Shown here: positions 1-64,000 of the stretch, piece after piece
Layout: each line of letters opens with the position of its first letter
Numbering within the stretch: position 1 is the stretch's first letter
Assembly: GCF_029962835.1 (NCBI RefSeq)
Contig: NC_080583.1
Span: 806,001 to 870,000 of the forward strand
Reading direction: 5' to 3'
Origin: Magnolia sinica
Taxonomy: Eukaryota > Streptophyta > Magnoliopsida > Magnoliales > Magnoliaceae
Length of the DNA stretch: 64,000 nucleotides
Notes under the pieces: generated by a model
What the model was told of the DNA's origin: nothing
Database searches by the model: none
The model's input: the letters and a program-made list of their open reading frames with translations, nothing else
Program-made: the position numbers and the translations under genes

Positions 1-1083
1 AACAAGCTTCCCAACCTATTCCTTTTGGGACTCAAGACTACCAGAGGGGTTTTCTATAAAGGAGAATAAAAAAAGCTGGGAGGATTATTAAAATATCGGA
101 GGGAGCTAGGGAGAGAGAGGAGCTCGGTTTAGGAAAGGAGTTGTTGCTGCTGCACGTGAGGGAAGAAAAAACGAAGGGTTGCTGGACCGTGGGACTGGCA
201 GCAAGAGAGAGAGAGAGAGAAAGAGGAGCAGAAGTCTGTGCTCGGTTTGGTTGCTGCACGTCAGAGAAAAAGAAAGAGACACGGAGTTTGGTGGCTTGGG
301 TTTGGGCTGGAACGTGAGCAGAAACTGGACAAGCCTCGGTTCTGGTTTTTTTTTCTTTCTTTCTCTTTCCTTTATATTTCTATTATTTAGGCCATATCAT
401 GTGTGGCTAAACCTCTTAGCTAGGGCTAAGAGGTGAAGCCTGTAGCGAGATGGGAGACTTCATTGTATGCTGGTAATTTAAATTTCTAAACTAACTTTGA
501 TTTTGGTTTGATTATTAAAGGAATATTTCTTTAGTCTTTTATGGTCTGTTGTGACTGAAATTACAATGGGTTTGCAATGGTTTTGAGTATTCCTTTTCTC
601 TTTTTTTTTATGTCAGGAACTCCTGTTGTTCATCATTGTCCCATGGGCATGGTAGGATGACAGTACCCTTTCTGATCTTCATATAATGCTGATCGGTTGG
701 TAATTAGTTAATCCTGTTGTTTGCTTTGTCTCCTGGGCATGGTTAGATGATGGAATCCATTCTAATTCATATACCTTTCATCTCTTGAAAACCAGATCAA
801 GTAAGTTCAGTTTAAATTCCATAAACATTGATGCAGGCATAAGATCTCCCTGATCTCTACAAGTGGATCCTCTGAATCCCTAGTTTCTTCCTCTGAATTC
901 CTTAAAGTTTTAGATAATTCTTCCACAATTATTTCTTAAATTCTATTTGGTTTAGATCACATCTTAGTCTAGTTCTAGTTCTACTTGGTTTCAGATAACG
1001 TACAGGTATCAGTCCCTGTGGATTTGACCTCGGTCTTACCGAGTTTATTACTACATCACAACCCTGCACTTGGGGTGTGAACA
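1..1083 (+). mobile_element. LTR of a Ty3/Gypsy-like retrotransposon, right part
   Basis: The left edge of the window lies inside what looks like a long terminal repeat. The stretch ends in TGTGAACA exactly where a telomere-like array begins. The last 80 bases hold a TCCCTGTGG / CTCGGTCTTACCGAG / CTGCACTTGGGGTG block that I recognise from the 3' ends of Tat/Athila-type plant LTRs. A GA-rich tract near 208-225 and TATA-like sites around 365-375 are present, and no coding region is convincing. No primer-binding site follows position 1083, so this is more likely the outer edge of a 3' or solo LTR than a 5' LTR. Lineage is from memory of the family only. The left end is outside the window. Confidence 0.5.
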
Positions 1084-4000
1084 TTAACCTAAACCTATAA
1101 CCTATAACCTAAACATAAACCTAAAACCTAAATGTATTCTCAAATCCTTAAACCTAAATCTAAACCTTAACCTAAACCTTAACCTAAACCTTAACCTATT
1201 CTTAAACCAATTGCTTATAACATAAACCGAAACCTAAACTTATACTTTAACCTAAACCTATAACCTATAACCTAAACATAAACCTAAAACCTAAATGTAT
1301 TCTCAAATCCCTAAACCTAAACCTACACCTAATCCTAATCTCAACTCCCTAACCTAAACCTAAACCTAAACTTGAAAACTCAAACCTAAACCCGAACCCG
1401 AACCCAAACCCGAACCTGATTTCCTAAACCTAAACCTAAACCTTAACCTATTCTCAATTCCCTAAACCTATAGCTTATAACCTAAACTTAAACCTAAACC
1501 GTAACCTAAACCTATAACCTATAGCATAAACCTAAACCTAAACCTAAACCTGTAACCTATAACCTAAACCTAAACCCAAAACCTAAATGTATTCTTAAAT
1601 CCTTAAACCTAAATCTAAACTTTAACCTAAACCTTAACCTAAACCTATAACCTATAGCCTTAACCTAAACCTGTAACCTATAACTTAAATATAAACCTAA
1701 AACCTAAATGTATTCTCAAATCCCTAAACCTAAACCTACACCTAATCCTAATCTCAACTCCCTCACCTAAACCTAAACCTAAACTTGAAAACCAAAACCT
1801 AAACCCGATCCCGAATCCGAACCCGAATTCCTAAACCAATTGCTTATAACCTAAACTGAAAGCTAAACTTATACCTTAACCTAAACCTATAACCTATAAC
1901 CTAAACATAACCTAAAACCTAAATGTATTCTCAAATCCCTAAACCTAAACATACACCTAATCCTAATCTCGACTCCCTAACCTAAACCTAAACCTAAACT
2001 TGAAAACTCAAACCTAAACCCGATCCCGAACCCGAACTTGATTTCCTAAACCTAAACCTTAACCTTAACCTATTCTCAATTCCCTAAACCTATAGTTTAT
2101 AACCTAAATTTAAACCTAAACCTTAACCTAAACCTATAACCTATAGCATAAACCTAAACCTAAACCTAAACCTAAACCTAAAACCTAAATGTATTCTCAA
2201 ATCCTTAAACCTAAACCTAAACCTTAACCTAAACCTATAACCTATAGTCTTAACCTAAATCTATAACATATAACCTAAACCTAAACCTAAAACCTAAATG
2301 TATTCTCAAATCTCTAAACCTAAACCTACACCTAATCCTAATCTCAACTCCCTAACCTAAACCTAAACCTAAACTTGATAACCAAAACCTAAACCCGATC
2401 CCGAACCCGAACCCGATTTCCTAAACCTAAACCTTAACCTATTCTCAATTCCTTAAACCAATTGCTTATAACATAAACTAAAACCTAAACTTATACCTTA
2501 ACCTAAACCTATAACCTATAACTTAAACATAAACGTAAAACCTAAATGTATTCTCAAATCCCTAAACCTAAACCTACACCTAATCCTAATCTCAACTCCC
2601 TAACCTAAACCTAAACCTAAACTTGAAAACTCAAACCTAAACCCGAACCCGAACCTGATTTCCTAAACCTAAACCTAAACCTTAACCTATTCTCAATTCC
2701 CTAAACCTATAGCTTATAACGTAAACTTAAACCTAAACCGTAACCTAAACCTATAACCTATAGCATAAACCTAAACCTAAACTTAAACCTGTAACCTATA
2801 ACCTAAACCTAAACCCAAAACCTAAATGTATTCTCAAATCCTTAAATCTAAATCTAAACCTTAACCTAAACCTTAACCTAAACCTATAACCTATAGCCTT
2901 AACCTAAACCTGTAACCTATAACTTAAATATAAACCTAAAACCTAAATGTATTCTCAAATCCCTAAACCTAAACCTACACCTAATCCTAATCTCAACTCC
3001 CTAACTTAAACCTAAACCTAAACTTGAAAACTCAAACCTAAACCCGATCCCGAACCCGAACCCGATTTCCTCAACCTAAACCTTAACTTATTCTCAATTC
3101 CCTAAACCCATTGCTTATAACCTAAACCGAAACCTAAACCTATATCTTAACCTAAACCTATAACCTATAACCTAAACATAAACTTATAACCTAAATGTAT
3201 TCTCAAATCCCTAAACCTAAACCTACACCTAATCCTAATCTTAACTCCCTAACCTAAACCTAAACCTAAACTTGAAAACTCAAACCTAAACCCGATCCCG
3301 AACCCGAACCCGATTTCCTAAACTTAAACCTTAATGTATTCTCAAATCCCTAAACCTAAATCTACACCTAATCCTAATCTCAACTCCCTAACCTAAACCT
3401 AAACCTAAACTTGAAAACCAAAACCCAAACCCGATCCCGAACCCGAACCTGATTTCCTAAACCTAAACCTTAACCTATTCTCAATTTCCTAAACCTAAAC
3501 CTAAACCTTAACCTAAACCTAAAACCTAAATGTATTCTCGAATCCCTAAACCTAAACCTACACCTAATCCTAATCTCAACTCCCTAACCTAAACCTAAAC
3601 CTAAACTTGAAAACCCAAACCTAAACTCGATCTCGAACCTGAACCCGATTTCCTAAACCTAAACCTTAACCTATTCTCAATTCCCTAAACTTTTATCTTG
3701 TAACCTAAACCTAAGCCTAAAGCTATACCTAAACCTGTAACCTATAACTTAAACCTAAACCTAAAACCTATTGCTTATAAGCTAAACCTAAACCTAAACC
3801 TAAACCTAAACCTAAACCTTAACCTAAACCTAAATGTATTCTCAAATCCCTAAACCTAAACCTACACCTAATCCTAATCTCAACTCCCTAATCCAAACTT
3901 AAACCCGATCCCGAACCCGAACTCGATTTCCTAAACCTAAACGTTAACCTATAACCTAACATAAACCTAAACCTATTACCTGCACTTATAACCTAAACAT

Positions 4001-4410
4001 AAGTCTAAAACCTAAACCTAAACCTAAACCTAAAATCGAAATGTATTTTCAAATCTTTGAACCTAAACCTACACCTAATCCTAATCTCAACTCCCTAACC
4101 TAAATTTAAACTTAAACTTGATAACCCAAACCTAAACCCGATCCCGAACTCGGACCCGATTTCCTAAACCTAAACCTTAACCTTAACCTTAACCTATTCT
4201 TAATTCCCTAAAGTTATAACCTATATACTATAACCTATAACTAAAACCTAAACCTATAACCTAAGCCTAAACCTTAACCTTAACCTAAACCAAAACCTAT
4301 AACCTAAACCTTAACCTATAACCTAAACTTATAACCTATAACCTAAAACCTAATCCTGAACCTAAACCTAAAACCTAACACCTAAAACCTAAAACCTAAA
4401 CCTGAACCTA
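1084..4410. repeat. Degenerate telomere-like (CCTAAA)n array with higher-order structure
   Basis: About 3.3 kb built almost wholly from CCTAAA, CCTTAA and CCTATAA hexamer or heptamer variants. It is not the canonical plant telomere heptamer CCCTAAA. Landmark blocks recur in fixed order: AAATGTATTCTCAAATCC, CACCTAATCCTAATCTCAAC, CTTGAAAACTCAAACC, a CCCGAACCCGAA run, then CTATTCTCAATTCCCTAAAC. Long stretches repeat nearly identically about 1.24-1.26 kb apart, for example from 1291 against 2546, 1587 against 2827 and 1708 against 2946. The array is therefore a satellite with a higher-order unit, not a fresh chromosome end. It is bounded left by an LTR and right by a CACTA end region. It contains no gene. 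Confidence 0.9.
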
Positions 4411-5243
4411 TTTTAATGATCAGTTTTATTTTTAAAAAGTGCTCACTTTTTTGGAAGAAGTTTATGCAATTCTTCATGATTCTGAATTATAATGTTTTGT
4501 TGGTTTAATATTTTTTTTTTCAGGCGAAAGACACAGAAAATTGTTGCTGATTTTTTTTCTTTTTTTAGTTATGATGTTAAACTTTTATGTATTTATGTGT
4601 GGATGAATGTAATGTGGATAAGATTGCTTGTGTTTGGATGAATGTAATTTATGTTGGATTTACGTAGTTTGGGTTTAGATAGATGTAGTTTGTGTTTGGA
4701 TGAATGTAGTTTATGTTGGATTTACGTAGTTTAGGTTTAGATGAATGTGAATGTGAATATGATGAAATATATTATATAACAGGTGTATATCAGGAAGAAT
4801 ATAATGATGTAACAGGTGTATATTGACCCTCTTATAAGGGACGGTCCATGACAGTCCTTTTGAAGGACGGTTCATGATCGTCCTTTTTAAGGACGGTTTG
4901 TGGCCGTCCTTTGAAGGCCCATAACAGACGGACCATGACAGTCCTTTAAAGGCTTATCACAGGTGGTCTACAACAGTCTTTTTTAAGGACGGTTCATGAT
5001 CGTCCTTTTAAAGGACGGTCGATGGCCGTCATTTAAAGACTCATAAGAGATTGTCCGAGACTGTCCTTTTTAAGGACGGTCCATGACCGTCCTTTTTTCG
5101 TCAATAAAAATGACGGTTTTCGACCGTCCTTTAAGTAATACGACACGTCAAAATTTGACGGCCCTTGCGACGGTCCATGACCGTCCTTTTTGGTCATTTG
5201 AGACGATTTTGGACCGTCCTTTTTTCGCAGTTTTGGCGTAGTG
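4411..5243 (-). mobile_element. Terminal part of a CACTA (En/Spm) transposon
   Basis: The right end reads GCAGTTTTGGCGTAGTG; its reverse complement starts CACTACGCCAAAACTGC, the CACTA signature. Positions 4820-5225 hold a series of short palindromic subterminal repeats built on AAGGACGGTC...GACCGTCCTT. The inner stretch with AACAGGTGTATATCAGG (about 4780-4795) also occurs, inverted, just inside the left end of the complete CACTA element at 31369. The two are therefore the same family in opposite orientation. A two-copy direct repeat of period 62 lies at 4632-4750. No transposase is visible. The other end was not found in the window, so the element either continues leftward, perhaps enclosing the telomere-like array, or is truncated. 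Confidence 0.75.
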
Positions 5244-5334
5244 CACATGACCCAATAATTTCACATCATCTTTTCAAAAATCACACTTCGTAGATCGAGA
5301 ACACAAGGACGAGCTCTTTTGAAGTAGAAGGGAC

Positions 5335-8300
5335 TGATTCAGAGTAGGTTGCAGACAATTTAATGACCAAGATGGATAAAAAAAGGCCCGATTGGAGATG
5401 AAAGTGATCCAGGTCGTCAGAAACTTAAAACAGTCATATCTTGCAAATCAAAATGAGTTACCAGACGTGCCATATATGATTTTGGGGTAGGAGAAGCTAC
5501 TTTAGCCACCCAACTTGCTACGTTGGGTTGCACACGCCAAATTTGCGAGATTCCATCAGATTGAAGGTCGAAAAGCAATTTTAATTTCATTTTTACTATT
5601 TATAGTAAGTTTTAGTTTGATTGTAACTCTCCATCAATTGGGCTTTAGCAATTGTGTCCAACATGAAAAGTGCTTATAAAAATTAGAAGAATAGCATGGT
5701 TGAGCCAAATAGGACACTTATTATTTTTGGCTGAAAACCATGAGGTCTAGTGGAAATCATGACCTAAATAGTAAGTTTACTATTTATAGTAAGTCATGAT
5801 TTCTGGGAGTTTTAGTTATAGTTTGATTCCGAAACTTTTCCCTAGGGTTCATAGCATTATTTAAATGATTGTAAACTCGTTTTTGAGTATCAAGTAATTT
5901 ATTATGATTTTTTTAGAATTATTTTTAGTTTCTTATTTTCCTCATGGATTTGAGGTCTCTCTGTGATGAATCCAGAGAAGCTCCGTGGATTCGGAGTAGT
6001 TATTCCCCCGAGTGTAATGACCCGAAAAATTTCGTGTAAAGACCCGAGTACTACCTCAAATTCCTTAGAAGTAATATGTGGGTTAATTAGCGCTAAACTC
6101 AATTGCTAGTAAAATTAGCACCAATCACTTTAAATTTGATCTGCAAGAATCTAAACCTGTAAAATCGTTAGCGTTATGTTACCCTGAAATCTAGGATTCA
6201 ACGCTAAATCCAGTTGCTCTCGGGAGTACTTGGAAACTTTGTATCGGACTTGGACCGTGCGTCGAAAGTCCGATAGCGATGATCTTAAATAATTATGATC
6301 ACCTTGTTGGGCTTGACAATCACCTCAAAAATTAAGACTAGATGATGTCCTGAGTCGATTTGCTTGAGTCCGGAGTAAAGAGTGTGAGAAAGGTGAGAAA
6401 TTAAATATGAATTTATGAAATCTGAGTCGTGTCGCTTGCGCGCCGATTCTAAGCTTTTTGACCATTGGATTCTGACCCAAATTTATCCTCCGATCAGGGA
6501 AGATGGCCCAGGCATGTCATAGTGCCGGTGGACCTGATCGAGTTTCGGTGACCGTTGAATTGAGATTGGTCCGCCACGGCTGATCTGTAAATCCGATCGG
6601 TACAAAAACTCAGCCTGACCTAAATCCATGGTCAGTGAGCTTAAGTTCGACCGCACGTGGAAAAGGGACCACCAGAAGTGCTCCGTTGGACCGATATAGA
6701 CCCGAATTGGTTATAACCTAAGTATACCTTGGCCCTGGGGCTATTTTCATCAACTTTAGGCCTATATAAAGACCTTAAATCCTCACTCTCAATTCCATAT
6801 GAATTTTCTAACCCTAGCTAAGAGAGAGAGAAAGTGAGAGAAAAGTTGGTGAATCATCTTGAGATTCTTCCTTGTTATTCTACGTCCCTAAACCATCACT
6901 TCTGAATCGTTATTCCGGCGATTCTAAGTTCATTCTTGGGTAAGTCAATCAAACCCTAGTCTGTTTTAGAGCTTAGAATAGTCTAAGTGTTGATGTAGCT
7001 CATTTTATTCATGCCTTGGGTTTTCCAGTCGCCGTTGACGAAGACTTATCGTCTGAATCAGATCTGTGTGCATTTTCTGGTTTAAGGTGCGGACTATATT
7101 CGTATAGGTTATGGTTTTCAAGGCTTTCAATGTTGGTTAATGGTTTATTATTATTGTGGGTGCAATTTCACATGCCAAATGCGATGTTTATATTGCATTC
7201 CTGATATATATGAGATATATTGTGATTTGTGTATTCTATGTATAGGTAGAAAGTATCGTATACGTATGAAATACGAATATGTGTTTGCCATGATTAATTG
7301 TCATGTATTTGTGCTAGTTGTATGTGTGTCAACTCCTTGGCGAAAGGAATTGTCCAAATGTGTGTTATCACCAACATACGTTATGTATGTTGGAATATGT
7401 AGTCTAAGTGTCTGTAGAAATGTCTGAATGATCTAGTGTGTAAGATATTATCCTGTTTACGGGCGTTGAGAAGAGATTCTCAACTATCCTATTGGTGTGT
7501 ATGATTTCCTACATGCAATTTACATTCTTTGTTGTTTAACTTCAAGCACTACTTATGTGTAAATCCATGTTAAGTTGATATTCATCAAATGCTCACATAC
7601 TGTATGATTAGAATTGTTGCTCCATTACTATTCTAAATTGTTAATATGAATATCTGATATAATTGAAGATGTTTGGGACTATGAAATAGTCCAGGGAATC
7701 GGTAACAAACCTTGAGTTCGTGGCCGAGGTTATTTTGCCACGTAAGACGTGTTTGACGAAACCGAGTTGTATTAGGGTTGTTGGCAGTATTTTGGCCACA
7801 CGGAGGTTTGCGCACTCTATGTCGTTCAACTCAACGTGCGCTCGTGCTAGTCGAGCTCGTCAAGTAACCCATATGTCCCGGTGGATGTACACCATGTATG
7901 GATGCTATTGTTTGAATCTAAGGTACCAAACTTACCAATGCAATCCCATTAACCATTGTACCTTGATCCATTAAGACTCATGAGCTGGGCATGGTGGTAT
8001 GGGACACCGTGGTCGAGCTGTCGGCGTACGCTAGGGTGACGAACCTCCCCGTAGTGACCAGTGAGCACACCAGACTCGTGAGCTGATTATGGTGGTATGA
8101 GACGCTATATTCGTGCTGTCGGCCTACATTGATTGGTGACGAGCCCTTTGTAGTGACTTCGAGCATACCTTGATACTGCATTAAGGCGACGAGCCTTAGG
8201 GTAGTAACTAAGGTATGATAGGCATGTATTGATTGGTGACGAGTCCTTTGTAGTGACCTAAAACCATATGATCGTATGAGATTGTCTAGGACTGACGACT

Positions 8301-9152
8301 CTAGAATGGATCACTGTTTGGAAATTGATATGAGGAAGGTACCTTAGCTTTCCAATCCTGCTGTATGAAAATGACTAATAACAACTTGGTAATCATGTTC
8401 ATGCACCACATTGTATGTGCTTTGGCGTCGTTGGCACTGCGGGAGGTTGTCATGCGTACCGTAAGATGAAGACGCTGAAGGAGTGTAGGCGAGAGCATGC
8501 ATCATTTCTACATACATCCTTGCATTAACAAGAGTAATTAGGACGTGTTTGATTGTATTGCCTTATCATTACTGCTTGATTGATTTGATAACATGTTAAC
8601 TTTTACTGTATAGTTCCACTAAGTTGATCACTCACTCCCACATTTTGGGACGGTGTTTCAACACCAACCAAACTCTGTCTTAGATGCAGATGATGATGCG
8701 ACCCCTGAGGCAGAGCAGGAGTATGAGGATGACGAGGACGCGTTTTCTTTTATGCAGTTCTCACGCAGGTTCATGTGAGCCGTGTCCTGATCTACAGAGA
8801 TTTTGGATTTTCTTTGTAATAGATGATTTCATTTTGATACTTATATTTTGAAAACAAACACTTGTAATTATGACCTGGCAGAGCATACATATCACAGGGA
8901 CTTGCACATGTTCACATATATTTCTTTAAGTCTTCTGCTCACGTCTTTCACTTATCCTTAAATTATGTTTGCAGTTTGGCTTAATCTATTCCATGTTTTA
9001 TGCACTCATACAGACAACATACATTCATCATTACATATGTTGCATAAGTAATGTTTTGAAACTCGGGAGCTGAGTTATGCTCGACCCCCGAATTTCAGGG
9101 CGTTACACCGAGAAAGATGGTGCTTGACCTCAATACGTCCTTCCTTGCGTCA
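5335..9152 (+). mobile_element. LTR-like repeat, family R1, split by a nested solo LTR
   Basis: Two flanks, 5335-6012 and 9108-9152, form one repeat of about 720 bases starting TG and ending CA (CCTTGCGTCA). Shared landmarks with the copy at 11360-11917 are CCAAGATGGA, GGCC(C/T)GATTGGAGA, ACTTATTATTTTTGGC, TTTACTATTTATAGTAAGT and the 3' GTGCT(T/C)G...CGTCC end. Repeated TACTATTTATAGTAAGT motifs make small hairpins. No coding capacity is seen. It is probably a solo LTR of a retrotransposon whose lineage I cannot name. Target-site repeats at the outer ends are not clear. The family also begins at 63869. Confidence 0.5.
6013..9107 (+). mobile_element. Solo LTR, Ty3/Gypsy chromovirus (Tekay/Del) type
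   Basis: A 3,095-bp stretch starts TGTAATGACCCG and ends GGGCGTTACA, and is flanked on both sides by the 5-base direct repeat CCGAG (6008-6012 and 9108-9112). That is the layout of a single LTR left after recombination. The TGTAA...TTACA termini and the length fit Tekay/Del chromovirus LTRs. A TATA-like CTATATAAAG lies near 6762, followed by a GA-rich leader, as expected for an LTR promoter. Short tandem segments with GGTGACGAG...TTGTAGTGAC recur at about 7976-8260. No internal gag-pol domain is present. It is nested in an R1 repeat, which gives the relative age. Confidence 0.8.
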
Positions 9153-10359
9153 AGACCTTAAGTTTTAAATAGTGTGTGGCCTGTAGGTTATGGTCACCAC
9201 ATACAAACATAAACAATAGGTCATTGAAATTAGAAACCCTACAGGTAGGATTCTTTGTTTGATTGTTATGGTTGAAAGAAGAACTTAGAAAAAAAATAAT
9301 TAGGATCCCCTATAATGACTTCGTTTGGTAGATAATCTTGCCTCTGCTATACTACACTCTATAGTATGGAATTGTAAAAAATCAAGCATTGAAAATAATT
9401 TTAATGAATTTTAACCTATTACCTTCTGTTGGGCAACATTGGATAACATAAATCATTTAATTTAAAAAATTCATGACTATTAAAATAGAAAGTCGATCGA
9501 GGCGATTCCAAAAGCCAGATCGTAGCTGGACAAGTCTTTAAAACATGGCAAATTCTATATTGATATAGTGAATTAGTACAGATAGGTCAAGTTCTATTTG
9601 TTTTTGGACAAGTAGGACTACATGAATTTTAGGATTTTCGGTAGTTATCAAAATGAACTGAAATTTTACAAGAACTCAATAAATTTATATCTGGATCTGT
9701 AAAAAAATATATTGAAAAGAATTTGAGTCTTATAAAGTTGTGAAACAGAAATTGGAAAAGCACTTAGTAAATAGTAAAACATTCTATTCTGGTTGGTGCT
9801 TTGTTGGCCCAATCGACAGGATTTTCTCCAACAAAATCTCATTACTCCATAGTATTGTTTCAGTAAAATGAACACTATATATTCAACTATAATTTAAAAA
9901 AAAAATTTACCCCCTTACCAAATAAAATTTTCTTCTTATAGGATCAATGGCCCCAAAGAAGACCCACGGCATTCGTGATTTGATGCCTTTTGCGAGTGCA
10001 CCTCTCTCTGATATCTCATTAGCAAATCCAACTATTTATGAAGAATTGGGGACAACTGAAAAATATGTTGAGAATAGGGTATATGAAAATGAAGTTGGCG
10101 ATGCAGGGCAAACTTCTCCACTACCTCCTCTGATTAATACAGGTGGTGTATGACTAAGCACTCACTTCTCCACTACCTCCTCTGATTAGTACAGGTGGTG
10201 TATGACTAAGCACTCATTTGCCATATTTTCGACTACACTTCGCGCTAACTTTAATGGGTCTAGCTTTCAGCCCTGAAATGCTGGGTTGGTGAAATGACAG
10301 TCATGGTGAAACAACGTTGAGAACAACTTACAACTGAGTGAAAAAAAAAGTTGGAATGG
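9153..10359. other. Non-genic stretch with no recognisable gene
   Basis: AT-rich sequence without splice-supported exons or known motifs. A 68-residue open frame at 9947-10153 starts after a polypyrimidine-AG-like context and resembles nothing I know; I do not call it a gene. Its end runs into a perfect-looking two-copy tandem repeat. Nothing else is seen. Confidence 0.5.
10112..10215. repeat. Two-copy 52-bp tandem repeat
   Basis: Units 10112-10163 and 10164-10215 both start ACTTCTCCACTACCTCCTCT and end in a GACTAAGCACTC block. They differ at about one or two bases. This is probably a recent local duplication. Confidence 0.85.
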
Positions 10360-11359
10360 GACTGCTACCATTTGTTGTGTATGTTCCATTGTAGTGTTTA
10401 CATGCCATCATATCCATTCATCTGATTTTCCTCGTTAGGATGAAAGGATTAAGAAAAATCACAGAATTTCAGAACTCACGTGGACCAAAACACGTGAATT
10501 TAAAGTTTTTCAGTAATCTCGGGGGTGTTCCAGGTGGTTTTTAAATCGGCCTTATTTTTAGATGGGGAAGTCCTGTTTGGGAAAGAAAGTATCAAATATT
10601 TATGGCAATTTAACGGCATTTATTTGTAATGGATATTATATGGCTTTTAACAACTTTTCCCATATTTAGTATATTTATCCCAAATCCGTGGTTGGATATC
10701 CCTCAACCTAAACGGCCCCTTCGTTCATGGGTATGCTACCCATACTATTTTTGACTAAATATTTATTTTGGACAACGGTCCACTTACCATAATAGATACG
10801 AATTAACAGTTTTGATCTCATTCATGTGGGCCACATTTTCGAACGCGAATTGCCTGTGCTCACGGACACAAGTTCCTGTGATTGGAAGCCATGTGAGACC
10901 AATGGAGATGCTCGTGACAAATCCTTAAATGAGATGAGAGTCTAAAAATCAGTTAGATTAAAAACTCAGATGGGCCACACGACACATAAAACAATGTCTA
11001 CAATAACTTCCACTGTTCGAACATGATGTGGATTTGTCACGGGCATCTCTGTGAGCCCCAACATAGCTTCTGACCACAGGCCGGGACACAGGCAATTCAT
11101 TCATGTCCCACATTTCAAACATACGCGAAGGCATGGGAGCCACAGTATCGGCTTCCAAACGGAATAAAAAGGAATAAAAATTATATATAATTTCTCCTTC
11201 GAAAAAGAAGAAGATAGGCTTGTATGGATATGATTATGGATTTATCCCAACTATAATTCCATTTTCTTTCTACCCATCAAAGATAATTATGATGTTCCAA
11301 TCAATGGCTAAACCTACGGGAAACATGTTTCAAATCATTATACATATGTGCCACATATG

Positions 11360-11917
11360 TTGATATAGAGTGGGTCGCGGATAGTTTTATGGCCAAGATG
11401 GACCGAAGAAGGCCTGATTGGAGACAGAAGTGATCAGGACCATTAGAACCCTAAAGCAAGCGTATCTCACAAATCAGAATAACTTATTCGACATATAATA
11501 TACGGTTTTCTTAAATCTAATCCCGCTATGTTGGGTTGCCATGCCGGATTTGCAAGATTCCATCATATCAACGATCGAAAGTCTATTTTAATTTTATTTT
11601 TACTATTTATATTAAGTTTTAATTTGATCATAACTCTTGATCCTTTAAACAAGGTATGCCCTCGTTAGGCTAAATTCGACACTTATTATTTTTGGCCAAA
11701 AACTATACAAATAATGACCGTCTATAAATAATAAGTTTACTATTTATAGTAAGTCACATTAGGGAGTTTGAGTTGGAATTTAATTATGAAACCTTTGATA
11801 TTATTATTTAAAGGATTGTAATTTTATCATTAATTAATTTATTTTCGAATTTATTAAAAAATATATATTTTCCCTACAGAGAGAAGTGCTCGGCATGGTG
11901 ACATCATTCCGTGCGTA
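11360..11917 (+). mobile_element. LTR-like repeat, family R1, solo copy
   Basis: A 558-bp repeat starts TTGATATAGAGTGGGTCGCG and ends CCGTGCGTA, between two copies of ATATG (11355-11359 and 11918-11922) that look like a 5-base target-site repeat. It shares its landmarks with 5335-9152 and with the repeat entering at 63869. There is no coding capacity. It is probably an old solo LTR. At the matching place in the right-hand paralogous segment (about 48180-48950) different repeats are found. Confidence 0.55.
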
Positions 11918-12573
11918 ATATGGTGCATCTGGTGTTATGCTCCTCAACCAATTATTTAATTAGCTAGCGGTCTCCGTTAGATTTTACCCAAGTCTATGGA
12001 AAGAAAAAATGCATGTGTAGTTAATGAATTGCACCTTCACCTACACCCATCTAACACAATAACACATGCAATAGATCCAAGCCGCTCACACTTTGGATTA
12101 AAGAAAAGACCTTAAGAGAGCTATCATTGCCGATCGACCAATGGTGATTTCTTAGTTTTAAAGAACTCAAATGAAAATGATGACCGGAATGGATTTATCT
12201 CTAGTGCCCAAAGCTAACGTGTGGAAGCCAGTACAGACAAAAGGAGCCCTTGTCCATTTTCACAATTTGTCTCTTGATTAGCTAATAATAAACGAAAATG
12301 TCTAAAGTTCAACCAGCTGGACCATAAGGTTCAGTTCATCCAACGGTAACTTTGATAATTTTTTGTGAATATAAAATTAATCTAATTCTTCGAATAGGTT
12401 GGAACCACCATCAGGATCATCTATTACAAAATTCAATGCTATCCACTCATCAGGTGGGCAGCCATAAAAACAATATGCAAGCATTCGTAGAAACCCATTA
12501 TACGGGTTAGATCTCATACATACATCAACGGATGGAATTTATCCACTTGGTGGAACATAACTGTAGTGAAACC

Positions 12574-13123
12574 GAGTTGTACACGAGGGAAATGGATTGG
12601 CTACTCCCCCTGCCACTAGCCCGGTGGCAGGTGCTCCGTGGGCCCCACCATGATCTATGTGTTTCATCCATGCCGTTCATCCATTTTTACAGTTCATTTT
12701 ATGGTTTGATCCCAAAAATGAGAGGGATATAAATCTCAGGTGCACCACACCACAGGAAAACAATAGTGATTGGATATCCACCATTAAAATCCTCCTAAGG
12801 CCCACTGTACATCCAATCTGTTGATTAGATCATACAGACCTAGATGAAGGGAAAAAAAAAATATTAGCTTGATCCAAAACTTTTATGGACCCCAAAAAGT
12901 TTTTAATGGTTGAAGTTCATTCAACACTGTTTCCTGTAATGTGGTCCATTTGAGATTTAAATATACCTCATTTTTTGTTTCAAAGACTAAAATGATCTAG
13001 AAAAATAAATGGACGGAATGGATGAAACAAATACGTAATTGTGGGGCCCACGGACCACCGACCATCAGCCATTGGCTAGTGGCAGGGGGAGTAGCCAATC
13101 GTCTCCGTACCAGAGACATTCTC
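12574..13123. mobile_element. MITE with long terminal inverted repeats (GATTGGCTACTCCCCC family)
   Basis: The left arm GATTGGCTACTCCCCCTGCC (from 12595) is inverted at the right end, GGCAGGGGGAGTAGCCAATC (to 13100). Weaker pairing extends outward to both limits given. Just inside each arm is a GTGGGGCCCAC-like block. Internal sequence includes the recurrent 'hypotensive' non-coding pattern of this family: CACTGT...TGTAATGTGGTCC and TAAAATGATCT. The right-hand paralogous segment lacks it between ACCGA and TAAAACCAAG (about 49570-49600), so it inserted after the segment was duplicated. Superfamily is uncertain, possibly Mutator-like. Close relatives lie at 56943-57496 and, as an end only, near 40340. 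Confidence 0.8.
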
Positions 13124-13451
13124 ATTAAAAACTAAGTAAAACATGCAAAGTCACGTAAGTGTCCAAACTTCACAAGAAAATGACTAAAATACCCTCACAG
13201 CCATCACAGCTGAGCTGGGCCATGGCCCTGGCCATTGCTATCTAACTGCACCTGGCTATTGTTTTCTTCTCCCTTCTTCTTCGATGCCCATCTCGACTCT
13301 TCAAACAGAACTCCCATATCTTCCAGCGTCTGCCCTCGAGTCTCTGGCAAGAACGTGTAGAAGAAGATCCAACCGGCGGCAGCGATTCCTGCGTAGAGGA
13401 AGAAGGCCCCACCGATTGTGATAGCGTTTGTAGAGAGAAATGAAAGTCATC

Positions 13452-13585
13452 TGGCAGACTGAGTGGAGATACCTCGTCTCAACACTTGAGGTCTTGGTAT
13501 CGATCCCCAGCGGGGGTGGCTAACATGGAGTGTGTGTACTGACATGGGTGTGTACTAACAAGCTAACCCAAAGAAAAATTTTAAA
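13452..13585 (+). mobile_element. SINE, tRNA-derived, inserted in a coding exon
   Basis: The body runs from TGGCAGACTGAGTGGAGATA to an A-rich tail and contains a box-B-like GGTATCGATCCC. It is flanked by perfect 14-base target repeats AAATGAAAGTCATC (13438-13451 and 13586-13599). The same 14 bases occur once, but for the last base, in the intact gene, where they encode part of a MTFISLYKA membrane segment. The first tRNA-like bases (GATCCATAGCTCAAC) seen in other copies are missing, so it is 5'-truncated. It belongs with the copies at 45674, 60084, 62515 and 62643. Confidence 0.93.
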
Positions 13586-15317
13586 AAATGAAAGTCATCG
13601 TAAGAACACCGCTCGTTGTGCGGCTCAAGGCGACCCCAATGCTTGCACCCTGGGCTCGTAGCCTCAAAGGGAAGATCTCAGAGCTGTAGACCCATGTGAT
13701 GGGCCCCAGTCCATTAATTGAGAAGAAAAAAACGAAAGCGAGGACCATGACGATGCAGATGACGATGGCCCCCTGTGATCTTCTTATCTGGGTTTTGATC
13801 GATGATCGTCAATCCTGCGGCGAGTGTGAGGAGAGATAAGAAAACAGCCCCACTGCTGAAGAGTAAGAGACGCCGCCTTCCGATCCTGTCTACTAGGAAT
13901 GTTGCAATCAAGATGGTTAATGTTTTACCGAATCCAACGGCTACGGTCACACACAGGATTGGGTCGTCGCCTTTAATTCCTGCCTTCTCGAAAATGCGTG
14001 GGCTGTAGAGGACTACTGCATCGACCCGGATGCTTGCTGGAAGAAATGGATTCCAACTGCGGCGATGAGGACACGACGAACAGCTGGCGTTGGGCTAATT
14101 AGTAGTTCTCTCCATACACCCTCTCCATGGCTACGCTTTTGTACCTGAACAAAATCATCATTGCAATTCTCTGGTATTCTGACCGCCTCTTTGATATCGG
14201 CGATACGGCTTTCGGCTTCTTCTTTAGAATCAGACGTTTTGTAGAGCACCTGTTTCGCCTCTCCAAGGCGGCCTTGCATCATCAACCACCGTGGAGACTC
14301 GGGCATGGCTAAGACTCCAACGGCCAGGAAGACGGACGGTATTGCACCGACAACGAGCATCAGTCACCAGCCTAGATGTAAGGGGAGCTTGGAGAAGGCA
14401 TAGCTAGATACGTATCCGAACATGATACCGACATTGATGAAGACTTCGGGGAAGGAAGTGAGGAAGCCTCGAGATGAGGCGGGCGAGACTTCAATGGTGT
14501 AGACGGGTGCGATCAAGAGGGCGTAGCTCACTCCAATCCCTGCCACCAATCTACCAACCATTAGAAACGTGTAATTCATTGAGAAGCCCATCAGTAGAGT
14601 GCCGACGAAGAAGATCACCCCGGCGAGGATGACTGTGTATCTGCGGCCTATCCAATCGGATGTTCTTCCGGCCAGTGTTGACCTGTATAGATAGTTGTAG
14701 CACTCTGGTTCCCAAAACCTAAGTACACTACTCATTTTCCAAGAACCCGAGTATTAACATTTGAAAACACCCGAATTTCACGTATATTAAAAAAAAATTT
14801 ATTATCAAAGTTAGTAATATAGTGGGATGAAAATAATTAAGTATAAGAGGGAGTCCAAATATACATAACTAAGATTTCAAGTGGTTACCCGAAAACTTAT
14901 ATACCCGAAAACTTATATAAATCAATGTCTTAAGTTTTTAAGATAAATAACAGTACCAATTAAATATAAACGAAATTAGGAATAGAGAGTCGCAAGATCA
15001 TCTAGCTCCTCCTATTCCATATGAACGCCAGCATATGTGTCGCCTATGTCTCCTGCACATTGAGTATGGTTTAATAGCGTCAATGGCTATCCTAGTGAGG
15101 TATAACCCCGAAGATTTATCATATCATCAATATAATTAAATATAGTTATCAGGAACAGTGTATAACAATTATTTCACCGTGATTATCATATAATTCAAGC
15201 AAGGTTCATCAGATACGCATTTATTAAATAAATTTCACAAAGATAATCTTATTTAAATATATGAATGCTTGCATATGCTTACAGACTTGGGGATGCACAT
15301 CCAGTTGATAAAAAGTC

Positions 15318-15663
15318 GTCCAAGGAGAATTGGTCACTCGGAAAAGTACTCAATGGTATACCCAAGGAGAACTAGCCACCCGAAAAAGACCATGCAACGA
15401 GGTCGCCCAATGAGAACTAGCCATTCGAAAAAGTATTCAAAGGTACGCCGAAGGAGAACTAGCCACCCGAAAAAGACCATGCAACGAGGTCGCCCATGGA
15501 GAACTAGCCATCGGGAAAAGTACTCAAGGGTAAGCCCAATGATAACTATCTACCTACAAAAAACCAAGCAATGAGGACACCCAAGGTTGACTAGTCTCTC
15601 GAAAAAATACTTAAAGGTACGTCCAAGGAGAACTAAGCACCCGGAAAAGTCCACATGCTATGA
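15318..15663. repeat. Alternating-unit tandem repeat inside the LTR
   Basis: About eight units of 41-46 bp, each with a GGAGAACTAGCCACCCGAAA core. Two unit types alternate. One carries AAGTACTCAA(A/G)GGTA and the other AAGACCATGCAACGAGGTCG, giving a dimer period near 86 bp. The array decays toward its right end. It lies in the LTR at 14696-19527. Confidence 0.85.
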
Positions 15664-16938
15664 AAATGCATGATTAGCCCAACTATTATTATTCTAATTT
15701 TAAACAATCAATTTAAGAAAGTTCAAAGGTCACTATAGGGGGTTTATCACTGAGCATAGGCTGACAGTTCAGGCATAATGTCCCATTCCACCATCCCTGG
15801 CTCATGAGACTAACAAATATGATGTTTAAAGGTAACCTACACAACTAGTGGCCAATTATAGTTTTACAAGTAGAACTTATCATTGCAAGGTTATATGAAG
15901 ATGATTTCTTAACGCCACATAGGGCAAATAGTTCATTCAATGATACAATAGAAGGAATTGACCTCAAAAGCCATAAAGGCGCAATGATCTATTAGATGAT
16001 AAGTCCACCACAAATGAATTTCATTTAATCTACTAGACTGAATGACCACTAGTTTAAGGACCTCCAAGCATTCCATCAAGTAATTATGGATGATAAACTA
16101 AATCATGTAGAATAATATCGAAATATCACTTGCACATCTAAAGCATACATTTTAAATTAGATTAGAGGCATTTAATTCACATCGAATCCGATTCATCAAT
16201 TATCTTGAATCAAAATTAATAAAAGTAATCCACTACATTAAGCAATTAATGAAATAAATGAGCAAGGAAAAATAGCAGGACTAGTTATCAAGATGTGGAA
16301 AAGCTTGAAGGGTAATCCTCACCTTGAAGTGTGGATTCTCTTCTTGCCAGGCTAGGGGTCACAAAGGGGTTCAAGGCACCTAACCTAACCTAAAATAGCA
16401 TACATGGATATTTACGCTACATTGTTTTAAAGGTGAATGAACACTTAATTCTGCTACTAATGCGTCAATTACAACATAGAACAGAGGAAGAATTTTAAAC
16501 TATTCAACACTACATACCTTGATCGAGTCGATTCAGTAGGCTAGGAGTTCCCTGATTCTTTTTTCTCTTCTCTCCACTCTTTCCTTTCTTCTTTCTTCTT
16601 TCTTCCTTTTGCTTTCTTCTTCTACTCTCACTGAACATGAATGGGTCTGGACTTAGCTCACGACTCGCTATATATCAACTGAGTTAACTCGGCAGCAGCA
16701 ACTCAACTCCTTCCTTCTTTTCCCTTTTCTTCTACTTCTCAACCTTCTCTTCTTCTTTCTTTCTGTTCTCTTCCTTTTCCTCCTTCCTCTTTCCTGTCTC
16801 TACCTCAGATTTCTCTCTCTATCTGATCTTCAACTTGAATGGGTCTGGACATGACCTAGACGCGGCCCAGATTCGACAGACTCGGGCCGAGTCCCGGTGC
16901 GGCACGACAGCAGCGGCAGATGGGTCGCACAGGTCTGA

Positions 16939-16971
<33 letters not shown>

Positions 16972-17136
16972 TCTTCTCTTCCTTTCCTTTCTTCTTGATC
17001 TTCTTCATTCTTTTCTCCATTTCCCTTTTTCTTTCTTCGTTCTTCTGCTTCCTTCACGTGCAGCAGCCGAACTCAGCAATCTCAATCCAACTTGGATCGT
17101 GACTTGATCCGACTTTATGCAATGCGGCGCTAGCCG

Positions 17137-17158
17137 CACACACACACACACACACACA

Positions 17159-17193
<35 letters not shown>
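17137..17193. repeat. (CA)n(CT)n compound microsatellite
   Basis: About 12 CA units followed directly by about 16 CT units, inside a pyrimidine-rich stretch of the LTR. A shorter (TC)n tract lies at 16940-16966. Confidence 0.95.
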
Positions 17194-17196
<3 letters not shown>

Positions 17197-19849
17197 CTTC
17201 TCTGCTTCTTCTTCTTCTTCTTCTTCATCTTTCTCTGTTGGAAGCAACTGGGTAAAGCCCTAGACTCGGTCCTTAACTCAGTAGCTAGTCAAGCTCCAAA
17301 CTCGACCTGGTGCGGCGCTCCTTCCTCTCTTTTTATCACTTTCTATCCTTGGAGGACCTGGTGCGACCTGGTAAGGGAAGCCCTAAAAGATCCTTTATAT
17401 ACTCTCCCAAAATACCTAGAAGGATTGGCTCTTAATCAACCGATTAGTTACAAGCTCCGTCCACTAATCTCAATTAACAAGGAGAGATCGTTGTTGATAT
17501 CTTTAAAAACTGTTTGCATGCATGGCTGAGATTGGAAGTTGTGGGCGATCTTCTGAAATCATGGTCCTCTAGGTGGACGACCCTGATCATAGAATGGGCC
17601 CCATCACTAGGTGATGGGTTTCTCGGATGAACGACGAAGATGATGGGTCCGATCATGGTGGTTTTTGATCCATGGCCCCATCCTCTTATCCATATCTTTT
17701 GGATGGATTGGATGGGTTCCCTGATCATTGTGGGACCCACCAACCGACGACTATTAGTGTTTTTCCTAATGGGTCTGAGTGCAACATGCAGCGGCAGCTC
17801 TTGCTAAGCGATGGAAGCCCTACTCGTGTAGATTGGAATGGATGGCTGAGAAATTCCTGCACGAAGGGCTAGTATTAAAGGATGAGGAGACACGCGTGAT
17901 GCTAGCTAGCCTAGAAAACGGTTTCCGTTTTCGAAAAGCATTCGCATGCACAGCTCTTCCTGAGCCCGTGCTTGTGGGCGTACATAAAGGCAACTACATG
18001 TAGGACCCATGGAATCTTAGTCAGATCTGCGTTGTGAACGTGATAGACGATTCGGATCGTGCAATGGTCCGTGATGGTGGGCCACGATCGACTCAAACGA
18101 TAGTCTCCCTTTCAAATCGCAGTCGCATGGAGAAAAGCCTTTTTGCAAAATCTACGGGTCAACACCAGTTTGACCAGTTGGCTTGTTCAGTGTGTTGTGA
18201 GTGCACCCGCACACTGGTATACATGCAACTAGAGTGGGGTCCACTGTAATGCTTGTGAGGAATCCAATCCATCCATTTACTTTGGAGGACTCCGTAGGGA
18301 CCTTTGGCTCAAGATCGGCTAGATCCAAAACTTGGGTGGGCCAAGCGACCTTGTCTTACGTGTTGATTATCAGCAATCTAACGATCAGATTGTTACTCCA
18401 TTTGATCATTGGATTTCTAAAGGTCTCTAGGCCTATTTAAGTAAATTTCTATAGTAGGTTCAACTACCAGAAGTTGGGATAATGATGATCACATAGTGAA
18501 TTATGAATTTGAATGTCGTAGGCTTGTTGAACTGTGGATGTAATGAATTCGGTTCCAAATTTGTTTAATGGAATCTGCTCCATCCACTCGTCTTGGACAC
18601 AACTATTGTGTCATCAGGCCAAAGATGAGGAGGATCTAACGTCCAAGTGGCCATAATGCTTAGTTTATGTGCCTAAATGAGTATCATTTGACGATCCTCA
18701 AAGATCTGACGGTCAGATCTTTTCATACAAAGGTTTAGTTAGTGGTGGATTTAGTGATTAGATCATTTAATTTTGATGGTTAGTGTTGAATCTTTACATT
18801 GAGTGATGTTAGCCTAACCATATGTGGACCTAATGATCTAGGCCACAAATTCTATGATGAATGTTTAATTACATTCATTCAAGGGTTCTTATCATACAAA
18901 AGTTGGGTTTTTAAGTATTGATGCTATGTGATCCAACCGTTGGACTACTTTACAATTCAATTATCAATAATGGAGTTTTCTAGTTTAATCTGGATTGGGT
19001 TTTGCTGTTGATTTCTGAGATATATGGTCACGATCTCTAATTTAATGGTTAATTCACAATTTGTGAAAATCTGATGGTTAAATTATTCCATAAAATGAAT
19101 TTCTCAATGATTTTGCGTTATATGACTAATTACTTAGAATTTAATAGCTACTATGAGATTGAATAGCCAATCTGTTACATTAGGGTGGGAGTTTTATCGG
19201 ATTAGACATCAATGACTAATGGATGGCGGATCTAACGATCTGGTTCCCAAAATTGAGTTCATACGGTTCAGTCAATCTATCAAGGCTCTAGTTGATGTTT
19301 CATCCCTATTGGATTTCCAGAATTTGGTCTTTTACGCTTCAATGTGAGTCCCTTGACAAAGTAATAGTTCTTGTAAATCAACGGTTGGATGAATTAATCT
19401 ATGGACGAAGATGGTTCCTACTGATTTGATTTATGTTAGAGTGAATGCTCAAGTGAGTCAGGTTTATGTAAACACTAAGTTAGGTCTTCATGGTAACACC
19501 CAAGTATAGAAAGTACGGGGTGTTACAACAGTAGACATCGAGAATCCCAATGAATACTTCGATCTCCACATTAGTGAGCTTTAGATCCTTTTCTATAAAG
19601 AGAGCTGCTCCACTCGTCACTCCAATATATAAGCCAAAAAACCAAAAAACAAGATAATCAAATTCCCATTTGGCCGTGCCATGAGAAAAGTAATTCGGAT
19701 TTTTAAACTTTCAACTCTCAATATAATCTCCAAAAATCAAGAAATGCAAAACAAAAGCAAAAGAGACCCACTTCACGATTTTAGGAAATTTTGCTAATAG
19801 GTTGATAATCTCTTAATGTATTATTATAGAATAAAATCATTTCTTTTAA

Positions 19850-19853
<4 letters not shown>

Positions 19854-19932
<79 letters not shown>
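19854..19932. repeat. (GA)n microsatellite
   Basis: An uninterrupted run of nearly 40 GA units where the intron of the dead transporter should be. The intact paralogue has no such tract in its 245-bp intron, so the expansion is specific to this copy. Confidence 0.95.
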
Positions 19933-19934
<2 letters not shown>

Positions 19935-20370
19935 CAATTCTCTTATATAAGTGAAGTCATGTAAGCGATCATCGTGCAAGCAAAAGTGAACTTGTTCCTC
20001 CGCTTCTTCTCGAGCTGCACCATTGTCGGATTAGAGCTCTGAGAAGAGTCGGATCCTACAGTCTTTTTTATTTTTCTATCCGCTATTTCTCTCTAAAAAC
20101 CTCTAAAGAGAAATAGAGATACAAGATTAACGAAGAGAGATGGTTTTTTTTTTTTTCTTATTTTTCTCAGAGCTTACAGAGGCAATTCAACTATTCCTCT
20201 TGATCATTTTAGGCCTTGGAGCCCAAAGTCCAGCCAGTTCCAAGTTGAAGGTGGATCATACCATAGAAAATAGCAGGACAACAACGCCTACCATTGAAAC
20301 TCCCTACGGTCTGCTCATGATGTTCATTTTCCATCCAACCTATGCGTGAAGTCACACAGGGGTGGGAGGG

Positions 20371-20811
20371 AAACACAATTAGCATCTTGGTCTAGAAGCT
20401 CCTGTAGGCCCCTTATCACTATTATCTATTTAAATTTAAATTCAACCTTGAGCTTTGAGAGTGAAAAGAGGGATATTTTCTTGGAGATATTTGGAAGAAA
20501 AATTGTGTGGATCACTGACTAGTAGTTATCCACACACTCATATCCAACACATGAAAGATATTTTAATAAAGTTAAGTATATTTTAAGAATGAAACACAAT
20601 TAGCATCTTGGTCTAAAGCTCCTGTAGGCCCTTATCACTATTATCTATTTAAATTTAAATTCAACTTTGAGCTTCGAGAGTGAAAAGAGGGATATTTTCT
20701 TGGAGATATTTGGAAGAAAAATTGTGTGGATCATTGACAAGTAGTTATCCACACACTCATATCCAACACATGAAAGATATTTTAATAAAGTTAAGTATAT
20801 TTTAAGAATGA
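20371..20811. repeat. Two-copy direct repeat of about 220 bp
   Basis: Units 20371-20591 and 20592-20811 both begin AAACACAATTAGCATCTTGG and end TTTTAAGAATG. They differ at a handful of bases. The same pair is present in unit B (about 26657-27097), so this small duplication preceded the 6.29-kb one. Confidence 0.9.
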
Positions 20812-21165
20812 AAAATATAGTTGTTATCCTATTTTAAGAATCAAATTTCAACTTAAAAAAGTCTTGAAATGACTTATATCTTACGTGCTCCTTATTGTGT
20901 GTAGTTTGGGTGAAGCTTAATAGTAGAGTGGTCATGCAACAAAGACTCGGTAGGGATATTAAGAGGATTAGAGCTGAGCATTGGACGACTTGAATTAGCA
21001 AACTCGACTTGTCTAACTTGATCTAAACCGAGTGGGCTAGTTGATCCAAATCAAGTAGACTTCATCCAATCCAAACTCAAATCAAGTTTAAGTCACCCAA
21101 TAACTCAACTTGACTCGACCCAAAATCCAACTCGGTACTGGCTCGACTCGCTTCGAAACCCGATT

Positions 21166-21171
<6 letters not shown>

Positions 21172-21219
<48 letters not shown>
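21172..21219. repeat. (TA)n microsatellite
   Basis: About 24 TA units in unit A. The matching tract in unit B (27457-27531) is roughly half as long again, showing length change since the duplication. Confidence 0.95.
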
Positions 21220-21223
<4 letters not shown>

Positions 21224-21303
21224 TAAACCTCAGATTTAACGTTTCAAATCTGAGATGTCATGTGGTTGGGGGCTAGCTGGAGACTAATTCTGGCAGATAC
21301 ACG

Positions 21304-22155
21304 TAGGGGTGTACATCGAGTCGAACCAAGTGGAGCTGACCTCAGCTTGACTCGGCTTGGCCACTAGCTAACCTTAGCTCGAACTCGGCTCAGCTTGGTC
21401 CTCGAGCCTGATTGGCCAGCTCGGCTCGGTTCGATCAGCAGATTGGGCCAGTTCGAGCCGAGTTCGTCATTGCAGCATTTCCACAAACACCTGGACTGCA
21501 CTTTCAAAATCCCACTGTTTGTAAAACAGAAGCAATGGTTTTATAGGTATTTTATCAAACACTTTCTTCGCAACATAAAAACCAAGAAAAAAAAGGATAT
21601 TTGTTTCATGTACATACTTTCCTTGAAAACTGAGACAAGAAACACTGCAAACTTTACTATTAAGGAACAAAATTTTGTGCACAAAATGAGAACAAAATAA
21701 ATAAATTTCAAAATTCTTGAAATGCTATGCCTACAAAGACTAGCACCATTCATTATGACGACCCAAGAAGAGTTTACACACTCACCATTTGAATCAATTC
21801 TGGAAGATGGATCATGAGCTACCAGAATGCAGCAATCATGTCAATGATTACTAAAGAACTCACATGTATAGACTCATTCATACATAATATTAGCATATAA
21901 ATAGATAGGAAAGAGAACTGAGAACCTACACACTTTCAGGTACCAACCACACTTGGTTGAGTCATTTCATCAAACACCCGGTGAGCAACATCAATCGCAA
22001 AGTAACCAAGTCACAGAACTAGTTCGATTCAAGCTGGGGCCAGCTCGAACTCATTTTCGAGCTCAAAAAATCAGCTCGACTCAGCTCGAACTCAGCTTTG
22101 AACCGAGTCGAATCGAGCGAGCTAACTTAGCTAGCTCGGTTCGTGTACACCCCTA
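21304..22155. mobile_element. hAT-type MITE with TAGGGGTGTACA termini (unit A)
   Basis: The ends read TAGGGGTGTACA and TGTACACCCCTA, perfect inverted repeats of 12 bp. They are flanked by GATACACG (21296-21303) and GATACACA (22156-22163), an 8-base target repeat with one difference, as for hAT transposons. Both subterminal regions are packed with GAGCTCG/CGAGTCGAG words that can fold on each other. The centre (about 21470-21950) is unrelated AT-rich filler with no transposase. An outer repeat with (A)GAGCTGAGCATTGG at 20968 and CAATGTCCAGCTTCA near 22442 may be an older element into which this one inserted. Confidence 0.8.
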
Positions 22156-23179
22156 GATACACACGTAGAGTTGTGATTTCAGCTTATGGATACCCGTTGC
22201 ACCCGACTCGACTCGGTGCTAACTCGACCCGATTCGGTACTTGTGACTAGGTCAAAATCGGTTTGGACTGCAACTCGGTGCCAACTCGACCTGATTCGGT
22301 ACTTGTGACCGGGTCAAACTCGGTCTGGATTAGTTCAGGCCAAATCTGGACTCGGATTGGGTTAACAGTCGGGTCGAGTTCGGGTCAAGTATATTTCAAA
22401 ACTAGATCGAGCCGGGTTAACCCAACTCGTCCAACTCCACTCAATGTCCAGCTTCAATGATGACTTTGTGAAATACCATCTATGTATTGCCCCGACTCAC
22501 ATCTAGATATCAACCAAAAGCAGAGGGAGATTGAAAGTCCAAGCAGGGCGACAACAAATAAAAATGAGATAGATGAGTCGTGTACCATTGAAAATATTGG
22601 CCCCCTTATTATTTTTTTTTTCTTTCTTATGCATGCGGCCTATACTTTTCTTACATTTTTTTTTAATTTTTTTTTTCATCTTTTCATCATCTCCCACCTT
22701 TTCTCCTTTCTATATACTTGTTACACTTGTCACTTCCTGATTATTATATGGTCACATATGTTGAAGTAAAGAAATTTAGAATTAACCTAGAAATAAATAT
22801 GATAATTTCTCACTAAGCCAGCTGTGTCCTTGCCCAATCCATGTAGTAAATCTAGGCTCGAGCCCACCTTAAACTATGAGAAGTAGGGCTGTCAACGGGC
22901 TTGGCCCAGATTTTGAACTATTTCGAGTGGGTCGTAGGCGACACCTATTCAAAAATCTGACTTTGACAGATCCGAGCCCGGCCCATATATTCCACTAATT
23001 ACAAGCTAAAACATACATGCATCATTAATGCCTGGCTCGAGGTTGCCAGGGACCCACCACCGGGCAAATGAGACTGTCCAAAGTCAACTACGACCTGATA
23101 GGTTTTTCTTGTTATTCCCAGTCACGATTGATGGACGAGGATAAGGCCCATCATATAAACGGCTGGGATCATTTGGACA

Positions 23180-23771
23180 GGAAGCGGATTGGCTGGTGTA
23201 CCACACACCAGCGACCTGGCTGGTGTGTTTGGTGTCACCAAGTTCTGAGGGTCCCATCATGAGGTATGTGTTATATCAAAACCGTCTGTTCATTTGGCGA
23301 GCTTGTTGTAAGGCTTGATTCAAAAAATAAGATAGATCCAAGAATCAAACGGACCACACTGCAAAAAGCAGTGGGGGTATTGAACATCTACCATTTAAAC
23401 CCTTTTGGGGTCAGAGAAGTTTTGGATCAGTAGGATATTTGTTTTTTCTCTTCATCCAGGTCTGTATAACCTTATGAACGGATTAGATGGAAAATACACG
23501 TAATGGGGCCCTAAGAATGTTTAACGGTGAAAGTCATTGTCCCCACGCTATCTGTAGTGTGGTCCACTTGAGATTTGGATACGACTCATTTTTAGGTTCA
23601 TGCCATAAAATGATCTTTCCAAATAGATGAACGGTGTGGATATAAGGGCCATGTAACTTTGGTCTCTTTTAAACCGTTCGTACAACTCGGATCTTCAGCC
23701 CTCGTCTTGGCACCACACGTACCCACACCAGCCAAGTCGGTGGTGTGTGGTACACCATCCAATCCGCCTCC
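23180..23771. mobile_element. MITE with long inverted repeats (unit A)
   Basis: The left end GGAAGCGGATTGGCTGGTGT is inverted at the right end as ACACCATCCAATCCGCCTCC, with further pairing over GTACCACACACCAGC. There is no coding capacity. It is present in unit B at about 29512-30112 and so predates the duplication. Superfamily is uncertain. Confidence 0.75.
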
Positions 23772-23954
23772 AAGAGAGAAATTCCAAGAGCCTCCCAAGC
23801 TCAGCCCAAAGCGGGCCACCCTGGCCATTCAAAGCACTAATTATTGGACCTGAATTACAAATGAACGGTAGTAGTTCAGCCAATAGGAAATACTCTTCCA
23901 AACAGTAGCTAGGATCGTCTGACTGGTGTGTTTTGGATGGACAAGGGTTCAGGG

Positions 23955-24341
23955 GATCGGGTCCCTGTCTGTGGGGCCCACCTATATCCACGCTGCAGAT
24001 CCAAATCCCAGGTAGACCACACCATACGAAACAATGGTGATCGAATGCCCACCGTTAAAAAAATTCTTAGGGGCCACTGTAATGTTTATTTTCCATCCGA
24101 TCTGTTGATAAGGTCACACGTGCCTGGATAAAGGGACCACACAAATTTCATTATGATCTTAAACTTTTGTGGCCCATAAAGAGTTGTAAATGATCCATGA
24201 CCACTGTTTTCTGTGGTGCGGTCCACCGTAGATTTGGATCAGCTTTAGTTTTGGCCCATGCTCAAAAATGAGCTGGCAAAATGGATGGACAGCATAGATA
24301 TAGGACACATACATCAAGGTGGGCCCCACGGACAGGGATCC
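23955..24341. mobile_element. MITE with GTGGGGCCCAC arms (unit A)
   Basis: The left arm GGTCCCTGTCTGTGGGGCCC and right arm GGGCCCCACGGACAGGGATC are inverted copies. The core has the recurrent pattern of this class: CCACACCATA...AACAATGGTGATCGAATG and a GTGGTGCGGTCCACC block. The partner in unit B (about 30256-30630) has a different left boundary and different arm bases. Confidence 0.7.
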
Positions 24342-24399
24342 AACGACCTTGGTGGATCCGGAGATCCACCGAAGCCGCTGCTGCCATTTTGGATGGATC

Positions 24400-25060
24400 A
24401 CCCATCTATGGTGGGGCCCAACAGATTAACAATTCGGATCTTGTACACGTGTCACCGATTTGAGAGGATGAGAATAGTTTATTATTGATAATTGTTTTGT
24501 ACTCAATGCAGGTAATATCTTTATTCTCAGTGTCCAGAAATGCAAGATGCAATCAACTGCTCAAGTGATTGAACTTTCTTCGGACCCGCCCTCTCACATA
24601 TCGAAACCTGGCATACGTGTGATAAATCCAATCCGTTCATCACGTGGGTCTTACCATCTAGATCCCTTTTGTTAAAATTCTATTTTTTCTATCCGTTTTT
24701 CTGGATAATATAAATGTAGGCAATGGATAAAAGTCCTAAGTTCATTTAACGTAAGTGATTGAACTTTATTTGTACTCCCATTCGTATAAATCGAGAGCTT
24801 TTATTTACTATCCACATAAAAGTAATAGTCATCGTATAAACGGCTAGGATAATTTCAAGATATCCCAGATTCAAAGGGCAAAGTTCATGCGTATGGTATT
24901 ACAACACATCAGGATATATTTCAGCAAACCTCCTTATAAGGATATAAGTATTCATATTAGTCAGCTGGCGCTGTCACCTCTACGGTTACAACGAGACAGG
25001 CTCTCATGGTATGGACCATCGTCTCTAATACGTCTCTCTTAAAACAGAGAGCCGAGTAGG
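24400..25060. other. Stretch without a recognisable gene or repeat
   Basis: Unique-looking sequence with no open frame, motif or repeat that I can name. It is repeated in unit B (30690-31350) with only a base or two changed by eye, making it a good clock for the duplication. Confidence 0.5.
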
Positions 25061-25069
25061 TGGGACGCC

Positions 25070-25385
25070 TACCCCCGCCCATCTCTAGCCACGAAGGGGC
25101 AGTTCTGTGGACGGGCCCACTCCATCCTTTTTTCTCATATTATTATTATTATAATGTATGTGCAAAAAAAAAAAAAAAAAAAAGAGGCAGATCGAGCATT
25201 AGATGCAAGAGTCTTATGTAGTGTGGTCCACTTGAGCGTTAGATTGGCCTTAAATTTTATTTTTTTTTATTATCATACTTTAAAATGATATGAGAAAATG
25301 AATAGAAGTCATGATAAAAAGATACATAGGTGGGCCCGCCCACAAACTGTCTGTTCATGGCTAGAGATCAGCGAGCGTGGCATGC
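25070..25385. mobile_element. MITE with CTCTAGCCA...GGGCGGGCCCAC arms (unit A)
   Basis: The left arm CATCTCTAGCCACGAAGGGG...GGGCCCAC pairs with the right arm GTGGGCCCGCCCAC...CATGGCTAGAGAT. A GTGTGGTCCACTTGAG block lies inside. It is related to the longer-armed MITE at 57500-57900. Its left arm is the target of the CACTA insertion in unit B. Confidence 0.65.
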
Positions 25386-26186
25386 AATCTGTTTTTGACC
25401 ACAGTGTCGCTATAACCATGGGGCCCACCTTTATGTATATATATAGTATATTCGCATGTCCATGTGAATTTTCAGCTCATTTTAGGGCATGAGCTCACAA
25501 ATGAATCATCTCCAAATTACGGATGGACTATACCAAAGTAGTAGGGATTGATGCTCACCACTAAAAATTTCCTAGGGCCCACGTTGATGTTTATGTCCAA
25601 TCATGAGGTTATAAAAATCGGAACCAAGGGAAAAAAAAAAAAATCAAATATCAAGATAAGAAGTTTTTAATGATCGAATCACAACTATTTCCTATGAACA
25701 ATTATGAACCAACAGTAAGAAATATATATATTCTTTTTTATTTGAAGTTTTCTATGATCCACAACTACGCTAACATTATGTGTTAATTTTAAATTGTTTA
25801 TTTCAATGTGGTCCATTTATAATGAGTTTTCTCATCAAACATAAATAAATGAAATCAAATTAAAACTCCTTACATTTGAACGAGTTGGATTTACTTCACA
25901 ACAGATTAGTGGGCCCCACGTAAGATGTAGATGGTTAAAAAGTGGGGTCATTTGAATGTTTCTTCCTTCCTTCCTTGATTTTTTTTTATAACAGGGATGG
26001 GTGATATTTTTTTATTCTATTCCTTCTTCTTTCTTCCTCATTCATCATTCTTACCTTTTTACTTTTTTTTCTTCATTCCTTGATTTTCTTTATAGTTGTT
26101 TTTTAAGTTTATTATTATTATTATTATTTGGTATGAATGGTGAGAGTTTGTGAAATGAAAAAGGTTGTAAAAAAATACTGTAATAA

Positions 26187-26188
<2 letters not shown>

Positions 26189-26238
<50 letters not shown>
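26189..26238. repeat. (GT)n microsatellite
   Basis: About 25 GT units in unit A. The corresponding tract lies at 43953-44001 in unit B. Confidence 0.95.
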
Positions 26239-26243
<5 letters not shown>

Positions 26244-27451
26244 ATAGAAGAATGTTGTAATCGATTAATGTGATGGATGTTGGAATGGATAATCATTGTA
26301 ATGGAAGAATATTGAGATGGAAGTATGTTGTAATTGATAAATGTTATATGGTGAATCATCGATATTTACTTTTGATCGCCCATATTTTCATTGTGTATAG
26401 TTGATATTTAGTGTAGTTTGTCAATATTTACTATGGACCACTAATATTTTTCTCAGAGCTTACAGAGGCAATTCAACTATTTCTCTTGATCATTTTAGGC
26501 CTTGGAGCCCAAAGTCCAGCCAGTTCCAAGTTGAAGGTGGATCACACCATAGAAAATAGCAGGACAATAATGCCCACCATTGAAACTCCCTACGGTTTGC
26601 TCATGATGTTCATTTTCCATCCAACCTATGCGTGAAGTCACACAGGGGTGGGAGGGAAACACAATTAGCATCTTGGTCTAGAAGCTCCTGTAGGCCCCTT
26701 ATCATTATTATCTATTTAAATTTAAATTCAACCATGAGCTTTGGGAGTGAAAAGAGGGATATTTTCTTGGAGATATTTGGAAGAAAAACTGTGTGGATCA
26801 CTGACTAGTAGTTATCCACACACTCATATCCAACACATGAAATATATTTTAATAAAGTTAAGTATATTTTAAGAATGAAACACAATTAGCATCTTGGTCT
26901 AAAGCTCCTGTAGGCCCTTATCACTATTATCTATTTAAATTTAAATTCAACCTTGAGCTTCGAGAGTGAAAAGAGGGATATTTTCTTGGAGATATTTGGA
27001 AGAAAAATTGTGTGGATCATTGACAAGTAGTTATCCACACACTCATATCCAACACATGAAAGATATTTTAATAAAGTTAAGTATATTTTAAGAATGAAAA
27101 ATATAGTTGTTATCCTATTTTAAGAATCAAATTTCAACTTAAAAAAGTCTTGAAATGACTTATATCTTACGTGCTCCTTATTGTGTGTAGTTTGGGTGAA
27201 GCTTAATAGTAGAGTGGTCATGCAACAAAGACTCGGTAGGGATATTATGAGGATTAGAGCTGAGCACGGGACGACTTGAATTAGCAAACTCGACTTGTCT
27301 GACTCGATCTAAACCGAGTGGGCTAGTCGATCCAAATCCAGTAGACTTCATCCAATCCAAACTCAAATCAAGTTCAAGTCACCCAATAACTCAACTTGAC
27401 TTGACCCAAAATCCAACTTGGTACTGGCTTGACTCGCTTCGAAACCCGATT

Positions 27452-27535
<84 letters not shown>

Positions 27536-27606
27536 TCCAAATTTGGTATCAAAAGATGTCATGTGGCTGGGGGCTAGCTGGAGACTATAATTCTGGCAGA
27601 TACACG

Positions 27607-28485
27607 TAGGGGTGTACATCGAGTCGAACCAAGTGGAGCTGGCCTCAGCTTGACTCGGCTTGGCCACTAGCTAACCTTAGCTCGAACTCGGCTCAGCTTG
27701 GTCCTCGAGCCTGATTGGCCAGCTCGGCTCGATTTGGTCAGCAGATTGGGCCAGTTCGAGCCGAGTTCGCCTTTGCAGCATTTCCACAAACACCTGAACT
27801 ACACTTTCAAAATCTCACTGTTTGTAAAACAAAAGCAATGGTTTTACAAGTATTTTATCAAACACCTTCTATGCAACATAAAAACTAAGAAAAAAAAGGG
27901 TGTTTGTTTCATGTACATACCTTCCTTGAAAATTGAGACAAGAAACACTGCAAACTTTACTATCAAGGAACAAAATTTTGTGCACAAAATGAGAACAAAA
28001 TAAATAAATTTCAAAATCCTTGAACTGCTAAGCCTATAGAGACTAGCACCATTCATTACGATGACCCAAGAAGAGTTTACACACTCACCATTTGAATCAA
28101 TTCTGGAAGATGGATCATGAGCTACCAGAATGCATGCAATCATGTCAATGATTACTAAAGAATTCACATTCACATGTATAGACTCATTCATACACAATAT
28201 TAGCATATAAATAGAGAGGAAAGAGAACTGAGAACCTACACACTTTCAGGTACCAACCACACTTGGTTGAGTCATTTCATCAAACACCTGATAAGCAACA
28301 TCAACCGCAAAGTAACGAAGTCATAGAACTGGTTCGATTCGAGCTGGGGCCAGCTCGAACTCATTTTCGAGCTCAAAAAATCAGCTCGACTCAGCTCGAA
28401 CTCAGCTTTGAACTGAGTCGAATCGAGCTTTTTCGAGTCGAGTCGAGCGAGCTAACTTAGCTAGCTCGGTTCGTGTACACCCCTA
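27607..28485. mobile_element. hAT-type MITE with TAGGGGTGTACA termini (unit B)
   Basis: Partner of 21304-22155, with the same 12-bp ends. It is about 27 bp longer, in part from an extra TTTTTCGAGTCGAGTCGAG stretch near the right end. There is no transposase. Confidence 0.8.
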
Positions 28486-31384
28486 GATACACACGTAGGT
28501 TTTGAGTTGTGATTTCAGCTTATGGATACCCGTTGCACCCGACCCGACTCGGTGCCAACTCGACCCGATTCAGTACTTGTGACCAGGTCAAAATCGGTCT
28601 GGACTGCAACTCGGTGCCAACTCGACCCAATTCGGTACTTGTGACCGGGTCAAACTCGGTCTGGATTAGTTCAGGCCAAATCTGGACTCGGATTGGGTTA
28701 GGAGTCGGGTTAAGTTCGGGTCAAGTATATTTCAAAACTAGATCGGGCCGGGTTAACCCAACTCGTCCAACTCCACTCAATGTCCAGCTCCAATGATGAC
28801 TTTGTGAAATACCATCTATGTATTGCCCCGACTCACATCTAGATATCAACCAAAAGCAGAGGGAGATTGAAAGTCCAAGCAGGGCGACAACAAATAAAAA
28901 TGAGATAGATGAGTCGTGTACCATTGAAAATATTGGCTCCCTTATTATTATTTTTTTCTTTCTTATGCATGCGGCCTATACTTTTCTTACAATTTTTTTT
29001 TTTTTTTTTTCATCTTTTCATTATCTCCCACCTTTTGTCCTTTCTATATACTTGTTGCACTTGTCACTTCCTGATTATTATATGGTCACATATGTTGAAG
29101 TAAAGAAATTTAGAATTAACCTAGAAATAAATATGATAATTTCTCACTAAGCCAGCTGTGTCCTTGCCCAATCCATGTAGTAAATCTAGGCTCGAGCCCA
29201 CCTTAAACTATGAGAAGTAGGGCCGTCAACGGGCTTGGCCCAGATTTTGAACTATTTCGGGTGGGTCGTAGGCGACACCTATTCAAAAATCTGACTTTGA
29301 CAGATCCGAGCCCGGCCCATATATTCCACTAATTACAAGCTAAAACATACATGCATCATTAATGCCTGGCTCGAGGTTGCCAGGGACCCACCACCGGGCA
29401 AATGAGACTGTCCAAAGTCAACTACGACCTGATAGGTTTTTCTTGTTATTCCCACTCACGATTGATGGACGAGGATAAGGCCCATCATATAAACGGCTGG
29501 GATCATTTGGACAGGAAGCGGAATGGCTGGTGTACCACACACCAGCGACCTGGCTGGTGTGTTTGGTGTCACCAAGTTCTGTGGGTCCCATCATGAGGTA
29601 TGTGTTATATCCAAACCGTCTGTTCATTTGGTGAGCTTGTTGTAAGGCTTGATTCAAAAATAAGATAGATCCAAGGATCAACTGGACCACACTGCAAAAA
29701 GCAGTGGGGTATTGAACATCTACCATTTAAACCCTTTTGGGGTCAGAGAAATTTTGGATCAGTATGATATATTTTTTTTCTCTCTTCATCCAGGTCTGTA
29801 TAACCTTATGAACGGATTAGATGGAAAATACAAGTAATGGGGCCCTAAAAATGTTTTAACGGTGAAAGTCATTGTCCCCACGGTATTTGTGGTGTGGTCC
29901 ACTTGAGATTTGGATACGACTCATTTTTAGGTTCATGCTCTAAAATGATCTTGCCAAATAGATGAACGGTGTGGATATAAGGTCAGTGTAACTTTGGTCT
30001 CTTTTAAACCGTTCGTACAACTCGGATCTTCAGCCCTCGTCTTGGCACGACACGTACCCACACCAGCCAAGTCGGTGGTGTGTGGTACACCATCCAATCC
30101 GCTTCCAAGAGAGAAATTCCAAAAGCCTCCCAAGCTCAGCCCAAAGCGGGCCACCCTGGCCATTCAAAGCACTAATTATTGGACCTGAATTACAAATGAA
30201 CGGTAGTAGTTCAGCCAATAGGAAATACTCTTCCAAACAGTAGCTAGGATCGTCTGACTGTGAGGCCCACCTATATCCACGCTGCAGATCCAAATCCCAG
30301 GTAGACCACACCATAGGAAACAATGGTGATCGAATAACCACCGTTAAAAAAATTCTTAGGGGCCACTGTAATGTTTATTTTCCATCCGATCTGTTGATAA
30401 GGTCACACGTACCTGGATAAAGGGACCACACAAATTTCATTGTGATCTTAAACTTTTGTGGCCCATAAAGAGTTGTAAATGATCCATGACCACTGTTTTC
30501 TGTGGTGCGGTCCACCGTAGATTTGGATCTGCTTTAGTTTTGGCCCATGCTCAAAAATGAGCTGGCAAAATGGATGGACAGCATAGATATAGGACACATA
30601 CATCAAGGTGGGCCCCACAGTCAGGGATCCAACGACCTTGGTGGATCCGGAGATCCACCGAAGCCGCTGCTGCCATTTTGGATGGATCACCCATCTATGG
30701 TGGGGCCCAACAGATTAACAATTCGGATCTTGTACACGTGTCACCGATTTGAGAGGATGAGAATAGTTTATTATTGATAATTGTTTTGTACTCAATGCAG
30801 GTAATATCTTTATTCTCAGTGTCCAGAAATGCAAGATGCAATCAACTGCTCAAGTGATTGAACTTTCTTCGGACCCGCCCTCTCACATATCGAAACCTGG
30901 CATACGTGTGATAAATCCAATCCGTTCATCACGTGGGTCTTACCATCTAGATCCCTTTTGTTAAAATTCTATTTTTTCTATCCGTTTTTCTGGATAATAT
31001 AAATGTAGGCAATGGATAAAAGTCCTAAGTTCATTTAACGTAAGTGATTGAACTTTATTTGTACTCCCATTCGTATAAATCGAGAGCTTTTATTTACTAT
31101 CCACATAAAAGTAATAGTCATCGTATAAACGGCTAGGATAATTTCAAGATATCCCAGATTCAAAGGGCAAAGTTCATGCGTATGGTATTACAACACATCA
31201 GGATATATTTCAGCAAACCTCCTTATAAGGATATAAGTATTCATATTAGTCAGCTGGCGCTGTCACCTCTACGGTTACAACGAGACAGGCTCTCATGGTA
31301 TGGACCATCGTCTCTAATACGTCTCTCTTAAAATAGAGAGCCGAGTAGGTGGGACGCCTACCCCCGCCCACTACACCAAAACTG

Positions 31385-31815
31385 CAAAAAAAGGACGGTC
31401 CAAAACCGTCTTAAATGACCAAAAAGGACGGTCATAGACCGTCGCAAGGGCCGTCAAATTTTGACGTGTCGTATTACTTAAAGGACGGTCAAAAACCGTC
31501 ATTTTTATTGACGAAAAAAGGACGGTCATGGACCGTCCTAAAAAAGGACGGTCGTGAACCGTTCTTAAAAAGGACGGTCTCGGACAGTCTCTTATGAGCC
31601 TTTAAAGGACAGCCATTGACCGTCCTTAAAAAAGACTGTCGTAGGCCGTCTCTGATGAGCCTTCAAAGGACGGCCATAGACCGTCCTTTAAAAGGACGGT
31701 CATGGACCGTCCTTAAAAAGGACTGTCATGGTCCGTCTCTTATGGGCCTTCAAAGGACGGCCACAGACCATCCTTTAAAAGGACGGTCATGGACCGTCCT
31801 TAAAAAGGACTCTCA
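31385..31815. repeat. Left subterminal palindromic repeats of the CACTA element
   Basis: About a dozen units of the form AAGGACGGTC-x-GACCGTCCTT, each a near-perfect hairpin of 20-24 bases, with spacers such as TTATGAGCC and TTTAAAGG. In En/Spm such repeats are binding sites for the element-encoded TnpA protein; that role is inferred here. The same units occur near 4820-5225. Confidence 0.85.
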
Positions 31816-31829
31816 TGGATTCCTGATAT

Positions 31830-34800
31830 ACACCTGTTAAATATATTTCATCCAAACATAAAAGTCATTGTATTCTGATATGATATTCCCCAATAGATTA
31901 GTCGATGCAATGAAAAGTTTGCTAATATGAATTTCACTAAAACATGTTATACACAAGGAAGCATTCATCATCTATTTTAGTCAACCATGAAAAGTAGCTA
32001 CAATACAAGCAGATCTATGGATAAACTGTCTAAAGATATAAGAATTATTTTCACATTTTTTTACTGAAATTTCTATCCAAACTGTCCCTAAATCATGTGG
32101 TTGGAAAAACTTTTAGGAAACAAGTCATCCATGGGCTTGGCAGATAAACTGTCTAAATCACAGGACTGATGTCTGAAGATATTGTCTTGTAAATTACAAT
32201 ACACATCCAACTCTAGTGGGAGTTAGAAACAGAACCAGCATCCTTTATATTCTTGCAAGGAACTAGATACCACTATATTTCTATTTCTTTTGAAGTAAAG
32301 AACAAGAGTTATTATGAGGATTACACATCATCAGAAGAACGAAGTAGTGAAAAACAAACAATATGATGTGCATTAGTCTTGCTAAGTTAGCATAACTACT
32401 TAACATCATGATCATCATATTAATTATATTGGAAACTCAAATACAGAGAGGACTACTAAAGGCACTTGTAACCAATCAAAGAAGCAGAAAAGCATACCAA
32501 ATGCAATACTTTTACTTCAAGAAAAAAACCAAATGCCTAAGATGACTTCGTTTTCATACAAGTTTTCATGTCCCTATTAGAAACCTGTTACATATCTGAG
32601 TATGAACTCATGACTCCATTAAGTGGAGTCCTGCAAACCTAGAACCATGGACAAAAATGATTGTCAGTATTTAATCAAGTTGGATGAGATATAAAATATA
32701 AAACTAATAAAATATGCCGACAACACAATTGATAATCATTACCATGACAACCTAAAGAATAAAAAGCATTCCTAGATAGGTCATCCTACAAATGCCTCTT
32801 TAACAGGAGGTGAGCTATACTCACGCAAGCATGCATGCACAAGTGCACTAAGGCCATTATGTTGTTGATCAGCATGAAGGTATTTGTCTAGAAAACTTCT
32901 AGAATGTTGTTGGCAACCATGAGGGTCCATTCATGCTTTGGATACCGTTGCACAAGTGCACTAAGGCCATTATTTGTATACAAAAAAATTTGATACTCTG
33001 CTTGAGTGGAATGGTTGATGCATAGGCATTAAAAATGCCACCGTGGTACACATGTAACTTAGATTGAACTGTCCAAATTATGCCCCCAAATCTAGATAGA
33101 TATATAAAAAATAATAGTAATAACTTCATCAATGGGCTACGTACCTATTAGACAAGGTGAGTTAGACTCACTTACCTGAATTTTATGTGCAATAGAAGCT
33201 AGATTGTGGCTTGCACCTGGTAGAAAGCTTTGATCATGCACCCATGTGAACTCCCTAGCGAAACATTATGGACCTCCTCTCAAGCCTAGACAATAAAATA
33301 ACTTCTTCTACTTTAACTCATATTACAAAGATGGACAAACATAAAATGAAAAAAAAAAGAAAAAGGAACAAATGAAACAGTTCCTTGGTACATATTATAC
33401 TAATTACAACTTGGACATTTTCCTTGCCAACTAGCATGCAGTCTCTAGCTTGATGGATGCCATTTTTGCAGTGTTTTCTACAGATCCTCTGATGCAATTG
33501 ACATGCATGGAGAGGTGGTAGAGCTGGCTGATTTCCCAGGGAAGGTGGTCGTTGTCTCAGCTGGAATTGTGCCTGACAAAAAAGGTAGTGTAAATACCTA
33601 TGTGAAGAAGGAAGACTGGCAGCTTTGGAAGATGGACATAGTGCCGAGAAGATGGACATCAGTAGTTTCTTTTAGACAAAATAGAAATTCCTACTTTTAA
33701 TTCAATCAGCCATATGTTGATGATAACACGAAAAACCAAAAAGACCCTGCTCGAGTCTTTTTCTAGTGCAAGAAGAAACTGATTTCAATATCACATGAAG
33801 TTTATTGTGCTGCCAAGTTCAGAACAGGAAACAATGAATAAAATTTGGCTGCAGCAATCATAACTAATGACAGTTTAGATTCTAATTTTAAAAAGGAATG
33901 GATATCCCACCGTAATAAGAACAACACCATAACACCATTTGTTCACAGGATTTTTCAGGTTGGATACAGTTGCCATGCAACCATTCAAACTGGCTACTAT
34001 AATGTGATAGTAGATATGTTACAAAATGCTTGCATACAAGATGGTGGGCCCATACGAAAACGATGGATGAAAATAGGCAACACTGCTACACTTCTAAGAC
34101 ACATTCCAAACATCATATTGTTTGAACAGTCCTAACATATGAATTAGTGGGCATCTTTTTTGTTAAAACAGGAACATTGGATTTTTCACTTTTTAACTTT
34201 CCAATAAATATCCCATGTTGGAAATGTGGCTACATGGCTATTAAATCAGCCATATGTTGATGATGGTGACGTAATAGCCCAACCCAGGACCCGATTCCTG
34301 CTTTTAATCATAAGAAAATTCTCTCTAATTAATGAGGAACGATCACATACAAACATTGGATGCTATGCTTACTATGCTACCCTGTTATTAGGACTGCTCA
34401 TAGTAAGCTATGTACCTGAGCTTCACACGTGGCAGATCCTCTGTTCAAGAAACACATTGCCTAATTTTCAGTCCTGAACTGGAAAATATGTTTGCCATAC
34501 TCCAGTTGAAGGTTTTGGATCTTCTGACATAGTGGACTATTGCTAGCATATGGGTGACACTCCCCTCTGTGCAAACAGCCTAAAAACAGAATATGCATGG
34601 AACAAGAATTTCAGTGGAACTGTTTACTACATTGTTTCCTGTGTGAATTGGTGCTTTGGGAACTCCAAACTCAGCAAACAGACAATCAATCAGAGTAGGG
34701 ATCAAGGATGACAGGTACCTTGAGTTCTGCACCAGTTTTTGCAATATTTTGCCAGAAAATCAGAAAAGAATCAGTTTTTAGAGAGTGCAGTTTTCATACC

Positions 34801-36212
34801 TAATATATCCATAGCTCAAGACCCTTGCTGACAAGCCCCATGAATGCATGATTAGGATTCCTAGCACAAGCCTGTTTAGTATAATAGAACAAAACCCATG
34901 AAAGGCGGAGTTAAATCAAATCAATTTTAGTTTCTATGATAATGTAGCTAAAGAATTTTCCAATTTGCACTGAAATAATTGACAATACAATCCATTGTAT
35001 CCAACATTACACTCTTAAACAGAGGATTGTTCAAGAAAAGAGAACAATCTTTGTTCTGATAGAATCGGTCCACACGGAAATCCTCTTCAATGAGTATCTT
35101 CTCGCGTGTAAGTAATAGGCGCCAAGCAAGAAATCCTCTTCAATGACTAGTCTTGAGAACCAAATCTCTAAATTTACAATGTGCACATGATTGGTCAAGA
35201 AGAAAAAGAAGTGTTGCTAAAGATGTGAAGAAATAGTAACTCAAGAAGGATCTGGAAATTTTGGCAGCAGCAACAGAGATGGTAGCAAAGATTATACTCA
35301 TCAATCCAAATATATGCATCTAATATTTTCTTAAATTTGGCAAAAATTCTAGATAAATTTAAAAGTCAGTGGACTGCTATGAATTCCAGTCTTGCAAGAC
35401 CCAAACATGCACACATACACATGAAAAAATTGGATCTAATTAATGCAGGATGACATTTCTTTTCATTTATTTTTTATACCAGACATCATTATCATCCTGC
35501 ACAATTTATTTACAAAAATTAATTATAATAGTTCATGCATAGTGGAAACTCTCCATAATACCAAACTTCAAAAGCGAAATACCTGAGTGCAACTTGTCTT
35601 GAACAAAATTTGAATTGGTTTTTTGTGAATTTTTATAGAAAAAGAAATATTATTATTTTTCTATGCTAGCAAATTTATCAAAAATTTCTCATAGTATAGG
35701 AAAAGAAAGTGACTTAAAGATGAATTCATCTAAAAGTCACACCTAATTCCTCCAAACCCTGGAATTTCAGGCAAAATTGGGCTTCCTAAAATATTCTTGA
35801 TCGCTTTCAAAGATGAGAAGAAAAAATTTAGCATCAATTAAAGCATTAACTCCTTTCAACTGTATCCTCACAACTTAATTAAGAGGAAATCAAAAGCTTA
35901 CCAAAGACATGTATGAGTGCTACTTATTCCTCTAAAACTTGAAAACTGATGGCAAAATCGAGTTTCTTGTGTTTATTTGCCATGATCTGATTCAATATGG
36001 GAAAAACCAAAGCAAGTTCAATTTTCTTTTTCAAGGTCATCATCACAATCTCAAATAACAGGAAGATAAAAATAGAGATGACTTCATGCAAAATCACCAC
36101 CCTAATTCATGTAAAAGATTACTACAACTTCCTTGGGAAATCTAGTGTAAACTCATGCGACTAATCTAATTTCCCTGTGAGCTTTCTAGAATCAGGAAAT
36201 CAAAGGAAATTA

Positions 36213-36266
<54 letters not shown>

Positions 36267-38740
36267 TTTCGTTCCTCCAAAAAAAAAGGATTTAAAAAAA
36301 AAAAGAAAAAAAAAAAGAGTTTCTTATATAACTTGCAATGATGCCTACCATAAAACAAGAAAATGGAACTAACTAAATTATTATTTTTAGCTTATAATCA
36401 TGAGCTTAAAATCGAGTTTCTTGCAGTAATTCACCACAATTTCTTCCAAAAAAGGAAAAACCATAGAAAATGCGATTTTTATTTAATTTTTTTAAATTTC
36501 ATCATAATGTCATATTAGCAGGAAATGAAAATAAAATGTATCATAAATTCATGTAAAATATCTGGAAAATTAAGGCAATATCTAAGTTCCCTACATGTTC
36601 ATTTGTCACAATTTCCTCTTGAGAATTCCGTGAGAGCTGAGACATTGACATGCCCTGTGAAAATGACTATTGCGAATGCGACCGGAACTACGAAGAACCT
36701 TGGCTTTTACCAAAAACTGAAGTATCTGCTCCTGGTGGGATTGGATTTCCTCTCCTGCATGAACAGAGTAAGAAAATCACCACAAAAGAAGACTATAAAT
36801 GTGACCGGATCGGGTTTTCTTGATAAATCTGGACCTGGAATGTGGTGGAAGGACAGAAATGGAGCTCAGATCGCAGGCCTTGCTGATCTTGAACTTCATT
36901 ATCTGATTTTCAGATATATGCGAGACTCTAGAGGGAAGCAAATGTTGAATTATAAACCATTTTCACTTCCCGAAAAAGCGATTAAAAAAAATAATAATCT
37001 AATTTTACAATGAAAGTTCTTCGAATTCAGTGAGGCAAAGATGTCGTAGTTTGGATGTATCGATCTTAGAGCACTTGAAAGGGGAGTCAAACTCTACATC
37101 ATTTTCAGCTCCAAACGAAGCTACTTCAAGAAATTTATAGCATCACCAAAAATCTCTTAGATTCCATCCTGAAAGCTAATCATTCAAGCACTCTTTTAAA
37201 AGAACACAAATTCTTCACCATTTAAACCATTAGGAACAATTCAAAAGAATTTTTAACATCACATATGTAAATCACAGTGACAAATCTCATTCTCACCTAT
37301 TTTTCGGTTAGGAATTTCTCAAGGGATTTTCAGATTTTTGAAGTTTTTCTCAGTGTATTTATTGGGAAAATCTCACTTAAAACATAAAATTTTAAAATAT
37401 TTATGATAAATTAACATATCATTTTATTTATATGCATGTATGTAATGATTATTTGAAAAAAAAATAATTCAAATAATTCCATTTAATATCATAATAAATT
37501 CGGTATAAAATAACAGATAATTAAAAACTGCCGAGATTTTGGTATCTCGTGATAATGACATGATAACAATTTTTTTAATTAATATTTCACAAAAATTGCA
37601 AGATTTTAAAAAAACTCGGCAATATTTGTCAGGGACATGAGAATCTCTTAGATTGCCGGTAAGAACAAAAAGGAAAAATCTACCCTTCTCTAGAGCTAAT
37701 CAATTCAGGAGCTCTCTTGATGGAAGATGTTGAATTCTGCACCATTTTCCACTCAGGAATAATCACTTCAAAGACATTTCCAACATAAAAGATGCAATTC
37801 TCTCAGATTCCTGCAAAACAGAACCTCCAAGATCAATTCAAGGGATTGTACGCCATTTTCAGTTCTAGAAAGTGATTCAAAGGAACTTTGCAACGTACAT
37901 ATGAAATCTCTCAAACTTTGCAGGAAAAAAAACTCCACTTTCGGATCTAATCATTTCAAGAGCTCATTTGAAAGAAGAACTTGAATCCTACACCATTTTT
38001 AGATCTGAAGGAAGCATTTCAAAAAATATCTCTCCAAAAAATAAAATTTTGATAATATCATTCATAGGGATTAAACACAAATCTCATTGAGGCCAGACAT
38101 TAAAAAAATGGCGTGCACCATCTTCTATGCAACAAAACTGATGAGATCGAAGAAACTAGGGACCTCATTAGATGGGCCAGGCGTTGATGAAACGTTGCCT
38201 TAAAATGAAACGTGCACCATCTTCTATGCAACAAAACTAATGATGGAAGAAACAGAAATGTAGAGTGCAGTCATGCGAATGCTCACCTATTTGAGATGGT
38301 TCTGCACGGTGACTGGTGAGGAAGAGGGCGCTCGAAAGACTCACAGCCCAATCTCGACCGGCGATGAAGAGGGTGCTCGAAAGAGGAAACGGAGAGGAAG
38401 AAAATGGCGGTCGAAAGAGGGATTTGGAAATTCCTCTTCTGAAATGGGATAAAAGATTCAAATCCGGAAAATGTGAGTTTTCCATAATTTATAAAATAAA
38501 CGGTCTTCACAACCGTACAATTAAGGTTCAAGTTACTTGATGGTTAAGATACTATTACATAAGAAAATTATAAATATAAACAATCTACAGCAAGACCCAT
38601 TATTTGGATGGTCTGGATATCCATATCTCAAACCCACTTCTTCCATGAACAAGTCACCACTATTTTACTTAAAATACAAAACTCACAACTGTTCACCGTG
38701 CAAATAACAACGCTATCTTAAGCTTTGGATCTGGTAGGGC
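31830..38740. other. CACTA interior without a supported gene
   Basis: AT-rich, intron-like sequence. The frame at 33503-33700 (MHGEVVELADFPGKVVVVSA at its start) has protein-like composition and an open reading through KKEDWQLWKMDIVPRRWTS, but no family is recognised and no flanking exons can be joined. The frame at 36525-37013 is likewise unrecognised. A 27-base motif, GTGCACCATCTTCTATGCAA plus flank, occurs twice about 97 bp apart (38115 and 38212). If fragments of host genes were captured, these are the best places to look. Confidence 0.4.
36216..36266. repeat. (CT)n(CA)n compound microsatellite
   Basis: About 14 CT units followed by about 12 CA units inside the CACTA element. It has the same CT/CA compound form as 17137-17193 but in reverse order. 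Confidence 0.95.
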
Positions 38741-39402
38741 TCTATGGGACTCACCGTGATGTTTGTGTTTAATCCACACCATACATCTAGTTGTAAAAAA
38801 AATTTTAATGTTGATAAAAGAAAATTTAGCTCGAAATAAATCTCACATGAACCACACCACAGGAAAAACAGTAATGATTGGACGTCCACCGTTAATTGAC
38901 ATCACCATTTTCTGTGTGTCAAACATCTACCCCATCAGTCAGATGCACCATTCCATGGTGGGGCCAAGGATTAAAACTCAAGTCAATCTGTAACTTGTGT
39001 GGGCCACACCACAAACAAAAGTTGAGAGGGGTTACCCTCCATTAAAATATTCATAATTATTTTTTGGGTCCACCGAGATGTGGTTCACAAATCCAGCCCA
39101 TCCATTATGTGTGTGCCACTTGGATGAGGGGTCATACCAAGTTTCAGACGCATCCAAATTTCAGATGGGGCCCACAAAGTGCTTTTATATATTTTAGGCA
39201 TGTCTTCACATGATTTTAAATGATATGGCCCATCGGAGTTCCGTATACGGCTGATTTTTGGGATATCTCATAATTTAAAGGGGACCCATCAAATGCATGG
39301 TGTTGATGTTTGACACACATCATAGTGAGGCCCACACAGCTCGACCTCATGGGGAGTTCCCATGAGCTCTACGTAAAGAACCTTTCTCCATATATATTAT
39401 TA

Positions 39403-39450
<48 letters not shown>

Positions 39451-41165
39451 TTAAAAAAATATAAAAACCCATTATGCATTTGTTATATCCACACCGTCCA
39501 TCCATTCTGAGATATTACTTTAAGTCATTAGCCAAAGAATGAGACAGATAAAAATTTGTAGTGGACCCCGCCACAGAAAACAACGAGGGTGATTCCCACT
39601 GTTGAAACTATCCTAAGGTCCATTGGAATGTTTATTTGAAATCCAACTGGTTCAAAAGTTTTTTTTTTTTTTTTTTTTTTAAAACATGAAATAAGGAAAT
39701 ACACAAATATCAACTTTATCAAAAACTTTTGTGGCCTTTAGAAGTTTTTAATGGTGGGCATTACTGTCCCATTGTTTTCTGTGCTGGGGTCCACTAGAGC
39801 TTTGGATTTAACTCGTTCTTTGGACATTGCCCTAAAATGATATCTCCAAATGGATGGAAGGTGTGGATACAAAACATACATCATGGTGGGGTCTAAAATT
39901 GAGAGGTATATAAAGATCATTTTATGACTTGATCCCAAAAATGAAAAGTATATAAATCGATATCTTAGGTGCACCACACCATATGAAAACAATAGTGATT
40001 GGATATCCATCATTAAAATCCTCCTAAGGCCTATTGTACTGTTTATTTGACATCCAATATGTTGGTTAGGTCATACATGGCCAGATGAAGGGGAAAAATA
40101 AAAATCAGCTTGATCCAAAACTTTTATGGCCCCAAAATGTTTTTTAATGGTTGACGCTCATTCAACACTGTTTCCTGGAATGTGGTCCATTAAAGATTAG
40201 GATATATGTCATTTTTGGTCTCATACTGTAAGATGATCTTTAAAAATAGATAGACGACATGGATTAAACGCATACATCATGGTAGGGCTCATAGAGCACC
40301 AACCACCAGCCATTGGATGGTATTAGGGGGAGTAGTCAATCCGTTCCCCTTATTTGTAGTGTGGTCCACTTAATCTTTGGATATGATTCATTTTTTAGAT
40401 AATTCTCTAAAATTATCTCGAAAAATGGATGAACGGTGTGGGTTGATCCTAAATTTTCAGTAAATCCAAAGCTCAAGTGGACCATGCCACACCAAACAAT
40501 GTGGAATAATGATTTCTAGGTTGATACCTTCCTTAGGCCCACAGTAATGTTTATTTGCCCTCCAACCTGTTCATAATATCAAAAAGATGTGAATGAAGAA
40601 AAAACACAAATATTTACTCGACCCAAAACTTCTATGGCCTCCAAGAAATTTTCAATGGTAGAGGTTCAATCACACTATTTCTTATGGTGTGGTACACTTG
40701 AGCTTTGGATATGCTTTCTTTTGATTCTTCAGACCTCAAGTTATTTGTTAACATGGATGAACGGAGTGGATAAAATAAATAAATAACGGTGAACCCCATA
40801 GAGTTTACTCTGGTAAAGGAAACAAGTAACTCAAATGTAGTGGAGAAAGGTTTCCTTAAAACATTCATAATCATATATTGGGCTGCCTAATTGTGATTCA
40901 CATATCCAACCCACTCATTATGTGTGTCCCACTTGGATGAGGGGTCAGACCAAGTTTCAACCGCATTCAAAACTCATGTGGGCCCCACCAAGTACTTTTA
41001 TATTTTTTAGGATGCCTTCACATAGTTTTAAATGGTATGGCCCACTTGAGTTTCGTTTACCGATGATTTTTGAGATATCTTATAACCTAAAGGGACACAT
41101 CAAATCCACGGTGTTGATGTTCGACACACATCTTGATGGGGCCCACAAAACTTATTAACATCAAT
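38740..41165. repeat. MITE-derived block inside the CACTA element
   Basis: Dense in GTGGGGCCCAC, GGACGTCCACCGTTAA and GTGTGGTCCACTTGAG motifs typical of the inverted-repeat MITEs in this window. Two stretches, about 39060-39345 and 40860-41150, are diverged direct copies sharing CCACTTGGATGAGGGGTCA, CATGTCTTCACATG-like and GGTGTTGATGTT(T/C)GACACACA landmarks. Between them lie a TA microsatellite (39406-39445) and the right end of a GGGGGAGTAGTCAATCCG MITE (about 40330-40350). Exact element borders are blurred. No gene. Confidence 0.6.
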
Positions 41166-41569
41166 TCTTAGGTGCTCATGAGGTCAGTAAGTTGGGTCAC
41201 AATTTTAACAAGAATATTTGGACCATTTTACATGTCTAGTCCATTCACTCTATTTTACTGATCAATACTCTCAATTTGACTAGTTACTCGCCTCAATCAT
41301 GCTACATATGAGAAAGATATTGGGCATACAAGATTGATCAACAATTTCAGTGAAATTTGATTTAAACATCTGAAGTTATTTACTCTTTAATTTGAACTGA
41401 TTAGATTGTCCAAAAATGATTAAAGGTTCAATTAGTGGATGTGCCTAATAATTTAGTAATTTTATTTTTCACAAATAAATTTAACATTTTTTAAAAAAAA
41501 TGTATATGTTTTTTACTCTTTTAACTAAATATCATTTTCATTATAAATAAATTTAACATTTTTTTTTAC

Positions 41570-42140
41570 AAAATTTAGTTTTCTTTTTAAAAATATTTTT
41601 TTTAACAATTTGTCAATTTTTTTCACAATTTTGTTTAATTTTTTTAATTTTTTTTTTCAAAATATCATTTTTTTAATCTCACCTTTGTTATCTAACTTTT
41701 CAATTTTCTTGTCAAAATACAAAATTTAGTTTTCTTTTTAAAAAAATATATTTTTTTACAATTTGTCAATTTCTTCACAATTTTGTTTAATTTTTAAATT
41801 TTTTTTTTCAAAATATCATTTTTAAAATCTCACTTTTGTTATATAACTTTTTAATTTTTCTTGTCAAAATACAAAATCTAGTTTTCCTTTTTAAAATATA
41901 TATTTTTTTACAATTTGTCAATTTTTTCACAATTTTGTTTAATTTTTTAAAATTTCTTTCAAAATATCATTTTTTAAATCTCACTTTTGTTATATAACTT
42001 TTTAATTTTTCTTGTCAAAATACAAAATCTAGTTTTCTTTTTTTTAAAATATATTTTTTTTTGCAATTTGTTAATTTTTTCACAATTTTGTTTAATTTTT
42101 TAATTTTCTTTTTCAAAATACTATTTTTTTTATCGAATTT
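41570..42140. repeat. AT-rich tandem repeat, period about 151 bp
   Basis: Units start at about 41571, 41721, 41873 and 42023 with AAAAT(T/C)TAGTTTTC and run through ACAATTTGTCAATTT, CACAATTTTGTTTAATTTTT, CAAAATATCATTTTT and CTCACTTTTGTTATATAAC. There are nearly four copies, the last incomplete. The array lies just inside the right subterminal region of the CACTA element. Confidence 0.85.
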
Positions 42141-42354
42141 TATTTTTTTCAAAATTATCAACATTATTCAAAGTTCTTAATTTTTTTTTTTTCGAAATCT
42201 AGATTTTTATAAAATTACAATTTTTTTTTCAAAATTTAAACTTTTCTTAAACATTGTTAATTATTTTTCTAAGCTTTTCAACTAATTTTTTTTTTGAAAT
42301 TTATAATTTTTTTGGGCTTCTTAAATTTTGACTTGAGCATTAGGATAGCCTTTG

Positions 42355-42825
42355 ACAGGGCTATAAGACGGTCTAGGACCGTCTCTAATAAAGACTGTCT
42401 TTGACAGTCTCCAATAGAGACGGTTTAGGACCGTCTCTAATATAGACGGTCTTTGCCAGGACTATAAGACGGCTAAGGACCGTCTCTAATGGAGACGGTC
42501 TTTGACCGTCTCAGATTACAAGTAAAAGACGGCCAATGACCGTCTCTAATAGAGACGGCCAATGGCCGTCTCAGATGACCGCATATAAGACGGTCAAGGA
42601 CCGTCTCTAATGTGGACGGCCAATGACTGTCTCAAATGACCCATACAAGACGGTCAACGACCGTCTTAAATGATTTGTGGACGTTCAAATTTTTTAGACA
42701 ATATTAAGGACGGTCAGGGGCCGTCTAAAATTTTAGAGACGGTTTACAGCCGTCTCTAAAGTGTCTTTAAACCAAGCAATTTTAGAGACGGTCCAGAACC
42801 GTCTCTAAATCCGTCCTTTTTTTTC
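42355..42825. repeat. Right subterminal palindromic repeats of the CACTA element
   Basis: Units of the form AGACGGTC-x-GACCGTCT joined by CTAATAGAG or CAGATGAC spacers. The core GACGGTC/GACCGTC matches the left end, but the flanking bases differ (AGACGG here, AAGGACGG at the left). The two ends have diverged into distinct but compatible repeat sets. Confidence 0.85.
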
Positions 42826-43499
42826 ATTTTTCACGTAGTGGCCCATCTCTAGCCACGAAGGGGCAGTTCTGTGGACGGGCCCACTCCATCCTTTTTTCTC
42901 ATATTATTATTATTATAATGTATGTGCAAAAAAAAAAAAGAAAAAAAGAGGCAGATCGAGCATTAGATGCAAGAGTCTTATGTAGTGTGGTCCACTTGAG
43001 CGTTAGATTGGCCTTAAATTTTATTTTTTTTTATTATCATACTTTAAAATGATATGAGAAAATGAATAGAAGTCATGATAAAAAGATACATAGGTGGGCC
43101 CGCCCACAAACTGTCTGTTCATGGCTAGAGATCAGCGAGCGTGGCATGCAATCTGTTTTTGACCACAGTGTCGCTATAACCATGGGGCCCACCTTTATGT
43201 ATATATATAGTATATTCGCATGTCCATGTGAATTTTCAGCTCATTTTAGGGCATGAGCTCACAAATGAATCATCTCCAAATTACGGATGGACTATACCAA
43301 AGTAGTAGGGATTGATGCTCACCACTAAAAATTTCCTAGGGCCCACGTTGATGTTTATGTCCAATCATGAGGTTATAAAAATCGGAACCAAGGGAAAAAA
43401 AAAAAAAAATCAAATATCAAGATAAGAAGTTTTTAATGATCGAATCATAACTATTTCCTATGAACAATTATGAACCAACAGTAAGAAATATATATATTC

Positions 43500-43951
43500 T
43501 TTTTTATTTGAAGTTTTCTATGATCCACAACTACGCTAACATTGTGTTAATTTTAAATTGTTTATTTCAATGTGGTCCATTTATAATGAGTTTTCTCATC
43601 AAACATAAATAAATGAAATCAAATTAAAACTCCTTACATTTGAACGAGTTGGCTTTACTTCACAACAGATTAGTGGGCCCCACGTAAGATGTAGATGGTT
43701 AAAAAGTGGGGTCATTTGAATGTTTCTTCCTTCCTTCCTTGATTTTTTTTTATAACAGGGATGGATGATATTTTTTTATTCTATTCCTTCTTCTTTCTTC
43801 CTCATTCATCATTCTTACCTTTTTACTTTTTTTTTCTTCATTCCTTGATTTTCTTTATAGTTGTTTTTTAAGTTTATTATTATTATTATTATTTGGTATG
43901 AATGGTGAGAGTTTGTGAAATGAAAAAGGTTGTAAAAAAATACTGTAATAA

Positions 43952-44006
<55 letters not shown>

Positions 44007-45150
44007 ATAGAAGAATGTTGTAATCGATTAATGTGATGGATGTTGGAATGGATAATCATTGTAATGGAAGAATATTGAGATGGAAGTATGTTGTAATTGA
44101 TAAATGTTATATGGTGAATCATCGATATTTACTTTTGATCGCCCATATTTTCATTGTGTATAGTTGATATTCAGTGTAGTTTGTCAATATTTACTATGGA
44201 CCACTAATATTAAGAGTAGACCGCTGATATTTGCACTGTGGATTAATTGCAAATATTCTTTGTCGATTGTTAATCCCATGAAAATAGTCATGACTCTCTC
44301 GTTACATGTCCGATCTTATGTTCGTTGGAAAAATAATTTGATTAACTTTCAAATGAATTTGAAAATATTTCATTTGAATACTATTTTATTATCCAAATTT
44401 GGACCCAAAGTTCATTATTTACTGTAGATCGATATTCATTATAAGCCATCGATTTAACAAAAATAGTCATAACTCCTCGCAACATGTTCTATTTGGGTGA
44501 TCTTATACTTGTTGAAAAAATAATTTGATGATCTTTCAAATGTATTTAAAATAATCTCATTTGAACACCATTTGACTTTTCAAAAATAGGCCTAAAGTTC
44601 ATCCATGATCCATAGTGAATGATAAATTTTGCACTCACTTTTGGGCAGTCAAATGTGATCATTTTAAATCAATTTGAAATTTCATCAAATTACATTTTCA
44701 ATGAGTCAAGATCATCCAAATTAAATATATAATGAAGGAGTTATGACTATTTTCGTTAAATGTTGACCCATAATGAATATCAGCGATTCACAGTGAATGA
44801 TAAACTTTGGGCCCACTTTTGAAAAAATAAATAGTATTCAAATGAGATGACTCTATAACCATTCTAAAATTCATCAAATTACCTTTCTAACGAGTAAATT
44901 AGATATATAATTTAGTGGGGTGTGCCACGTTTTGATCACATTCACATCTTCTGTGGAGCCTAATGGGTTATTGTGAAGTAAATTTAACTCGTCCACATGT
45001 AAGGTGTTTTAATTTATTGTCATATGCTCAAATTTGGAGACAAAATTCATCACATATGGACCACACTGAAGGAAAAAAAATTAGAATTAACACGTAATGC
45101 TACTATAGTTGTTGTAAAAAAAAATTTGTGGGTTCACGACTATCCAATTA
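43500..45150. repeat. Long imperfect foldback repeat
   Basis: Outer arms are about 43500-43710 and 44940-45150. CATCTTACGTGGGGCCC... read on the minus strand of the left arm matches CATCTTCTGTGGAGCC... on the right arm, followed by GTTGTGAAGTAAA / ATTGTGAAGTAAA and AATTAACAC. An inner pair, ATAGTCATAACTCCT near 44463 and AGGAGTTATGACTAT near 44735, is also inverted. No transposase is seen. The breakpoint of the 6.29-kb tandem duplication (44206) lies between the arms. Confidence 0.65.
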
Positions 45151-45673
45151 GAATAAACTGATCAAATTAATCGATGAGTGTGCCAAATTTTAATTTTTAG
45201 TGAGGTCACATCCATTTTTAAAATGATAATTTTCTTTTCTAAGCAAGAGCTTATCGTACGAGTGGTAGTTGTGGTAGAGTGATATCTTAGTTCTTTAAAG
45301 AATGAAAAAATGATTTCAAGACTACAAAATCTTAAGTTTGATCCATATAAGCTCATGATATGGCCATCTAGACCTAAAACCCTTCTTAAAATAAAGGGAG
45401 TTATTTGATACTCTACCATGTAGGACGCATTGTACACATGCATTTCTTAATGGTACATGTGATATATATTAACTCATAGAAACCAACTAATCATGAACCC
45501 TATTGGTTGAACATTCCTAACCTCTGCTTAGTGGAAGTTTGTTTGTTGAAATTGAACCCTTGGATGTATTTTCATTATTGGACTGTCCAATAAATCTTAA
45601 ATAATCTGATAGTTATATAACTCAATAGAAAATTAATTTTCTGTTCGTTCGTATTCATGTTGGTAACTATAAT

Positions 45674-45811
45674 ACACCCAAATCCATAGCTCAATTGGCA
45701 GACTGACTGGAGATACCTCATTTCAACACTTGAGGTCTTGGCATCGATCCCTAGCAGGGGTGGCTAACATGGAGTGTGTGTACTAACAAGCTAACCGAAA
45801 AATAAAATAAA
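45674..45811 (+). mobile_element. SINE, tRNA-derived
   Basis: The body begins ACACCCAAATCCATAGCTCA, with box-A-like ATAGCTCAATTGG and box-B-like GGCATCGATCCC, and ends in an A/T-rich tail. It is flanked by a perfect 17-base target repeat, ATGTTGGTAACTATAAT (45657-45673 and 45812-45828). It has the same family consensus as the exon insertion at 13452. Confidence 0.92.
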
Positions 45812-46219
45812 ATGTTGGTAACTATAATTTAGATGGTTAATCTTGGATTATTTATATTCCATACATGCAGCTTCTCAGTAATTTCTATCTGCCCGCGTAT
45901 TATCCATTCTAGTGTGTCAGAGTATCAGAATATTTCTCTTAAAATACTAGCCTTTCTCTGTTTGAGCTGTCTAGTATTTTGGAACCTTTCATGAATTAGA
46001 CAAAGACCGGTAACTTCCACAATATTTCCCAGCCGGTTGAGATCGTGGGTCCTACTGTGGATGAGACCACAGTGGAAAAGCATGCTGATTGGGTATTCCT
46101 AACCATCTGATGGTCCAATGAGTTTGTATTAAACCATTGATTGGAGTCCCATTTAATGGGCAATTTGAATCACATGAATGGTGTGATATCTTTCACATGG
46201 GACATGCATATTGGATGCT

Positions 46220-47060
46220 CCGCCAGAGGGAAGCGGACTGCGTCCTGCACCTGCATGGACAGAAATCGGTTCAGGCAGGGGCTCTGTGGTGTCCACCATG
46301 ATGTATGGATTTTATCCACGCTGGTCATCCATTCTTCATCTGGTGTGGTCCACTTGAGCCTTGGAACTGCCTCATTTTTGAGCTCACGCACTAAAAAAAT
46401 CTATAAAAATAAATGAACGGTGTAGATAAGACCTGTGACGTAGATTGGGTACTACCCCACCAGGACCTAGCTAGAGACAACGGTCCTGCAGGGTCTCAGT
46501 GGGGCCCAACGTGCTGTATATGTTTCATCCAGGCTGTCCATCTATTTTTGCAGATCATTTTAGGCATGAGCTAAAAAAGGAACTAGACCTGAGGCTCAAG
46601 TGGACCACCCCACAGGAAGCAGTGGTAACAATGATGCCCACCGTTACGACTGTCCAAGGGTCCACCGTGACATTTTTTTGCCATCCAACCTGTTCGTAAG
46701 GTCAGAAAGACCTGGATGAAGGGAAAGCATAAATATTAGCTTGATCCAAAAACTTCTATTACCCTCGAGAAGTTTTCAACAGTAGGCATTCAATCCACAC
46801 TGCTTCCTGTGGTGTGGTCCACTTGAGCATCTAATCTGCCTAAGTTAGGGCTCATGCTCTAAAATTATCTGTCAAAAACTGAATGGACGGCATGGATAAA
46901 ACACATACATCACGGTGGGCCCCATAGAGCCCCTGCCAAAACGGGTTGGGCAGTACCCCAATCCACCTCCTAAAACCCATACATTACTGTGGGCCCCACA
47001 GAGACCCTGCCTGGACGGCTCCCCTACCAGAGAGAGTATTACGTAGTCTTCTTCAAGCGG
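46220..47060. mobile_element. Mosaic of nested GTGGGGCCCAC-type MITEs
   Basis: At least two elements overlap. One has arms GGCAGGGGCTCTGTGG near 46275 and CCATAGAGCCCCTGCC near 46921. Inside it, another stretch starts near 46490 with GGTCTCAGTGGGGCCCAACG. A third inverted end, CTGTGGGCCCCACAGAGACC, lies at 46989. Internal GTGTGGTCCACTTGAGC blocks recur. No gene. Borders are approximate. Confidence 0.55.
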
Positions 47061-48794
47061 CGCTAGCATACCTCTGGCTAGGTGAAGAACCACGTGCGTG
47101 GAACTTTCAAGAGATCCATCCCGTCCAATGGGTACACCGCCTCATCTTCATATTAGAACCAAAAATCATGACCATCCAAAGTTCAGGTAGGCCACATCGT
47201 AGAAAGATTTGTAATCGGACGGTTACCATTTGTTTTTTGTATGGCCCACTGTAGTGTTTACATGCCATCAATATCCATTCATCTGATTTTCCTCATTAAG
47301 ATGAAAGGATTAAAGAAAAATCAAAGAATTTCAGAACTCACGTGGCCCATACTGCATGAATTTAAAGTTATCCGGTAATTTTGGGAATGGTCCACATGGT
47401 TTTTGAATCAAGCCTTATCTTTGGGTGGGGAATCCTACTGTTTTGGATAGAAAGTATCAAATCCATGATTTGGCAGTATTTATGGCAATTTAACAGCATT
47501 TATTTCTAATGGATATACGTTATATTGCTTTTAAGCAACTTTTCTCCTTTTTACTATATGTAGGGATTTGGATATATCTCCCCAAACGGCCCCTTTGTTC
47601 ACGGATCTACTACTAATAAAATAGCTATTCTCGACCAACTGCTTTGTTTTAGACAATGGTCCGCTTACCCTAAGAGATACGAATGGACGGTTTGGATCTC
47701 ATTCATGTGAGCCACATTCTCGGATAGGAATTGCCTGCGGCAAAGATCCTATGATCAAAAGCTATGCGAGACACATGGAGATGCTTGTGAAAAAATCCAT
47801 TCCGTCCATCAGTTTCTCAAGATCAAGATCTCAATGAAATGGGAATTCAAAAATCAGTTAGATTAAAAACTCAGGTGGGCCACACCACACGAAATAATGC
47901 AAACTAAAACTTCCACCGTTGAAAACTTGCTAGAGCTGATCATGATGTGGATTTGTCACGGGTTTATCTGTGAGCCCCTTTGCAGGCACGTAAAAGCCCT
48001 GCCTTGGGCAATTATCTTACAAACGAAATAAAAAGGAATAAAAGCTTTATATAATTTCTCTTTTTAATAAAGGAGATACACTTATGTAGGTATGATTATG
48101 GATTTATTTAAACTATAATTATATTTTATTTATACCAACCAAAGATGATTATGATATTCTAATTTTGAGTAATAAGAAACTATTTATAATAAAAAAAAAT
48201 TTTGAATTATAAAAATCTATTTATAATTAATTTTTGTATGGTTACAAGTCTTTTTCTATTAAACAGTGAGAATTGTGTCCAATGTAGAAAGTGCTTACAA
48301 AAACTTGGACACTGGTTGCGTGGTAATTCGAGTATATCTCAAAAACGAAGTATATCCAAAACAAGGGCTTTATCCCAAAAAAGTATATCCAAATCTCAAG
48401 TGGACCTCATCGCATGGACAGTGTCATTTGAAATTCGGCTGTCAGAAAATTTCTCCGCTTTGGATCAATCTATAATTTATGTTTTTCCGGTGAAAGTCAT
48501 TATTCCCGCTGTTTCGTATAGTGTGTCACACTTGAGCTTTGGGCATTCTTCAATTATCGGCTCAACCACTAAACTGCGCTGGAAAAACAGATGGACAGCA
48601 TGGATAACCCACACACATTCATGGTAGGCCCAACTGAGTTTACTGAGTAACTTAGTACGCAATCCGATTTGAAAAAAGTTAAAAGAGAATAACCTGTTTC
48701 AAAAAACGTTAAAGAGATTAACCTAGTTAAACCAAACAGGACTCTTAGAGATTAACCTAGTTAATCTAAAATTTACTTGCACTAGGGAATCATG

Positions 48795-48860
48795 CAAGAC
48801 CTCGGTGTTGAAACGTGGTATCTTTAAGTCAGTCCACCACCTTAGCTATAGATCAGTGCC
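48795..48860 (-). mobile_element. SINE remnant
   Basis: On the minus strand this reads a degenerate form of the SINE 5' half: TAGCTAAGGTGGTGGACTGA, then TACCACGTTTCAACACCGAG. No tail or target repeat is distinct, so it is an old copy. Confidence 0.5.
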
Positions 48861-49666
48861 TGAGTTAGAGTTTGATGATGTAGTTATTGCGAGGGAGAAC
48901 GTGATCGACCTCATCACGTTCATCCCTTCGTGACCTACCGTTCATATTATCATATACGTGTGATATAAGGCCGTAAATGCGGTGCATCTGATGGTCCGCT
49001 TCTTAGCCATTATTTATTTAGCTGTCTATTTCAATCCTTGATTTCACCGGAAATTATGTAAAGGAAAATATAAATTTATTCAAGGAGATTAAAAAACTCA
49101 AGATAATCGTCCAAGTTTAAATATTAAATAACATTACTTACATTTATTTGTGTATACAAGATTTTAGTAAAAAAAAAAACATGATGAACGGTTTAGATTT
49201 ATCTCTCGTGCCCCATGTCAACGTAGGTGAAAGCGAACATGGACAAAGGGTGCAATAGCTCATTTTCCCATTTCGCTACTCTCTATCATTGAGTAGCTAA
49301 TAATAAACGAAAAGGTCTAAAGTTCAACTAGCTGGACCATAAGGTACAGTACATCCAACGGTTAGTGAATATAAAATCCAATCCGTCTAATAGGTTGGAA
49401 CCACCATCAGGATCATCCATTACAAAATTCAGTTCTTTCCACTTATCAGATGCGCCATACCATTAAAAAAAAAAATGCAAGCGTTCGTAGCAATCCATTG
49501 TACGTGTTAGATCTCATACATACATCAACGGATGAAATTTATCCACTTGGTGGACCATAACTTTAGTAAAACCGAAACTATCTCATAATAAAACCAAGTA
49601 AAACATGCAAAGGGCACGTAAGTGTCCAAACTTCACAAGAAAATGACTAAAATACGGTCTCAGCAA

Positions 49667-51495
49667 TCACGGCTGAGCTGGACCGTGGCCCTGACCATTG
49701 CTAGCTAACTGCAACTGGCCTTGGTTTTCTCCCTTCCCTTTCTTCGCCCATCTCGATTCTTCAAACAGAACAGACATATCTTCCAGCGACTGCCCTCGAG
49801 TCTCCGGCAAGAACGTGTAGAAGAAGATCCAACCAGCGGCAGCGATTCCTGCGTAGAGGAAGAAAGCCCCACCGATTGTAATCGCTTTGTAGAGAGAAAT
49901 GAAAGTCATGGTAAGAACACCGCTCGTTGTACGGTTCAAAGCAACCCCAATACTAGCACCCTGGGCTCGTAGCCTTAAAGGGAAGATCTCAGAGCTGTAG
50001 ACCCATGTGATGGGTCCTAGCCCAATCGAGAAGAAAGAAACGAAAGCAAGGACCATGACGATACAAACGACGATGGCTCCTGTGATTTTTTTATCTGGAT
50101 AATGATCGATGATTGTCAATCCCGTAGCGAGGGTAAGGAGAGATAAGACAATGCCTCCACTGCTGAAGAGTAAGAGAGGCCGTCTACCGATCCTGTCCAC
50201 GAGAAATGTTGCAATCAAGATAGTCACCGTTTTAACAAATCCAACGGCTACGGTTACACCCAGAAGTGGGTCAGTGCCGTTAATTCCAGCTTTCTGGAAA
50301 ATGCGTGGGCTGTAGAGAACTACTGCATCGATGCCGGATGCTTGTTGGAAGAAATGGATTCCAATTGCAGCGATGAAGACACGACGGACAGCTGGGGTTG
50401 GGTGAATTAGTAGTTCTTTCCACACACCTTCTCCATGGCTATTTTTTTGTACCTGAACAAAATCATCATTGCAATTCTGTGGTATTCCCACCGCTTCTTT
50501 GATATCAGCGATTCGGCTTTCGGCCTCTTCTTTAGAATCTGAGGTCTTGTAGAGTACTCGTTTTGCTTCTCCAAGACGGCCTTGCATCACCAGCCAGCGT
50601 GGAGATTCGGGCATGGCTAAGACTCCGACGGCTAGGAAGACGGACGGTATTGCACCGACACCAAGCATCAGTCGCCAGCCTAGATGTAAGGAGAGCTTGG
50701 AGAAGGCGTAGTTGGATACGTATCCGAACATGATACCGGCGTTGATGAAGACTTCAGGGAAGGAAGTGAGGAAGCCCCGAGAGGAGGCGGGAGAGACTTC
50801 GGCGGTGTAGACGGGAGCTATCATGAGTGCGTAGCCTACTCCAATCCCAGCCACGAATCTACCCACCATTAGAAAAGCGTAATTCGTTGAGAAGCCCATC
50901 AGTAGAGCGCCGGCGAAGAAGATTGCCCCGGCGAGGATGATTGTGTAACGGCGGCCTATCCAATCGGATGTTCTTCCTGCGAGCGCCGACCCAAATAGAC
51001 AGTAGAGATTGAGAATACCGACGAGTACTTCGACCTGCACGTCGCTGATTTTTAGATCTTTTTTTATAAAGATAACTGCTCCACTCATCACTCCAATATC
51101 TATATAGAAAACAAAAACAAGATAATCAGAATCCCGTTTAGCTGTAGTCATGAGAAAAAAAAAAAAAACAATTCGGTTTTTTAGAATTTCAACTCTAAGT
51201 AGAATCCCCAAAAAATCAGGAAATGCAAATCAAAATCAAAAGAGCCCCAGTTCGCGAGAGAGATCTAAAGCCTTTAAACTCTTAAAAGACAAAAACCCAA
51301 TTCTCTTCTATAACCAAACATCTTCTAAAGAAAGAAATTCTTACCATAACCCAAGAGAATTGAAGTCATGGAAGCGATCATGGCGCAAGCGAAAGCGTAT
51401 TTGTTCCTCTTCTTCTTCTCCGGCTTCACCATTGTAGGATCAGAGATCCAAGAAGCGTCGGATTCCACACTCTTTTCGATCTTTTTATCTGCCAT
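49667..51495 (-). CDS. Polyol/monosaccharide transporter (MFS sugar porter)
   Basis: Two exons: 51495-51345 (starts MADKKIEKSVESDASWISDP) and 51099-49667, with a 245-bp GT-AG intron (51344-51100). Splicing restores the family motif LLGYDIGVMSGA across the junction and gives 527 residues, normal for plant PLT-type carriers. Visible motifs are GRTSDWIGRR (about 92-101), PESPRWL (about 214-220), FFQQASGIDAVVLYSPRIF, DRIGRRPLLL, SSEIFPLRLRAQG and the C-terminal PETRGQSLEDM. Twelve membrane segments are expected. The family carries out H+-coupled uptake of polyols, cyclitols or hexoses, usually at the plasma membrane; the exact substrate cannot be read from sequence. The start is chosen because exon 1 begins with the usual charged leader and is preceded by stops and a TATA box. 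It has a dead paralogue at 13204-20086. Confidence 0.95.
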
Positions 51496-51614
51496 TTCTC
51501 TCTAAAAAGCTCTAAAGAGAAACAGAGATAAGAAATTAAGGAAGAAATCTTTTTTCACAGCTTACAAAGGGAATTCAAGTAACTATGGCCAGTGTTTGGG
51601 AGAGGGTTGTAGAG

Positions 51615-51623
51615 CTTATATAG
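51615..51623 (-). promoter_or_regulatory. TATA box of the transporter gene
   Basis: On the minus strand CTATATAAG lies about 120 bp upstream of the ATG at 51495, a usual plant distance, and would place transcription start near 51590. The dead paralogue loses homology just inside this point, where the 6.29-kb duplicated block begins, so it no longer has this promoter next to it. Confidence 0.7.
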
Positions 51624-51639
51624 ACAGAAAAGCTTACAT

Positions 51640-52770
51640 AATTGGAGAGTTTTTCTATCCCACACGCATTCTACATGAATCGCACGTGCCTATCTACCAC
51701 TTGTTTATAACATCCGACCTTCCCATGTCGGCAGTTTTCTGATTCCTCCATTGTCCTCATGAGATGGTGGGCCACTTGATGCGTGGACCCACAAGTACTT
51801 GTTTTCAGGGTCGATGCTACTTTACCTACGGTCGGATCCTTCACACGTGTACTGAGTTAGTGTGCGTGTACGAGTGGTTGCGTATACGCGAAAGTACGTT
51901 TTCACCTTGCTGCAAAGTGACTGTAGTCGTTGGATTTGGGGTCATTTTGAAATGATCCAAACCGTTCATGTGGTGGGATTATATTCGATGGGGGCACCCA
52001 AAAAATAACTCTCAGGTTAGAATATTTCAAATCTCCAGTTCCATTAACCGTTACACGTGTACCATTCATAGAATATTTCGCCATGGAATTTTTGGGTAAC
52101 GACCATCCATGTGTGGCCCATCATGTAAATGGTTTGGATCATCCTAGTTCTAACGGTAACAGTCCCCAATTTAGTGCCGGCTAGGTTATAGCCAAATTAC
52201 TAAAATGCGCCTAGAGTCTCTTTTCGCCGAGAAGGTACTTTGACTTGGACTGATACCTGCAGTCCATGTGCAGTTCCTGTCGTTATACGTGCGTTTTTTA
52301 TTGAGTGGTCACCCCATCTGCGAAAGTGGACGTGCGTTTAATTCATGAGTATGGTCCACCTGATATTTGGATCTTCTTCATTTTTTAGAATCATAGCCTA
52401 AAATGATCTGGAAAAGAAGGATGGACGGTGTGGATATAGAATAAATACATCAAGGTGGGGCCCGCAGTTAGGTACGCACCGTATGGTATGCCGCCGCGGC
52501 CGCACCTAATCGGCTCCCTTTGGAATGGAAGTTATCCAAAAAGAGGCTATTATCACATGCGTTCATGGACGGTGATTACTGTACATTCGAGATGTGTAGG
52601 GTCCACCTGTGACTTGTATCTAAAATCCAAACCGTTCATCGGGTGAGAATACTCAACATCATAGTACATTCTAAGAATAAATCACATCAAAAGACTTCCT
52701 TTGGGGGCACACCACAGGGAGCAATGCACGGTCATGCCTACACCTTATATATTCACTTGTCTGACCTGCC
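51640..52770. other. Intergenic stretch upstream of the transporter
   Basis: No gene. About 52330-52475 is the right half of a GTGGGGCC-type MITE (CACCTGATATTTGGATCTTC...ATCAAGGTGGGGCCCGC) without a clear left half. The rest, including several ACACGTGT/CACGTG-like sites (about 51843 and 52053), could hold promoter elements of the transporter, which I cannot define from sequence alone. Confidence 0.45.
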
Positions 52771-53111
52771 TAAGGCCCCGTTTGTTAAATCTGAAGTCTA
52801 AAGCCTGAATCTGAAATCTGGAGCCTGAATCTGAAATCTGAAGTCAAAAAACTTGTTTGGTAACTATGGCTGAAGTCTGAAAATTAATTACTGAATTTGA
52901 AACAATCTATTTGTTAACAAACATCTGAAATGTCTGAAATATGTTAATTTGACACATTTACCCCTATCTATCTCCTGTTTTGAAATGCTTTATATTATAA
53001 AGAAATTATTTTTTATTAAATGAAAATAAAATTATTCTATTGAATTCAAATAAACTATAAAGTACTTAATAGAAAATTAAAATATCAATATTCATAAAAA
53101 CAGATAAAAAA

Positions 53112-54456
53112 TTAATGATTTGCATGTATAAGTGTGACGGCAATTTCTTCTCGCATATTGGACATAATAGTTTGTTCAAAGTTTCCAAATACTCCTTCTA
53201 CTTCAGGCATATCATTCTCTGATTCGATATTCATCTCTGAAAGAACATTTTCATTATTGTACTGTTGGAAGAGTGGATCGGAGATGGATTCTTTTCTGAT
53301 GTAGTTGTGTAGTGTTATGCATGCAATAACTATGTCTCTTTGCGTCGAGAAGGAATATGGTGCCATCCGCTTCAAAATTGCAAAACGCGCCTTCAACACG
53401 CCAAAAGACCTTTCGATTACATTCCGTAACTTTGCATGCATATGATTAAAAACTTCTTCTTTACTAGTAGGCCGCCCACCACTACGAAAGTCACCCAACC
53501 AATACCGAACATTACGGTATGGTGCCATAAATCCTCTTGTGTGAGTGTAAGCAGCATCAACAAGATAATATTTATCTACATAAAAACAAATGACAGTTTA
53601 GCAAAATTTCAAGTTATAATTTTACCAAGTTATATGAAAAAGTATATTAAATATTACCAGGAGGGGGCAACGGAAATTTCTTTGTTGGATCAAGTACAGC
53701 ATCCATAAGTACCCTTGAATCATGTGCCACCCCTTCCCATCCAGCTATGACATATGTAAAAATCATATTAAAGTCACAAATGGCCATAACGTTCTGGGCA
53801 CATTCACCCCTTCCTCTTCCTCTGTAAGGTATTTGTTTATCTATCGGGATACATGCAGGAATGAGGGTTCCATCTAACACACCAACGGCACCCTAAACAT
53901 TAAAGGTAAATTGTTAACCCTTAAGTAGGATGATTCAATTATAAGTAAATATATTTATATTTTTTATATGAAGTTTTACCTTAAATATTTGCCGAAGATG
54001 TCGGTGTGTTCTGATTTCTTGGACATTTTGATCAAATGATGGAGTGACAATCATTTCTTTGGCAAATTTTAGCATAGCAAATAATACCTCATGAAAGTAC
54101 TTATGCACCGTTTGTGTTGAATGTACAAATCGATTTCTTACCAATCTATTCCGAAAGTTATGACTAATTGTCATTATAAACATGGCAATCTTTTCCTCGA
54201 GTGATACATATCTACTATCAAATAACCACCTTCGAATGCGAAACAAGTTACACAAACTATTGAATGTATCTTTCTGCATTCTAAACAATTCGTAGCAAAC
54301 TGAAGATGGACCATCTAACAATTCTTTCACAAAATATGATCCAGGTAATGCAGGAGAACTTGCTTGTATTCTGTTGGTAAACGTCTCTAAATAATTAAAT
54401 AGCAACTTTAATACAATAATCTTCAATAATTTCTTCTGTTCATTTGTTAATGCCAT
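53112..54456 (-). CDS. PIF/Harbinger transposase (DDE, HARBI1/ALP1-like)
   Basis: Three exons: 54456-53980, 53892-53658 and 53575-53112, all with GT-AG introns, giving 391 residues and no internal stop. The splice joins recreate family motifs: GAVGVLDGTLIPACIP after the first and DKYYLVDAAYTHTRGFMAPY across the second. Catalytic residues are D166 (in LDGT), D244 (in LVDAAY) and E292 (in NVIERSFGVLKARF), a D-47-E spacing as expected for Harbinger. The N-terminal region has the usual RNRF...TVHKYFHEVL segment. An upstream in-frame Met at 54504 would add 16 residues; I prefer the second Met (MALTNEQKK). It cuts and inserts Harbinger DNA, preferring TWA targets, and needs a Myb-like partner, encoded next door. 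It could be functional, or a domesticated ALP1-like gene if the ends prove false. Confidence 0.92.
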
Positions 54457-54768
54457 AATTCTGTCAACATCGAAAGTAAAGACTTCAATTAGATGTTTAA
54501 ACAATTAACTAGTTAAGATTAACAAATCTCTTAAATATCTTATATCGATAAAAATCGATATGCTCTATATAATAATCTTCAGCATATCGATAAATCAAGA
54601 GTTACAGTGGAATTAAAGACATGTGAAAGAAATAAAACTATTAAACTAATATTAAAATTATTCAAACCGAACAGCACTAATATAAAGTCTATAAGCAAAG
54701 CTAATGTCAAAACATTAAAGAAAAAGAAATAAAACTAATGTAAAAAATGTAAAAAAATAAACCACACA

Positions 54769-55707
54769 TTAATCTAAAGTCTCTATCCAAAGCTTCATAT
54801 CCTCTTCTTCTTCTAGAAGGATCCACACTTCTCTATTCTCCTTCTTCTGGGTAAACGATTTTAGAGCTTTAAAGTATAATGGATCTGGTCTTCTTATTGA
54901 TAACATGCTGTTTAATTTCATTAAACATTCTTTGATAGTGGGTCCTTCTGCATCTGTCTTTTCCAACTGATGTATGAGTGCATCTACGCTGCTTTGGATA
55001 TCCTTCTTCCTATTTGGTTTGTGCCGTTTGCGTTGATGAGCTTCTAAATCGACAAGCGGTGCCTGTTGGCATTCTTTAGTAGTTGAATTTATATTAACAT
55101 CGAGACTGCCTAAATTGATTTCATTTTCACTCATAGGTGTATTTGAAGGTATTTGAGATGACGACCCAAAATACTCCTCGGGAAGATTATCGCTATGTGT
55201 TGTGTAGGCTTCAGCACCAGTTGCAACAAAACCTTCAAATAAGGCCCTCAATTCGTTCTCAAATGCTAGTGGTCTATTTCGAAATTGAGCTGCATTCTTA
55301 TTTGCCTACAAAAAAAAATCATAAAATCATGTCTTAATTTGATGAAAGGCAAATTCTTATTTAACTATATAACAAAATTTCATAATTACCTTTATGTACT
55401 CATCCCATCTTTCTTCAGGCCAATCGAATTGGCCCGTCAATGCATTGTACCCATGTCCCGTAATGCTTACCAATTTTATCCACGCAGTATATTGTACTTT
55501 CAGATAATCCCATAAATTCTTCAATTGCTTTTGATTAAATTCTTTTCCTGTACGCTTTTTCAACTCAATTATTAATTTGTTCCATGCTTGTTTGGTCAAG
55601 CTTGAACCTGACCTACCACCCTTATGTGCTTCTTCAAGACAACAATCAATAAATATTTTTTTTTCCAAATCACTCCATCTTGCCCTGCCACTATCCCTTG
55701 AAGTCAT
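54769..55707 (-). CDS. Harbinger Myb/SANT-like accessory protein (ORF1)
   Basis: Two exons, 55707-55390 and 55305-54769, GT-AG intron of 84 bp, 284 residues, no internal stop. Residues about 8-100 form a Myb/SANT-like (Myb_DNA-bind_3) domain: RARWSDLEKKIFIDCCLEEA, then KRTGKEFNQKQLKNLWDYLK and a final WDEYIK. The middle is polar and Ser/Asn-rich, with a basic run HQRKRHKPNRKKD that looks like a nuclear signal. The C-terminal part (VDALIHQLEKT...) may be helical and ends in an acidic WILLEEEEDMKLW stretch. In Harbinger elements this protein binds the ends and brings transposase to the nucleus; that role is inferred by family and by its place 313 bp upstream of the transposase on the same strand. 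Confidence 0.88.
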
Positions 55708-56942
55708 TGCTACAATAGTCTACTATAAACTGAGAATTGTTTAACGAAGAACAATTGAGTAAAAATCTTTTAATAAATCAAGTCAATTTTGAAAGATAAA
55801 GAGACTGTAATACCTGTCGAAGAGAAATATTTATAATCTTTTATAAAGATGCTGAAAAAATAATTAATGATGCAGTGGAGAAGTAAATGAGAAGCCTGTT
55901 GTATTTTAGAAAAAAATAAACGTGAATTGGTACTACACCAGATTATTTCCCGCCAACTTTGATCTCCTTAAAACTGTTCGTACAACTTGAGTTCAATGAG
56001 CCCCATATAGGCTTCCAATGCAGGAACTTCGTGCAAAGAGGAGCATACGCGGATTTCCTGCTAAAGCCTTTCGTAGGAACTTCGTGCTCTGTTAGCCCCT
56101 CCATGATGTATGTGTTTCATCCATTCCGTTCATCCATTTTTACAAATCATTCTAGTGCATCACCCCAAAAATTAGAGGGATATAAATCTCAGGTGGACCA
56201 CACCATAGGAAAATAATAATAATTGGATAAGCATCATTAAAATCCTCCTAAGGCCCACTGTACTATTTATTTGACATCCAATCTTTTAATTAGGTCATAC
56301 AGGCCTAGATGAAGGGAAAAAACAAAGATCAGCTTGATCCAAAGCTTTTATGGTCTCCAAAAGTTTTTTCATGGTCGACGCTATTCAACACTTTTCCTGT
56401 AATGTGGCCCACTTGAGATTTTGATATACCTAATTTTTTGTCCCATTCCACAGAATGATCTGAAAAAATAGATGAATGGCATGGATGCAACACATACATC
56501 ATGGTAGGGCCCACAGAGCACCGACCATCAGCTGCTGGCCGGTGGCAGTGGAGCAGCCAGTCCGTTCACGTGTTGGAGCTGGACGTGGATTGCTTTCCCA
56601 GGAAGTTCCCGCGTTGGGATGCATGGTGGGGGCCACCTTGATGTTTATATTACATCCAAGCCGTTTAAAAGGTCATTTTCACTGGGATGAAGTGAAAATA
56701 CCAAAAATTAAACCCCTTCGTGGGCATATAAATGTTTCAACGGTGGTCACTAAATCTCCACTGTTTCCTCTCGTGTGGTCGATTAAAGTTTTGAACATAC
56801 CTAATTTTGGGCTGCATGACATAAAATGATCTGTAAAATAGGATGGACGGTGTGGCTTTCACACAAACATCTCAGTGGGGCCCACCCAGATTCCCTGCGC
56901 AGTAACTTCCTGCGTAAAGCTTTTGCAGGAAATCTGCGTCCG

Positions 56943-57496
56943 TTGAAAACGGGAACGGATTGGCTACTCCCCCTGACACCAGCCCCGTGGCCGGTGGTCG
57001 GTGCTCTGTGGGCCCCACCATGATGTATTTGTTTCATCCTTTCCGTTCATCCATTTTTTCAGATCATTTTATGGCTTAATAGAAAAAATGAGAGGTATAT
57101 AAACCTCAGGTGGACCACACCACATGAAAACAATATTGATTGGACATCCATCATTAAAATCCTCCTAAGGCCCACTGTACTGTTTACTTGACATCCAATT
57201 GGTTGATTAGGTCATAAATCCCCAGATGAAGGGAAAAAACAAATATCAGCTTGATCCAAAACTTCTATGGCCCAAATTGTTTTTTAAAGGTGGACGCTCA
57301 TTCAACACTGTTTCCTGTAATGTGGTCCACTTAAGATTGGGATATAACTCATTTTTGTTCTCAGATCGTAAATTGATCTTTTAAAATAGATGGACGGCAT
57401 GGATGGAGCATATACATCATGGTGGGTCCCACGGAGCACCGACCATCAGCCATTGGCTGGCGTCAGGGGGAGTAGCCGATCCGTCCCCGTTTTCAA
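56943..57496. mobile_element. MITE with 37-bp inverted ends (GATTGGCTACTCCCCC family)
   Basis: Left end TTGAAAACGGGAACGGATTG... and right end ...CGATCCGTCCCCGTTTTCAA are inverted copies for about 37 bp with few differences. GGCCCCACCATGATG blocks lie just inside. It is the best-preserved member of the family also seen at 12574-13123. There is no coding capacity. Confidence 0.85.
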
Positions 57497-57499
57497 GCA

Positions 57500-57900
57500 G
57501 GACGCGAATTGCGTACTACGCCCGCCCGTCCCTGGCTCCGAACGGGCAGTTCTGTGGACGGGCCCACCGTGATGTATATTTACATCCAAACCGTCAGTCC
57601 CCTTTTTCATATTATTTTAAGGCTTGGATGCATAAATGAGGCAGATTCAACGCTCAAGTGGACCACACCAAATAATAATTTTGGTTGCATTAAAATGCAC
57701 CAGTTGCATTAAATGCAAGAGTCATTTATGATGTGGTCCATTTGATTGTTGGATCTAACTCATTTTTTCCTTGATGCCTTAAAATAATACGAGAAAAGGG
57801 ATAGAGGATTTGGATTTAAAGATACATAACGGTGGGCCTGCCCACAGAACAGCCCGTTCAGAGCTAGGGACGGGCGGGGGGTAGTACGCAATCTGCGTCC
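57500..57900. mobile_element. MITE with about 70-bp inverted ends
   Basis: Left GGACGCGAATTGCGTACTAC and right GTAGTACGCAATCTGCGTCC are inverted, and pairing continues through GCCCGTCCCTGGCTC...GGGCAGTTCTGTGG to the GGGCCCACC block. It is related to the MITE at 25070-25385. It abuts its left neighbour within 4 bases, showing preferred insertion of MITEs next to MITE ends. Confidence 0.85.
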
Positions 57901-58599
57901 GTTGTACGAACGGTTCAAAGAGATCAAAGTGACATGGGCCACTGTGATTTTTTTTACCATCCAACCTATTCATTAGGTCATGTAGACATGGATGAAGTGA
58001 AAACACAAAGATCAGGTTGATCTGAAACTTCTCAAGCTCTCAAGAAGTTTTTAACGGTGGACGTTCAATCCCCACCTTATAGTCCAATTAATTATTGGAC
58101 TTGCTTCTTTTATTGGATCACACCTTAAATTATTTAAAAAGGTTGATGGACGATGTGGATCAAACACATAACTCATGGTGGGGCATAAAGAAGATCTGCA
58201 GGTTAAAGGTTGATTTTGTATTGCGCAAGCAATTGAAAAGAAAAACTTTCCGTAATAACTTGAAAAGGGGTACTTTTGGAAGTAAAAAATTTTTGCTTAA
58301 TGAAAAATCACGGAGCGCATTCCCCATTCACCATTAAGCCAGACTCCTATCACTGAAAGAATTCAGTGAAAAACCACTTAGCGCTTTCCGTCTTTCGCGT
58401 TAACAACGCATTAACAAACACCACTAAACACGGAAAATTTTCTCCATTCCGCGTTAAGTGCAAAAATTCAGCGTTAACAAACACGGCCTTAGTAATCTTA
58501 ACTTTAGACACAAAACAACTTAGTCTCTAAATGATTTTAAACTTAATCAGTAAACTCTTAATTAATTATCCCTTAAATCGTAATTGGAATACGATAAGA

Positions 58600-59650
58600 T
58601 AGGCTAAAAGTGTTGCAAGGATTCTGTAAAATACACATTAAAAAGCAATAGTTTATGATGTGCTCATCGATCTCATTAATATGCTATCGATGGGTCTTGA
58701 TGGCATTGAAGGACCACTTGATGCGATCGAAGAAATGGTCTAACAACTAGACATAAAAATGGAGTTTCTCGATGGGATCGAAAGTCACCTCGATCCTATC
58801 GAAGGACCTTCGATCCTATATAATGATTTTTCGATCATATACACAGAGTTGTTAACTAGTTGCTGGAAACCTTTTTATATAAAACGATCATTTAGTTCTT
58901 AAGCATTTTGATGAGTTTTTTGTACAATAAAAGTCTCAAAAAATTTTCACACATTTTTCTCATTTTAAGTGTCTGAACTTACGAGATTTGATTCATCTTT
59001 TTGGGCTTTACCACTCTAATAAGGAATCCAACCTCCATGTTAAAGATGAACTCAATATCCACTTTGTTCTAGAGATTAAATCAAAACTTACAATCAAATC
59101 ATTATCTAAATCCTTTAAAACACTTATATAGGTGAATCCCACAAAAAATTAAATTTTCATTAGTTGTAGGAGATTCGACAATCATTTCTTGCCTTGGTCA
59201 CATCATCGAAGTATCAAATGTAAGGTGAACGATCATAAGAGTTGAAATATCAGCGTCAACAATCGAGAAAACACAAGAAGAGTGATTGAAGCATGGGAGA
59301 GCGTCGGTCGAGCAACCCAAGCAAGACGTTACAAATAGGCTCAATTCGACAAGTAAGGTTATCAATTTTAGAATCAATACACTTTCTCCTTGTGTAAGAT
59401 TGAGTGTAAGAGTTTGACTCAAACTTAAATATATTCTTATATATATCTTAGTTTTTTGTGTAGGGTTAAATTCACCCGATACGGGTGTGTACATGTTAGT
59501 CTCCATGGAGATCCTTCGATAGGAGTGTACATAGAGCCTTGGATTAAGATCGCAATAATCGAACACAGGTACATATGTGTTAATATCCGTAGGAGCCTCC
59601 AGCGGGAGCAAAACTTTATCTCTGCCTAACTTCTGCACGCACTGTAGTGG
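58600..59650 (-). mobile_element. Possible degraded LTR-type repeat
   Basis: The stretch has several CGATC/TCGAT-rich palindromic words (58670-58835: TCGATGGGATCGAAAG, CCTATCGAAGGACCTTCGAT) followed by a TATATAAAA-like site near 58880 and a CAATAAAAG site near 58926. This layout occurs in some Ty1/Copia LTRs. Ends and target repeats were not found. An open frame of 146 residues on the minus strand (59198-59638) overlaps it and looks like chance. Low confidence. Confidence 0.3.
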
Positions 59651-60083
59651 ATAATCTACATAATTTTAATTAAAATTACTTTGAAACTTCATAATTAAAA
59701 TTTAATTAATTTAAATTAAATGGTTATACTTATGAGTCTCAATTTAGATTACGGTAATGAAAAAAATTAATAATTTGATTATCTAACCATAGGCTTAATG
59801 GTTAGAATTGAACAAATATCCAAGTGGTACGTTGGAATTATTCAACCAATCTGGTTTTCGGGGCTTTGACAGCCCACGATTGGTTTTGGGACTGCGACAG
59901 CAATCGTCGGCTCCACAACTTAGTCGGCTTAAATTGATTTGAAATATGCCACGTCTACAATTTCTGGGTGCCTGTATATCAAGCGATACACTATATAGCT
60001 GACCGCGTATCAAATAACCCCACTTTAGAAATGCAATGCCATTTCGTATGCCCTACACATCATATGACTATAATGTTTGTGCC
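59651..60083. other. Stretch without a recognisable gene
   Basis: AT-rich sequence followed by a GC-balanced part. No motif, splice-supported exon or repeat unit could be named. Confidence 0.4.
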
Positions 60084-60250
60084 TTTTTATTATTATTATT
60101 TTTTTTTCACCATTAGCTTGTTAGTACACCCACTGTCAGTACATATTTCACTGCTAGCCACCCCCATTAGGGAGTCGATACCAATACCTTAGTGTTGAAT
60201 CGAGATATCTTTCACTCAGTCTACCACTTGAGCTATGGATCAGGGTGCAG
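60084..60250 (-). mobile_element. SINE, tRNA-derived, reverse orientation
   Basis: On the plus strand it starts with the T-rich complement of the tail and ends AGCTATGGATCAGGG, the complement of the tRNA-like head. The box-B complement GGAGTCGATACC is visible. Flanks AATGTTTGTGCC (60072-60083) and AATGTCTATGCC (60251-60262) look like a 12-base target repeat with two differences. Confidence 0.8.
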
Positions 60251-60262
60251 AATGTCTATGCC

Positions 60263-61352
60263 TTGGACGCACTGATCAGGTCCGAACATTCGTGGCCCAA
60301 TGACTGACACGTGTCAGGTGATACAGGCTAATTAGATATTCCATTTAGTAGGCACTTCAGTGGGTGTCCCGTAGTAAAAATTAGAAACGAAACACCGACA
60401 TTAAAATGAACGTTTAGATGAAAATGGAGTGAATAGTAGAATCGGATGGCTACGATCAATCATTCAATGTAATTTTCAGCCGAAAGTCGTGTATGAAGAG
60501 GACAAAATAGATGGACGGTGAGGATTCCAATCCCAAATTGCCACTATCAGGTACCAGTCCTGAATTAGCACGACAACCTAGATGTGGACCACCTTACAAG
60601 ACCATTAACAGAAAACCAATGTGGACTTGTTTGGAATGTAACGCAATCCCTGCCTTTTGGGATTTTCCATCCAAGAGAATTTGAAATTGAAAAGCTTAGG
60701 TATTTGTTTTCTCTGAAAACGTGTCACGATGAGACAGGATCTGATGAAAATAGGGCCATTTTTTAACGGTCAATTTTTTATCAGCACCATCCACATGTAC
60801 AAAAGCATTGGAACTTGTAATTTGATATCATGAAAGTGAAATCCTATCCGTGCAAAAGATGTGCCACACGAAGAAGATCATATAGGGTGGAAATGAGTCT
60901 GGACCACTCATCTAGCGGGCCATATCTAATGAGTTAATTAGACTGATCTTCACAGTAATTAATCTTAATGGAATGATCCATCTTTTTGATGGCTCAGATT
61001 GCCCTAGAGATGTAGGATAAGGCAGAAAGATGGGACTGTATGGGAAGGTCCACTGTATTAGAAGGAAGGAAATGCGTGTACGTTAATTCATTTGGTTTAT
61101 TCAGTAGAACATATAGTACATATAAAGTAGAAGAATCGTCCCCACTTCATAGAGTTCCAACCAAAGCATCTCCACCGTATAATTGACTGATCAGCTATCA
61201 TGTTAAGGAGGAATGCGAAGTCCTTCTGGTCGATGGCTTGGATCTTTTGCACGTATGCTTCATTGCCACATAAGGATCCCAAGGTGTAGTCACTTTAGGC
61301 ACACACCAATACATACGACACGGATGGTCTATCCGAGGGTTGTAGGCTCTTC
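60263..61352. other. Stretch without a recognisable gene
   Basis: Mixed composition with no clear open frame or repeat border. Short GATGGACGGTGAGGATT-like motifs recall the MITE cores but no arms are seen. Confidence 0.4.
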
Positions 61353-61811
61353 CTGCAACCCCAAGCACTGTGGGGCCCACTATAATGTTCTTGTTATATC
61401 CACTCCGTCCATCCGTTTATCCGGTTCATTTTAGGACATGATCATAAACAGCAGGGAGATACAAAATTTAAGTGGGCCGCACTACGGAAACAGTGGGAAT
61501 TGATCACCTACCATTGAAACTTTCCTGGGGGCCATTAACTTTTTGCATCAGGATTATACTTGTGTTTTCGCGTAATACAGGTGAGAGTCACCTCATGAAC
61601 ACGTTGAATAGCATATAAACATCATGCTGGGCCCTAGAAAGGTTTCAACGGTGGGATATTTCATTCCACTTTTTCCTATGGTGTGGCCCAAGTGAGTTTT
61701 GGATATCCCTCATGTTTGGTCTCAAATTCTAAAATGATGCGAAGGAACGGATGGATGGAGTGGATATTACACAAACAACAAGGTGGGCCCCACTGTGCTT
61801 GGGGTTGTAGG
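61353..61811. mobile_element. MITE with CAACCCCAAGCAC arms
   Basis: Left arm CTGCAACCCCAAGCACTGTG and right arm CACTGTGCTTGGGGTTGTAG are inverted, with GGGGCCCAC just inside both. The core carries GTGGCCCAAGTGAGTTTTGG and TCCATCCGTT-type motifs shared with the other MITEs. No coding capacity. Confidence 0.8.
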
Positions 61812-62514
61812 CCATACGAAAATCAGGTAACCACAAACAGTCAATTGGAAGAAATCATGATAATCCGAAATTAAGGATCGTCCATCAACGGTGATGTTTG
61901 CGGCCACAGCCCATCCACCGATGCCACACCAGAAATACAATTTCTATCAGCACACAAATATCTGCCACGTGGCGGAAGATACCCTGCACTGTACAAGTCA
62001 AATGAAGCATGCATCATATATTAATATTATTATGAGTCGAAGGGGAAAAAATGTAGATGATCTACCAGCCTGTTTTTGTACACGTGGTCAATAAAAAAAC
62101 TCAAATCAAACCGTCCAAAATTTGACCCCTGATTAGATAGATGGGAAGACAAAATTCCAACCGTTGACGGGGTAGATACGGTAGACCGGGAAGAACCGGA
62201 ATATGGTAGATCCATCTCTATGCAGTACACGTGGTGGGGTGACGCGCAAATCATGTCCACACATATGAAGGGCACTAGCGTGGATCTATCACAAAAATCA
62301 ATCATATCCGACAGTCCTAAAGATCCGATATATAGACATCAAAGCGACGGTGGAAAACTAAAAATAAAAAGTTAACGGTCAAACATGTAGTGGAAAAAAA
62401 TATAAAGAAAGTAATAGACTGGATTGTCATATGATATTTGTTTTTAAAACTCAATTCATCTGCCCTCATTCCATAGCGGGCCTAATTGATGGATTGACAC
62501 GTTGGGTGTGATGT
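61812..62514. other. Stretch without a recognisable gene
   Basis: No supported exon or repeat. Several CACGTGG/ACACGTGG words (61968, 62080 and 62228) resemble G-box sites, but no gene start is evident beside them. Confidence 0.4.
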
Positions 62515-62640
62515 GGTAGCCCGAGTGAAAGATACCTCGTTTCAACACTAGGTCTTAATATCCATTCCCTGGCCCTGGTGGGGTGGCTACCAGTGAAGTG
62601 AAGTGTAAACTGACGGTGAGGTGTACTAACAATTTAACAC
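62515..62640 (+). mobile_element. SINE, degenerate copy
   Basis: It reads GTAGCCCGAGTGAAAGATAC, CGTTTCAACACTAGG, then GTGGCTACCAGTG and TGTACTAACAATTTAAC in the order of the family consensus, with many changes. A younger copy of the same family follows directly. Older than its neighbour by divergence. Confidence 0.65.
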
Positions 62641-62642
62641 AA

Positions 62643-62795
62643 CCAGATCCATAGCTCAACTGGCAGATTGAGTGGAGATACCTCGTTTCAACACTTGAGG
62701 TTTTGGTATCGATCCCTAGCGGGGGTGGCTAACATGGAGTGTGTGTACTGACATGAGCTTGTACTAACAATGCTAACAAAAAAAAAAAAAAAAAG
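62643..62795 (+). mobile_element. SINE, tRNA-derived, fullest copy
   Basis: It begins CCAGATCCATAGCTCAACTG with box-A-like ATAGCTCAACTGGCAG and box-B-like GGTATCGATCCC, continues through GGGGGTGGCTAACATGGAGT and ends in a run of about 16 A. It is the best template in the window for the family. The A-rich region continues with a GCTAACACAAAAATAAAAAA stretch, so the 3' border is soft. Confidence 0.88.
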
Positions 62796-62978
62796 CTAAC
62801 ACAAAAATAAAAAATAAAAAAACAAAAAAAATGCTTAAATAGCCTTGGGGTGATTTTTTGTAAGAGAAATTGACCACATTCGGCTCCACCTTTTACCCAA
62901 CATCTTTATTGAACTTCCGAAACTTACTTTCCTAGTCTAGACCTTTCATGTATAGACAGACTAATTGAGGACAAATAC

Positions 62979-63287
62979 TAAGGCTGTACATAGAGCCGAG
63001 TTAAGTCGAGGTGGGTCAAGCTTGGCTTGACTCATCTATTCTCTCCTCGAGTTTGAGTTCGACCTCGAGCTTACCAATGGAGCTTAGCTTGTTTTCAAAA
63101 ATTTCGAGTCGAGCTTAAGGCGAGCTAGTGGATCAAGTCGAGGCGAGCTTACCTCGAGTCGAGTCAAGCCTGATCTCAACCCGACTCAACCCAGCAACCC
63201 GACTCAATCGCCACCCGACTCAACCTAGCCACCTTACCCAATTGACCAAACCCACACTGACACAACTCCCAAATCAAATATTCAATT

Positions 63288-63349
<62 letters not shown>

Positions 63350-63631
63350 AATAATATATATATATATATAATATTTAATTTTTTATTTTTAAATACAATA
63401 TATTATATATAATATAATATATATTCGAGTTGACGAGCTTCGGGCCGAGCCGAGTTCGAGTCGCGAGTCGAGTCAAGATCTATTGTGATCGAACTCGGCT
63501 TGTTCTCAAAACGAGTTGGGTCATTTTAAGCTTGGCTCGCCTCGATTCGTTGTTCGAGTCGAGTTAAGTCGAGCTAGATCGAGTTGAGCCGAACGAGCTT
63601 TTTGAGTTAGCTTGGTTCATGTACAGCCTTA
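62979..63631. mobile_element. hAT-type MITE with TAAGGCTGTACA termini
   Basis: The ends TAAGGCTGTACAT and ATGTACAGCCTTA are inverted. Flanks ACAAATAC and GAAAATAC agree at six of eight bases, a possible hAT target repeat. GAGTCGAGC/GCTCGACTC words fill both halves and pair with each other; a (TA)n tract (63294-63370) lies in the loop. Related in plan, but not in exact ends, to 21304-22155. Confidence 0.7.
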
Positions 63632-63868
63632 GAAAATACCCCTCCTCAATTAATCTATCTGTACGTGAGAGGTTTCGACTGGGAATGTAAGTTTGAGATG
63701 ATTCAAAAATGATACTGGGTCAAAGGTAGGATCTACAATGGTCAATTTCTCCTTTTTGTAACCTATGGTCCAATAAAAGATGGTATCTCTACTCTCATCA
63801 AAGGTGGAACACCATAATGTTATCTTGACCTTTATTTGCTATCCTACCCATTAATAATGTCACATAAA

Positions 63869-64000
63869 CTAATATAGAGCAGATCGCGGACACTTTCATG
63901 GCAAAGATTAACTAGAGAAGACTGATCAAAGGTGAAAATAATATGAACAATCGGAACCTTAAAACCGTCCTATCTTGTGGAATGACTTGTTCAACTTATG
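63869..64000 (+). mobile_element. LTR-like repeat, family R1, left part
   Basis: It begins TAATATAGAGCAGATCGCGG and continues CATGGCAAAGAT...GACTGATCAAAGG...CGGAACCTTAAAACCGTCC, matching the starts of the R1 copies at 5335 and 11360. It is cut by the window edge. Confidence 0.6.

Follow-up and report, generated by a model that had tools for sequence, protein, structure and literature searches.

The locus analyzed here raises the question of whether a tandem pair, one unit of which is interrupted by a CACTA transposon while its sister holds the empty site, can serve as an internal clock for the insertion, as a preliminary description of the sequence had proposed. The window, i.e. the whole stretch of DNA analyzed, comprises 64,000 bp of the Magnolia sinica genome (bases 806001-870000 of contig C11), and genome searches covered 1.84 Gb in 127 contigs.

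A base-precise CACTA insertion

The insertion and its empty site are made up of the following features:
31366..31368, no strand assigned: left target-site duplication GCC (direct read)
31369..42840, plus strand: non-autonomous CACTA element, 11,472 bp
31369..31819, plus strand: left terminal and subterminal region with GACGGTC/GACCGTC repeats
31825..31852, plus strand: motif GATATACACCTGTTAAATATATTTCATC, the point of the missing telomere-like cassette
41567..42129, plus strand: AT-rich tandem repeat, period 151 bp, 3.7 copies
42350..42840, plus strand: right subterminal repeats and right end CACGTAGTG
42841..42843, no strand assigned: right target-site duplication GCC (direct read)
25072..25090, plus strand: preserved empty site with a single GCC at 25077-25079 (direct read)

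Direct reading confirms a real, base-precise CACTA insertion of a known kind. CACTA (En/Spm, CMC) transposons are understood here as defined in PMC8978399. The left end of the element, CACTACACCAAAA, begins at 31369 and its right end, ...CACGTAGTG, finishes at 42840, giving the termini 5'-CACTA ... TAGTG-3', with direct and inverted subterminal repeats over several hundred base pairs. A 3-bp duplication, GCC/GCC, surrounds the element and corresponds to one GCC at the empty site. The preliminary description had reported these ends and the GCC repeats on both sides, and had held the insertion to be defined to the base; both statements stand, with ends, duplications and empty site all located. 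Its span of 31366..42843 is likewise right in its coordinates, although it includes both target duplications. The motif GACGGT/ACCGTC occurs 16 times in the first 500 bp and 17 times in the last 572 bp of the element, and once in the 10.4 kb between. This clustering, together with matching 3-bp duplications in 9/9 family members (see below), argues against chance as the origin of the insertion ends.

The element is classified as non-autonomous because no Transposase_21 (PF02992) gene was detected between 32000 and 41500. A six-frame Pfam scan of this interior returned no domain at E <= 0.05, which rules out a hidden transposase there. The longest stop-to-stop frame of the element is 164 codons.

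The uninterrupted sequence CCCCCGCCCATCTCTAGCC is present once within the window, at 25072-25090, one base from the position (25071-25089) first given for it. Here, in tandem unit A, the same flanks as those of the insertion are joined over one GCC without a footprint, and the non-repeat parts of the element have no match in this unit.

Mosaic divergence of the tandem units

The tandem pair consists of two units and their tracts:
20159..26444, plus strand: tandem unit A (empty), 6,286 bp
26445..44207, plus strand: tandem unit B, interrupted by the element (pieces 26445-31368 and 42841-44207)
20159..24332, plus strand: old tract of unit A, differing from unit B at 132 of 4,139 aligned sites (counted up to 24347)
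24333..26444, plus strand: young tract of unit A, differing from unit B at 6 of 2,093 sites (counted from 24348)
30622-31368 and 42841-44207: counterpart of the young tract in unit B

The limits originally given for unit A are those found here, while the end of unit B had been placed one base short, at 44206. Unit A was aligned against unit B after removal of the element, yielding 138 differences over 6,232 aligned sites and 17 indels, or a divergence of 2.2% for the whole unit. Divergence is not uniform along the units, as a tandem duplication used as a single clock would demand, but amounts to a K of 3.27% in the old tract and 0.29% (Poisson range 0.10-0.62%) in the young tract (Fisher's test, p = 4e-17). 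The best change point lies at 24333, with a log-likelihood gain of 36.9 compared with a maximum of 8.7 among 500 shuffles scored at every fifth site, and is directly followed by 713 identical bases. The young tract reaches to the end of the unit and contains the insertion site, the flanks of which differ at 1/742 (left) and 5/1,351 sites (right; p = 0.43). Length differences are found mostly in the old tract, with 13 of the 17 indels before 24333; 27456-27531 in unit B corresponds to 21170-21225 in unit A, and unit B is without 46 bp present at 23923 of unit A.

Both units contain a 219-bp tandem pair (20370-20813 and 26656-27099), which must thus be older than the split of the units at that position. 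Protein-coding content of the units was considered and rejected, as six frames of 20000-26600 gave no Pfam match.

Age of the insertion and order of events

The proposed internal clock fails because the units are mosaic (132/4,139 versus 6/2,093 differences), and whole-unit divergence was rejected as a clock for the same reason. Counting differences over the whole alignment, as had been suggested, is misleading: since the insertion sits in the young tract, the overall count overstates the relevant divergence nearly eightfold. The insertion had further been described as younger than, or restricted to one side of, the duplication; it is indeed present in unit B and absent from unit A, but being younger is only one possibility. 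Either it took place after the split of the two young-tract copies, or it existed as a segregating variant by the time two haplotypes came together, as a unit pair derived from two haplotypes allows it to have segregated before the duplication. The data bound only the coalescence of the two young-tract copies, so that 0.29% is only an upper bound for the insertion.

Gene conversion, crossover with a divergent allele and the joining of two haplotypes all fit the mosaic, and with only two units to compare in the window the three histories are inseparable. A gene conversion event spanning about 2.1 kb of the two units, following an older duplication (3.2%) and followed by insertion into unit B, is a serious candidate to which we give somewhat less than an even chance. 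It would explain the sharp change at 24333 with its 713 identical bases and the equal divergence of the two insertion flanks, but a conversion tract is not required to extend to the very end of the unit, as the young tract does. Just short of even is also our estimate for a history free of conversion, in which the duplication itself is young (0.29%) and either the first 4.2 kb of unit A were exchanged by a crossover around 24333 or the units came from two haplotypes and have different coalescence times along their length, these two versions being weighed jointly. Here, a single crossover would account for a young tract that reaches exactly to the unit end, at the price of about 3% allelic divergence, and the insertion may have existed as a polymorphism before the duplication took place.

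That the units are two haplotypes of one locus set in tandem by the assembly is improbable. A falsely duplicated locus would show just this succession of left flank, A, B and right flank, and the divergences between A and B are within the range possible for alleles. However, the window contains no N, and the A/B junction and the right flank have only 4 bp (TATT) in common, which fits end joining; both points make an overlap-based assembly error unlikely. Least probable is that both units formerly held the element and unit A is an excision product: excision of CACTA elements is established general knowledge, but a single GCC with neither a footprint nor any remaining element sequence would require precise restoration.

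Surroundings of the locus

A diverse family of repeats of about 400-500 bp, 65-84% alike, is found inside the element and around it, with copies at:
12588-13108
23249-23641
29578-29976
39469-39886
46488-46933
56084-56593
57001-57512

The copy at 39469-39886 aligns with its reverse complement at 68%, as expected of a fold-back element. An open sugar-transporter frame of 520 codons is located at 49667-51229 on the minus strand (PF00083, E 2e-106), and a related, interrupted stretch, 87% alike in DNA, lies across the tandem units from it, at 13586-14695. Further matching pairs are 13120-13450 with 49581-49909 and 19528-19778 with 50999-51257. Judging from these similarities, the sugar-transporter pair and the further pairs probably represent an older, larger duplication around the locus. 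A DDE_Tnp_4 transposase fragment at 53112-53597 (minus strand, E 1e-14) is unrelated to the CACTA element. Searches of the window for RNA genes gave 0 matches at the Rfam gathering cut-off and 0 with ARAGORN.

A large CACTA family with telomere-like arrays

The first 501 bp of the element were used to search the genome for relatives, with 40 places scored of 1,646 candidates; the 451-bp block 31369..31819 is the part common to the other scored left ends. At ten places, a non-random sample consisting of the best ten after the window element, 20 kb were fetched. Both ends were seen in eight of these relatives, all with CACTA/TAGTG-type ends (one begins CACTATGCC) and perfect 3-bp duplications, which brings the duplications to 9/9 members with both ends seen when the window element is included. 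These nine members range from 4,370 to 20,993 bp, with the following lengths for the relatives:
C5: 4,370 bp
C6: 15,670 bp
C9: 11,409 bp
C10b: 20,993 bp
C10c: 14,595 bp
C11: 15,091 bp
C14: 18,842 bp
C17: 17,427 bp

Right ends of the remaining two relatives, C10a and C1, were not found within 20 kb. The exact 16-base terminus CACTACGCCAAAACTG has 469 copies in the genome compared with 1 for a reversed control; the terminus of the window element itself, CACTACACC, is outside these 469 exact copies. Inside the 17.4-kb C17 relative (C17:16992300-17012299), plastid-type psaA/psaB sequence was observed at about 4484-5164 and 5502-5897 on the minus strand (PF00223, E 1e-135 and 6e-57), and its arrangement, in which the end of one gene is succeeded by the beginning of another, is consistent with a transfer of plastid DNA.

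Nine of the ten fetched relatives carry a degenerate TTTAGGT/TAGGTT array of 2.7-16.3 kb located 0.7-1.0 kb inside the left end; the C9 relative and the window element have no such array. A second family member in the window does carry one:
4845..5243, minus strand: second family element, left end CACTACGCCAAAACTGCG...
1086..4410, minus strand: telomere-like TTTAGGT/TAGGTT array of this element, 3.3 kb

The right end of this second element, searched for as exact CACGTAGTG or CATGTAGTG only, was absent from 14.2 kb beyond the window start. The telomere unit of the genome is CCCTAAA/TTTAGGG, as found at the start of C10 (three other contig ends inspected had no telomere), and the arrays are therefore called telomere-like, not telomeric. 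An exact 29-mer leading into the array has 1,571 copies in the genome and 0 for its reversed control, a number that counts lead-ins and not arrays. Along the part of C1 that was listed, the 29-mer lies 0.4-0.7 kb inward of 14 among 25 exact termini. A 29-mer without an exact terminus, at C1:3705199, is also situated within a left end of CACTA type, which has the terminus CACTATGCCAAAACAG.

Probable loss of the cassette and search for a transposase

The structure of the C10b relative suggests how the array-free copies may have arisen. Its cassette consists of the array plus about 0.6 kb, the latter about 90% alike in six relatives, and is followed by a second copy of the motif that precedes the array. 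Between the pre-array copy of the C11 relative and the post-array copy of C10b, this motif extends over 50 bp with one mismatch; the first copy in C10b itself is 9 bp shorter. The window element and the C9 relative have a single motif copy and then the sequence found behind the cassette in C10b. The resulting 27-base junction occurs at exactly four places in the genome, on C3, on C9, in C10b and in the window, which make up the subfamily of the window element. Three of the four are without an array, the C3 copy being judged from its first 2 kb, in which no TAGGTT was found.

The cassette was apparently removed from the array-free copies by deletion between direct repeats. Over an interior of about 5.9 kb, the window element and C9 differ at 84 of 5,931 sites (1.43%), the window element and C10b at 117 of 5,932 (2.00%), and C9 and C10b by 1.74%; the array-free copies thus group together, as one deletion would predict. 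The reverse direction, in which C10b acquired the cassette, is conceivable.

At least 150 places of the genome hold Transposase_21, this being the number scored among 1,669 candidates, each of them above the cut-off. In a comparison by eye, none was seen within 100 kb of any of the 40 left ends scored among 1,646 candidates or, among the matches listed, within 25 kb of 100 CACTACGCCAAAACTG termini. Scans for a transposase covered five elements including that of the window, partly and some on one strand only, and found none in the scanned parts of C10b, C11, C14 and C17.

Discussion

We propose that a non-autonomous CACTA element, moved by cut-and-paste transposition with transposase supplied in trans, inserted into a GCC target of unit B, or of a haplotype that later became unit B, with unit A preserving the state before insertion. 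Common ancestry of the units would be far more recent in their last 2.1 kb, which include the target, than in their first 4.2 kb, as a result of gene conversion, crossover with another haplotype or a duplication joining two haplotypes. The element would come from a large family in which a telomere-like tandem cassette is normally present at the left end, its own lineage having lost the cassette, most simply via deletion between direct repeats. Taken as a whole, this combination of a trans-mobilized insertion, mosaic units and a cassette-losing lineage appears highly probable to us. The ends, the duplications, the empty site, the mosaic, the family and the missing cassette are direct observations, whereas mobilization in trans, the sequence of events and a deletion as the direction of the cassette change are inferred.

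The window element resembles the En/Spm (CMC) CACTA transposons of plants in its CACTA...TAGTG ends, 3-bp duplication and subterminal repeats of several hundred base pairs, but differs in that no transposase was found in it (32000-41500). Its end CACTACACCAAAA agrees with the En/Spm-type CACTACGTGAAAA only in CACTAC and scattered bases. Plant interstitial telomeric repeats are telomere-like short repeats distant from chromosome ends. The family arrays are alike in being telomere-like short repeats off chromosome ends, but their unit is mainly TTTAGGT/TAGGTT instead of TTTAGGG and they hold a fixed place in a transposon family. Jozin, a CACTA-like element of Chenopodium, is described in PMC8978399 as carrying a 5,550-bp array in an element of 16,523 bp, this array being a 171-bp satellite near the 3' end of Transposase_21-bearing elements. 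On that description, Jozin shares with the window family a kilobase-scale tandem array within a CACTA-like element, while the array found here is degenerate, telomere-like, near the left end and present in 9/10 sampled relatives, though not in the window element. A full-text literature search returned no title or abstract opening that deals with telomere-like arrays in a CACTA family.

Taken alone, the insertion is of the ordinary CACTA kind, its empty site being found in a paralogous copy. The locus is a worked example of why mosaic divergence must be looked for in filled/empty tandem pairs before they are relied on as clocks; the family context is more interesting. We slightly favor the view that the family acquired a telomere-like satellite as a permanent component of its left end and has dispersed it to well above a thousand interstitial positions, in arrays of 2.7 to 16 kb in the sampled copies, with lineages like that of the window element losing the cassette through recombination between direct repeats and continuing to transpose. 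If so, the family would be a main source of dispersed telomere-like DNA in this genome, and the cassette would be dispensable for movement in cis. Sister copies with and without the array, 1.4-2.0% apart, offer a comparison that could reveal its effect on transposition, chromatin and recombination.
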